Shown one piece after another: positions 1-64,000 of a DNA stretch of 64,000 nucleotides. The position numbers and the translations under genes were made by a program. This DNA is from Sisyra terminalis (lineage: Eukaryota; Arthropoda; Insecta; Neuroptera; Sisyridae). Position 1 is the stretch's first letter. Each line of letters starts with the position of its first letter. Location: assembly GCA_958496175.1 (NCBI GenBank), contig OY292275.1, positions 59,163,701 through 59,227,700 of the forward strand, written 5' to 3'. The notes beneath the pieces were generated by a model. The model saw only the letters and a program-made list of their open reading frames with translations, ran no database searches and was not told the DNA's origin.

Positions 1-180
1 ATCCGTGATTATTTTGTGTATCATCACAAAGCAGTTATGGAGTGATCCAAACTCCTTGATGACCACTGAGAAAGATTGCTTGGCAATCGAAATACGTATC
101 TGGGCAATACGTCACAAATATTTTTTTCTTTGAACTTCTGTTCAAATTTGTGTTTATGTATATATTGTATACACAGTTTT
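1..180. mobile_element. Family A palindromic element, right arm only (A1)
   Basis: Matches the right arm of the fuller copies at 2.2 and 14.6 kb and ends in the family terminus ATTGTATACACAGT near 164-177. The left arm lies outside the window or is lost. The hammerhead-like core at 66-72 reads CTGAGAA, so the invariant second G is mutated; the TTG-capped hairpin, GAAA and GTC are still present. The 3' tail seen in A2 and A3 is missing. Confidence 0.8.
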
Positions 181-1690
181 GATTTCATATTTCCAAAATT
201 TTTAAAATGAAGATCCTAAATTGAGTATCTACCTGTTGAATATGCTAGTGAGTGATCAAGGTAGCTGTTTCGAATCTAGTAGGTATATATTTTTATTGAC
301 ACTAAGGTTAAGCGACCGTAAGGAAGCTTTAAAAAATTAAACATATTTTTTTTTAGGCAACCTCGATCAAAAATGCCTCCCTTTAAATTAAAAAGAGGGT
401 GAAAAATATGACTCATTTTATCCATCCATATGGTTTCAATGACATTCTTGTGATAACAATAGTATAAGAATATTTCTTTGTCCGCCCATGTGTCACTTAA
501 AAATTATGAAAAATTTCGACACCTCGACCGTTTTTCCCCGCTAAACCAGCAATAGCAGCACGATACGTTCTTTCATTAACACAAAAACATCTATCACTAG
601 CATGTCTCTCATTGAAATTCTTTTGATACTTTTCTTTTCAAATGTGTAACATTTTAAGCAATTTCCTTTCAATTTTCCACGCCCAATCAACGTAATTGGC
701 TATTTTTGGGATTTTTCCTCAACACTTATGCAATTTGGAAGATTTAACGATAGGTTTTTTTCTCTTTTACACAATGAATTGATTCCGTTTTTACTTTGGA
801 CTTTTCTCGATTTTATTTCCACATGTTTTTTTTTTCAAATATTTGCTGGCATTGAAAGATTATGCTTTGAAGCGGAATGATATTAATCATTTTCTCATGA
901 ATTTTTTGTCTTTCTTTTCATCGGAATCATTTGTGCTATGATTTATTAATGGCGTTTTGTGTAGTATCTATATATATACAGAGAAAAAAATTAATCAAAA
1001 ATGTATCAAAAGTTCAAATGAAAAAATGGTCTTTTTCTCTTTTGTAATTTTTATTAATACGTAATATTTAGATGGCACGCGATTGAAATTTTTCATCTCT
1101 CCTTAAAAACAATTTTTTTTTTCATGAAAATATTTGATGTTTTAGCTTTGTTGTTTTGAGGGGAAAAAAATCATGACAGAAATCTTTAATATGCTGTTTC
1201 ATTATTTAGCTTTTTTTTTTTAGAATGTACGGAAAGTTTGTTTCTTTAATTGATGTAGTGCAGATTTTTGAAATAGATTGCCATCAGTTCAGCTGATAGG
1301 AAAAATGGCTGTCATTGCACTAAAAGAGGCAGCTGTTACTAAAGCGTTGATCTTGAATTTTAATGAGTAAATCATTTGAATTTTAAATAATTACTTAATT
1401 GAAAATAATGGCAAGAACACATTATATGTGTATTATCTTGCAGAAAGTTAGACCTACTCTGGTTCGTTTTTCTTTGATAAACAATGTGATAAAAATGGAA
1501 TTGTTGAACAAATTATTGCCAAGAAAGATATAAATTCATTGTTTTTTCTTTGGGAATTCTCAAAAGTGGTTTCTGGAAACTATGCTTGTCAATAGATTTG
1601 ATTATTGTCGACTTTTTTTTAAACGAACCTGATGAGGATGTACTTTGGGGAATGCATTACTTACGAAGATATTCGGTTCTAAAATGATCT
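181..1690. other. AT-rich stretch, no gene seen
   Basis: Dense A/T runs and short microsatellite-like tracts. I found no protein relic, no long inverted repeat and no splice-bounded open frame on either strand. Confidence 0.6.
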
Positions 1691-2334
1691 TATTAGGTAG
1701 TTAGATTAAGCATAAAGTAAGGCAAGGATGCATTTTAATCTTCCTTGATTTTCAACATCTCCTCAGGAAGAATCTTTAAAGTAAATCTAGAAATCGAAGT
1801 AACCAGATTCAGAATCAATAGATTGGCAATAAGCGACTTACGATTCTACCCTTTTTACCGAAACACCCGAAGAACTACAGAATTCTGAAAAAAGAAGTCA
1901 TCCCTTACGATTATGAACTATCAATTAAGAACTATGGCACCAAAATCGAGGAAGTCCCGAAATTCAAATATCTTGAAAAAAATTGAATAATACAAATTAG
2001 TAATAGGGGTACCGGAAAGTATTGTCGTTTTTTCAATAAACAATTAAAACACAAAATTTTGTTACAACTATTGATTTTAAATCAATGATATAATCAGTCT
2101 CGATGGTATCAACGTTTTGACTTCTAGTTAACGCCATATTAGTAAAAATCAATTGAATTAAAAGGAAAATATAAAAAACTTTATCACTAAACTTTAACAT
2201 TTACCACTTACTGTGTGTATACAATATATAGGATATATTGCGGTCCAATTTATGTAGTATAATTTAATATGATAATAAATAAAAATCATACCATAAACAT
2301 AAATTTGAACAGAAGTTCAAACAAAAATATTCGT

Positions 2335-2382
2335 GACGTATTGCCCAGATACGTATTTCGATTACTAAGCAATCTTCCTCAG
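2335..2382 (-). ncRNA. Hammerhead-like motif, A2 left arm
   Basis: Read on the minus strand: CTGAGGA, A, stem GATTGC / loop TTA / GTAATC (one G-U), GAAA, then ACGTAT / ATACGT as a second stem, followed by C to give a GTC cleavage-type triplet. Two extra bases lie between the GAA and this stem relative to a canonical hammerhead. No obvious helix I. Confidence 0.45.
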
Positions 2383-2481
2383 TGGTCATCAAGTAGTTTG
2401 GATCACTCCGTAACTGCTTTGTGATGATTCAAGAATCACAAACATCGTGAATTTGAAGTGATCCAAACTACTTGATGACCA

Positions 2482-2529
2482 CTGAGGAAGATTGCTTGGA
2501 AATCGAAATACGTATCTGGGCAATAGGTC
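2482..2529 (+). ncRNA. Hammerhead-like motif, A2 right arm
   Basis: Same layout as the left-arm motif: CTGAGGA at 2482-2488, hairpin with TTG loop, GAAA, second stem, GTC at 2527-2529. Stem II carries a mismatch (GATTGC against GAAATC) and the distal stem has a base change (ATAGGTC), so this copy looks more decayed. Confidence 0.4.
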
Positions 2530-3693
2530 ATGAATATTTTTGTTTGAACTTCTGTTCAAATTTATGTTTATGGTATGATTTTTATATATTGTTATATAAA
2601 ATTATACTACATAAATTGAACCGCAATATATCCTATATATTGTATACATAGTATAACTGTTCAAATTAAGCGAAAAAATCTTATTTTGATTTACCGCTTA
2701 GTAAATGTGGTAAATAAAATAGAAATCTTTGGAAAACTTTGGACGGTCTTAATGGTTACGGCAATATCACCTTTTCCATAGTTAATTACTTTTTTCCAGG
2801 GCTTTTCTTCTGCAGAGGGGTCTTGCATTACCATGTTGCAGCATAGAATTTTATCTGTTAACAGTCTGGACATTTTTGGGCATTTGGTCGATCGATTAAG
2901 ATTGATTGGGATTATTTGACAGCTCTTCGACTTTCTGGCATATATTTGGCACCATTTCCCCCCTAAACTTTTTATTAGTTAATTTTTTTGTCACATTTTG
3001 TTGGTACTAGTGGGAGAAATTACAATTATCGAATTTGAACTTATAAAAACTCATTTGGCCTTAATGAACATCTAATGCACTTCGATAAACATTGAAAATG
3101 TTTTTAGTAGCAGTTTTGGGTTGCTATCCTGTGAAACTCGAAGAGCTTACAATACCGAATTTATATTATTTCTGGTTTTTGGTCCTACCATTTCAATATA
3201 GATTTCGAAATAAAAAATATTTTGTAATTTTTACCAAGTTGATTAATAACTTGAATCATAAAATGTCTTTAGTACCTCTTTGAAATTACTACAATTGAAT
3301 GATTATTGGTTTCAAAAAAGACATTTTTTTCCGGTACACCTAATACTAAGAACAAAAATAAAGGGATAGAGGAAAACCTAGATCTTCATTGAAGAACATG
3401 ATAAACGTCTTTGAAAGTAGGGACCTCATTATCAATTTAAAGATAAGACTCTTAAAGTGTTATGTATTTACTGTATTGCTGTTCGGTATGGAAATCTGGA
3501 TCCTGAACAAAAAGACGATTGACAAGATTGAGGTTTTCAAAATGTGAATCAATTACTTTAAAAGTGGGCAAGAAAAAGAAATTTTGAAGCGCAAGCTTGA
3601 GGATCTTCAGGATCTTGGATACATTATGGAGTCTTAGGGAAAAGGATTATAGGACGTTGAAGAACTTTCTGGCTTAAAAAAATTTACGAAAAT

Positions 3694-3867
3694 AAATTGG
3701 TAAAAATATTCAGAGGACTAGGATCAAAAAATAATCAGTCCAAACTATTTATTACATGATACTAAACAGTTACATGTAATAAATAGTTTTCACTGATTAT
3801 TATTTGATCCTAGTCCTCTGAATATTTTTACCAATTTATCATCATCGAGGATCTGAAACTTTACAAT
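3694..3867. mobile_element. Palindromic element Q with 13-bp TSD
   Basis: A near-perfect inverted repeat (about 3693-3838; arms begin AAATTGGTAAAAATATTC) followed by a 29-base unpaired tail. It is flanked by exact 13-bp copies of AATTTACGAAAAT at 3681-3693 and 3868-3880 and splits the LINE relic. The architecture equals that of families A and B, but I see no hammerhead core. Confidence 0.85.
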
Positions 3868-3990
3868 AATTTACGAAAATGGTTCAACTGCAGTTCAATT
3901 GATTTGATTGGCGTTGCAGTTTCCCAAGTGAAATTGGTGGTAATGATTTTCAATTTTCTGAAAGGAAGAACATGAAGACGAAGAAGAAAA

Positions 3991-5306
3991 TTTTATAATT
4001 AGTAGAATCAACAAAAAGTGTTATGAAAATACTACAAAATATAATAACCACGAAAATTTAAATCTTATTTTCAAGTAAAATTCGTATTTCCATTGAGTTT
4101 ACTTTAAAATTAAATGCTTTTTTTATTGATTTGGTATTTTCAATAATTTGTACAGTAGTAGACAAAAGGTTGAGGACAATCACTGTGATTATATCACTGA
4201 TTTAAGCTTACAAGTGGTTGAAAACTTTTAGGTTTTAATTTTATTGTATAAATAACGGTAATACTTTCCAATTCTCCAAGTACTTCAAAAAGAATACGAA
4301 AATAATTTTTTCCATTAGTATTATAAATTATTGCATAAATGAACGACTTCGTCGAAATTTTAAGTACATAAATCAAACGATTGCCAATTTTTTTTCTTTA
4401 TTCCCAAATGTTTACTGCTGTGATCGGTTTGTTTGATTTTTACTTAACTATATAATATTATCATTCTTCAATCTCAATATGATTTTTGTTATGGATCGAG
4501 AATTGATCATTCCACGTCAATTACATAGATAATCGATCAATTAAACGTTGAAAAAAGATTTAACGATATTTTTCTCTTAATTGGATACCGATTTTGCACA
4601 TATATGATCTTTGCAAAACGGAGAAAAAATATTCCATATCAAATTTGAAAGTTTAGTTGGAATGTTTACGAAAGTATTGAATAATTTTACTAACGATTTT
4701 TTTTCTTTTAAATGTGTCATTCAGTGATTTTGATAATACTAGAATCAAAAAATGATTCAAACAAATTCCTTTGAGTTATGAATCAGTTTTGATAGGTTTT
4801 CGTGGAAAGCAAGAAAACGATTTTATTATCGTCTCGTTGGAACTATCGCTTTCTTAAACCTTGAATGTCAGAATGGTTCGTTTGTATTATTATTATTATT
4901 TTTTGTGTTTTTAAATTTCAAGTGTCCAAAATTGGGGTGAAACTTTCGGTTTCTCTTTCGGAGATTTTTGTTGTTGTTGTTGAAAGCCGATTGGATCCGT
5001 TTGTTGTTATAGTCCTTTCAGTTCCAAATAGGAAAAAAAATAGAGCTCATTAAACTTTTCGATCGTCGAAATTAATTGAAAAAAACTTTATGAGTCATTA
5101 TTAACTAATAGAAATGAAATTTTTTATGTTTCGGTTTGAGTTCGTGACGGCTATTTTTAGGCCAATGCTGTTCACAAAAGACTCTTGTCGATTCACAGTT
5201 CCTTAAAATATTTTTTTTATTTCTTCAAATATTTGCTTGATAAATGAAAGATTGAAATTTTTTAGAAAATAATCATATCTATTTGTGATTATCCTTTGAT
5301 ATATAT
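3991..5306. other. AT-rich stretch, no gene seen
   Basis: Contains short ATT and TTG microsatellite tracts near 4885-4905 and 4968-4982. The open frames at 4194-4376 and 4865-5053 are low-complexity and unrecognised. Confidence 0.5.
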
Positions 5307-5308
5307 TA

Positions 5309-6324
5309 GACTGATTCAAAAAAAATTATGATTTTTTTTTTCTTAGTTATATCGAAAATATTGTTGGAAATGATAAAAAAAAATCCTGTGAAAGTTTAAG
5401 CTCTTAATATTAATATTAAGAGGTGCCGCATCGCAAATTTCGATTTTCCATTTAAATAACATGGGGACAATATTCTATTGCACTTTAGAATTTTATAGAC
5501 CACGTTGGTGACAATATTTCGGAATGACCAAGGTATATTCTTGTAGAAAATTGAACGATCTACAAAAAAGGTGTGTTACAAGTTTTTGATATATTTATTC
5601 CTTCAAAAGTTATTCGAGGTCAAAGTTGAACTAAAGAGATATTTTAATATTTTTTTCAATTTTTTTGACGCAACCATCAATTTTATGAGAAAATTTTATA
5701 GGACATTTTTTGTAGATCCCTTTTTTTCTATAACTTATCTCTATAAAAGTTTTTGATATTTTTCACAGGTCCTAAGTTATTTGCATTAAACTGAAAATTC
5801 CCTGTTTTATTATATTTTTAACATAAAAATTATTTTTTTTATTTTAATTAAATAACTTAGGACCTGTGAAAAAAATCAAAAACTATTATAGAGATAAGTT
5901 ATAGGAAAAAAAGTGCTCTACAAAAAATGTCCTATAAAATTTTCTCATAAAATTGATGGTTGCGTCAAAAAATTGAAAAAATATTGTTAAATTTCTCTTT
6001 AGTTCAACTTTGACCTCGAATAACTTTTGAAGGAATTAATATATCAAAACATTGTAACAGACCTTTTTTGTAGATCGTTCAATTTTCTACAAGAATATAC
6101 CTTGGTCATTCCGAAGCATTGTCACCAACGTGAGCTTTAAAATTCCAAAATGCAAGAGAATATTGTTCCCAAGTTATTTAAATGAAAAATCGAAATTTGC
6201 GATGCGGCACCTCTTAATATTAATATTAAGAGCTTAAACTTTTACAGGATTTTTTTTTGTCATTCCCAACAATATTTTCGATATAATTAAGAAAAAAAAA
6301 ATCATTATTTTTTTTGAAGCAGTC
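5309..6324. mobile_element. Family C 1-kb foldback element (C1)
   Basis: A 1016-bp palindrome. Termini GACTGATTCAAAAAAAAT and its complement (one base changed at the right end) are flanked by TA at 5307-5308 and 6325-6326, as in Tc1/mariner MITEs. The arms pair over nearly their whole length and meet near 5830. Each arm carries the internal palindrome TTAATATTAATATTAA. Short frames inside (5571-5756) are repeat artefacts. Copies C2, C3 and C4 lie at 38.2, 52.6 and 57.6 kb. Confidence 0.9.
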
Positions 6325-6326
6325 TA

Positions 6327-9300
6327 ATATATATTCTTTTCAATCTCTCATAAATTCAGATAAAATTTTTCAATTTATTTAGGGCCATTCCCGATATTAT
6401 TAACTTTAAAAGTAGATAGGCGAAGAAATCGTGTAAAATTTCAAAAAATGAAATTTAGTCAAGCGGCAAATTATTTCTTCATTGGTTGATTTCAAATGGA
6501 ATGACCCTATAATGATCTTTAACGATAATTTATCGAATTCCGTGAAGACGTCTTTCTCATCTTTTCCCTTCTTGCTGCCCATACAAACCACATGAATTGT
6601 ACCTGTTTGTCCAAATTCAGAAATTGTCAAGTGGGTTGTCTTCCATTTTGGCAATTTTGCAAATTTATTATCTTAATGTTTTTTTTTTTTTAACTTTTTA
6701 ATTTCAGTCATTTAATATACCTTTCGGTTTTGTAAACTCTTAAGTTCCAAATTTGTTGACTTGTTTCATTGGTGTTTCCATTCTTTCTTTTTTATCATGT
6801 TGGTCTTATTTGCTGTTTAATTTAGAAGCGTGTTTGGTCCCAATCAATCTTCAAAGCCACTCTCTTATCGGAAACGAGACTAAATTAGCTGTTTAAGCTT
6901 CAAAGACAGGAATCACAGATTTCCCCCCATCGAAATTAGTTGTCGACTTTAAAATCCGCACGTAACTTAACCGTCTCCCTTAAATCCCGTCGTTGCTAAA
7001 CTTTTCCACCCCTTCGATTAATTTAAGCGTGGCTAATGCAACCTAACAAATTGTCAATATGTCCAGATCGAAATGTTTCTTTCTTCGATCAATCCAATAC
7101 AAGTGAATGGGAGTTGAACGAAAATTGGCTTGAAAATGATTTAAGTGGAAAATTATGTATCGATTTAGTTGTCAGATGCAAACGTGGACATGAAGTGTTT
7201 TGGAGGACATGAAAATTATGTAGATCACCGTGTGATTTGTTGTGGAGCGTTTCAATTGGTAACATATTCATAAATTGGAGAGTTTTCTGTCGTAATGGGA
7301 AATTATGTGTATGTTACGATTGTTATGGGCGATTTATACGACCAGTGTTGGTTGGAACGAGGAAACATGCCGGTTTCTCTCGTTTAAATCTCTTTAAATT
7401 CTGTCTCTATTTTATCATTTACATATATACGATTTAGGTGAAATAAATACTATTTACAACAGTAATAGATTGGTATTAGAACTTACTGGTAAACTTGTAC
7501 GTCCGTGAAAAGAAATTTAAATTTCTAATAAAAATACTTTGGCCTATTTTTTGTGTATCAATAAAATCTGTTAAATTCTTCCCACCTAAATTGGGCTCTT
7601 TTTAACCCTTTGTATCAAATATAAGTCAAGGTAAATATTCAAAGATCAAGGAAAACTTTGTTACATGTGGTTCACCTGTTTTAATATACTATTTTTTTTA
7701 TTTTCAAATAAATTGCATAGGGCTGCAATAAGTGCATTCAATCCATAGACAATCACATGTAAGCACTAGTCCCAGTAGATTAGTGCTGTATAAGTACAAA
7801 ATAGATTTTTAACAATAAATAGCAACAATAACAATACATAATAGTAATTCTTATAGCAATAACAACAATATTAAAAGCAATCAACAGTAGCAATTAGAAT
7901 AATAACAATAGTCTATAATAACAATATCAATGCTAATAATAATGTGAAACATTAATTTATAAGTAATATATGAAAATATAGCTATATAGTAAGAAATAAT
8001 AGTTTGGAAACAGATAGTTAATAGGAATATTTGTTTAGTTACAAAATCTATCAGGCAAATCTATTACATTCCATTGTTGTAACCTTATTATCATCTCACT
8101 GTTGTCCAATAAGTTTATTGCCAGATGGCTGGAATGATCAATCTAGTTTTGTCAACTATTTTTTACTAAATCTTTGAATTTCTTCATTTACTGATGGCAT
8201 TTCTGTATCTTCATGTATTTTTTTTATTGTTTACATACCATGGAGCACCGAATATTTGTCGTAGGATCCTTGATTGAAATTTTTGTTAATATACTATTTG
8301 ACGATTTTTTTTACAAAATATGAGTTATGTAAGAAATTAATTTTTTTTCTAACAATGATATTGCAGAATTTTTTTCGTAGGAGACAGGAGGAGCAGCTCC
8401 TCCACACTAACGATTAATAAATTCAGATTTTTCATTTTTTTCTTGAGTCTTTTCTATCTTCTACAACATCAAATATGAATTCTTTTCCTATGAGAGTATA
8501 AATTATCTAGTTAATTTTTTTTAATTGTCAACAAATCAATAACTTTTCTCGTTATGTTTTTCCATTCTTCTTCAGCTCCAAAGTGCAAAGTTTTCCAGAT
8601 TCCTGTTTTTTTTTTTTCAAACCTTATACTATCTGAAGCATACACATTTGACAAACAATTTCTGAAATTTTCGTAGAAAAATATCCAAAACTTTGCCATT
8701 GTGACGTAATTTCCGGTGACCTTTCGGAAAAAAGCCCTTCGTCCAAGTCCTTGTGACTTATATCTCGAATACCTGTATAAAATTTCATCAAAATTGATTG
8801 AGTAGTTCTTCGGTTGACAAAGACAGTTTCGAGAAAAGTGGGCTTATAGTTTTGAGTAACAATTATTTTTTTTAACAATTTATATTCAATATTTATAATC
8901 CTGGATAAAAAATTGTGGATATTTCTGTAAGATACTCTTGTATTAATATAATTGCCTTCATGCTAATTGAGTTTTTGAGATCTGAGTTTATCCACGTGCA
9001 AAAGGAATCTAGTCGAGATTATTCAAATGATCAATGTCAAATTTTTGGTTCAGGTCTCCATAAAGAATAAAGAGCCGTTAGGTGTTGATAATAAGCAAGC
9101 AAATCTTTATCTCTATTTTGAAATTACAAAAGATTTGGAAGCTGAGGACATTCTTCTCTTTATACGTTTTGTTTGCATAGAAAAAAATTTACAACAAAAG
9201 CTTATATTATGCGTTTAAGTTTGGTTAAATTTAATTTGCCACTTTGTAGTTTCAAATTAGTTCTGTAAAATTTAGCAAATAAATCGGTATTTCTGTGGAT

Positions 9301-9900
9301 CAGGCATGCCAGCGTGAGTTGGAACCATTATGGTTCAAGTTATTCACGAAAATTCAATTAAAATCCATAGGAAATACGACAAAATTACCTCATGTCCTTT
9401 TTAGAGACGTCAATATGAGGTAACATTGTGTTTTCTTTTTATTTTATTTCATGATTAAATTCCATTGAATTTCCATTATAATAAAAATGGATCACCGGAA
9501 GTCTGTAGGGAACATTTTGGGAACCACTAAATTAGGAGAAATGAAATTAGTTGGAAATCCTTCAAAGAAAAGTCGAAGCCAAACATAGCAGAAGGTCTCC
9601 TAAACAATATAAAGGACCTGATTTAATAATAATTGTTCAAACCATAAATTCATTAAAAAATGAACTTGATGGATATATTCTTAACTTGTCTCTAAGGTAT
9701 CTGGCATAAGTTTGTTTATATCTTCGATTATTTAACAAAGGAGATTAAATAGTATAATAAATTATAAGAAAATGAAATTTGGAACTTAAACTGATTATGA
9801 AAGAATTAGCATTATAATACATTATATCACACCAATATTGTCAAGAGGAAAATTTAACACCATTAACAGTTTGCTACCCCTAAAAACAATTCTAGCATCT
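6327..9900. other. AT-rich stretch, possible decayed element near 8.7 kb
   Basis: No convincing exon. A low-complexity AAC/AAT-rich tract runs about 7805-7960. Around 8700-8850 the sequence shares GACAAAGACAGTTTCGAGAA-type wording with element E (for example 27346-27366), so a decayed relative may lie here, but I cannot place its ends. The 6406-6654 (minus, 82 codons) and 7237-7437 (plus, 66 codons) frames are unrecognised. Confidence 0.4.
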
Positions 9901-9904
9901 ACTG

Positions 9905-10819
9905 AGAAGCGCAATTATCTTCATTGAAATCATTGATTAAGAGAAGGGACATTTTTTATTTGATTGATTTTCATTCTAAACTATACTATAATAATTGGTT
10001 TCTGCATGGGGCAGGAAAACATGAAAAATGATGTCATACAACTCATATGGGTGGAAGAACAGAAAAGATAGTCATGGATACTTCTAATTAATTCCAGTTC
10101 CCTCCAGTTTTTAGTTTGAAAAATCTTGATAATCTGACCGGAATTTTTTTTTGCATTACAGCATTAAAGTCTTTTTTGGTTCGGGTTGTTTAAAATTTAT
10201 TGAATTCATAACAAAATATGAATAAATGATGAAAATTTTTATTAATGTTTTGGCTCAAGTGTACTTTAGCACACCCACAATTTGGCAACGATGAATTTTC
10301 GACTTTGTTTTTATTTAAATTCGCGATTTAATTGGTACATAATGAAAATTTAGCCACAAAAGAGAGAATTATACCATATTAGAATTGAATCAGCAAAAAT
10401 ATCGCGAATTAAATTAAAAACAAAGTCGAAAATGCATCGTTGCCAGATTGTGGGTGTGCTAAAGTACACTTGAGCTAAAACATCAATAAAAATTTTCATC
10501 ATTTCATATTTTGTTGTTAATTTAATAAATTTTAAACAACCCGAACCAAAAAAGACTTTAATACTGAAATGCAAAAAAAAATTCCGGTTAGATTATCAAG
10601 ATTTTTCAAACTGAGAACTGAAGGGAACTGGAATTAATTAGAAGTATCCATGACTATCTCTTTTCTGTTCTTCCACCCATATGAGTTGTATGACATCATC
10701 TTCCATGTTTTCCTGCCCCATGCAGGAACCAATTATTATAGTATATTTTAGAATGAAAATCAATCAAATAAAAAATTTCCATTCTTTTAATCAATGATTT
10801 CAACGAGGATAGTTGCGCT
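9905..10819. mobile_element. Large palindromic element J
   Basis: An inverted repeat of about 0.9 kb. The left arm starts near AGAAGCGCAATTATC, the right arm ends near GATAGTTGCGCT, and the arms meet around 10340-10390. The core includes CTAAAGTACACTTGAGC, which recurs at 10458 and just beyond the right end at 10818, and inverted near 10253. Part of this core reappears in palindrome W at 16.3 kb. I could not define a TSD or superfamily. Confidence 0.75.
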
Positions 10820-10959
10820 AAAGTACACTTGAGCCAATGTTTTAGTGTATGGTATGTTATTTTCATTAAATTTTCAAGAATTTTCCGGGTGTAAATTATG
10901 ACAAATTGTGCGTGAATTCTTGTACGTAATGTTGTTCGTTCTTTTGTAAATGTGATGGC

Positions 10960-11570
10960 AGACATATTATATGTACAAGCGGCAAGGATCATCCGGTTTG
11001 GACGTTGACAAATTGTATCCAACTGCGAGAAAAGTTTCGAATTTTCTTTCGAAACAAAAGCACTTCTTTGTCCAATCAATTTTATCTGGTGCAAAGTTTT
11101 GCCTGAACAAAAACATTTTTGTTAATTTATTTTTAGCATTTATCACGTTGTTCGTGCCCCCGAAGATATCTTGCAAGCGAAATTTGTTCGAAACGAATTT
11201 AAAACAAATTTATATCATCGATCATTATCTTATTATGGCAGAGCATCAGCGGCGCCCGTGCTGCTCCAGCACTGATTTCTGATTATTATTTTTTGTGTTA
11301 TTTTTTTTTTGTAAGTTATTACGTGCAGACATTCCGCTGTAGTACATATAAGGCAATAAATGGCGGTTCTTGTCTTCGGTTCGGCCGTTTTTTCATCAGC
11401 TCTTCGTTTATACACATATCCACATTTTATAAACTTGTCCCGCGCATTCTTTAACATGATGAGACCCATTCAAATGGATGGTGATGAGGAGGAGGCGAGC
11501 GGGGGTTTTCTTAGGTATTTACCAACAGCGACAATCGGAGAAGAACGCGAGATGAAGCTGAAGAACTGAA
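10960..11570. other. GC-richer island, possible exon or promoter region
   Basis: Less AT-rich than its surroundings, with CpG and purine-rich stretches (11238-11275, 11470-11565). Open frames overlap on both strands (10971-11282 plus, 11360-11569 plus, 11233-11469 minus). None resembles a family I know, and the coding strand cannot be chosen. An untranslated first exon or regulatory element is possible. Confidence 0.25.
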
Positions 11571-12892
11571 GGTTGTGATATGATTGATATAAAAGTCGAA
11601 CGAAGATAGAACCTCTGGTGATTTTGAGACTTGGTCCATGACAAATTGCTTGTAGCCGGATTCAAGCACGACATGCTTTTTTCACACGTTTTGTTTAAAA
11701 CATTATCCTACAGCTTCGCCATCTACCGGAAAATTAAAATTAAAATTTGGGAACAACATGGTGATAATACTAAATATTTTCACAGAAATTACATTCATTT
11801 TTGAGGTCAAGTGAAAAACGATCATCTAAAGCTCTCAAAGTTCAAATCTAAAAGCTCTCTCTGCTATTGACAGGAAAATGTATGGTGCGTAAATCATTTC
11901 CAAGAGCTTTTATCCTGATTACGTAACGTATTCACTCACGTTCCTTTTTTTTTTTTGGAAACAATAAATTAAGTAATTCCATTAAAACTTTGAACAAAAT
12001 ACCAATTTTTGATTTGAACAACCAATTGATCAACAGCTGGCAGCTGTCAGTCGAACAAATTGAAATGAGGCGGATTTTAATTAATCATTGGCTAAAATAT
12101 TAATTGATTCAATCGATAAAAGCTCAATTAATTCAACTTCATGCTCGATTTGTGACAATCTGTTCAGCAGTATTAAGCACATAAATTCTCTATATATCTA
12201 ATATAAAGCCTGAAAATCTCAAATGAGAAAATTCAAAAGCGTCCAAAAAGAATAAATAATGAATGTTTTAAAACGACTTGAAGGTATTCCATTATATTGT
12301 GGACCTGTACCGGTTTGATGGATCTCTGAATAGATAAAATGTAGGTAGGTTGAGAAGGGTTGCTTTTGTGGTGGTTTTATTTTCAATGATCTGATGGAGA
12401 GGATGAAAGATGGGTTTTGGTATTAGTTGTAAAGTTTTTTTTTTCTTTTTTGCTTGGCCATTTCGAGATGGTGGCGTAAATTCTCAGTGATTTATTATCG
12501 CAAGAATTAATAGAGGTAGACGTGGACTGTGGATGTTGTGTGCGGTTTTGAGGAAATCCTCTTCCGTTTGCACTTTCTGATGTTTATAAGAACTTATTAA
12601 TAGATTTTATAAAGAAAAAACTTTACATTTGAAAAGTGTTGATTAAAAAAATCAATTTTGGGAAGTTGTGATAAATGTTTTGGCAACAATGTCAGGTTAA
12701 TCGATTGGTGCTATAGTTGAAAAATATTTGAAATTTTATTAATTTAAAGAAGATTTTACTTAATAACTTTGTAAATATGATGTAATAAACAAACATTTGG
12801 GGTTTAAGTATATTCTGTGAAATTTGCATTGTTTCAAACGTATGATAATTTAAATGATTTCAATGTAAATTAACCTAATAAGCTAATTTATC
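11571..12892. other. AT-rich stretch, no gene seen
   Basis: No inverted repeat or protein relic noticed. A poly-T run lies near 11947-11958. Confidence 0.5.
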
Positions 12893-13102
12893 AGCTCATA
12901 GGGTTTTTGGGCTAAAAATCAAAATGTTTTCTAAATCATTTTTATTTGATTTTTGTACTTTTCGGGACTTTATCATGTATCATTGATTTTTAATGATATA
13001 AGATTGAATACTTGATAAAGTTCCGATAGGCGACGAAACGTTGTACAAGGTCAAATGAAAATCAAAGAAAAAAAAATTTTTAGTCTAAAAACCCTATAAG
13101 CT
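12893..13102. mobile_element. Palindromic element S with degenerate hammerhead-like core
   Basis: Inverted arms start AGCTCATAGGGTTTTT and end AAAACCCTATAAGCT, with a short spacer near 12985-13005. The right arm holds a weakened hammerhead-like motif. No clear TSD. Confidence 0.65.
13011..13052 (+). ncRNA. Degenerate hammerhead-like motif in S
   Basis: Reads TTGATAA in place of CTGANGA, an imperfect hairpin (GTTCC / GATA / GGCGAC), GAAAC, the palindromic TTGTACAA, and GTC at 13050-13052 in the expected position. Two core positions are mutated. Confidence 0.3.
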
Positions 13103-14019
13103 GGTATATTTAACTAGTAATGGATTAACCGAGTCAAAGATCTAAGCAATATTTCTGAATCTTTTTAATCTTGTACACTCTTAACATATTTAAGTCCTAT
13201 TGTTTAAGTATCTATTGTCATGGGATAGTTTTACGGTTGAGTTAAACTTTGGACAAGTTCATTACCGAATTATCCCTCCGAAGGCTACAAGTTGGGAAAC
13301 ACTGCTTTAGAAGGAATCATGGATTTGCATTTTTTGCCTTATAGTAAAACTTTATGTATATAAATGCTTAAAAAAAGATGACCAATTTCCAATAGATGAT
13401 CTTTACCGTGGATTTTATTATGGACTTAGAACAAAGAATCTCGGATTTAAAGAGATACCAATTTTAGAAATATTTTTCAATGTAGTTCAAAGTTTTGAGA
13501 ATTTTATTTTGTGTTTATAATAACCTAAGTTAAAAATCTGGTACCAATAAAACCATGGTTCTCAAAAAAAATTGGTTCTCAAAGTGCATTCTAGAGTAAC
13601 AAGTTCTAAAAAAACATATTCTTCTAAATAAACAGGGACTTTCAGGAGTAACAGTGGCTTTCATAATTCCCCATATTTGTCTATAGTAAACCTCAGAACC
13701 TTGTTTAAAAGAATTTTTTAAATGGGGAACCAAAAACTACCACCCAAAGTTCAAAAATCTGCATTTATAAAACCATAATACCATACAATGGATATCTGGG
13801 ATATCTACATTAAAAAGACTACTAAAGGAAAGATAAGTTTTACAAAATAAAGTCACTAAAAGTCGACTAAAATTATAGATATGATAAAACGTTTCGTAAA
13901 TTTCTTTAGTCATCTTTTCCGAAAGAGTTTTAGGTTGATAAAAATAACAAGAAATAAAATTTTTGATTAGAATTCCGGTTCCATGGTTCCCTAAAAAGTT
14001 ATTGGTCTTAGCTCAAGAT
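13103..14019. other. AT-rich stretch, no gene seen
   Basis: A hAT-like end wording (GTTGGGAAACACTG) occurs near 13291-13304 but has no partner. The minus frame at 13530-13733 is unrecognised. Confidence 0.4.
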
Positions 14020-14031
14020 ATTCCTGTTAAT

Positions 14032-14292
14032 AATTAATAATGTTCTTGGGAACGTGGATTCAAATAATAAGACGTTATTTTTCAAATTATCTCAACGCTT
14101 CGTTGGTATTTATTTCCAACTTCTTCAGGAGAACTAAAACATAATAACAACGCATGTTGTTCAAAGCCAAATTACACAAATTAATTTTCGAAACGTTGAG
14201 ATAATTTGAAAAAATAACATCTTATTATTTGAGTCCAAGTTTCCAAGAAGATTATTAATTATTTACCACACCATGGATGAGAGCAACCAGGA
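14032..14292. mobile_element. Family B palindromic element (B1)
   Basis: A 261-bp shortened copy of family B. It starts AATTAATAATGTTCTTGG and ends in the non-palindromic tail GGATGAGAGCAACCAGGA. Exact 12-bp duplications ATTCCTGTTAAT lie at 14020-14031 and 14293-14304. Left-arm hammerhead-like motif at 14071-14128; the right arm keeps only the GAAACGTT part. Confidence 0.9.
14071..14128 (-). ncRNA. Hammerhead-like motif, B1
   Basis: Minus strand: CTGAAGA, stem GTTGG / CCAAC, then GAAGC where GAAAC is expected, and a distal AACGTC. The A to G change falls on the residue that should pair with the U before the cleavage base, so this copy is probably dead. Confidence 0.4.
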
Positions 14293-14696
14293 ATTCCTGT
14301 TAATGAATGCTGTATTCTTGGTTTATATTCATACTGCAGTTTAGGAAACATAAAAGAAAGCTATAGAAGTCTTACAAATTTTTAAAGTTTTAATTGCAGT
14401 TACATTTCAGTACTTAGACACCTGTTGTTAATGTTATAGATTCGATGATTGGGAAAGCAAAGATATGTGTTGAAACAAAATTCAAATTGAATTTTAAACT
14501 ACAATTATCTTTGCTTTGTTACCAAAACAATTTATTTTACCTTAGGTATCTAAATGTTTTGGGACTTTTAGTAGTGTGTATACAATATATAAGATATATT
14601 GCAGTCCAATTTATGTAGTATAATTTAATATAATAATATATAAAAATCATACCACAAAAATAAATTTGAACAGACGTTCAAAACAAAAATATTTGT

Positions 14697-14744
14697 GACG
14701 TATTGCCCAGATACGTATTTCGATTGCCAAGCAATCTTCATCAG
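14697..14744 (-). ncRNA. Hammerhead-like motif, A3 left arm (intact core)
   Basis: Minus strand: consensus CTGATGA, A, perfect 6-bp stem GATTGC / TTG / GCAATC, GAAA, a 6-bp stem ACGTAT / CTGGGCA / ATACGT and a final C giving GTC. This agrees with hammerhead core positions except for two extra bases (A and T) between GAA and the stem III strand. Flanking bases do not form an evident helix I. Confidence 0.5.
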
Positions 14745-14820
14745 TGGTCCTCAAGTAGTTTGGATCACTCCGTAACTGCTTTGTGATGATTCACAAGCAC
14801 ATCATCATCATTGATGACCA

Positions 14821-14867
14821 CTGATGAAGATTGCTTGGCAATCGAAATACATATCTGCCAATACGTC
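14821..14867 (+). ncRNA. Hammerhead-like motif, A3 right arm
   Basis: CTGATGA at 14821-14827, perfect stem II with TTG loop, GAAA, then a stem III one base shorter than in the left arm and with a mutation (ACATAT against ATACGT), and GTC at 14865-14867. Confidence 0.45.
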
Positions 14868-15041
14868 ACGCATATTTTTATTTGAACTTCTGTTCAAATT
14901 TATGTTTGTCGTATGATTTTTATATATTATTATATTAAATTATACTACATAAATTGGACTGTAATATATCTTATATATTGTATACACAGTATAACTGTTC
15001 AAAGTCAGCGAAAAAATCTTATTTTGAATAACTTTTAGTAG

Positions 15042-16095
15042 ATTTTGGTTGAAATTTTGATTTATATTCCCGAAAAAAAGGGGAAATCTATTTATATATT
15101 TATTAAGTTTTTTATTATTTTTAATTTTTGGACAATCCTCAAACTATCTTTTGCATGATCTAGTTTCATTATTTGTGGAGAAATAAGGAAAGAAAATGTA
15201 CAAAGTTGAAGAATTTTTCACTACGTCTAGTTTTTCTAGGCGTCCTTGTTTTTCAAAGGTGATCTGATGCATTTCTTTTTTTTCCTCAATTTCCTCATTT
15301 AATTAACAATTTAAAAAAATCATGATTTGATTTGAAAAATCATTAATATAATTCCTTTTTTGTGTTTCAGCTGGATTTTAATTTTCCATATTGATGTAAG
15401 TACTTGAAATTTTAATACAAAAACGTTTGTTCTTTTCAAAATCAATGTTTGTATTTGATTATATGTTATGAACATATCGTCTTTCATGCGGAAATTCAAA
15501 CATAAACATTGCGAAATTTGATTTAAACCCTCATCCACACTTTTCATCTCATTACAACACCCACGAAAGCCCACAAAGGGTTTTCGGACTAAAGACTTTT
15601 TCATTTTAATTGCCAACGTGACAGTGGATTTAAGCATAATTTAAATGGTGGAAAAAAAATATGCTGACCCATTTTTTCTGTTCTCATTCGGTGATAAATT
15701 TAATGTAAATACGATGGTGCATACATACATATGTGCTGAAGTTATAAAAGCATAGCGCAGCATCCGTTCCGAAAGGAAGATTTTGTCTTCCGAAAAGATA
15801 ACATGGTTAAAGAGGTCGTTATGTTTCTCTGAATTAATTTATTACAATATTGTTATTGTTGTTTGTGGTGGATGAAGAGGAAAGAGATTTACTTATGCAA
15901 AGGTCAGCGCTGATATTGTATGCACTGGCTGAGATATTAATGACGCATCAATGATTGCAATGAGGGCAGATTAAATGTAACATGGACTTTGATGGACGAT
16001 TTTATAAATTGTTTTCCACATTTTTTCCCCTAATTTTGTATTTTTTTATTGTTAAATAAATACAAAAAATAATTAGACTTTGTTCTAATGAAAGA
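15042..16095. other. AT-rich stretch, no gene seen
   Basis: The minus frame at 15320-15637 (105 codons) is lysine- and phenylalanine-rich and unrecognised. A small inverted repeat lies near 15770-15796 (CCGAAAGGAAGA / TCTTCCGAAAAG). Confidence 0.4.
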
Positions 16096-16538
16096 TTTTT
16101 TGGTATAAGCTTGGATCAGGAACGTCGAGATATTCCGAACTGTAGATAACTATTCCGAATGGGTACGTATTGTTCACTCGAATGCAATTTGTACGTAAAC
16201 TTTGACAAGCCAGAAATGAAGAAGTGACGGTTATTTTTATTATGGCTCGATTTGATCGCGAATTAAATTAAAACAAAGTCGAAAATGCAACGTTGCCAAA
16301 TGGTGAGTGTGCTGAAGTGGACTTGCCCAAAGTAGACTTTATTTAGAAAATGTAATTTTACATAATACAATATAAATACATAATTGAAAATAACAATCAC
16401 TACTTTATTTCTGACATGTCAAAATTTACGTACAAATTGCATTCGAGTGAACAATACGTACAGGAATAATATCGAAACCATTCAAAAAAAATTCTCAAAT
16501 TTCGACGTTCCTGATCCAAGCTTATACCGATTTTTTTT
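16096..16538. mobile_element. Palindromic element W sharing a module with J
   Basis: The left arm (about 16096-16225, with AAGCTTGGATCAGGAACGTC) and right arm (about 16395-16535, GACGTTCCTGATCCAAGCTT) are inverted. The spacer at 16255-16340 matches the core of palindrome J: GCGAATTAAATTAAAACAAA, CGTTGCCAAAT, GTGTGCTGAAGT. No TSD identified. Confidence 0.7.
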
Positions 16539-17155
16539 GGTCGAAAATAATTTTCAACTTATTTTTGGTTGCAATATCTGAATATTATGGCTTTGAATTT
16601 AAAAATAGAATCACTTTTTTGTCTTGAATAATAATTGATAATCAAAATCGTCAGGTGTTCCCTTTTTTTTCGTTAGTCTATCAAGTTACCTAATAATTAA
16701 ATGAATGACAAAAAAATTTATTGAATATTCATAAGGTTGGAACAGCTTGAGCATATTAAGAGAAAAATGGTGAATATATCAAACTTAATGTCTTTTTGAT
16801 GTAATATGCATTCAATTGAAGAACTGATAGCAAAATTAGCATTTCCTTTGAAATCAAAATAAATGAAAGGTTTTTAGTGTGAAAATTTAGTGAAGTGAAT
16901 ATAAAAGTTGAGCTTTTTATTTGTCTTTCAAATGTAGGCAGTTGTATGGGAACACGGGGCGGGATGGGAAATGGAATTAGCGCTTGTTACAGGTGACAAA
17001 AACGCGTAAAAATCATACTCAATGTTCAATTAACTGGGCTGCATTATAAAAAGTGGCTATTGCCAGAAAAGAGTGCAGTTGTTTTTAATTTTATCAAAAG
17101 TCGAAATAAACGTTTCCGAATTCTAATTTTTGCAAAGTAACACTAAGGTAATTAT
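16539..17155. other. AT-rich stretch with one GGGGCGGGATGGGAAA motif
   Basis: The motif at about 16955-16970 recurs at 18105 and 18430 and inverted near 18622. It may mark ends of a decayed DNA element spanning this region and G1. No gene seen. Confidence 0.35.
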
Positions 17156-17157
17156 TA

Positions 17158-17958
17158 GGGTGATTTTTTTTTTGAATTTTTATTTATTTTTGCTCCCATC
17201 GTTAAATTTTGTTGGAAATACCAAAAAAAACAAAATTCCCTGAAAGTTTGAGTCCTTAATATTAATTTTAAGTCCTCGACCAAGACGTGTAAAGATTTCC
17301 CATTGAAAATACACAGAAACTCTGATTTTTTATTTTTAAATTTCTATACCTCAGCGACATTTCATGGGATCGCTATTACCGAAGATGATTTTTTCTCACA
17401 ATTAAACGCTCTACAAAAGTGCCCATTGCGGTAAAGTCGTAACTCACACCGGTGAGGTAGTACGGCCCACTGAACCTGATTTTTCCATAAAATTCAAGGC
17501 TTAATATCTCGTTTAATATTGATCTTCGCGATTTGGTCTACAAGAACTTTTTTGTAGGAAATCAAATTCTTTACAAGTTTTTCATTTATAATTTTTCCGT
17601 AGCTCTCGTTATTGACGAGATAAATGCAAAAAAGACGCTAATTTTATGGAAAAATAAGGTTCAGTGGCCCGTACTACCTCACCGGTGTGAGTTACGACTT
17701 TGTCGCAATGGGCACTTTTGTAGAGCGTTTAATTCTGAGACAAAACCATCTTCGATAAAAGCGATCCCATGAAATGCCGCTGAGATATAGAAATTTAAAA
17801 ATAAAAAATCAGAGTTTCGGTGTATTTTCAATGGGAAACCTTTACACGTCTTGGTCGAGGACTTTAATATTAAGGGCTCAAACTTTCAGAGAATTTATGT
17901 TTGGTATTTCCAACAAAATTTCACGATGGAACCAAAAAAAGTCAAAAAAAAATCACTC
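17158..17958. mobile_element. Family G foldback element (G1)
   Basis: An 801-bp palindrome with termini GGGTGATTTTTTTTT and AATCACTC, and TA on both sides (17156-17157 and 17959-17960). The inverted arms contain CTACCTCACCGGTGTGAG, giving matching peptides in opposite frames of this copy and G2, which is a repeat effect and not a gene. It keeps a decayed form of the TTAATATTAA motif shared with C and D. Confidence 0.85.
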
Positions 17959-17960
17959 TA

Positions 17961-19225
17961 GTAATTATCCTATGTTCTATTTTTTGGTTGAATATTAACA
18001 TGATAAGTTTGGGGACTAACTAAAAGCCCAGTGATAATTCAAATATAATCAATATATCCTGCCATAAAAGTTGTGCTTCTGTGGAAGTTGCTTTGGGGCA
18101 CAATGGGTGGGGCGGAATGGGATATAAAATTCAGATAGTATTTCCCATCCAGATAGACATTTTTATTTTATCAGCAGATAGTGGGTACATATATAAGGAA
18201 CTAGCCGACAATCCATATATAAGAAAGGTCGGTAGATATAAAGGTAATCTGCTTATACTGTCAGAATTTATACTACAAATCTAGTGAAAGCTGGTGTTCT
18301 TGCAGTATTTGTCAAAAATGGGCACATTTGGCATGTGTTGAGTTAAACACGATGATGGTAGTGTCTTCATCTGCGAACTATGCCAATAACAAGTATCCTA
18401 TTGCGCCCCAGGCTCATTTCCCATTGTGCACCAGGGGATGGGGCAGAATGGGAAATTTCCATTTTTTTTTGAAACTTAAATTTTTAGTATTAATTATTAA
18501 TTTAAATCAATAAAACTTTTTTTTTATTTGTAAAGAATGAATTAAATAAATATATAAATTACAAAACAATGAGATTGTTTCTTTAAATCTCTCGTAAATT
18601 GTAATTAAAGTTTAAGTACCCCGTTCCGCCCCAGGTTCGCCTACATTTGTACCATATAGTGGAGGTGAAGTTTGCAAGTTTACTTTTGTTGTGAAGTTGA
18701 AAAGGTGGAAAGATTGTTATAACTTTGTATTTGATATTGTATGGATAGAAAAACGTCTGTGGTTCGTCAGGAAATATTGTTGGAAATGATTTATCTTCAT
18801 CATCTTTCAAAAGCACAGCTTTTACTGGGTTGTAATAATTTTAACTTGTAAACAACTCACTTCACACGTTCTTGCAAGTTTGCTTTGAAAATTTTCGTGT
18901 TTTTGCTTTTCTTTTTTTTGGGGTATTTAAATTTGAATGATGTACAATCCAGCTGCAAAGGATTGTTTTCAGTCTTTGAGCATAGAATTTCAGTTGCAAT
19001 TTGTCGTATGAAAAATGTAAAATTTTCTTGCAATATTTTATCAAAGGAAAAACAAGCTGGAAATCTTTCTTTTTTTTTAAGATGGACTTGTGAAGCATTG
19101 TTTTCCCTTTGTCACAGGACAGGAAACTTTAAATTCTTGATAACTATTATGGAATTTTAAAGTAACTACAATTTATATAGTGACTAAATTGATTTAGTTT
19201 GTATTATCATTTTGGCTTAAGAAAG
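17961..19225. other. Possible decayed DNA element with G-rich repeats
   Basis: GGGGCGGAATGGGAT (about 18109-18123), GGGGCAGAATGGGAAAT (about 18440-18456) and the inverted CCCCGTTCCGCCCC (about 18620-18633) stand out from the AT-rich background. They may be degenerate termini of a DNA transposon. Open frames on both strands are short and unrecognised. Confidence 0.3.
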
Positions 19226-19226
19226 C

Positions 19227-19449
19227 CCTTTATTTAAAAGTAGTCAATGCTTATTTTTAACCGTATGACGATAACATACTTTTCATACCGAAGGAATAAG
19301 AAATTATTGGTAGTTTTGTAAAAATTAATTCAATTATTTTTTGAAAATTTCATAGTTGAAGAATCGGTATAATTTGCTTTAGTTAAAAGTATAAAATTTA
19401 TCATATCAGTCGTCTTTGAAATAGACTTAGACCACTTTCAAAATAAAGG
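19227..19449. mobile_element. MITE O, decayed copy (O3)
   Basis: The right end ACCACTTTCAAAATAAAGGG matches the O termini at 55 kb. A decayed left end CCCTTTATTTAAAAGTAGTC faces it about 220 bp away, close to the 260-bp length of O1 and O2. Confidence 0.6.
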
Positions 19450-19639
19450 GTTCAACTATTCTGCTAGATTAGGAAAAGATGAAGTAGTAGAACTCTTCAA
19501 CTTTAAAGAAAATAAAACACTCAATAGATTCGATCTTCTACCTTTTTCACGGATTATTTTATTCAATGATATTTCAAATCCCCAAATTTACTACTATAAA
19601 ATACAGGTATACGAATACTCAAAGAAAAGGAATCTTCTC

Positions 19640-19885
19640 TACCTAGAACTGGTCTTAAACTGCTTTTACAAGTCGTAGAAATTCTTCAATTGATTAACAA
19701 CAGATAAGCGGGGTAAACATTAATGCAAAAATATTAAATAATCTACCCCAACGTAAACTGGTTTCAAACTGCTTTTACGAGTCGTAGAAATTCTTCAACT
19801 GATTCAAAACAGATAAGCGGGGTAAATATTAGTGCAACAATAATAAATAATCTACCCTGGTTTCAAACTGCATTCATGAGGTGTA
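19640..19885 (+). repeat. Minisatellite, ~109-bp unit, ~2.3 copies
   Basis: AAACTGCTTTTAC plus AGTCGTAGAAATTCTTCAA recurs with a 109-bp period (19661, 19770), and a decayed third copy starts at 19869. Units share GATAAGCGGGGTAAA. Confidence 0.85.
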
Positions 19886-20409
19886 AAAATTCCGAAAGTT
19901 TGTATTTATATCTATGACCTTGTTCCATGCTTGTGGATAGTACGGACAACAACTTGTGGATGAAAACAGGTTGGTCCAAAATTTAAAATACAGATCCATT
20001 CATACGATAGTATTCGGTACCTGTAAGTTTAACAAGGCCATAATCAATTTGAGAAATTTCAATGCCTTTCAATAACATTGGGGCTTGGATTTCGATACTA
20101 TAATATTCATCAATTCAAGAATTTTCTACCTTTTGGTTCTTCGGAACCGGTTCTTCTTTAAACAGGTGCCTCATTTTTTTTTCAACTGCATTCCTTATGG
20201 TTTCCTTTCTTCGTTATAAATTGATCATTTTATAAGAGTAGCACTACCAAGAATACTGATTTCAAAATAGAAAATTAAGGGTTCCACGTTTAGAAGGGTA
20301 AAACCAACTAATTTTTGAATTAAGGGAACTGTAAAGTTACTGTAATGAACTGTTACTATTACTGTTAATATGAAACTAGATTTCCTTCCGAAAAATAAAC
20401 TTTCCATAT
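19886..20409. other. No gene seen
   Basis: Only a small GGTTCTTCGGAACCGG self-complementary piece near 20135-20150. The minus frame at 20225-20407 is unrecognised. Confidence 0.4.
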
Positions 20410-20775
20410 TTCTAAATTGAAATACTTACTTTGTTCAAAATAATTCCCTCTATTAACTATGCATTTTTGCCATGTTTCTAATAGTTTGTAGATAAAATTT
20501 TAAAAAGCAAATTGTTAATCTTTTGAGCAAAATCTTTCATCAAGTCATTTGTATAGATCTTCGTATGATGTGAAGTGCTGCTCAACAAGTGTAGGTGAGT
20601 CCTATCGATGCAAATACGTAATAATGAGAAGGACCAAGTCTAAGGAGTAGGCCACATGCGGAAATATTTCCAAATTGTATGTCTCAATCCTATCCTTTAC
20701 TCGTTTTTTTATGTAGCCAGGGGAATTACATGCAACAAAATCACTTTTCATTGCCAATTTTGATATTTTAGCTAC
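20410..20775 (-). pseudogene. Mariner transposase C-terminal relic
   Basis: The minus-strand translation, with several frameshifts and stops, gives in order VKDRIETYNLEIFPHVAYSL, PSHYYVFASIG, EQHFTSYEDLYK, LDERFCSKD and IYKLLETWQKCIVNRGNYFE. This is the C-terminal half of a mariner DDD transposase, from the DNAPSH region to the end. The third catalytic aspartate, in the PSD of the consensus, is H here, and the DNA..H motif is degraded. A 68-bp fragment of the same region is repeated at 21059-21127. Inactive. Confidence 0.88.
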
Positions 20776-20962
20776 CAGTTACAAACAACTAAAGTTCTAT
20801 TTATCGTTTGGGTCCATTGTTGCAATAAGAAAAATAGTTTCTAAAGACATAACTTTTAGGATGTTATAAAGATACAATCGGAGACTAAAGTACATAGAAA
20901 TAGAAATTCGTGAATAATTATATCGTATAGCGTACCATGAAATGAATAAATAGGTCGATACT
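20774..20962. repeat. Dispersed repeat X, copy 1
   Basis: About 189 bp, in the same orientation as 22873-23061 (both contain CGTATAGCGTACCATGAAAT). It abuts the mariner relic. Class unknown. Confidence 0.85.
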
Positions 20963-20995
20963 CTTTGATAAATATTTATCAAAATATCAAAATAT

Positions 20996-21060
20996 AATTA
21001 ATAATGTTCTTGGGAACTTGGATTTAAATAATTAGACGTTATTTTTCAAATATTCTCAAC
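20996..21060. mobile_element. Family B fragment (B3)
   Basis: Matches the first 65 bases of family B (AATTAATAATGTTCTTGGGA onward, through GACGTTATTTTTCAAA). It stops abruptly where a duplicated mariner fragment begins. Confidence 0.8.
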
Positions 21061-21127
21061 GTTTTTTTATGTAGCCAGGGGAATTACATGCGACAAAATC
21101 ACTTTTTATTGCCAATTTTGATATTCT
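21059..21127 (-). pseudogene. Duplicated mariner fragment
   Basis: A nearly identical copy of 20704-20772, the region corresponding to the DNAPSH block of the mariner relic. Probably part of a local rearrangement around B3. Confidence 0.7.
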
Positions 21128-22044
21128 TTCTGTTTTTCACGTTAAAGCTTAAATCTAAAATCGCAAGATTTTATTAGGTTTGACTACCATTCCCACCCAA
21201 CTACTTTCGAAGTCTTTAAAATTTTTCATTAAGTTTATATTTATGTTTCCTTTAATTTTACGAATTTCATATATTAGGTATATATGAATCATGCCTTGTT
21301 CCATCTATATAAGGACAGTTTAATTTAAGTTGCCAATATTTTTCTTCGAATATTGAAAATATTTTTCTTGTCAAAAAAAAATAAAAGAAACATAATGTAT
21401 TTACATTAAATTATGAAAATTTAAATATCGATTGTTGGAAAAATACGAAGTTTTTTATTTGACAATCAGTAAAGCTCAGGGAGCTTTCTTCATTGAACAA
21501 CCCTGCGGGTATATCAGCTTAACATATAAGAAAACTTTGCTTGGAAAAATAATTATTCCCATTATTCTTTATTTTATTTATTAAATAATAATTGTATTTT
21601 AATCATTATAGGTCAATTTTTGTATACTTACAATTTGATACAGAAATATATAATACCATTGTATGATAAGGATGATCTTTGGGTCAAATTAGAGCCACAA
21701 TAGAGGGCATCGAAGTTGAAAAAATTGAACAATTAATATTTTAAGATATAGGAATCATTGATTTAAGATTTGGCTGCCGATTTTTAAAATGAATTATTTC
21801 AAACCTTTAGGATTTTTTTTATAGAAAGGTATCTCTTATCAACTTGAGCTAGGGATCAAATTTCAGTTAAACGAGGGGAGCATACTCTTACGTTAACTTT
21901 GGAAAGATGTAAATTATTTTACAGTTGAAAAAAAAATATTTAGAGGATCTACCAAATTTGCAAAATCATACCAAAGAGAAGAAGGCATAAAAAGCTCACG
22001 TAATTAATGGATGATAAGATCTCATTACTAATGATTATTCTAGA
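21128..22044. other. No gene seen
   Basis: AT-rich, without recognised relics or long inverted repeats. Confidence 0.4.
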
Positions 22045-22195
22045 TCAGTTGTCCCCAAAGTGGTGGTCCTCTAAAATTTCGCTGGTCTTAAACTTATTAT
22101 TATTTATTTATCACTTCAAAAATCCTACTAGTGGTCCATGGACTTTGAATTATGAATTTAGTGATCCATGAGGTCAAAAAATTTGGTGACCGCTG
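22045..22195. mobile_element. hAT-like MITE
   Basis: A 151-bp element with CAGTTGTCCCCAAAGTGGTG at the left and TTTGGTGACCGCTG at the right, inverted and typical of hAT ends. The 8-bp flanks TTCTAGAT and TCCCAGAG match at only five positions, so the TSD is decayed. Confidence 0.65.
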
Positions 22196-22872
22196 TCCCA
22201 GAGTAATCATCAGTAATATGATCTTGTACATTATTTTTGTGAAAAAGAAATTCTAATGAAATATCTTCGTAGCGAGAAAAGACATTAAATTTATGACAGA
22301 ATTTATTGCTTTTACGTTTCTTCAGGCACCAATGCACGTTTCCGAAAATCGACTCGAATTTCCGTGTTCGAATTCATTATCTAAATCGTGTACTTGATTC
22401 GAATATGACCTACTTTCGTTAATCTGATTAAGCTAAATTTCTGAAATTTCGCACATTTGTAGTTTTCCAGTGCCAATAATTTCACAACCTTGAACTTTTG
22501 CTGCAGAGAAGCTTATCTAAACTGTACCTATTTAAACTGCAAAGTTTAAACAACATAAGGTGGTTGACATTACCAAGTAAAACTTATAAATCGAATTTAC
22601 TAGTTATACTCTATTTATTCTAATTTTCTTGATTAAACAATGAAAACTTAACGTTGAATGGTTTGTCTATCTTTTTCTTGCTGTTGATTGAAACGAGAAA
22701 GAAAAAATATGATTTTAGTATATAATATAAGTTTATGGTCTGAATAGTTTTACTTTTTATATATATATTTCTGCCAATTTTCTCAATCGATTCTAGAGGG
22801 TATGTTTGTAATTTTTAGGTTTAAACTTTGTGGTTTTTTAGACTATTAGATTCGTTTTTTCCCTTTTTGATT
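22196..22872. other. No gene seen
   Basis: AT-rich and featureless apart from a few TCGA-containing words near 22330-22420. Confidence 0.4.
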
Positions 22873-23061
22873 ACAGTTACTAATAAGTAAAGTTCTATTA
22901 ATCATTTTGGTCCATTGTTGCAATAAGAAAATTAGTTTTTAAAGACACTACTTTAAGGATGTTATGGAGATATAATTGGAAACTAAAGTATATAGAAATA
23001 GAAATTCGTGAATAATTACATCGTATAGCGTACCATGAAATGAATAAATTGGTCGATACTC
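22873..23061. repeat. Dispersed repeat X, copy 2
   Basis: The partner of 20774-20962. It ends 14 bases before the target duplication of the jockey element. Confidence 0.85.
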
Positions 23062-23085
23062 AAAATAAAGTATTTAGTTTTAAGG

Positions 23086-24063
23086 GTCTTGGAGGATAGA
23101 AAATTCTTTGTCAGCTACAACGAAGATCAATCGGGACTCCACCCGGTCGGTGCTGGGGTGCCACAAGGTAGCATACTGGGACCCACACTGTACTTAATTT
23201 ATACGGCAGATTTACCTATCACTGACAATTTGGTAATTGCAACGTACGCGGACGATACAGCGATCATGGCGACAGATCAATGCCCACAGGTTGCGACCGA
23301 AAAATTACAAAGGGCCCTCAACGATTTGGAACCATGGCTTAATAAATGGCAAATAAAAGTCAATGAAGCCAAATCTGTTCATGTGACATTCACTACTCGG
23401 CGAGATACCTGTCCACCGGTATATCTCAACAACCTTCAGGTGCCGCAGGCGACAGAAGTCAAGTATCTCGGAATGCACTTGGACAGAAGACTTACGTGGC
23501 GGAGACATATAGCTGCCAAAAGAGATCAGCTTAAAGCCAAATGCCGTCAACTGCAGTGGCTGATTGGTTGGAGGTCGCAATTGTCCCTGGACAATAAACT
23601 ACTGATATACAAAGTAATTCTAAAGCCAGTCTGGACCTACGGCATCGAACTGTGGGGAACAACTAGCAACTCCAATGTGGATATCCTACAGCGCTTTCAG
23701 TCTAAGACACTCAGACTCATTACGAACGCTCCATGGTATATCACTAACCACGACATACATAAAGACCTGAAGGTGACCACCGTGAGAGAAGAGATCGCCA
23801 GATTCAGCCAAAAATATCAAAAAAGACTGGAAGACCACGCCAATCATCTGGCGATCAGCCTACTTGACAACAGCGGAGAGAACAATAGACTGAAGCGCTA
23901 CACGTTTCTGGAATTGCCTCACAGGGAGTAAGTTCAAGGAGCTTGATTTTGACTCAATAAAGAGTCAATATAGAGCGCGGACGTAGACCAGATTTGCTCA
24001 TTGTCCAGGGACAGATTGCAAATACACAAAAACGGGAGAAAAAAAAAAAAAAAAAAAAAAAAA
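23086..24063 (+). mobile_element. 5'-truncated jockey-clade LINE, recent insertion
   Basis: Flanked by 10-bp duplications AGTTTTAAGG at 23076-23085 and 24064-24073. It contains the end of ORF2, a 3' UTR of about 107 bases and an uninterrupted poly(A) run at about 24039-24063. The truncated 5' end, poly(A) and TSD are hallmarks of target-primed reverse transcription. Its base composition is clearly GC-richer than the surroundings and its frame is intact, so it is probably among the youngest insertions here. Confidence 0.93.
23089..23931 (+). CDS. Jockey-type reverse transcriptase, C-terminal part of ORF2
   Basis: Open frame of 280 codons that enters at the truncation point; the first codon is TTG and is not a true start. 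Residues 21-40 hold the RT motif GAGVPQGSILGPTLYLIYTA, and about 53-58 hold the catalytic YADDTA (two aspartates intact). The thumb region follows with KYLGMHLDRRLTW (about 126-138), then VWTYGIELWG and the C-terminal LRLITNAPWYI. The order and spacing match jockey-clade ORF2. The endonuclease domain and N-terminal RT are missing, so no autonomous activity is expected. Ends at TAA 23929-23931. No RNase H domain is seen, as usual for jockey. Confidence 0.95.
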   Translation: MEDRKFFVSYNEDQSGLHPVGAGVPQGSILGPTLYLIYTADLPITDNLVIATYADDTAIMATDQCPQVATEKLQRALNDLEPWLNKWQIKVNEAKSVHVTFTTRRDTCPPVYLNNLQVPQATEVKYLGMHLDRRLTWRRHIAAKRDQLKAKCRQLQWLIGWRSQLSLDNKLLIYKVILKPVWTYGIELWGTTSNSNVDILQRFQSKTLRLITNAPWYITNHDIHKDLKVTTVREEIARFSQKYQKRLEDHANHLAISLLDNSGENNRLKRYTFLELPHRE

Positions 24064-24172
24064 AGTTTTAAGGAAAATCGGAAATTTCACCAACAATTTT
24101 AAACAAAATAGGAAACATCAAAAAATATAGACAATAATTAATAATGTTCTTGGGAACTTGGATTTAAATAAT

Positions 24173-24233
24173 AAGACGTTATTTTTCAAATTATCTCAAC
24201 TTTTCGTTGGTATTTATTTACAACTTCTTCAGG
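24173..24233 (-). ncRNA. Hammerhead-like motif, B2 left arm
   Basis: Minus strand: CTGAAGA, stem II GTTGT / CCAAC (one mismatch), GAAAAGTT, spacer, AACGTC. The second base of stem III is mutated relative to the right arm. Confidence 0.4.
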
Positions 24234-24466
24234 AGAATTTTTGATGATAACATCCTCGTTGTAAATACTGGCTTTTTAAAAAGATTTTTTATAAGATAAC
24301 CGAGTGAGTACGCTAGTGGAAATTATTATATTATTAATTAATAATAATTATTAAATAATAATCAATTAATTAATAATTGCCACTAGCGTACTCACTCGGT
24401 TATCTTATAAAAAATCTTATTAAAAAGCCAGTTTTTACAACGAGGATGTTAACATCAAAAATTCTC

Positions 24467-24524
24467 CTGAAGAAGTTGGAAATAAATACCAACGAAACGT
24501 TGAGATTATTTGAAAAATAACGTC
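24467..24524 (+). ncRNA. Hammerhead-like motif, B2 right arm (best copy)
   Basis: CTGAAGA at 24467-24473; stem II GTTGG / CCAAC around AAATAAATA; GAAA at 24494-24497; helix III ACGTT at 24497-24501 pairs perfectly with AACGT at 24519-24523; C at 24524 completes the GTC triplet. All core residues of a type I hammerhead are present. The bases outside (AATTCTC upstream, TTATTAATTG downstream) do not pair as helix I. Confidence 0.55.
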
Positions 24525-24608
24525 TTATTAATTGAATCCAAGTTCCCAAGAACATTATTAATTATTTACCACGCCATATGGATGAGAGCAACCAGAAATA
24601 TAGACAAT

Positions 24609-25959
24609 TTTTAACTAACTTTTGGGATTGAATATACCTTGATTTCAACTTAACAAATCGAAATATTATTGATTTGATGATCATAAATTATAAATGTGGA
24701 ATTTTTTAATATGATTAAATCATAAATAAAAGATTAAATTAGGATGTTTTTAAAACAATTATAACAAAAAAGGAAAAAAAAATTAAATTTTTTGCTAATA
24801 AAATAAATTTAATCTGTTTGATATAATTGATAAAATCATAGCATTTTTAAATTACAATAACATTATAAGTGCTAAGTGATTCGATTTAAAATTTTCACAG
24901 GTGGTTTAACATTAAATAAGGAACATTATACTAAATTTATAGTTATCTGGTAACATTTGGCATACCTCCATAACATCCTTAAGGTATTTTTTTTTATTTT
25001 CTAAAGGGAAAATTATATTTCATATTTAGGCATTGAATTTTGACGATATCATGGAAAACTGGGAATTCGGAGATTTGTTTTTCTTATTAGAGAATCTAAT
25101 TGTAAGGGAAGTAGTTTTTTGGAAAATTTTTTAAGATATTTTTCTTTAGAATTCCAACCAAAATTTAACAATTATTAATAAGGTAATTAACTATAAAAAA
25201 TAGCTGGGAATGTCAGAGACTTGGAATATAAGGTTTTCTAGGAATTCTGTGAAAAATCCACACTAAATTTAATTGTTGCAAGCAGAAAATTGGCTTCTAC
25301 ATAAACTACTTTTGAAACACGATTTTTTTATCTTCCTAACTTATACCAGATGTGTATTTTGCCAATGTAAAACTTAGCCAAACTAGAAGTGACAGACTTT
25401 GAAGTCTTTTTTTTTGTATGAAAAAAAACGTATGGAAATCTAAAATTAAATTTTGCCTCTTAAAAGTAGAATTAACAATCAGACGACATCCAAACCAATT
25501 TAGTTGAAGTTTGAAGCCAAAAAAACGGTCCAAATATTATAAAACTTAAACTTAATTACATTGTTATTCATATAACAAGAGCTATTAAAGTGTTTTTATT
25601 GTTGAATTATATAAAACCCATTTTAACAATCATTTGACTGACAGTTTTGAACTTTCACTCATTATCGTCTCACAATTAATGTCACTTTATTGTATATCTT
25701 TTGCTTAAATAAACCAACGTTCCAAATACAGATTTGCTATTAAAACCCGCGCAAATTGTTGTGAAATATGAAAAAATATTTTTCTTGAATGATTTGCCTT
25801 TTCTTTAACATTTGAAGTCTAATTGAATAATTTGATCGATTTGACGTTAAGTACATAGTGAAAGTTTAACTTCTGCTCATCATTTTACGGATTATTAGGT
25901 CGCGTGCGGAATGTTATCAATCCAGAAAGTTGACACTTTTTGCACGCGACTATCTATAC
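24609..25959. other. AT-rich stretch, no gene seen
   Basis: The minus frame at 25336-25533 is unrecognised. No inverted repeats noticed. Confidence 0.4.
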
Positions 25960-25961
25960 TA

Positions 25962-27700
25962 GACTGGGCTAAAAAAATTGACTATTTTTTTTTTTGAAAA
26001 GTATATCGAAAATATTATTAAAGGTGACAAAAATATATTTCGGGAAGGTTTGAGCCCTTACTATTAATATTAAGAGGTATATCATCTTTATTTTCGATTT
26101 TTTATTTGTGCTTTCATTTTTGCGTCAATGCTGTCAAACTATCAAGGTAAAAAAAATCATCTGCACATATATTTTTAGAAAATTAAAATCCCTACAAAAA
26201 CCGTCTCTTTGAAAATTTTTGCCAGACACGCCGTTTCCGAATAATCAAGCTTTAAACATTGATATAATTTTTAGATTTATCTTCTTTATTTTGGAATTTT
26301 GTAACTATCGAACAAATAAATATATAGAAATGAACTATATAGATTCTTAAAGGGAATTTAATGCTCTACAAAAAAGGTCTGTTAACGTTTTTACATAAAA
26401 TCACTTTTTCAAAAGTTATTCACAATTAAAGCTGAAAGAAAAATTAAATTATTGTTTTTTTCGTTGTTGAACCAAATTTGAAAGAGTGTTTTTATGTAAA
26501 AACGTTTTATGTAGAAACCTTTTTTGTGGAGCATTAAATTCCCTTTAAGAATCTATATTGTTCATTTCTATATATTTATTTGTTCGTTTGTTACAAAATT
26601 CCAAAATAATGAAAATAAATCTAAAACTTATATCAATGATTAAAGCTTGATTATTCGGAAACGGCGTGTATGGCAAAAATTTTCAGGGAGACGTTTTTTG
26701 TAGGGAAATCAATTTTATATAAATATATGTGCAGATTTTTTTACTTTGATAGTTTGACAGCATTGACGCAAAAATGAAAGCACAAATAAATAACGAAATT
26801 AAAGATGATAGACCTCTTAATATTAAGGAAGTATTCTAGTCTAGAGGCATGAATTTCAGGTAATTTTTGAAGTGTCATAAAAAATAGCCAATTAATATTT
26901 TTACTATCCATTTTTTTTATCAGTTATTTATTAACATTTCAAGAATACAGAAAAAAAATAAAAAAATAAAAAAAGTGAAAAATTTCAAAAATTAGCAGCT
27001 GATGAAGTGGGGGGTCTCAAAAAATTGGCACGTGACCATACCCACGATTTCAACCCTCCTAGTAATCTGACCCCAAAAAAAAAAGATTTTTAATCTAGAA
27101 TAATGTCGCAATGTCTGGAACTACGGAAAAGTATGAAAAAAAAATTTCACGAAATGGCGACTGCCTGAAAAAAAAAATTTTTTGTACCACTTTTTTTGAC
27201 TGTTTCGAATTTTTTAAAAATAGTAAAAATCAAAATTTGGGGATGGGGATAGTTCCAGACATAGACAAGTCTATATAGAAAACTCTCTAAAAATTTCAGG
27301 TAAATCGGTTCAGTAGAACCTGGGAAATCATGGGTATCGTTTTGAAAAAGACAGTTTCGAGAAAAACGCGTTTAAAGTTTTACGTTAAGTTTCAGGCAGC
27401 GTAATTGATAGAATATTATGTATTACTTACATTCTCTTAATCAGCCATCCCAGCTTCATACAAAACGGCTATAACTTCGGAAATAATTTGAATTTTGAAA
27501 AATCCTTTTAGAAGGATATTTTTGAATATCTAAACTATCGGATTATGAAAAAACAATTTTTTGATTTTTTCAAATTTCTAGAGAGAATGGCCCCTTAATA
27601 TTAAGGGCTCAAATCTTCACGATATTTTTTTTTGTCACCTTAAACAATGTTTTCGATATACTTTTCCAAAAAAAAAAATAGTCGATTTTTTGGCTCAGTC
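25962..27700. mobile_element. Family D foldback element with nested E1
   Basis: Terminal inverted repeats GACTGGGCTAAAAAAATTGA and its near-complement at the right end, flanked by TA (25960-25961 and 27701-27702). The arms pair across a centre near 26430. Without the nested element E1 (26827-27594) it is about 0.97 kb, close to families C and G, and shares TTAATATTAA in the arms. Confidence 0.88.
26827..27594. mobile_element. piggyBac-like TTAA element E1
   Basis: 768 bp, flanked by TTAA at 26823-26826 and 27595-27598. The left end GGAAGTATTCTAGTCTAGAG faces a decayed right end TCTAGAGAGAATGGCCCC. It matches E2 (58490-59259) in reverse orientation along its length. No transposase seen. TTAA duplication points to the piggyBac superfamily. 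Confidence 0.85.
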
Positions 27701-27702
27701 TA

Positions 27703-27959
27703 ACGTATGCATAAGATCTTAAGCCGTAAAAATTTTTCTTAGTTAAGGTTTTGGGAAACAATTTCCCTTAATAATCCATACTTATTTCGTTTTTATTTTT
27801 AAGTTATGGTGGAAGAAAAGATTGAAAAACGAAAGATTTATTTGTGTTTTGAACTACGAAAATAAAAATCGTATAAATCAAATTTTTTTGTGGCTGATAC
27901 GTAAAATAAAATATATGGATATAAACGAGGCTCAAAGGCTGACATCGGGAAAAAAAATT
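27703..27959. other. No gene seen
   Basis: AT-rich leader to the GC-rich island. Confidence 0.4.
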
Positions 27960-28260
27960 CATAAGACGTTTTATATTGACGTCGTGTCGATCGGGCGCAC
28001 GGGTGGTTGAGACAAACGCGAGTGTTCCAGGCTTTTCTCAAAGAATTTCCGATACTTTTCCGTGTTGTGTGGAGTTGGTGGTGTTGACAACGTCATCGAC
28101 GTCTTTTCCACAATAATATCGTCTGCATGTCGGTTCGGTTGGTTCAAATGAATTATTGACTTGTGCCAACTAAACTGGGCGTTTTGTTCTCGCGACGCCC
28201 ACCCGCGCCCGTCCGCCACTGAGGAAGACGCTTGGCGTCGGTCTCCTTACACAAAATAAC
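27960..28260. other. CpG/GC-rich island, possible exon
   Basis: The strongest compositional anomaly outside the jockey element, rich in CG dinucleotides (for example GTCGATCGGGCGCACGGG). On the minus strand a frame stays open from just after a stop near 28247 down to 27971 (about 91 codons), with peptides such as STPPTPHNTEKYRKFFEKSL. It begins without an ATG, near a possible splice acceptor TCTTCCTCAG. I do not recognise the protein, and GC-rich DNA has few chance stops. A first exon, 5' UTR or promoter of a host gene is possible on either strand. Confidence 0.35.
28219..28244 (+). other. Isolated match to the family A ribozyme-like core
   Basis: CTGAGGA, A, GACGC / TTG / GCGTC, then GGTC. 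It keeps the core word, the same TTG loop and a different but fully paired stem compared with family A. GAAA is absent. Confidence 0.25.
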
Positions 28261-28481
28261 GTCCAAATGAAATTATCGCGTGAAATATTGTGTGACATGC
28301 GTTTTCATAACATCCACAATGTACAAATTGAATGTTGCATGAAATCTTATTCCACTGCTGTGCTCCAATATAATATTGTACACGACGTGAAGACAAGGCT
28401 AAATTAAAATTTTATGTACGACAATTGCGACAAAATATCTTTTATTTGACTGAATAAATGATGTGACAATCATTTCAAATA

Positions 28482-29967
28482 TGGGGCATTTCCCGTGAAG
28501 TGAACAGCGAAAAAAAAGTGATGCTCTGAAATTTGTTCATATTTGGCATAATTGTACTGCTAGTGAGTATGAATGTGGATTAGGGTGATTTTTTTTTTAC
28601 TTTTTTGGTCCCATCGTAAAATTTTGTTGGAAATACCAAAAAAAAATTCTCTGAAAGTTTGAGCCCTTAATATAAATTTTAAGTCCTCGACTAAAACGTG
28701 TAAAGTTTTCCCATTGAAAATACACGGTAACTCTGATTTTTTATTTTTAAATTTCTATATCTCAGCGGCATTTCATGGGATCGCTTTTATCGAAGATGGT
28801 TTTTTCTCAGAATTAAACGCTCTACAAAAGTGCCCATTGCGACAAAGTTGTAACTCACACCGGTGAGGTAGTACGGGCCACTGAACCTGATTTTTCCATA
28901 AAATTCGCGTTTTTTTTGCATTTATCTCGTAAATAACAAGAGCTACGGAAAAATTAAAAATGAAAAACTTGTAGAGAATTTGATTTCCTACAAAAAAGTT
29001 CCTGTAGACCAAATCGCGAAGATCAATATTAAACGAGATATTAAGCCTTGAATTGATTTTTCTGTGAAATTTTTGCCGATCATTGATTTAAACTTATAAA
29101 TTGATATAAAGAAAATATATTGATATAAATTTAATATCTCGTTTAATATTGATCTTACGATTTGGTCTACAGGAACTTTTTTGTAGGAAATCAAATTCTC
29201 TACAAGTTTTTTATTTACAATTTTTCCGTAGCTCTTGTTTTTTACGAGATAAATGCAAAAAAACGCGAATTTTATGGAAAAATCAGGTTCAGTGGCCCGT
29301 ACTACCTCACCGGTGTGAGTTACGACTTTGTCGCAATGGGCACTTTTGTAGAGCGTTTAATTCTGAGAAAAAACCATCTTCGGTAAAAGCGATCCCATGA
29401 AATACTGCTGAGATATAGAAATTTAAAAATAAAAAATCAGAGTTTCCGTGTATTTTCAATGGGAAATCTTTACACGTCTTGGTCGAGGACTTAAAATTAA
29501 TATTCAGGGCTCAAATTTTCAGGGATTTTTTTTTTTGGTATTTCCAACAAAATTTCACGATGGGACCAAAAAAAAAATGTCAAAAAAAAATCACCTAATG
29601 TGGATACAAAATATTTTTTTCGAATGATGATTATTTGCCAAGTTATACGCTTCTAAAGAATTGTCGTTTTTGAAATTCGTATTTTTTTTTTATTTTTTTT
29701 TTCAACTTAAACCCCATGTTAAACTTAAACTTTCATTTCCCCTCAATTTCCCGAGTGATCGTACCCCTTCCACAGCATATTTGTACAAAACATAGTCTTT
29801 CCTCTCATTGTTAAAACAATTAGAACAATTTTGTACAAATATGCTCATCATTCGAAAAAAATATTTTGTATCCACATTCATACTTACTAGAAGTACAATT
29901 ATGCCAAATATGAACAAATTTCAGAACATCATTTTTTTTCGCTGTCCGCTTCACGTGAAATGCCCCA
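28482..29967. mobile_element. Palindromic element H with nested G2
   Basis: Ends TGGGGCATTTCCCGTGAAG and CTTCACGTGAAATGCCCCA with TA at 28480-28481 and 29968-29969. Removing G2 leaves about 470 bp, whose arms contain ATGTGGATACAAAATATTTT and its complement near 29597-29640 and 29840-29880. Confidence 0.85.
28583..29595. mobile_element. Family G foldback element (G2), nested in H
   Basis: 1013 bp; ends GGGTGATTTTTTTTTT and AAAAAAATCACC, TA at 28581-28582 and 29596-29597. Same arms as G1 at 17.2 kb, with a longer centre near 29040-29150 carrying a second inverted duplication. Internal frames on both strands (28773-29012, 29149-29400) translate the same repeat and are not genes. Confidence 0.9.
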
Positions 29968-29969
29968 TA

Positions 29970-31172
29970 TAGCATAATCTCATTAGATGACACATTAAGA
30001 AAATCTCATTCCTTTTTCATGATTTCCATTGAAAATTTCTCAAAAGTGCACGTTTAAATTTAACACTCAAACACCCATCCTTTCGGATGGATTACCTTAA
30101 ACCCCTGATATTTTACTCAAAGATCGTCGAATTACATAAATCCATCAGGAAAATATTTCATATTTATTTTTGAGACGATTGAAATATTTCAAGCATTCAT
30201 CTCACCTCAACCCCCATTCCCGGTTCTGGATCAAACAACCTCGCATTTCCTTGTGTTTCTCGTTTTTTTTTTCATTCAAATTTCCTTCCACTGCTATAGA
30301 TATCTCATCTGGCACAAAAGATTTGAAGCGAGGAAAATCGGGGTGAAATAAAAATTTCAATTTCAAGATATAAGGCGAAAAAAAATTAATTGAATATTTC
30401 TAAATTTAGATTTCGTAAATGTTTATTAATTATTGGCACTGTGATTTAATTGTGATATTAATAGAAAATTGCCACACTTGAGTTTGTAATTAAAAATTGC
30501 AATTAAGTCGGATGGAGCCGCGAGGCGTTTATTCATTATGCGACTTTGTCGACTTAAAGTGTTTGTTTTGTCGAGGAAAATGGAACAATTGCATGAGATG
30601 CAGTTGCATTTTAAGTCTGAGTATATGTCTCGCCAGAATCTCATATATGCAAATTACATATACAAATGCTAAATTTAATAATAATGTGTGCAAAGAAATT
30701 ATTATTTTTTTTACTCGTTTTCATCTCTTAGAATAATAATTGCGATGTGCAAATTGATGACAAGATTAATTTTAAAAGTGCACATTTGATTAATGAACAT
30801 GCAAATTACAATATTATGACGTAAATATCAAGGAAAAAATTATCTACAATTTTTTTTTATTAAAATTTTCTATGACAATTGGTGGCATTAATTCTAAAGT
30901 TTTTTTTCCACTAGTTTAACTATTTGGAAAATAGTTTGCTTTATTGTTAAGTTCATTAAGGGTTTAATTAATAGGAATGGCACTTGACTTGGGTCATTAT
31001 TCAACAGTAGACCCAATGTATTTTTAATGGTACTCTCGTTATTGGTACCAAATTCCCACTAGATGATGGTATTATTAATCACTTAAAATCAGGAGGTCTC
31101 CATGATGATTTCTTTTAAGGCGCCTTTGTTCTCTGGGTGGAGGAAGATCTTCAATGGTGTTTGAAAGAAGTA
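29970..31172. other. No gene seen
   Basis: AT-rich. The frames at 30426-30644 (minus) and 30497-30736 (plus) overlap in a mildly GC-richer patch (30500-30610) and are unrecognised. Confidence 0.4.
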
Positions 31173-31181
31173 GGTTACTGT

Positions 31182-31345
31182 CAAGGTGTATAAAATACAC
31201 AGGTGGCCTCATGGTGGCTACGTGATGAATACGTGACGTATCCAGAAGAAATTTGTACATATCTTCAGACTGATCAATTTCAAAATTCTTCGTATGACGT
31301 CATTTTTTTTTCTAATGGAGCAACCTGTGTAATTTACAAACCTTG
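31182..31345. mobile_element. Mutator-like MITE N1
   Basis: 164 bp. Ends CAAGGTGTATAAAATACACA and TGTAATTTACAAACCTTG form TIRs of about 33 bp with mismatches. Exact 9-bp duplications GGTTACTGT lie at 31173-31181 and 31346-31354, the TSD length typical of MULEs. Confidence 0.88.
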
Positions 31346-31354
31346 GGTTACTGT

Positions 31355-33080
31355 GACTTGCCATTGAGCAGTAAAGTAATTCTAAAGTATTGTTGAAATC
31401 TCTTTATTTTGATCACTTTTTATGATGAAAGAGATGAAAGTAAAGGGCAAAAAAAATATTGGAAAAAAAGTATAGAAAGATAGTTAAAAAGTAACGAAGT
31501 TTTTGAAAACGTTTAAGAGAAGGAACCACCAGGATTTTCTAGAAACTTTTCAAAAATGTCAATTGCAATATACCAAAGCATGCAAATAAAATTCAAGTGC
31601 ATTTATTGACCACGTTTGTGTATCAATCACGTGGAAAACGAGTGCATCGATTTTCATCAGATTTTCAATTTTTCACCGGAATATTTGCAAACTACTTAAA
31701 AAGTATTTTATGAAAATCGAGTGAAGTTGAGTTTGAAATTTTGAACTTTCCATATTGAATAGTGAAGAGTTTTCCGGAAAATGTTGAAAAAATTTGTATG
31801 GAAAGTATAAGAAGTACTTCTATTTTGAAGATTTTTTTTTATTATTTGTTTGCCCTAGTGGTTTTTCATATAAACTTTTTTTAGAGAAAATTTTTTTCGT
31901 TGCAATGAATCAATGAATAATGTTTGCATGGATAAATTACATAACAAATTAGTCTTCAATATATTTGGGGAAATTTTCTCAGTTGAATTTGTAAAGATTC
32001 ACAATTTTCTAGCCACTAATTGTATGGAAAACTGAAATGAAACTTTTGTCATTTTATGGGTGAAAAAGTTAAAATCCCATGGAAATCCTTACGATAATTG
32101 AGCCTGTAGAGAGCTTATTATAATCGGAAAATTTCTGCAATAACATCTGATCGACCATCTCAATTTTATTTTTCACGTTTTTCCGATTTTCAGTTTAAAA
32201 ATTTTTTCGTTTTTCCTTCAAATTGATTCAAAAATCAATGTTAAATGTTTTAAGTAGTTTTATGAATCAATCTGCAACAAATGCACTTATCTGTTACTAT
32301 TAGCTTACCTGACGAATCAAGTGATTTGATCAAGGATTTTCAGAAAATCACTGATCTGTACTGAATTAGTCAACAGTTGAAATGCATTGAACTTGCAACA
32401 ATACATTGAACATAGTCTGATACAGCTGGTAATGTACTCATGTTCTTGTAGTATTCTTTTGTGAGGATAGGTACATTGTGTTGAATTCAATAAGTTACTT
32501 ACGTATATCTAATGTTAAATTCAACAAATCCCACTTTTTTGAACTTTTCTGACCTGAATTTTATAATATATTTAAGATTTAGGATTTTGATGATAAAATT
32601 GCATTTTATATGAGCTTAGTTTTTTTTTTTGGAAAGGAAAAATTGGAAACTTTTTTTCTACTTTTATTCCATCCCTAACAGGATATCGAGGAGTATAAAT
32701 CAGGGCGTAAAACTCAAGCATTTTAATCCAAAAATTTTCTCCAAAATTGAATCCAAAAATTCAATAAATTAAATTTGTTAAATATGTATTAATTATTTTT
32801 TGAAAGATATTGAAAAATACTTGATGTCTTATTGAATGGGAAGCCAAAACTGGTTTGTAACAATTTTTGATTAAATAGTTTTAAGGACAGATGAGTTGAA
32901 ACCAAATGAGCTTTTTAACTTCAAAAGTTTAAAGACCTTTAAACAATAAGAAGTTAAGGGCGGAAGTGGTACCAAAACTATGCCAATTATTGAAAGAGCT
33001 TTAAAATATTTCTAATCAATATTGATCAACCCACCAAAAACTTAAAAGCTTCCAAGAATTGTCAAAAGATGAATTTTTAT
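31355..33080. other. AT-rich stretch, no gene seen
   Basis: No relic or long repeat recognised. Confidence 0.4.
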
Positions 33081-33717
33081 GAAAAAAAATATAACTTAAG
33101 GGTGGGCGATATTCCCTTACCCTCCATAATCACCCAAAGTTGTTCCATCGGATTTCTATTTACCTCATTATCTACTACATTTTCTTAGTGGTAAAAAAAT
33201 TGAAAACTTCTAACTTAGAAATCGATTGATTTTTACTAATTTGGCATTAAAAATTTGCATCCTTTAGATTCAAAAATTTATAATATTGAGGGTGGTTATA
33301 TCATTGTTTAAAAAGTAAAGCTGTTTCAAAATTTTATATTTTATTTTATATTTTCTGGTTCCCTTAATATACTTTTGAAGTAACGCAAGACTTTTCTGCA
33401 GAAGAAAAACCCTTGAAAAAAAAAATAAATTAAGGGTGGGCGATATTCCCTTACCTTCCATAATCGTCCAAAGTTGTTCCATCGGATTTCTATTTACCTC
33501 AATATCTACTACATTTTCTTAGTGGTAAAAAAATTGAAAACTTTTTACTTAGTAGTTGATTGATTTTTACTAATTTGGCATTAAAAATTTGCATCCTTCA
33601 GATTCAAAAGTTTTTAATATTGAGTGTGGCTATATCATTGTTTAAAAATTAAAGCTCATTCAAAATTTTGTATTTTATTTTATGCTATTTTCCGGTCCCC
33701 TTAATATATTTTTGAAG
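33081..33717 (+). repeat. Tandem duplication L, ~334-bp unit, two copies
   Basis: Starting from AAGGGTGGGCGATATTCCCT at about 33098 and 33432, the two units align with a 334-337 bp offset through CCTTAATATA.TTTTGAAG. Copies differ at scattered positions, so the duplication is not very recent. No coding potential seen. Confidence 0.88.
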
Positions 33718-35391
33718 CGTAAAATTAGTAAAGATATTCTTAAACTTTTTGATCAACTGGTGATTGATTTCGAACAATTTTCCTCCCCTAATATTCGATT
33801 AACTCAGGCAAATCAAGTGTTTCTTTTTCAATTTTTTAAGATTGAATTAATAAATAGACAAAATTTTGTGGTAATATTAAAAAGATCTTTTTACACAATC
33901 AAAGTCTATTCATTTAATTTATTCTGATACTTTTGTTGAGCATATTTTCTTTAAATAAATTTCCATATTACAGAACGTTATAACAGTCACAGAAAAAAAT
34001 GCAGCGGAAGTTCAAATTACATTCGTTTATATTAGAGAATTAAAAATAACATTTTAATTGTATATTTTTTTTTAAATGAACCACGTAATTGATCCCTTAT
34101 TCACGCTCATGTTGCCCATTTCCACATGTGAGGAAAATAAATTATCTGGCGATTTGTTCTGATATGATCGGACGATAGGAACGCGTCACAAATGAGAGCT
34201 CCAATTATATGTAAATGCTTTAATTAATATGGATGATGCTTTTCATACATATGATTTATATATATATACGAAAAATCCATAAACAAATCCGAGAAATGTG
34301 TGTGTATAACTTTGAACCGAAAAATATGGACAGATGGGGCTTCATAAAAAATGTGATGAACTATCATATAAATATTTTTGTGAAGTCGACGATTATTTTA
34401 AATTAATTCTGTTGGATGATTCGTGGTGTTTTCTTAGAGTTTACTTGCAGTAAAATGAAAATGGATTTTCTTGACGGTGTCGGGAGGGAAATGTCGGCTA
34501 TAAATATTCATTCAGTAGATGAAAAGGAGATTTTCTCAGCTATTATAGAGGTTCGTAGTTATTTACCATAAAGCTCTTTGTTTGGCTCGAGGTACTTATC
34601 ATTATTTTACTCAAGAGATTGACAATGGTTTTTTTTTCTTATTATTTTCATTGTGGATTTATGATTATTTTTTTTTCTTACTTGAAATTAAAATTGAGGA
34701 AAATAAAAATTCATTTTTAGATTTCTTTGCAATATTTTAATTTTGTAGATATTTATTTTGATTAAACCAAAGATTTAGTACAAATTTTTTACGACAATGT
34801 CTTTTTTGGCTTTTATGATTGTTGAAAATCAATATCAGAGGTACTTAACTCTTGGTTCGAATTAACTTTTGATTCTGGTTTAATTTTATCAATTCTACCA
34901 TAGTATGGTCTTAAGTGATCAGATATGTAGAAAAAAAAAATATTTTTACAATTTCTATATTATAATTTCCTTACTACTGTAAGTTCTTTGTGGTTTTCCA
35001 AGAGCTTAGATAATTATAAATTGGTTTAAACTTGAATAAAGTTTTAAGCACTTAGGTAATGGCTAAGTTAAACTTGAAACTTAAAGCTAAAGGTTTTGCA
35101 AGAAAAATAATTAAAAATACAGATGTGACGATTCCTTCAGCAACTAAAAAAATTAAATAGTTTTATAGACTTCATAAAATTGCAGGGAAAGACAAAGAAA
35201 AATTTGAAACCAATAGCAAAAAATATTTTCTCAAAATATCAATAATTTACAACAAAATAAATTAAATTCAAGATACAAGTCTTACTAATAAATACACAGC
35301 AACCGTTAAGACACTGAAATAATGATCACAGACCAGTCCATAATAAGCAGACCTATTTTCTTTATTTGACTTCCAAAACCCAATAAACCTT
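33718..35391. other. AT-rich stretch; one short candidate exon inside
   Basis: Apart from the candidate at 34455-34550, nothing is recognised. The plus frame at 33682-33927 runs out of repeat L. Confidence 0.4.
34455..34550 (+). CDS. Possible short coding exon, unrecognised
   Basis: A frame from ATG at 34455 encodes MKMDFLDGVGREMSA and on to FSAIIE, with a GT donor-like site (GAGGTTCGTAG) immediately after. A TTTACTTGCAG acceptor-like site ends four bases before the ATG. The piece is only 32 codons and could be chance. I name no function. Confidence 0.2.
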
Positions 35392-35402
35392 ATGTACATA
35401 CT

Positions 35403-35780
35403 GTCTATACAATATATAGAATACATTGCGGTCCAATTTAAGTAGTATAATTTAATATAATAATATATAAATATCATACCATAAACATAAATTTGAACAG
35501 AAGTTCAAACAAAAATATTCGTGACGTATTGCTCAGATACGTTTTTCGGTTGCCAAGCAATCTTCCTCAATCATCACAAAGCAGTTACGGAGTGATCCAA
35601 ACTACTTGATGACCACTGAGGAAGATTGCTTGGAAATCGAAATACGTATCTGGGCAATACGTCACGAATATTTTTGTTTGAACTTCTGTTCAAATTTGTG
35701 TTTATGGTATGGTTTTTATGTATTATTATATTAAATTATACTACATAAATTAGTCAGTGAAAAAAATCTTATTTTGACTA
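35403..35780. mobile_element. Family A palindromic element (A4)
   Basis: 378 bp with part of the centre and right arm lost. TSDs ATGTACATACT (35392-35402) and ATGTACATATT (35781-35791) differ at one base. The tail AAAAAAATCTTATTTTGACTA is retained. The left-arm core is broken (TTGAGGA); the right-arm core is kept. Confidence 0.87.
35616..35663 (+). ncRNA. Hammerhead-like motif, A4 right arm
   Basis: CTGAGGA at 35616-35622, hairpin with TTG loop and one mismatch (GATTGC against GAAATC), GAAA, ACGTAT / ATACGT stem, GTC at 35661-35663. Confidence 0.45.
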
Positions 35781-35791
35781 ATGTACATATT

Positions 35792-36599
35792 CTAAAAATA
35801 ATTTCAAACTTTCTAAACTAATATCAAAACATAATGTTGCTGTAAAACTTTAATTTTAATTGTTAAAATCATTGGAATATTCATTTAAAATGCAAATTAA
35901 AATAGTTTAATTCAAATCTCCCAAAGCGAGCTCCTATTGTCCCGGTATTAAAATGACGTCACATTACAGAAATTAGGAAACCCACGGACGTTTTCCTTGG
36001 ACAAATATTTTAAACACAAATAGTAAAATTGTTGAAATTGTTCAAATTAAATGTTAATGATTGAAACCATTTGTAATACCTGGAATTTGGTGAGGCCAGA
36101 TATATTTTATGACACTTCGTAAATTTTTAATGAAAGATTATGTTAATTTACCCTTTAGAAATCACTTTACAATAAGTAATCAAAGCAGAGAAGAATAGAA
36201 ATTTGCTTCAAATAGTTATAATGAAGATTAAGGGTTGTTATTTTTTCTAAGTAAAGTCTTTATATACTTTGATAATATGTCCAAATTTCAGTCAAATTGT
36301 TTCTCTCATTGTTGAGAATTTTCTGTTCTGATTTATCTTTTTTCGAATTATTTGCTTATAAAATGACAATGAAAGCTGAAATTTGGAGTAAAAAATAAAC
36401 GATTTTATTGGTACCATTATATACTCCAAATATTGTCCAAATACTGATTTTTTAATGTTTTCCTCACGTTAATAATGCCCTTTATCGATTAAAAATATTT
36501 ATATTTCCCATGTAGTTTTATCGCAAGATATTGATGGTCTATTTACATCAGGATTTCTGGAAATTTTACAGTGGTTGAATTTTTTCCTCATAAGTTGCT
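35792..36599. other. No gene seen
   Basis: AT-rich, nothing recognised. Confidence 0.4.
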
Positions 36600-36609
36600 T
36601 ATGTTATTA

Positions 36610-37420
36610 GATGCATGGTATGTCGCATTATATTTTTTTTTGTATTGTTATTTACCGTCTTTAGCAACTCTAGAAGTAATATAATAATCTGTAATCGAGA
36701 AATATCGAAAATATGCTCAATATACGAGGGTTGAACCCAATTTTCCATCATATTATTGAAACTATACATGGTTTAGGTCGAAATCATTGCATTCTTGCTT
36801 CAGGAAATTTATAATTATATGTTTGTAGTGTTTTTCATTTACGTTAAATACAATATAATTTCCATTCTCAAGAAAATATTCTCCAGTTACATATCCAAAC
36901 AATAAGCCATAAAAAACTGTTAATTTTTGGGGGTGTAAAAGGGTTTCAAGACCAACACGTGGTTTTTATGCACTCCAAGTGCAACAGTTGTGCTTTTTTA
37001 TGGAACTATTTGACCAGAAATACGATTCATTACTGAATATGATTTTTCCATTAACTAATGAATTTCGTTCAAATGGGTCAAAAATTCGTCAATAATTTTT
37101 TTTCGCAATAAATGGAAAATTGGTTTTAATTCCTTAGTCCACTGAATATTATACGCCTTGAAAGGCAAATCTCAATGAAGAAAATCGATTTTTCCTTATT
37201 TTCATTCATACTTTGGTTCATAACTTCGATAGTTTCAGTAATACGCTTACATTTTTTTTTTGGGATTAGATTCTTAACATTTCATATTGGTAATTGCATG
37301 TATCTCAATTTTTTTAATTACATTACGAATCGTAACTTCTGTAGGTCGACTATGTTGACCGTAGATTTCATAAAACGTAGTTCGAAGAAGTTCATAACTT
37401 TTATAATAAATTTTTACCAT
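36610..37420 (-). pseudogene. Mariner-superfamily transposase relic, second lineage
   Basis: Minus-strand pieces in order: SYELLRTTFYEIYGQHSRPT with EVTIRNVIKKIE (helix-turn-helix domain), DLPFKAYNIQWTKELKP, HLNEIH, KIIFSNESYFWSN, NCCTWSA, HPQKLTVFYGLLFGYVTGEY, FLENGNY, VNEKHYKHIIINFLKQE. These follow the order of a DDD/D mariner transposase of the type with the FSDE..HF and VTVWCGLWAGG blocks. The first catalytic aspartate is N (FSNES), frameshifts and stops are frequent, and the region after the second catalytic block is hard to follow. Distinct from the 20.4-kb mariner relic. Confidence 0.88.
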
Positions 37421-38243
37421 TTTGAAGATGGTTTGTTAATCAATAATGAAAGAAAAGTGCTAATTTTGGAGATAATCGAAAACCAAAAATGAACTCTATA
37501 GGGTAAGGAAAATTATATATCTATTACTAATTTAATTTGCTTATATGTACAATTTTCTTCAAAATATATTGAGTTCCACTTGAACGAAGTAAGATCTTTG
37601 GATAATATATCTAATGTCCTTAGAAAAATTATTGTATTTTTTAATGTATTCAGCTTTTTTTTTAAAGCTCTACCGTATTTCAACTAATAACGGATTGTAA
37701 TTTTCAATCACTCAATCGGTAAATAGTATTGATTTAACATTATTATTCAGTATAATATCACCAAAATCCGTCGGATTTCATTGGAATTACTAATTTGTGG
37801 TCGGAAAGCTCGATAGTACTGTAGTTGGTGTCAGTTTTAATTGAAATACCAAAATTCATTGAATTCACAAATACGTACGAAATATTTATGGGATTTTCAA
37901 AATGGAAAATGTGATTATGCACTTTGTCCAATTGCATCTACTGTTGGTACACTACTATTCACCTGCTGGGTGTAATCAACGTGGTTTTGTTAATTAAGAA
38001 TAATGAAAGCTTGAAAGCAACAAATTTAATTATGAATGAATATAAACTTTATGAAAAGGAAACAAGCTTTTGAAAGTGAATTATTTTTCTTGTTTTGTTA
38101 CATTTTCCATAGTTTCTTTATGATATAAAAAAACTTTTGATTAAGGATTCTCAATGATTTCTGTAGATCCGATTCTTTGAAAAGGTTTTTGTTTACATAA
38201 CTTAATTTTATGAATTTTTCATTTTTGACTCCATATATGTATA
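37421..38243. other. No gene seen
   Basis: AT-rich. The upstream end of the transposase relic may extend to about 37490 but is not readable. Confidence 0.4.
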
Positions 38244-38245
38244 TA

Positions 38246-39245
38246 AACTGATTCAAAAAAAATGATAATTTTTTTTTTCTTAATTATATCGAAAATATTG
38301 TTGGGAATGACAAAAAAAAATCCTGTGAAAGTTTAAGCTCTTAATATTAATATTAAGAGGTGCCGCATCGCATATTTCGATTTTCCATTTAAGTAACATG
38401 AGAACAATATTCTCTTGCACTTTGGAATTTTATAGCTCACGTTGGTGACAATATTTCGGAATGACCAAGGTATATTCTTGTGGGAAATTGAACGATCTAC
38501 AAGAAAGGTCTTTGTACAAATTTTTGATATATTTATTCCTTCAAAAGTTATTCGAGGTCAAAGTTGAACTAAAGAGAACTTTTTAAAAATTTTAAATTTT
38601 TGGCGCAACCATCAATCTTATGAGAAAATTTTATAGGACATTTTTTGTAGAGCAATTTTTTTTATAACTTATCTTTATAAAAGTGTTTGATATTTTTTAC
38701 AGGTCCTAAGTTATTTGCATTAAACTGAAAATTTCCTGAATTAATATATTTTAACACATTTTTTTTATTTTTATTTTAATTAAATAACTTAGGACCTGTG
38801 AAAAATATATAAAATGTTTATAGAGATAAGTTGTAGAAAAAAAGTGTTCTACAAAAAATGTCCTATAAAATTTTCTCATAAAATTGATGGTTGCGCCAAA
38901 AAATTGAAAAAATATTAACATTTCTCTTTAGTTCAACTTTGACCTCGAATAACTTTTGAAGGAATAAATAAATCAAACACTTGTACAAAGACCTTTTTTG
39001 TAGATCGTTCAATTTTCTACAAGAATATACCTTGGTCATTCCGAAATATTGTCACCAACGTGAGCTATAAAATTCCAAAGTGCAAGAGAATATTGTTCCC
39101 ATGTTATTTAAATGGAAAATCGAAATTTGCGATGCAGCACCTCTTAATATTAAGAGCTTAAACTTTCACAGGATTTTTTTTGTCATTCCCAACAATATTT
39201 TCGATTTAATTAAGAAAAAAAAATTCATTTTTTTTTGAATCAGTC
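38246..39245. mobile_element. Family C foldback element (C2)
   Basis: 1000 bp, TIR ACTGATTCAAAAAAAATGAT against its complement, TA at 38244-38245 and 39246-39247. The left arm keeps TTAATATTAATATTAA but the right arm has only TTAATATTAA. Confidence 0.9.
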
Positions 39246-39247
39246 TA

Positions 39248-40985
39248 ATGTATATGAATTCTTTCCCGCAATTCGAACTGAAAAATAATAGTTTTAAAAT
39301 GGTTTTTAGTGACTGGCCATTATTTATAAGATTTACGTTGTCGTAAATCCTGTTAAGTTTTGATTTTTTTTAAGTAGTCTGGAATATAATTAAGCGAACA
39401 AAAAATTTAAGACAAATGTTGCCAACTGCTGTTTATTTAAAGCATCGAAATGGTCTTTCAAACCTTGATTTTGGGAATAAGATTAAGTACAAAAAACGGC
39501 TTCTTTAGTTCTGAGCAATGGAGTGAAAAATTGTTACGATTACCACTTGGAAATTAAGTGATTTTTAACATTTTTATACATCCAAAAATAATTAAAAGCT
39601 CCGAGCAAAAAGAATTCTAGCGCCAACAAAAACAAACATCTAAAAATTGATTCTCTTTTCCAATGAATCAAACAAAAACCTCTTAAACCAAATACTTAAG
39701 ACATACCAAACGAAAAAAGCGCGAAACTAATTTGGTGACCAGAGCGCCCAAGTCCCATAAATTACGTCGCAAAGTTCGTCTAAAAACTTATTAACTCTAA
39801 TTGTTTTATAAATAGAAACCGAAGCGTATGGCCATTGAAAATATAAATATATTTTCTCCAACCGAAAATATGTCCATTCGAACCATTTGTCTCGAGACGT
39901 AAAATTGACGTAAATCAAAACGTTAAAAAAAATGAACGGTGGCGCCATAATTAAAATAGGCACTTTTTCGTCATAAACGAAAAAGACTCACTTTTGGGAT
40001 ACGGAAAAAACGGCAATTAAACTCGGCTATTTTTGGGACGAAAACTGGCGAATTTAAAAATAAATTTGTTAAATACGTGTACGAAATTTATGGTATGTCC
40101 GGTGGTGTTTAAAAGGGTAAAATTCAATTAGTCACAGCTGGAAAATCGATTTTCACTACATAAGTGAAACGTGGGCAAAATTTTACTTCACAAAATGAAA
40201 TCAGAACATGAAAAGATCTAATAACATAATTATTTTAATTATAGGTATACCAGCATTTTTTTCCTTTAGCAAAATAATATATTAATTTTATTCCGAGATA
40301 TTAACTTGTTATGTTTATTATAAATGCAAAATATGCATAGATTAATATATAAATAACGTTAATGAAAATAATTATGAGATACACGAGCACTCATTGGCAA
40401 TTATAGCATTTTCGAATAAGAAATTATTTGATGATGAATGTTTGAAAAGCGACGAAGAAAACCAATTTGCATGATTGTTCGTTTCATACTTGCAACAATC
40501 AATTCCGTTGATTGAATATATTGGAATGGCTTGACGATTGTTTTACGAGAAGTTCTGATGGAAATCTTCAAGTTTGGTCCAATTGGTTCCGGTTGCTTTG
40601 TCTTCTTTTTTTCTACATGAAAAACCACACGAGCCGGTGCATAGTTGGATGGAGATGTATTGGTGTGAAATGCATTTAAGTTTTCCGAAAGAATTTTAAT
40701 GAACGAAGCATTACACTTCTAAAGTGTAAAAATGATCATTATTGATTGGAATTTCAATGCTTTGACATTCCCAAGAGTTTCCATTCGATTTAAGTGATAA
40801 TGTGGCAACTTTGGATAATGAAACTTTTGATTTTTTCTAATTAAAAACTATTTGGATTTGAAGATTTTCTTGGAAGATTTTTCTATGCTATGGGGTTTTG
40901 TATTCCTTTTAAAGGGCTGTATTTTCATTTGCTAGATGAGAGAAAATGTATTTATAATTTTTTTGAGAAAAATTCAGTCAAAGAT
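39248..40985. other. No gene seen; slightly GC-richer patch 39.7-40.1 kb
   Basis: Minus frames at 39727-39963 (78 codons) and 40401-40628 (75 codons) are open but unrecognised and lack supporting motifs. Confidence 0.35.
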
Positions 40986-40997
40986 TAAGAAAATCCT

Positions 40998-41258
40998 GGT
41001 TTCAGCTTTTATTTTTTTAAATAAGAAGACATTTTAGGTTGTTAAAGATTGGTTTTTTTATTTAATATTTTGACTATTCAATTAGCTACGTTTCGTTACG
41101 TATCGTAACTTCATCAGGCTTCTTGATTCACAAAAATAAAATATTTTATTTTTGTGAAGTTACGATACGTAACGAAACGCAGCTAATTGAATAGTAAAAA
41201 TATTAAATAAAAAAAACCGTTCTTAAATAACCTGAATTGTCTTCTTATTTAAAAAAAA
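40998..41258. mobile_element. Palindromic element U with hammerhead-like motif
   Basis: 261 bp with inverted arms around a TTTTTGTG-type centre. Exact 12-bp duplications TAAGAAAATCCT lie at 40986-40997 and 41259-41270. The outer sequence is unrelated to A and B but the architecture is the same. Confidence 0.88.
41072..41117 (-). ncRNA. Hammerhead-like motif, U
   Basis: Minus strand: consensus CTGATGA, A, perfect stem GTTACG / ATA / CGTAAC, GAAAC, a weak helix III of two pairs (AC / GT), and GTC at the expected place. The second arm (about 41150-41190) keeps stem II and GAAAC but has lost CTGATGA and has GTA instead of GTC. Confidence 0.5.
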
Positions 41259-41282
41259 TAAGAAAATCCTAAAATATGCATT

Positions 41283-42090
41283 ATTAACACTTCAAAACTT
41301 GCTATACAAAATTGAGGAATGGGCTGGAAGGTGGAAAATTAAATTTAACTCCATAAAATAAATGCTTATTACCTTTACCTTGCATAAAGAAACATGGCTT
41401 CTTGCGATTATCAACAATTTGGCGTTGCCAAAATCCAAATAGATCAGTGGTTCTTAAAGTAGATTTCGTGGAATTCTGGAGTTCCACGAAATAAGTTGTA
41501 TGATTTTAAAATTTTTGTAAGATAAATTACAATAGTCTAAAATCCGGATCCTGTACTTCAAAGTTTTTATAAAAATGCATCAAACTATTAATGTAAGGCA
41601 TTGTTTATAAATTATTAATTGATTTATCAAATTTAGTAAACACCGATGTCATCATTGTTATTACTGTTTTCTGAGATATCTACTACTACTAATCTAGTTT
41701 ACGACAGCTTTAGGCATAGTTTTGAAAACCCTGATTTAGATAAGGCGCTTACTTGGACTCAACACAAGAAGGCAAGAAAGGCATTTAAACTGGAAATTTA
41801 AAAGGAAAAATTAGTTCATGAAAATTAATTTAATATCTATAAAATCTTGCTGAAATCCGTATGGATGTATGGAGTTCAGTGATGGGAAACTGCATACAAT
41901 TCCAATATATAAATACTTCAATGATTTAAGTCCAAAATACTTAGATAAATCATCAATATTTCGGCAAAGTACTCGAGAATAAGGAAACTTTAACATTAAG
42001 CAGAAGATACACAGGTTCTGAGAAAAATCCGGGAAATATTGGATGAACTTCTGAATAGCATATTTAACCCAGTCAATAGCAGACTAAAGT
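41283..42090 (+). pseudogene. Jockey-type LINE ORF2 relic, split by a hAT MITE
   Basis: Before the MITE: IEEWAGRWKIKFNSIK and ITFTLHKE. After it (from about 41742): KALTWTQHKK, ILLKSVWMYGVQ, WETAYNSNI, FKSKIL and a decayed C-terminus. Compared block by block with the intact copy at 23.1 kb (LNKWQIKVNEAKS, RRLTWRRH, VILKPVWTYGIELWG, SNSNVDILQRFQSKTLRL) it is the same clade. Several stops; inactive. Confidence 0.85.
41445..41733. mobile_element. hAT-like MITE inside the jockey relic
   Basis: 289 bp from CAGTGGTTCTTAAAGT to TTTTGAAAACCCTG, typical hAT termini. Flanking 8-mers AAATAGAT (41437-41444) and ATTTAGAT (41734-41741) match at six of eight positions. It interrupts the RT frame between the KSVH-like and RLTW-like blocks. 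Confidence 0.8.
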
Positions 42091-42560
42091 GCAAAGCTGG
42101 AATGCATTTGGTTTATCCGGAAGTTTTTATTTCCCAAATCACCAATGTGGATAAGTCTACTGGGACTAATACCTTAATGCAGCATATTGCACCACTGGTG
42201 CAGTAAAAGAAAAAATTGGGATGGATTAAAAAAAAAAACTTCGATTCATTTTCCAACTTGACTTTACTAAGGGAAAAAAGGAAAATGCTTAGTTCCGGTG
42301 ATTTCTGTGCCAAAGATATATTTTGGTCTGGAAGATCTTTTAATAAAAATATCAATGAAATAAATAATCATAATTGGCAATGACAAATGCTGGTGTGGTA
42401 TCGCTGAAGAACTGAAAATTATTTGCATAAAGTTTCAAGAAAATGTTTGATATTTGAAAGCTTTGGCGCAAAAGCTTGTTTGATCATATTTCCAACCTGT
42501 GAATCTTTGTCTAAGAAAAATGATGACAATAAAGGGATTCCAAATAAATCGTCAAGGGCT
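42091..42560. other. Unassigned, possibly LINE 3' remains
   Basis: Follows the jockey relic directly but I cannot follow the protein further. The minus frame at 42113-42355 is unrecognised. Confidence 0.3.
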
Positions 42561-42569
42561 GGTAAACTG

Positions 42570-42722
42570 CAAGGTTTATAAATTACACAGGTTGCCTCAT
42601 TAGGAAAAAAAATGACGTCATACGAAGAATTTTGAAATTTGAATCAGTCTGAAGATATATACGAACTTCTTCTGAATACGTCACGTACCGCATGAGACCA
42701 CCTGTGTATTTTATAAACCTTT
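42570..42722. mobile_element. Mutator-like MITE N2
   Basis: 153 bp, the inverted-orientation relative of N1. Ends CAAGGTTTATAAATTACACA and TGTGTATTTTATAAACCTT. Exact 9-bp duplications GGTAAACTG at 42561-42569 and 42723-42731. Internal ATGACGTCAT is shared with N1. Confidence 0.9.
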
Positions 42723-42731
42723 GGTAAACTG

Positions 42732-45067
42732 GGCGAAATATCGATCAAACCCGAATGGTTTAGAAGTTTCACTACGTAGATTAAAGGCCTAAAAGAGGGT
42801 CGTTTACCATGAAAAGTTGTTCAATATTTATTTCACACTTCTTCTACCCAAAATTAGACCAATGGTAAACAACAATTGGTCAGCAGAGGCCATAATTGAG
42901 CAGAAGAAGTGTTATACTCCATAAGGATAATCCTAGATTTCCCTTGGCCTTCATGGATTGGTAGAAGTTCCAGGAGTTTAAGTGAAAGATTTGAATCCTT
43001 CCAGCCTATAGTTTGGACTTTGGATCAATCGATTGTCTTTTGTTTTTCCCATGGAAAAGCTCCTAGTTCTGTAAAATTTAGTTCAAAAAGTTGTTGAGTA
43101 AAATTGAGTATTTTATTTTGTCGCCAGTTGATTAGGGAAAATTGCTTTTTAATTGAGAAAATTGGCATTTATTTTAATATAAAAGAATGGCTGTTACTAT
43201 GGACTAAATATGGTCATTAAAGAGACAATGGATTTTTTTTCTCCAATCTAATGAGTACCAAAATACAGTAAATCTTATAACTAAAATGGGAAAATGTGAT
43301 AAAATATTGTTGTCGAGTGTTTTAATTATATTATAGTACTTTTAAGTAGGAAAAACTGTTGTAAGATTTTACCGATTTTCCGGAAAATTTGCTCGATATT
43401 ATTCAGATAAGCTATTAGCAAAATAATGTAATTGATCCCGGATTCCCTGATTTACAATTGAAGTACACAATAAATCTATTAATAAATCAATAATTCTATT
43501 AGGTTGTCTCCATTTTTTTAGCAGTTATCTTCTTTTATACCGTTGAATATTGAGACCCAATTCTTAATCAAATATTTGGTGACGGGGGAAAGGGTACACC
43601 AAATATTTGGTGGGTTTTTTTTAAACGCAAAATATTTATTGAATTCTGAACTATTTCAATTACGAGTTTCCTTATATTATCTACCTATTAATTTGAAGCC
43701 AGCGTCTAATAATAGACTCTGTTCATCTTTGTTCACCCGTTAAGACCTAACGGTAGCTGAAATAATTTAAACAGCACAATAAAAAATGTATTTTACAAAA
43801 GTCAGATTGAATAATGAGATTAAAACTGACTAAGTTTTTCACACCACATACAAAGTAAAACTCAATTCAGTTTCAATCGAGTACTTTTCATGTGCTCGTT
43901 ATCAATCGCCCGCATATATACCTGCAATTATTATCATCATCAACATTTAATAATAAGTTTTATTTTCATTCGGAAGCTTTCACAAACGATATTTGTGTAT
44001 ATTTTTTTAATAAAAATATCAAATGATCCGTTATGTTATCTCAAAACGTTTCCGTTACATAACACACGAAAACATTCACTTGAAAAAAAATATAAATAAA
44101 TTAAATGATTTCCTCTTTGTTCATCAATCGCCAAAATTCAATCTAATCGATAACAAACCGCAGAAAATTGCGTATCTATCTATAATACATATGCAAAACT
44201 TTTACTTTTTTTTTACTTTTCACAAAAGAGAAAATGTATAATATATTTTGTTCCCTTCTACTGGTCGGGAAGGTAATTATTTAAATGATTATCGTTCAGA
44301 GTCGAGAGTGGTTTCACTTGAAAATTATCAATAAAGAAGATCATCATCAAAAAAGAAAATACGTTTATTATGCCAAGAAAAATGGATATGCGGCTTCCAT
44401 ATTTCAACATCTCGAATGCAGTAATTAGCTTTTATCATTTTCTCAGATAAATGAGCATTTGATTAAAGAGAGAAAAAAAAACATACTAAATATATCTTGG
44501 GAACGAAAAATTATGAGAATTTGTCAAAAAGATGAGTTTTTTTTTTCATTAACTTCTCAAAACCTCGACGATAATTATTTCCTGATTTAAGTATAAATTT
44601 AGTTATGTAACTGTTAATATTCGAATTTAATTTAAGAAAATTAATTTCGTTTGAGGTCAAGAGGTTTTTATTTACTTTTACCTATTGGAAAAGCAATTTT
44701 TTTTGGGGAAAATGGATAATATTTTTTTATATATTAAAATACTGGGATACAACCTTTTATTGATGCCATATCACATAAAAAATTCATATCATTTTCCTCG
44801 GAAAAAATAAGTACAGAAGAAGACAAAAAGTTTATTTTAAACTTTACTCTGTATTGGCATAATTTTTTCAACTTGGGTTGTTCCTGTTGGGAATCAAATG
44901 ATGTCAATAACAGTTCATGTATATAATCTTCTTTCTTGTATCAAATTTTATTTAAAGGAAAAAACATATCTTTATGTATACATAGTTTGTTAATGTGGTT
45001 TTGTTATTTCTTGTAACTGAGGAGCTTTTGATTAAATGGAACTTGATAAACCAAATAATTTTTTATT
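42732..45067. other. AT-rich stretch, no gene seen
   Basis: Only a perfect small palindrome CACCAAATATTTGGTG near 43597-43612. The frames at 42909-43097, 43543-43743 and 43890-44241 are unrecognised. Confidence 0.4.
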
Positions 45068-45205
45068 TATTTATTTTTAATAGGATAGTGGACATGAAAG
45101 GTTGTAGATCCATGTACTAATTATTAATTTAGCGACAAATTAATAATTAGTACATGGATCTACATCCTTTCATGTCCACTATTCTACTAAAAATAGATAA
45201 AATTA
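45068..45205. repeat. Near-perfect palindrome R
   Basis: Arms GATAGTGGACATGAAAGG onward (45083-45132) and the complement (45137-45184) around the short spacer GCGA, with looser pairing outside. The spacer word TTTAGCGACAAA recurs at about 45229. No clear TSD and no hammerhead core. Confidence 0.75.
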
Positions 45206-46507
45206 TGTAAATTATGGATACAACCAATTTAGCGACAAAAAATTTATTTTGCAATTTTATAACTAATATAAAATTTAAAAAGAAAATTTAAACAATTTAT
45301 TATTAATAAGTTTTGATATTTTGATTTCTTAAAATTCTTTCAGACCCTTAATGTAAAGAACTTAATTGTTATTTTAACGTTTTGAACTTAGTAAATGTAT
45401 TCTAATTTTGTTTATAATCAGAAATATATGAATCTTTTATTTTGAAAGTGGTATAAGTTCATTTTTCCAAAGACATATCATATAGTTAATGCTTAGTTTA
45501 GTGATAAGATAAATTTTAATTAATAACTAGCCAGTATTTAATTACCTAAGAAAAATCTGCCGTTTGTTCGATTTAAAGTTAATGGATGTAAATTACGATT
45601 GATTTTGAAAGTGATGTCAGTCTAATTTCTTTCGACAAAGAATTATTTTTCTCCTGAAATGAAAAATTTTATGATAACATCAGATTATAGTGATATAAGT
45701 AAGAAGAAATGGTAAATCAGTATTATTTTGTGGCAATCGAAAATATTTACATAATACTTGAAATAATTGATCACAAATTTTACTCTCCGGACATTCATGG
45801 CTTTTAAATGATAATTTTATTATAATTTTTATTGATATCAGATATCACAAAATAGCATCATAATTAAAGAAGTTCTTGTAGACATCGCATTTGCTTAGTA
45901 ATCTTGTTTTACTTGAATATGTACATTGTAGATGGCATTGAGTCTGCTAGTGGGCTTTGTAAATTTTTCAAATTTGCAATAATCAAAATAAATGAACATC
46001 TTCGAATCTCGCAACCCCATTGGCTAATAGTTGTTTGCATTGAGAAGTGTGTATGTGCTGTCATCAGATATTAGTGCATTGCTTGATTTATTTATTCATT
46101 ATTTGTGCTTAATTAATTATTTTATTTGATTAAAAGCCAACAAGTGATAATTTAAATAGTGCAAAATAAATCAGGAGGACAATTGATTTATTCAAGTAAG
46201 AAAAATATTATTATATTATGCAAATCAGAAATTTATATGCCAACAGCGTTGGGGTTTCGATACAATTGTCAATTGAGGTTTTTGTGAAAAATTTATAGTT
46301 CTGTTTAGGGGAATAAAAGCTTCGGAAAGAATTTTTAAAACAGCCTTTATATTTTTCTAATATTTCAATTTTTCAGCATTTGGTGCGCTACTTTAAAATA
46401 TTTTACTTCTATTAGCTAAAGTCGGTCATCATTTATTGCGCTGAATAATAAGCTCATTACTAGTTATGAAAAAATATTTTTCTAATTAAAATATTTTATA
46501 TGCCTCT
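45206..46507. other. No gene seen
   Basis: AT-rich. A decayed O-type end (TTTATTTTGAAAGTGGTATA) lies at about 45437-45456 without a partner. Confidence 0.4.
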
Positions 46508-48766
46508 TAAGTATCATTATAATATCCTTCCGGGGACAATTCAGCATACTTATTCCCTTAGATTATTTTTCACTAGTTTTTCGAGACTGTTAGTAACATT
46601 TTTTTCCCCTGTCGCATTACCAACAGATTTTCATTTCGCAAAAACAATTGAAAATCAGTGACGCCATCCGATGCATTTGCATTAAAGCGTCATAGTTTTC
46701 GCGTCTGAAATTTGAAAAATTTGACAAAAAAATAATATTTATTTGTTGATATGGTTTTGGAAAAACATTGTTGAAAGTATCTAGTTGTTTTTCGTGTACT
46801 TTTTGTGTTGATTGTTGAAGTATTTATATAAAATAGAGCGAAATAACATTGAGGTCGTCGAGAGTGTAGCTAGATTGTTGGTAAATTGAATAATGCAATG
46901 AAGTGAATTAAATATTTTTAAATGATCACAAGACTTTTAAAATACATCAAATTTATAAAAAAAAACTTTTGTTAAGTGGACGATTTACTGTATTATTGGA
47001 TCCAATGGAATTTTTTTGGAATTTTGGACTTCATAGCCAAAGATTTACTTTTCTTTGTGAGTAATTTTTTGCCTTAAAATCCTTTGCAAATTTAGAAAAA
47101 CGTGTTTTCTATAAAACTTTTGTTGAAACTTAGGTATTGAAATCTTTAACTTATATAATTACTTTATTGTGGATATAATTAGTCTACGGATTAAAAATAT
47201 TTCATCTTTATTTCTTTAGGGAATAAACTGCATTATTGGTATTGAAAAACCAAACGAATAATTCCCTATAAGTATCATTAAAATATCCTTCCGGCGTCAA
47301 TTCACCAATATTTTTTCCCCTAGATCAATTATCACTAGTTTTTCGTCATTTTTAGTAACTTTTTTTCATTATTGCATTACCAACAGATTTTCATTTCGAA
47401 AAAACAAGTGAAGATCAATGACGCTACTCGATGCATTTGCATTAAGGCGTCATAGTTTTCGCGTATGAAATCTGCAAAATTTACCAAAAAAATAATATTT
47501 ATTTGTTGATATGGTTTTGGAAAAACATTGTTGAAAGTATATAGTAGTTTTTGGTGTACTTTTTGTATTGATTGTTGAAATATTTGTATAAAAAATATCG
47601 ATTTAACATTGAAGTTATCGGGATATGTCGCCAGGTTGTTGGCAAATTAAGTAATGCAATTATTATTAAGTGAATTAAATATTTTTAATTGTTCCAAAGA
47701 CTTTTTAAGGGCTTGTGAAGTGGAAAATTGACTTTATTATTGGATCCAATGGAAATTTTTGGAATTCTGGGCTTCATAGCCAAAGATTACTTTTCTTTGT
47801 GAGTAATTTTTTGTCTTAAAATCCTTTGCAAATTTGGAAAACGTATATCTTCCATAAAACTTTATAGATTCAAAATGATTGAGATTTTATACAAGTACGA
47901 GTATTGTGAATATAATTAGTCTACATATTAAAAAAATATCTTTATTTCTTTAGGGAATAAACTGCATTATTGGTATTGAAAAACCAAACAAATAATTCCC
48001 TATAAGTATCATTAAAATATCCTTCCTGGGACGAATCACCATACTTTTTCTCCTAGATCATTTGTCACTAGTTTTTCGACATTTTTAGTAACTTTTTTTT
48101 CCACTATTGCATTACCAACAGATTTTCATTTCGAAAAAAACAATTGAAGATCAATGACGCGATCCGATGCATTGGCATTAAGACGTCATAGTTTTCGCGT
48201 ATGAAACCTGAAAAATTTGCAAAAATATAATATTTATTTGTGGATTTGGTTTTGGAAAAACATTGTTGAAAGTATATAGTTGTTTTTGGTGTACTTTTTA
48301 TGTTGATTGTTGAAATATGTATATATAAAAGATTGATATAACATTGAAGTTATCGGGAAATGTTGCCAGGTTGTTGGCAAATTTAATAATGCAGTTATTG
48401 TTAAGTGAATTAAATATTTTTAATTGTTCCTAAGACTTGTTAAGGACTTGTGAGGTGGACGACTGGCTTTATTATTGGATCCAAAGGAAGTTTCATAGCC
48501 AGAGATTACTTTTCTTTGTGAGTAATTTTTAACTTTTACAAGTCCTGTGCACCTTTGAAAAACATATATCATCCAAAAAACTTTGATTCAAAATTAGGTA
48601 TTGCAATTTTTATCTCTTGAATGCTATTTATCGTATTTAAATTATTGAGACTTTATACAAATAGGCACTTTATAGTGGACACATAATTAGTCAAGGATTA
48701 AAAATATTTAATCGTTATCTATTTGGGTATTAAACTGCATTGTTGGTATTGGAGAACCAAACCAAT
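46508..48766 (+). repeat. Tandem array M, three ~0.75-kb units
   Basis: Units begin TAAGTATCATTA at 46508, 47269 and 48003, so the repeat lengths are 761, 734 and about 764. Each contains ACCAACAGATTTTCATTTCG, a TGACGC....GCGTCA inverted pair, TTATTTGTTGATATGGTTTT or a close variant, and ends with an ACTGCATTATTGGTATTG block. Differences are scattered, with small indels. No coding potential. Confidence 0.92.
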
Positions 48767-51289
48767 ATTTTGATAGTACATGAATTTTATTTTATTTTAA
48801 AAATTCCTTGAGGTCCCATTATTGATATTCTTCTTCCTATGTTTCAAACGCCATGTTTTTGGAGGAAAAAAAAGTTAATCATAATTAGAAAATCTTTACT
48901 TTTAAAGAAATTTGAACATGATATTATAGTAACAAGTCCATATAAATATTTATTTTTCGTTTAATATCTTTTGAAATTTTCATTTAAGTTATGAAACTAT
49001 TATTTAGTGTAAACAAGTCATTTAAGGCTCAATAAATTGTCAAAGTTTTATAATTATTTTAGTTTAAAACATTTGGATTTCAAATTTATTTTCTTTTGAA
49101 AAAAATTATTTAATATATTTTGTCCTATCTGATCTTTTCCGAGTCAATATAGCTTGGTTTTTAATTAAAAATTAGTTTTTTTTTGGCCAAAATTTTTGCA
49201 TTCTTCTTAATTACTTAAACTTTGATAATCTTTTGTGAAAATCATAGACATAACAGGTGGATTGGTAAACATTAAAGGATTAACTTTGAAAGTTACTTAT
49301 TTCTGGGTTAACAATTGTTGGAAAAGTATTGTCAACGTTATTAATTTCTCAATGAAACACTATAATATTCAAGGGATTTTTAATTGGATTTTAAACGTAC
49401 AACTTATATATCTACCTTATTAGAATCCTTTGAAATTGATATCTTACCATCATTGTTCTTAAATATTCCATTATTTATCATTTTTCTCGGAACATTTTCA
49501 TAAATATTGGAATTTATGTAGTTTCCATTTGAATTTATTGGATTAAATCGATATATTTTTTCACCATCATATGCGGTATATTATATCATCATAAAATCTG
49601 TATAAATTCATGAATTGTTCCAATTAATAATTTACCATGTGTTAATTATAAATTATAATATTTAGAACAAAAGGTTTTCTGAAACTCATCTAATTAATGC
49701 ATAATTAATAGGTAGCTAAACAGAATATTTTATCTGTGGATTAATGATAACAGTAATTAATTATTTAATCATCAATATAGAAACGGAGCGTATTGTTCAA
49801 TAGGGGCTCATTTGCATAACAGTTTTTCCTGTACAAAATTTTACCCAAATTCATTAATATTTTTAATGTATATTTGAACTGTTGGATCCGGAGTTACTCT
49901 ACGGAAATCCTTGCAAAGAACCAGGAGAATTGTCTTTATGGTTGGTTTATATTTTTTAAGAAAAAAAATGTTGATCTTTTTTAACAATTTTACTGAAAAT
50001 TAAAAAGAGGAAAACCACAAATCATCACGAAAAAGATATTTTTAGATTAGCATAAAAACTTTCAGATTATTTCTCTCGTCAAAAACTAATTTAGTCTTCT
50101 CATTTACATAAAATGAAAAAAAAAGCTTTTTCCCTGGCAGTTTATCTCAACTTTTCTTCCCACTTTCGTCATTTCACTAATCGAAAATAATTAATTTATT
50201 TTTATCTTTCCAAAAAAGAACCGAGGCAAATTACATTTTGCTCACATTTATAAAGTTGTTGTTTTTTGCGATTATCACTGCCGATAATATTGGTTTTGTG
50301 TCGTAAAAATACAGAGCTTTTTTCATAGAAATCATAACGGAAGCTCGATCGAATGAAACGGACTTGTGCCAGTTTCAACGTCACTATCGGCGGTGGCTAA
50401 TGCACTTTTAAAAATTGCATTTGCGAAAATGTATTTCAACTTTGAAGTGCCGCTCTGAGAATAAGTGTGGATTTATAAAATTTTATGATTTTAAAGGCGC
50501 TAATGGATTTTCCGTAGATAAATCAATTGTCGATTTTTATTTGGACGATGATTTTGTGGTTGTATTTTAGCGTTGATGATTCTTTTTTCATGTTCAATTA
50601 TGACGAAGGAATTTTTAAATGTTTTACTGTAATAACAGGGTGTCCAATTGCTAGGCAAATCCGAAAAAGTACGGAATTTTTTAAGGTCAAAAAAAGTAAT
50701 GAAAAATTCTAGAAAAGTTATATTTCCTCATAATTAGATTAGCGTTCGGATTAGAAAAGATGTAGATTTTATCGTAAATAAGCGTTTTATGTCAAGATTA
50801 ACTTCCTTAGAATACTAGATACCTAGATACCCGCATCTTCGACTACCTGCATATTAAAGATTTGTAAATCTGAGATTTTATACTTTTATGAAAAACGTAT
50901 TTGAATCTAAAAATCAATTCATTAATGTCTTTAAATAGGCATATTTAATGAAATCTTCTTTTTTTCTTAAAAAAAAATAATCTGTAAATGTTTTATTAAT
51001 TTTAGAAAGTATCCAATGGAATGGATAGTTTTTACCCCTTATTCGTAAGGATGTTTTTTTACCATATATATTTAACCATCCACAAATTAATCAGCTATCC
51101 ATGTATAAAAATTTCATAAGATCGATAAGTTTGATAAGTAGAAATATGACTTAAAATTCGCAAAAATATTTTTTTTTAAAATGATGCTTTATTTAATTGG
51201 ATGTATTACCTTGAAAGACTAAAAATTTTTTTTAATTAATAGATGCGTTATTAAATTTATTTTTTGTCGAAAATTCATTAGTTTGTAAG
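48767..51289. other. AT-rich stretch, no gene seen
   Basis: The frames at 49235-49423, 50202-50384 and 50527-50712 are unrecognised. No long repeats noticed. Confidence 0.4.
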
Positions 51290-51950
51290 AACTCAACACA
51301 TTTCTTGTTCCCAGTGAAACTTCTTTTGGTATATTTTCCCTTATAGGAAGGTCCATTTGAAGCATCCAATAGTAGTCTTCCATCTTGACGAACAATCTTC
51401 CCTGTTATCTTTTTTCCTTAATATCCTAGTGATATCATTCAACTTACTCTTCACTTATATCTTCTAAATTTTCGGGATAGTAGTCGAGGTGGGAATGAAG
51501 AAAATGTACTTTGAAATTTATTAAACAACCTAAATCATGAAATGCATTTAACATTATTTTAACGATTTTTTTGAAGTTGGATCTTTGTTATTACCTAAAA
51601 GTTTCTTTAAGACCTCTTTAAAGGAAATCTTCCCTTCTTTTTAAATTCTAAGTCTAATTTTTGGTCCCGTAAAAACACTTTCCTTCAACTTTGCCTCCAA
51701 AAGACCTGGAAACTTTGATAATAAGTATTTGAAGCAATTTTCATCTCTTGGAAATGACTTTACAAATTGCATCATCAATCCAGGCTTTATGTGAAGTGAT
51801 GATATAAGAACTTTTTGAGGAGGCATCAAAATTTTATGCAGGATGTTCTTTTGGATCTTGCCAACTTTAGGATCTTTCGGTGGCCAATACTTTTTGGTCC
51901 AGTGATTTTCTCAATCTCTACTATCCCCTAGACCTAAAACCTATATAATC
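51290..51950 (-). pseudogene. Relic of an uncharacterised repetitive arthropod protein
   Basis: Minus-strand translation, with frameshifts and stops: HWTKKYWPPKD, VLISSLHIKPGLMMQFVKSF, FKYLLSKFPGLLEAKLKESV, FTGPKIR, VHFLHSHLDYYPENLEDISE, DIKEK, QGRLFVKMEDYYWML. From memory, blocks of the type LHIKLGLMKNFVK, FKYL..KFP.LSEAK.KEG and HFLHSHLD.FPENLG...GERFHQDI occur in large families of hypothetical proteins in aphids and other arthropods, probably encoded by a transposable element. I do not know which element class or function. Several stops and frameshifts make this copy non-functional. Confidence 0.7.
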
Positions 51951-52390
51951 ATATCGTTAATCGTATTATATATTCACCATTGCATAACGATACACGAATA
52001 ATAATATGTGAATTTAATGCAATGAAACTAATGGTAAATCAGCTTAATCTATAGGAAAATTGATCAAAGTCTCTAAATGAGATATTTTTTTATAAAAAAA
52101 ATCGAGGAAAAAAGCGAATACTGGGGAAGTTGTGTTGAAAAAAAATTAAGGTATATCCTATGTAACTTTTCGATTGATACCCTTAAAAATCTTTAATAAT
52201 TTTTCATACAATTTAAGATTGGTGTTATTTTAAGGAAAATTTTTTAAGTTTTGTCGTTGAAAGTTTGGGAATAGAAGCAAGGTTGGATCGAATTTTATTG
52301 GATTGATTTTCATAAAAAAATAACTTTTCATAAACTTTGTTATAATAACCAATCGAAATAAGATTTTTTTCTGACTTTGACCAGTTATAC
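51951..52390. other. No gene seen
   Basis: AT-rich flank between the 51.3-kb relic and A5. Confidence 0.4.
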
Positions 52391-53580
52391 TGGGTATACA
52401 ATATATAGAATATATTGCGGTCCAAGTTATGAAGTATAATTTAATATAATAATATGTGAAAATCATACCATAAACATAAATTTGAACAGAAGTTCAAACA
52501 AAAATATTCGCGACGTATTAAATTATACTACATAAATTGGACCGCAAAATATTCTATATACTGTATACTAGACTGATTCAAAAAAAATGATGTTTTTTTT
52601 TCTTAATTATATCGAAAATATTGTTGGGAATGACAAAAAAAAATCCTGTGAAAGTTTAAGCTCTTAATATTAATATTAAGAGGTGCCGCATCGCAAATTT
52701 CGATTTTCCATTGAAATAACATGGGAACAATATTCTCTTGCACTTTGGAATTTTGTAGCTCACGTTGGTGACAATATTACGAAATGACCAAGGTATGTTC
52801 TTGTAGAAAATTGAACGATCTACAAAAAAGGTCTTGTACACAAGTTTTTGATATATTTATTCCTTCAATAGTTATTCGAGGTCAAAGTTGAACTAAAGAG
52901 AAATTTAAATATTTTTTCAATTTTTTGACGCAACCATCAATTTGATGAGAAAATTTTATAGGACAATTTTTGTAGAGCACTTTTTTTTTTCTATAACTTA
53001 TCTCTATAAAAGTTTTTGATATTTTTTACAGGTCCTAAGTTATTTAATTAAAATAAAAAAAAATTATGCTAAAATATAATAACTCAGGGAATTTTCAGTT
53101 TAATGCAAATAACTTAAGACCTGTGAAAAATATCAAAAACTTTTATTCAGATAAGTTATAGAAAAAAAAGTGCTCTACAAAATTGTTCTATAAAATTGAT
53201 GGTTGCGTCAAAAAATTGAAAAAATATTAAAATTTCTCATTAGTTCAACTTTGACCTCGAATAACTTTTGAAGGAATAAATATATCAAAAACTTGTACAA
53301 AGACCTTTTTTGTAGATCGTTCATTTTTCTACAAGAATATACCTTGGTCATTCCGAAATATTGCCACCAACGTGAGCTATAAAATTCCAAAGTGCAAGAG
53401 AATATTGTTCCCATGTTATTTAAATAGAAAATCGAAATTTGCGATGCGGCACCTCTTAATATTAATATTAAGCGCTTAAACTTTCACAGGATTTTTTTTT
53501 GTCATTCCCAACAATATTTTCGATATAATTAAGAAAAAAAAAATCATCATTTTTTTTGAATCAGTCTATTGTATACACAA
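52391..53580. mobile_element. Family A deletion derivative (A5) carrying nested C3
   Basis: A left arm from GGGTATACAATATATAGAA runs into GACGTATT and jumps directly to the right-arm end AAATTATACTACATAAATTG, so the ribozyme-like centre is deleted. C3 is inserted at a TA in the terminal region; GTATACACAATG follows C3. Confidence 0.75.
52571..53566. mobile_element. Family C foldback element (C3), nested in A5
   Basis: 996 bp with GACTGATTCAAAAAAAATGA and its complement at the ends, TA at 52569-52570 and 53567-53568. Arms are close to those of C1, C2 and C4; the centre lacks one of the AT-rich blocks seen in C1. Confidence 0.92.
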
Positions 53581-54929
53581 TGAACCAATCATTTCATTTC
53601 TTTTAGGTCAAAAGTTTGAAAGTATAAAAGTAAACTTCTTCGGAAATTATCTCCATTATTAACATTTGCCAGAATTTTTTCTCTTCAATTATTTCCCTTG
53701 TTTTCTTTTTGCATCTTCTTATAATTTCCGTTCGTTTACAACTACTTAAAACGATGCAATACTACGCTTTTTCGACAATGTTGCCTCTTATACAGCTTCC
53801 GTCGGCATTATTAATTCAGAGACAGTGTTTCCTCAACCAAAAACCGTTATTTTTCTGTTTCAAAGTTGAACGATACGCCAATATGAAGTCAATTCCGATG
53901 AAAAGTTCAATAAATTTTGAATGACAAGTGAAATTTTGAATTTATCTTCCTACCAGCAACGAGCACGGCATATTTCAAACAACCAGTTTATATCGATAGG
54001 GCCCACATTTTCATATTTCCCAGTGATCGATTGGAATTTCTCTCGAAAAACTTTCGTTTTTCCATTACGTACCTATCATATAACAGACATATGGGAATTG
54101 TAGATACTAATTAATAGGTATTGTCTTGTAACGATCAATTGAAAAATTGGCACATCCGAGTATTAATCAACGATTTGTGAAACAAACGTAATTAATAATG
54201 AATTGACTGCTTTTTTTGATTTTCATTCGCTTAAGTGGAATCCGGTTTGGGTGTTTTCACAGCACTGGGCGCATAATCTTTTGATAAATTCGCCTGGGAA
54301 TTTGTCAGAAACGGAACAAATTCCGGTTGAATTACAGTTAAATTTGGTTGAATTTGTTTATTGTTCGTGTTGTTTTCTAATTAATTGTATGAGCCAACGT
54401 TTTTTTTTTCCTTTTCTTTTTCTCAGCCACAAAATTTGTAATTTAAATTGCACTAATCGAATGCACCATCTGCATTTTATCGTCAAGTTTCATTTTAATG
54501 GGCGTTACATTGTACCTTATGCGCGGAATGGATCGTCAATATTTTCTGGAAAAGACGTGGAAATTGCTTTGGTTTTTCTATTTTTTATTTTATTTTGGGA
54601 TTGTAAAGTAGTTTACAACGTTTATTTTATGGGCTAGTGAATTGAAGTAAGTCGTAAAGATGTTTTGTAAGAAAAAAACGTTAGTCATTGCATTTGAAAA
54701 TTTTTAAAATGTTAATTTTTTTGAAATATGGGTGAATGATTATGTAACTAATGATATAACGATTAATAGAATATTACCCAGCATCAATTTTTTATTGCAA
54801 TTTAATTTTTTTTTTCTTGATCTATTATTATTATTAGTCACGAAAGTATCATAGTGATAAATGCAACGTCAAAGAACTATCCTACCATACCATCTATAGA
54901 TTTAAGGAAAATATTTTTTTTTTTTTTGG
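53581..54929. other. No recognised gene; one 144-codon open frame
   Basis: The plus frame at 54203-54637 is the longest non-transposon frame in the window, but it is rich in F, N and L, matches nothing I know, and has no splice or start context. Treat as probably non-coding. Confidence 0.3.
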
Positions 54930-55195
54930 AAAGTTGGGTGTTCCAGGATGAGGTTAGTTGAATCTCAACTTTACAACTTCAGGACTTATTGTACTTCCTG
55001 GGTCCATATTTTACGTAGTGAAGCCCAAGAAGTTGGGCGAACCTCAGCATTAGGTGTTTTCCGATAATTTCAGTTCCAGTTCTTTTATTCCCCAGTTCCT
55101 GATTTCTTCATTTATTTAAACCACCACATTCCCATAGAAAGTGAGAAGAGATTTTATCCTCTACCTGGCAAATCCTGCAATTTGGGTCTTTCACA

Positions 55196-55465
55196 TTTGA
55201 CTCGTTTATTTTGAAAGTGGCGTAAGTCCATTTCAAGGACTTACTATATGGCGATTCTTCTTCTTGTAACTAGAACAAAGTATGTTAATTATTTAGTTAT
55301 TTAACTGCTAAGTTTTGACAAATTACTGATTTCATTTTAGTTGTTAACAAAAACGCCAATTAAGCCCTCCTCATTAGTATCTTATGTTCCTATGGTTAAA
55401 AATCATAACACTATAGGGATTGTTCTTGAAATGGACTTAACTTACTTTCAAAATAAACGGTTCAA
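55196..55465. mobile_element. MITE O1
   Basis: About 265 bp with TIRs of about 46 bp: left CTCGTTTATTTTGAAAGTGG, and CCGTTTATTTTGAAAGTAAG as the right end read inward. The interior has no coding potential. TSD unclear (TTGA / TTCA type). Confidence 0.82.
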
Positions 55466-55643
55466 TTGCCAACATGTTACAAGGTATTTTCAAGCTTAGA
55501 AATATCGGAATTTGCTCAATGATGGATGATAAAATGATTTCAACTGTCAGTTTGATTTCATTCAAATGTCAATTTGGGCAATTTGTCAGTTGTTGGACTG
55601 TAAATATGTCACGGGAAGTTACTAGTTGAACATAATACCAACA
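55466..55643. other. Spacer between O1 and O2
   Basis: About 180 bases bounded by CAATTGCCAACA and CCAACAATTG, so itself loosely bracketed by an inverted word. It does not continue the LINE frame and was probably brought in with the O pair. Confidence 0.4.
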
Positions 55644-55908
55644 ATTGACTCGTTTATTTTGAAAGTGGTGTAAGTCCATTTCAAAGACGGTTTATATGGT
55701 GGTTCTTATTTTTGTAACTAAAACAAAGTATGTTAATTATTTAACTGCTAAGTTTTGACAAATTACTGATTTCATATTAGTTGTTAACAAAAACGCCAAT
55801 TATTCCCTCCTCCTTAGAATCTTATGTTCCAATGGTAAAAAATGATAACACTATAGGGATTGTTCTTGAAATGGACTTAACTCACTTTCAAAAAAAACGG
55901 TTCATATA
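55644..55908. mobile_element. MITE O2
   Basis: About 90% alike to O1 by eye and in the same orientation, starting CTCGTTTATTTTGAAAGTGG and ending CTTTCAAAAAAAACGG. Confidence 0.82.
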
Positions 55909-56345
55909 ATTTCATTGTGTACAGGTGTTTCTTTATTCCACAGTGGCCGATTATTAGACCCGTTACAATTCTCACCTGTTTTCTTGTAAGCCTAAGTATT
56001 TCAATAGTTACTTTTAGTGGTGGTTTTCCCATCATCCTTTTACTGTATTTTTGCCCAGTAGTGTTCTTCCATATTATGGTTTTTGTAAATTCATACCTTC
56101 ATGGTATTTTTCACTGCCGATCTTCCAACTCCAAGTACATGCTCTGGGCCTATGAAGAATGATTGGAATCTTTTTCAGGCAAGAGCCTCAACCTTTTCAT
56201 TATTTTTGGTATCCTTATGGCCTGGTACCAATCCTTGTTTTTGGTAACCAGGCTTATGATGGTCTCTTAATGCTTCCAGGTCAGTTTAGAGCTAATCTGT
56301 GTTTTTGCTAGTGCATTTAATACAGCCTGATTATCGATAAATATA

Positions 56346-56657
56346 TGAATCGTGCAATAAATATATATTGGATTATAGGGGATGTAGGTCCTTCGTTTAA
56401 AGGTCCTGCTCAGATTAGGAATAACTATTGAAAAAGAAATCATAGGGGATGCTTAATTGGTTCATCAAAATTTTTATTAAGTCAAATGAGAGGAAGATAA
56501 ACTAAAATAAAATTTTATGTAGAATTTCGGCTATTTATTACCATATGCCTTTAATTCAGGTTGAAATATCAACATTTAGAAATGCATATCAATAGATTTA
56601 TAAAATCCAAATTATTAAAAAAACTGCTCTTTTTATTACCCATGCTTTCGACAGTAC
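56346..56657. other. Unassigned flank of the LINE relic
   Basis: May contain unreadable upstream LINE sequence. Nothing else seen. Confidence 0.3.
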
Positions 56658-56660
56658 TTA

Positions 56661-56835
56661 AGCAGACCATTCACGCTTCGACTTGCAGTTCAACTAGTGG
56701 TCCGACTTTCAAAGTTGGATCTAAAGTCGGACCGTGAATGGTATTGTTGGAAGTTGGATGTCTAGCGGATCATTTAGGCGATCCAACTAGTAGACCGACT
56801 AGTTGGACTGCAAGTCGGAGCGTGAATGGCTTGCT
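56661..56835. mobile_element. PIF/Harbinger-like MITE P
   Basis: 175 bp, visibly GC-richer than the surroundings. Ends AGCAGACCATTCACGCTTCG and CGGAGCGTGAATGGCTTGCT, TIR about 38 bp, flanked by TTA at 56658-56660 and 56836-56838. Internal inverted words (GTCCGACTTT / AAAGTCGGAC, CCGACTAGTTGG) give extra hairpins. Confidence 0.85.
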
Positions 56836-56838
56836 TTA

Positions 56839-57578
56839 TAATATAACTTTCTTTCTTCGAAAAGAAAAATCCCAGAAGTATTACAACCTCAAACGAAATC
56901 CATAATATCACCTCAAACTTCTTGACTTAAAAATTTTTTCTAAGATAATTTCTCAACTATTGATTTCCGTTTATTTTTTTCTTCTTATTAAAATTCAATT
57001 TGATATTTGCCCTAGTTGTCTATGCATTGCAGGCCTGATATTTATTTTTCGGGTGACGAAATATTTGTCTTAAACAATACCAAACAATCTAATTTGAGTT
57101 AATTACAATTTCATAGTTCAATAATAAACTACAATTTCTATTGTGTGTCGATGGAACAATGATATTAACTGGACAAAACGTTTACAAGATGTCTTCGTTG
57201 ACGCAAAGGCCTTGACTCGGTTTAGATTTTCGAAATTAAAATGATAATAGTATGTACTTTCTTTCATTTCCACGTTCATATCTGTAGCCATTTTTCTCGG
57301 CAAGGATGTTAACGTGTTGGTAATTTCCGTCGAAACAAGAACGCTAAATCGAAAATATCTGCATTGTAAATGCAATATGCACAATGACATATTCAAACAT
57401 TTTAGAATTCTACGAAGAAAATGTGGTATGCATCAACCGATTATTATTCAAGCAATCGCGGTGGAGAACGTGAAATGCTTCAGGAAAATTCACGACGTTT
57501 CTGTATGGAAAGAAAAAAGATGTTTGAAAAGTTAATAATGAAAATTTCGTTTTTTTCTGAAAATTTGTATATATAATT
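56839..57578. other. No gene seen
   Basis: The overlapping frames at 57118-57396 (minus) and 57314-57535 (plus) are unrecognised; the 57290-57500 patch is a little GC-richer. Confidence 0.35.
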
Positions 57579-57580
57579 TA

Positions 57581-59364
57581 GACTGATTCAAAAAAACTGA
57601 TGAATTTTTTTTCTTAATTATATCGAAAATATTGTTGGGAATGACAAAAAAAAATCCTGTGAAAGTTTAAGCTCTTAATATTAATATTAAGAGGTGCCGC
57701 ATCGCAAATTTCGATTTTCCATTTAAATAACATGGGAACAATATTCTCGTGCACTTTGGAATTTTATAGCTCACGTTGGTGACAATATTTCGGATTGACC
57801 AAGGTATATTCTTGTAGAAAATTGAACGATCTACAAAAAAGGTCTTTATACAAGTTTTTGATATATTTATTTTTCAAAAGTTATTTGAGGTCAAAGTTGA
57901 ACTAAAGAGAAATTTTAATATTTGGTTAATTTTTTGACGCAACCATCAATTTTATGAGAAAATTTTATAGGAAATTTTTTGTAGAGCACTTTTTTTCTAT
58001 AACTTATCTCTATATAAGTTTTTGATATTTTTCACAGGTCCTAAGTTCTTTAATTAAAATAAAAAAAATAATTTTTATGTTATAAATATAATAATTCAGG
58101 GAATTTTCAGTTTAATGCAAATAACTTAAGACCTGTAAAAAATTTCAAAAACTTTTATAGAGATAAGTTATAGAAAAAAAGTGCTCTACAAAAAATGTCC
58201 TATAAAATTTTCTCATAAAATTGATTGTTGCGTCAAAAAATTGAAAAAGTGTTAAATTTTTCTTTTGTTCAATTTTGACCTCGAATAACTTTTGAAGGAA
58301 TAAATATATCAAAAACTTGTAAAAAGACCTTTTTTGTAGATCGTTCAATTTTCTACGAGATTATACCTTGGACATTCCGAAACAGTGTCACCAAGGTGAG
58401 CCATAAAATTCCAAAGTGCAAGAGAATATTGTTCCCATGTTATTTAAATGGAAAATCGAAATTTGCGATTGGGCACCTCTTAATATTAAGTGGGTATTCT
58501 ACTCTAGAAATTGGAAAAAATCAAAAAATTTTTTTTTTCATAATCCGATAGTTTAGATATTCAAAAATATCCTCCTAAAAGGATTTTTCAAAATTCAAAT
58601 TATTTCCGAAGTTATAGCGGTTTTGTATGAAGCTTGGATGGCTGATTAAGAGAATGTAAGTAATACATATTGTACTATTCTATCAATTACGCTGCCTGAA
58701 ACTTAACGTAAAACTTTAAACGCGTTTTTCTCGAAACTGTCTTTTTCCAAACGATACCCACGATTTCTCAGGTTCTACTGAACCGATTTACCTGAAATTT
58801 GTAGAGAGTCTTTTTTATAGACTTGTCTATGTCTGGAACTATCCCCATTCCCAAATTTTGATTTTTTCTATTTTTAAAAAAAATCGAAACAGTCAAAAAA
58901 AGTGGTACAAAAATTGTTTTTTTTTTCAGGCAAACGCCATTTCGTGAAAATTTTTTTTTCATACTTTTCCGTAGTTTCAGACATTGCGACATTATTCTAG
59001 ATTAATAATCTTTTTTTTTTTGGGGGTCAGATTACTAGGAGGGTTGAAATCGTGGGTATGGTCACGTGCCAATTTTTTGAGACCCCCCACTTCATCAGCT
59101 GCTAATTTTTGAAATTTTTAACTTTTTTTATTTTTTTCTGTATTCTTGAAATGTTAATAAATAACTGATAAAAAATGGATAGTAAAAATATTAATTGGCT
59201 TTTTTTTATGGCACTTCAAAAATTACCTGAAATTCATGCCTCTAGACTAGAATACTCCCTTAATATTAAGAGCTTAAACTTTCATAGGATTTTTTTTTGT
59301 CATTCCCAACAATAATTTCGGTATAATTAAGAAAAAAGAATTCATAATTTTTTTTGAATCAGTC
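57581..59364. mobile_element. Family C foldback element (C4) with nested E2
   Basis: 1784 bp including E2. Ends GACTGATTCAAAAAAACTGA and TTTTTTTTGAATCAGTC, TA at 57579-57580 and 59365-59366. Without E2 it is about 1.01 kb. Confidence 0.92.
58490..59259. mobile_element. piggyBac-like TTAA element E2
   Basis: 770 bp, GTGGGTATTCTACTCTAGA to TCTAGACTAGAATACTCCC, TTAA at 58486-58489 and 59260-59263. It is the reverse complement of E1 over its whole length, with scattered differences. Confidence 0.88.
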
Positions 59365-59366
59365 TA

Positions 59367-60963
59367 GTATATATGTACGATTTTCTCGTTGAATTTATGT
59401 TTAGATTTAGGTGCGACAAATGCACATTTGTCGTTGTGGGATTGCGACTCGTCTCATTTCCATAAAGATATCAACAAAGATTTCTTGGAAAAAAATATTA
59501 TGCTGGCGTTCGTTCGTTCGTTCGGGAAAATAGTAAGAGAAATTGTTGCGAATGAATTCGAGTTGGATTAGGATGGAAATACAAAAAAAAATCAGACATA
59601 GCTCATGATCATCACTTTGAACTGGAGCCAAGACGTTCGACGCCGGGTTATTAATAAATTTTCATTATTTTATAATTCTCTCAAGTCCCACAACATAATA
59701 CCTTCACATTCTCAAATTCACAAAGAAATCCCAAAGTTTCTACCAAAAAAAAAAAAAAAAAAAAACGTACACCTTTAGGACTAAAAGGAAAATTTGATAA
59801 TAACCTTATAGTTTTTAAACTATCACTCCAAAAAAAAAAAAGGCTCTAAACTAATTGAACTTAACTTTTAATATCCCAATTAATATTCAACTAAGTCTCA
59901 AACAATTCTCGAACGTAATTTCACCCTGCCATTTGTCGATAACGAATTTACGAGCCATTCCGGAAACGGTTCCATCGTGCCATTATTATTAATAATAAAG
60001 CTCGAGGCGGACGCTTGGAATTGAAAATGCAGGAATTAGACCCCCGCGACCATTTCCTCATCGTCTGGAATTTCCCTAACGACTCTCCAGATATTGCAAG
60101 CAAAAAAAAAATGCAAAACAAAACAAGTCCGGTCCAAGTTCGACTTCCGTACCTTTCAATTTCAACATTGAAAAACTTCTGTTTGAGAAAATTTCATTAG
60201 TTAGTAAAATGAATGATAAAAATTGGCACTCATATGAAAACTGTCTTCAACATTTTCACAGATATATTTATTGATGTGTCTGGGTTCAAATCCATTTTTC
60301 CTACTTGAACGAACTCAAATTCGATCTATTAAGTTATTCAAACGAAAATCTACGACTTGGGGTTCGTTAAAGAAAATTGTGTTTTCCATTTTCCAAGGGT
60401 TTTTTTTTTTTATGCAGGTACACAAATGTGAAAGGGAAGATAATTTTCAAGAGATTTATCTAATTAGTTTCCGCTTTACGTAGAGATTTATCTCCCTGAA
60501 TTTCTAATTTATATTTAGCATTATAATCTCCGTCCCATTTGGTACATACATGACAAAAGATCCAAGGGTGCACTAAATATTAGGGGCAACAACTGATAGG
60601 GGAATTTTCATTGGAAATTTTTGTTTTTATGAAAAATGTGGTTCTTTGATTGTATTATGCTTTTTGAAGTTATGCTTCTTTAGTGGCATTATAAAAAAAT
60701 ATTCAAACTTAATTTGTATAGTTCTAAAACGACTAACACCACTAAAATACTCTTTTGAGTCGATCGAGTCGATCTCAGTTCGGTAAGGGGAACAAACCGG
60801 AATCGAATGTCCGGATTAATCCGGAACCGGATATGAAGTTTAAAAATTTCAGTCATTTCAATAGGCCAAAAGTCATGATCGCTTGTATTTTTTATATTTA
60901 GAACATACACATCATTGAACTAAATATTTTCAAATTTTACAGCCTAAACAACATCCATATTAA
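59367..60963. other. No recognised gene; mildly GC-richer patch 59.9-60.2 kb
   Basis: Poly(A)-like run at about 59746-59764 without a recognisable element in front of it. The frame at 60015-60200 (MQELDPRDHFLIVWNFPNDS) sits in a GC-richer patch but is unrecognised. A cluster of CCGGA words lies at 60797-60832. Confidence 0.3.
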
Positions 60964-61110
60964 CACAACTAGTCATTTCCCGTGAAATATTCACCGTCCA
61001 ATACTGACACAACTTACAAAGGTAAAAATTGGCAATTGATTAAAAGAAACCAAAATGACTGTTGAAACCATTGCAACAATCATTCAGTTCAAATTTGAGA
61101 CAATGATTGT
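60964..61110 (+). repeat. Dispersed direct repeat Y, copy 1
   Basis: About 147 bp (CCGTGAAATATTCAC, TTGAGACAATGATTG) matched with decay at 61665-61804 in the same orientation. Confidence 0.7.
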
Positions 61111-61664
61111 GTTTCATTCACACGTATGTGCTTACAATATTTGTTCTCTGTCTTTGCCGACATATATGCATTATGCATACATATTATATACGTTTCCCTG
61201 TTATTATTATGAGCATTAAAATGCATTTGAAAGAAGGAAATTGTTCTGAAATTTATCAATGCAATATTCATATTTATGTAAAGAAAGTCGATTGATCCAC
61301 TAAATATTATTATATTTTACTATATATGAATAAAAAATCATTTTCAATACTTAGATAAATAAAATAAACAATTACTATTATATTTATATCATCTTTAAGA
61401 CGTTGCAATTAAGTATTGTTTATACATATCGATGCATGATATTTTTTGACAACAATCTACTACTATATAGTAAATATTTTCAAAAAGTATTTTTCCTACA
61501 TGTCTCCTATTATGTATTGATAAACGGTTAATTCATATGATATGTAAAATATATTTTGTATAAGTAGCCAAATGTGTGTACGTATTATACATAAAGTACA
61601 AACAGTCAATTGTGCATATAATATACAGTATCTATGTATAAATAGCCAATTTAATCTGTCATTT
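61111..61664. other. AT-rich spacer between Y copies
   Basis: Rich in TACATA/TATGTA words. The overlapping frames at 61089-61295 are unrecognised. Confidence 0.4.
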
Positions 61665-61804
61665 GAAAACTAGTGACTTTCCGTGAAATATTCACAGCCC
61701 ACCACTAAAACAACTGACAAATAGCTAAAATTAGCAATTGAATGAAATCGAAATGACAGTTGAAACTAATGACATGATAGTTTAAATTTGAGACAATAAT
61801 TGTT
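61665..61804 (+). repeat. Dispersed direct repeat Y, copy 2
   Basis: Partner of 60964-61110; contains CTAGTGACTTTCCGTGAAAT and TTTGAGACAATAATTG. Confidence 0.7.
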
Positions 61805-61938
61805 ATATTTGTATTCTATTTTAGACCTTTTGAAAAGAGGAATTGTATATTTTGATTTAAAGATTTTCGTCAGCAGTTGCCAAAAGTTTTTTACACCGAC
61901 GAAGTTTTTTAAGTCAATATAATCAATTCCTCGTTTAA

Positions 61939-62646
61939 GGGTGGATCACCGTCAGAAAAAAAAAATTTCGATTTTTTTTTCCATAAATGTCTTCTTATAA
62001 CATTCAAGAATAACGTGTTAAAAGGATTGGAATAGCTGACTAATGTATTTTCACTGATAAAAATTGAATAAATTGATATTAACATAAAAAAATATCTTAA
62101 AACAACTTTAAATACGTTTTTCTCGAAATCAACTTTTTAAAACTGGGAGACAAAATTTCTCAGAAACTATCCAACGGATTGACTTGAAACTGGAGATTGT
62201 TATAGTTCAACACGTCTTCTTGGTACTGAACCTCTGAAATTGGCCAAACCTCCCCCCTCAAAGTGGGAGAGGGGGAAAGGTCCAAAAAAAGGTCGTTTTT
62301 TTTAACTTTTTTTTCAAAGTCGCGCCATTTTGTGAATTTTCAATTTTTTTGGGATTTTCGAGGTTCAGTACCAAGAAGACGCATTACCAAAATCCAAATT
62401 CTTTGGAAAATCATGATCCAACTTCCGGTTTCCGATAAAACTTGGCTCCCGTTTGCCTCCTCATTTTTGAGGACTCTTTTTCAAAGCGCTGTACAAGGGG
62501 GAGGGGGGGATATATCGGGGCAAATAAAAAAAAATTGTTCAAAACTTCAACTTTTACATGCCGAAGACTGTTTTTTAATATCTCTAAAAAAAATGGCAGC
62601 AGTTTAAAAAAAGTCATTTTTTTTACGTTCTGACGGTAATCCACTC
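61939..62646. mobile_element. piggyBac-like TTAA element F
   Basis: 708 bp, TIR GGGTGGATCACCGTCAGAA against TTCTGACGGTAATCCACTC, flanked by TTAA at 61935-61938 and 62647-62650. The interior has TTTTTCTCGAAATCAACTTT wording reminiscent of E. The overlapping frames on both strands (62263-62607, 62411-62704) are not recognisable proteins. Confidence 0.85.
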
Positions 62647-62650
62647 TTAA

Positions 62651-64000
62651 ATATATATTGGATTTCAATTTGTCTTTTTCCAATTTTTTCTTGAAATCTT
62701 CCAATCTTACATTCTTTGCTTCTTAAAATGTGCCCATCCAGTTGACTTTTTCTTATCTTCAAATCGATAATATAGTTTTTTCCTAGTTAATATTCATTAG
62801 CTAGGTATCAGTACCCCTTGTAGGAACTCCCAATACTCATAATATGTTATTTACAAACAAAGATAAGGAAACAAAAAAAAAAACCATGATTAAATTTAAT
62901 TTAATTTCAGTTTAAATTGAGGCTGGTTGCCAAGCCTGGCCCATGAATATCATTTCAGAGTTAAGCCAAACTTGGGCCAGACAATTATAAATTCTTACCT
63001 GAGAACTGTAGAAGTTCAATAATTTTCTAGTTTCAAAATTAAAGTATACTTTTAAAGATTTTGACCAATAATACTCATGAAAGAATAAATCAAATTGGCC
63101 AATATGATTGATATTAGTAGTAACGACTGGGATCCCTAGATAAGGCATCAAAAATAAATCTAATTTGATCTCTGTACATTGAAATCTGTACATTAAATAT
63201 TTGGAATTTGTCCTTAAAATCAAAAAAAATTTTGAGAAAGCTAATAATTTTCAAGTTTCTTGCCTCATGCGTACAATTTCCTTCCAATTAAAAGATTAAT
63301 TCAATAAAACAATTACATTTTTCTTGTAAAAATAAAAATAGTTACCACAAATTTTCCATGAAAATTTTCTTATCAGTTGTTACCCCCAATATTTAGTACA
63401 ATAGTACAACCTTGGTTCTTTTTTATAATCTTTGGAATTTAAAATACTGGCGTGGAATTTAAAAAAAAAGTTGATTATTTCCGTTTACTGTTGCTGATAG
63501 TGCACTAATCCTTCATTGTATTAAATTCGTTTCGAGTTCAGTAGCACTGCAAACTATTCAATTATTCAAATGAAATATATTTTCTATGTTTTTCTTTTGG
63601 CTACAAAGATAAAAACTTCTTCTTCAACTTCCAATCTTTTGGCATCCCCAAGCCATCGTTTTTTTTCGGTGTATTTTCTTGTAAATTTTCGCCAACTTTT
63701 CATCCGATCGCAAATTCTTGTTTGTTATCGTCTCGTCAGTCGACGCAAAAGAAAACGCCTGGCACAATGGAAAAGTTTGTAACTATTTTTTTTCGATTAG
63801 ATCGAAAGTAAACATTGTGAGACAAAACCGATAGGAATAGAGTTTGAAGTTTTTATCTTTGTTCGATGTAAATTCAAATAATTCAAATTGAACTCGTGGT
63901 GGTTATCTGTACAATGTCAAGTCGTGAATATTCTTTGTATTTATCATCCATTAAGTTTAATTAAAGTCAATTTAAATTATTAATCCTCCGACCGTAAACA
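62651..64000. other. No gene seen
   Basis: The minus frame at 62912-63223 (103 codons) and the plus frame at 63570-63782 are unrecognised. A slightly GC-richer patch lies at 63650-63775. Confidence 0.4.

Follow-up and report, generated by a model that had tools for sequence, protein, structure and literature searches.

A palindrome of 460 bp in the genome of Sisyra terminalis raises two questions: what kind of element it is, and how its two halves came to stand head to head. The palindrome, here called B2, occupies positions 24136-24595 of the window, the stretch of 64,000 nucleotides that was analysed and to which all coordinates refer. It carries a hammerhead-like motif and is apparently a Penelope-like insertion, in which two reverse transcripts of one RNA were joined head to head.

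Architecture of B2 and related elements of the window

Inverted-repeat search places two arms of 211 nt (24133-24343 and 24356-24566), 93% complementary to each other, on either side of a 12-nt head-to-head junction spacer (24344-24355). Within the element, the left arm covers 24136-24343 on the minus strand and the right arm 24356-24563 on the plus strand. The two ends are asymmetric. Alignment shows 32 bases at the right end (24564-24595, plus strand) that are absent from the left, whose tail-less end at 24136 has the same boundary in a second element of the family, B1. Exact matches to the core of this one-sided tail number 217 in the genome, and the reversed control has none. The tail probably reaches into the start of an open reading frame (ORF), seen as ATGGATGAGAGC in other copies. 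An exact 13-bp repeat, AAATATAGACAAT, flanks the element at 24123-24135 and 24596-24608. An earlier note on this DNA had described a palindromic element with these limits and a 13-bp target-site duplication (TSD), and both are borne out, the palindrome being bounded exactly by the repeats. A reverse transcriptase frame of the non-LTR type (Pfam RVT_1) lies at 23044-23931.

The plan of B2, with inverted arms, a tail at one end and a TSD, is repeated by B1, D, E1-E3 and F. B1 (14032-14292, plus strand) is head-to-head, with an intron-type left arm and a TSD of 12 bp, ATTCCTGTTAAT. A B-arm fragment, C (20998-21064, minus strand), consists of one arm only, and no TSD was found for it; beside it a direct repeat of about 66 bp was seen by eye at about 20705-20770 and 21063-21128. 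D (40998-41258, minus strand) is also head-to-head and is unrelated to B in sequence; it has a one-end tail, a 12-bp TSD, TAAGAAAATCCT, and a hammerhead motif found by descriptor at 41084-41120 on the minus strand. The E family is represented on the plus strand by E1 (2211-2688), with a motif in each arm (2382 minus, 2482 plus) and a 12-bp TSD with one mismatch; by E2 (14575-15030), with a motif at 14744 minus and an 11-bp TSD, ACTTTTAGTAG; and by E3 (35401-35780), with a motif at 35616 plus and a 9-bp TSD, ATGTACATA. F (3694-3867, plus strand) is head-to-head on the B2-like plan and has a 13-bp TSD, AATTTACGAAAAT; no motif was seen in it.

The window as a whole is very rich in palindromes. 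Two inverted-repeat elements of about 800 bp (38347-39153 and 57681-58489) have the end TTAATATTAAGAGGTGCCGCATCGC in common, and the 13-bp repeats near their ends may belong to the ends themselves. More long inverted repeats, with arms of 75-430 nt, lie at 5299-6334, 10063-10662, 28618-29555, 52593-53542, 17267-17867, 26153-26742 and 16163-16461, and are probably other MITE-like families. At 45066-45201 a short-spacer inverted repeat has TTTAGCGACAAA in the middle and a second time in the flank to its right.

The hammerhead-like motif

In the right arm of B2, descriptor and fold agree on a minimal hammerhead of type I order at 24463-24505 (plus strand), which reads TCTC CTGAAGA A GTTGG..CCAAC GAA ACGT T GAGA. 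Its parts are stem I (24463-24466/24502-24505), the core (24467-24473), stem II (24475-24479/24489-24493), GAA (24494-24496), ACGT (24497-24500) and H17 (24501). When 24440-24545 is folded, the TCTC and GAGA of stem I pair with a probability of 0.95-1.0 and stem II, GTTGG/CCAAC, forms; the predicted cleavage site, inferred from the fold, would fall at 24501^24502 on the plus strand. CTGAAGA, the 5-bp stem II and GAAA, all named in the earlier note, are present in this arm. Its proposed helix III, ACGTT (24497-24501) with AACGT (24519-24523), is complementary over five pairs but has a pair probability of 0.0; the fold instead pairs AACGT with bases further upstream, where it lengthens stem I outwards. 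That model also placed cleavage at GTC, which it leaves without an adjoining stem I, whereas the fold predicts 24501^24502 instead. With a pair probability of 0 and no stem I, this helix III was rejected. A motif had been claimed for each arm; this holds for the right arm, but in the left (24194-24236, minus strand; descriptor scan, coordinates counted from the start at 24232) the motif is decayed, with GAAAAGTT in place of GAAACGTT and a stem II of 4 bp, one pair shorter.

What is left for stem III in B2 is the self-complementary ACGT alone, which closes only between two motifs. The candidate hammerhead could therefore work only as a dimer or with the help of a protein. Minimal hammerheads of Penelope-like elements (PLEs) were reportedly treated by Cervera and de la Pena in 2014 and by Luense in 2017. 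Reviews, in the portions available, describe them as minimal, without helix III and perhaps acting as dimers (PMC6155905, PMC7761336). The likeness to B2 extends to type I order, the lack of an intramolecular helix III and the proposed dimer action, whereas motifs of the B2 type have other sequences and a twin non-coding context.

The minimal-type descriptor finds six complete motifs from three families in the window, in the right arm of B2, in D (41117 minus) and in four E-family arms; 300 Markov-shuffled windows gave none. Over 270,024 bases, comprising the window and non-duplicate loci, in which the regions of B2 and B1 and some of their neighbours occur twice, it finds 81 sites, 26 of them outside family B, against 0 sites for each of eight permuted cores. 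Eight representatives from about seven families have different stems, all of which pair, the descriptor itself requiring three pairs in stem I and four in stem II. In the flanks of the B copies L024, L028, L054, L061, L062 and L070, further minimal hammerhead motifs occur, with stems of their own and up to nine stem I pairs; these are several more families.

Within family B the motif has no privileged status. Across 106 B arms, conservation is 96.5% in the core, 98.3% in stem II and 96.9% in the rest of the arm, and the motif is intact in 57 of them. Since it is no better conserved than its surroundings and so often broken, the motif appears to belong to the source RNA and to decay freely after insertion. 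The earlier note had looked to covariation among genomic copies. Decay of stems II and III goes uncompensated in these arms, no stem having more than one cell in which both sides changed (one in stem II, none in stem I), and covariation within family B was rejected as proof of a ribozyme. We read this as the decay of dead insertions, because stems that differ across about seven families still pair. To judge from the sequences, the recurrence of the core and the three-stem logic with different stems suggests a role in the source RNAs.

The hammerhead likeness may be a relic or a binding structure without self-cleavage, in an insertion that is otherwise PLE-derived. Rfam hammerhead models, also named in the earlier note, gave no covariance-model match in the window at gathering threshold, nor in 24100-24640 and 40950-41300 up to E = 10; the families that appear below threshold are unrelated ones, with many miRNA hairpin models among them. 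This result and the uncompensated decay of stems II and III are two of the outcomes that the earlier note had listed as refuting. The fold energy of the B2 right arm is only mildly better than that of its shuffles (z -1.83; -0.22 to -1.65 in four other arms). A scan of viral contigs with a 30-base piece of the motif gave no match. The missing Rfam match, the weak z-scores and the lack of extra conservation suit a relic or binding structure, as does an anole PLE whose hammerhead, in the accessible text, cleaved only with protein and was dispensable for insertion, mutants still being inserted (PMC11167929). Recurrence of the core and three-stem logic with different stems in about seven families speaks against it. 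This reading is tentative, and less likely than not. Rfam hammerhead models can miss motifs of the minimal PLE type.

Copies in the genome: tails, splicing and junctions

In the genome (376.6 Mb, 11 contigs), a first-look search with B2 turned up 799 candidates; scoring 40 of these yielded 104 matches. The search with E turned up 2906 candidates, 40 of them scored. Among 66 tail-anchored B records, 54 have a tail-less opposite arm, two (one locus, L080) are tailed at both ends and ten are without an opposite arm, so that the tail is one-sided in 54 of 56 two-armed records. Of the scored E sites, 38 of 40 have one tail, one has two and one has none, and one tail was found in 14 of the 15 E copies read in sequence, 11 of which show a TSD-like repeat. 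These counts favour the one-tailed form, since the E sites and the earliest B loci had been chosen for their similarity to one-tailed queries. A sample ordered by position, the first 30 of the 217 exact-tail sites, all on contig C1, has an opposite-strand arm end head-to-head within 1.1 kb at 29 sites. TSDs scoring at least 9 were found at 18 of these 29; they measure 9-16 bp, 11 of the 18 being 12 or 13 bp long.

Exact TSDs of at least 10 bp occur in 31 of the 56 two-armed B records, compared with 0.6% of 1107 swapped-flank comparisons; at 9 bp or more the figures are 38 of 56 and 1.3%. A convincing TSD is absent from 18 of 56 B records and from 4 of 15 E copies. Two of the ten records lacking an opposite arm, L036 and L047, carry an exact TSD near the lone arm, of 13 and 12 bp respectively, which indicates that one-sided insertions exist too. 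The sequences that follow the 30 exact tails have nothing in common from one site to another. The tails run into unshared flank without an ORF, and these copies are therefore non-autonomous at best.

Some loci are more complex. L009 and L034 have more than two B arms (-,+,+ and -,+,-,+), a possible sign of tandem or repeated insertion. At L075 an E-family element lies inside a B element with AAGATAACAGTGT on both sides (by eye), a nested insertion. At L059 the B tail adjoins a D-family motif downstream (TTGATGAAGTTACGATACGTAACGA).

In being small and non-coding, with a hammerhead in type I order, the unit also recalls the metazoan retrozymes, retrotransposons in which the hammerhead frees a unit-length circular RNA and which, according to the parts of PMC7229834 available, PLEs are proposed to move. 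As described there, retrozymes are likewise small non-coding retroelements with hammerheads of type I order, but they are tandem, their hammerheads are canonical and their RNAs circular. The elements studied here are head-to-head rather than tandem (56 of 66 B records), with a second copy on the same strand at L009 alone; they have no helix III of their own (pair probability 0), and their arms start well upstream of the predicted cleavage site. A retrozyme origin is very improbable.

Most of the examined arms have passed through an RNA stage. The arm at L067 reads ..AACATCAAAAG^GTAAGG..TTATGTTTTAG^TTCTCCTGAAG.. upstream of the hammerhead, where the common form reads ..AACATCAAAAATTCTCCTGAAG... 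The joined exons of L067 and of L075 each differ from the common form by one base. Because a GT..AG stretch is missing precisely, the common form is taken to be a spliced copy. Spliced junctions were counted at 54 loci, intron/exon-2 junctions at 11 and exon-1/intron junctions at two. Upstream of AGCCAGTA, the leaders of L075 and L077 have TTGACCC..TATAATG in place of the common leader, which may reflect a second intron or another start.

The two arms of an element agree in splice state. Fifty-two loci combine a tailed with a tail-less arm. Of these, 30 are spliced in both arms, four retain the intron in both and none is mixed; 14 others have a truncated arm and four an unclear arm, of which L065 and L082 are intron/intron by eye, the reading at L082 using the last few intron bases only. 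The position-ordered sample contains eight spliced/spliced and four intron/intron elements (six by eye) and none mixed (Fisher's test by hand, 0.002; 0.0003 with the readings by eye). Three commoner variants are found in both arms of six, nine and six elements and in one arm of zero, two and three, respectively; ten other variants, including the two positions of a CG, are mostly one-armed. The two arms of an element differ by 4.8%, arms of different elements by 6.5% (permutation p 5e-5, n = 37), the nearest arm being the partner in only 11 of 37 elements. Together, the matching splice states, the shared variants and the closer arms suggest a single RNA, or several with a common source, behind both arms.

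Agreement in splice state and variants would also be expected if a single target-primed cDNA folded back and served as primer and template for its own second arm. Self-priming, with an antisense strand as template, was suggested in 2013 for rotifer Penelope (PMC3846280). An antisense template should be unspliced, yet most of the examined arms are spliced. A copied first arm should, moreover, include the tail, yet only one end is tailed and the other stops at a fixed position. The inner arm ends point both ways. They lie no more than 5 nt apart in 17 of 33 elements, as self-priming also predicts and to the detriment of the two-ended route set out below, although many of these 17 sit at the first base of the query, where measurement stopped. 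In the remaining 16 the distance exceeds 5 nt, each arm having been shortened on its own. Where a locus has one arm truncated within the hammerhead exon, the truncated arm is the tail-less one in eight loci and the tailed one in five. Snap-back may have produced part of the copies, but by itself it does not explain one-sided tails, and as the general route it is unlikely.

In the same 33 two-armed elements the spacer measures up to 622 nt, the other extreme being an overlap of 1 nt. Many spacers are AT-rich and no two are alike; the BLAST links between them trace to AT-rich runs, to a short end of the leader and, once, to a longer piece of it. With spacers and inner arm ends both differing, each palindrome looks made afresh at insertion. 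The palindrome as a replicating unit was rejected on this variation. The mobile unit proposed in the earlier note therefore survives as a mobile insertion with a TSD and not as a moving palindrome. High copy number, long inverted arms, the TSD and the abundance of other long inverted repeats in the window would all suit a fold-back or MITE-like DNA transposon whose hammerhead likeness had arisen by chance. Such an element is the least credible of the alternatives, scarcely to be reconciled with a one-sided tail in place of symmetric terminal inverted repeats, TSDs that vary from 9 to 16 bp, spacers that differ between copies and precise intron loss, which marks an RNA step.

Relation to Penelope-like elements and the route of insertion

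B2 shares several features with PLEs: inverted pseudo-LTRs (pLTRs) with a tail of about 30 nt at one end (32 nt in B2), a short TSD (13 bp) and, as predicted by descriptor and fold, a minimal hammerhead motif in the pLTR. These fits in layout, TSD and motif support the Penelope connection drawn in the earlier note. A frame for a PLE reverse transcriptase with a GIY-YIG endonuclease was not found within the element in the examined copies. Nor was an autonomous PLE found; a search with the Pfam GIY-YIG profile PF01541, which may miss PLE endonucleases, gave one match among 107 scored candidates. This match presumably represents the host nuclease SLX1, which it resembles. As layout, TSD and motif fit but the defining proteins were not found, the statement that B2 inserts like a Penelope element is firmer than the statement that it was moved by a Penelope element still present here.

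The head-to-head form was unfamiliar to the earlier note. It is already known for PLEs: the available text of PMC3846280 gives inverted pLTRs, a one-sided tail of about 30 nt and a short TSD as typical of Penelope. In the GIY-YIG Penelope of Adineta vaga, as reported there, the pLTRs are inverted, one bears a 31-bp tail and the TSDs are 8-10 bp long. Head-to-head pLTRs with one tailed, short TSDs, palindromes at the junction and intron-bearing copies link that element to those described here. The rotifer elements, by the same account, are few and carry an ORF or captured DNA, whereas the copies examined here are without an ORF, number at least hundreds and are in many cases spliced; hammerheads have 0 occurrences in that part of the paper. 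Non-coding twin pLTR elements were not met in the literature consulted, mainly titles and the openings of abstracts, and may nevertheless be in print.

A second parallel is Poseidon of Anolis carolinensis (PAc). In the available sections of PMC11167929, reverse transcription of this anole PLE starts at two adjacent internal sites, the tail being the stretch between them, and both strands are cut and extended. PAc resembles the present elements in the minimal hammerhead of its pLTR, in that tail, in the cutting and extension of both strands and in its AT-rich targets. It differs in being tandem with a full ORF and in a hammerhead that overlaps the start of this ORF (PMC11167929); in the present elements the likely ATG follows the predicted cleavage site by about 80 nt.

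B2 is thus probably a non-coding insertion derived from the leader, or pseudo-LTR, of a PLE, made of two cDNAs that were primed from both ends of the target and joined 5'-to-5'. (i) A PLE-type enzyme, we infer, would make staggered cuts in the two strands of the target, about 12-13 nt apart. (ii) Reverse transcription would be primed by each target 3' end, the template being one and the same sense RNA, spliced or unspliced, or several RNAs that share a source. (iii) Reverse transcription would start at either of two adjacent internal sites, yielding one tailed and one tail-less end. (iv) The two cDNAs, often 5'-truncated, would then be joined 5'-to-5'. Weighing against this account are the failure to find a gene for the PLE enzyme, the missing Rfam match, a motif conserved no better than the rest of the arm, records that have no convincing TSD or no opposite arm, and partner arms that are seldom each other's nearest. 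The hammerhead would be inherited from the source RNA and not maintained after insertion, and an autonomous source would be expected to have its frame after ATGGATGAGAGCAACCAGGA. With somewhat less assurance, we incline to regard the twin insertions at large as a natural record of two-ended target-primed reverse transcription, in which a PLE-type particle would use the same spliced sense RNA from two neighbouring starts and join the products head to head.

If true, two-ended priming would explain why Penelope has inverted pseudo-LTRs and a tail on one side, with no need for self-priming on antisense RNA. The 2024 in vitro study of the anole element states, in the text available, that the later integration steps remain to be validated (PMC11167929). 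The genome of Sisyra terminalis holds at least hundreds of short, datable reaction products. Their one-sided tails, the agreement of their arms in splice state and the unequal lengths of those arms bear on models of PLE integration and can be counted genome-wide. These many sister copies may record how a poorly understood class, the PLEs, inserts.
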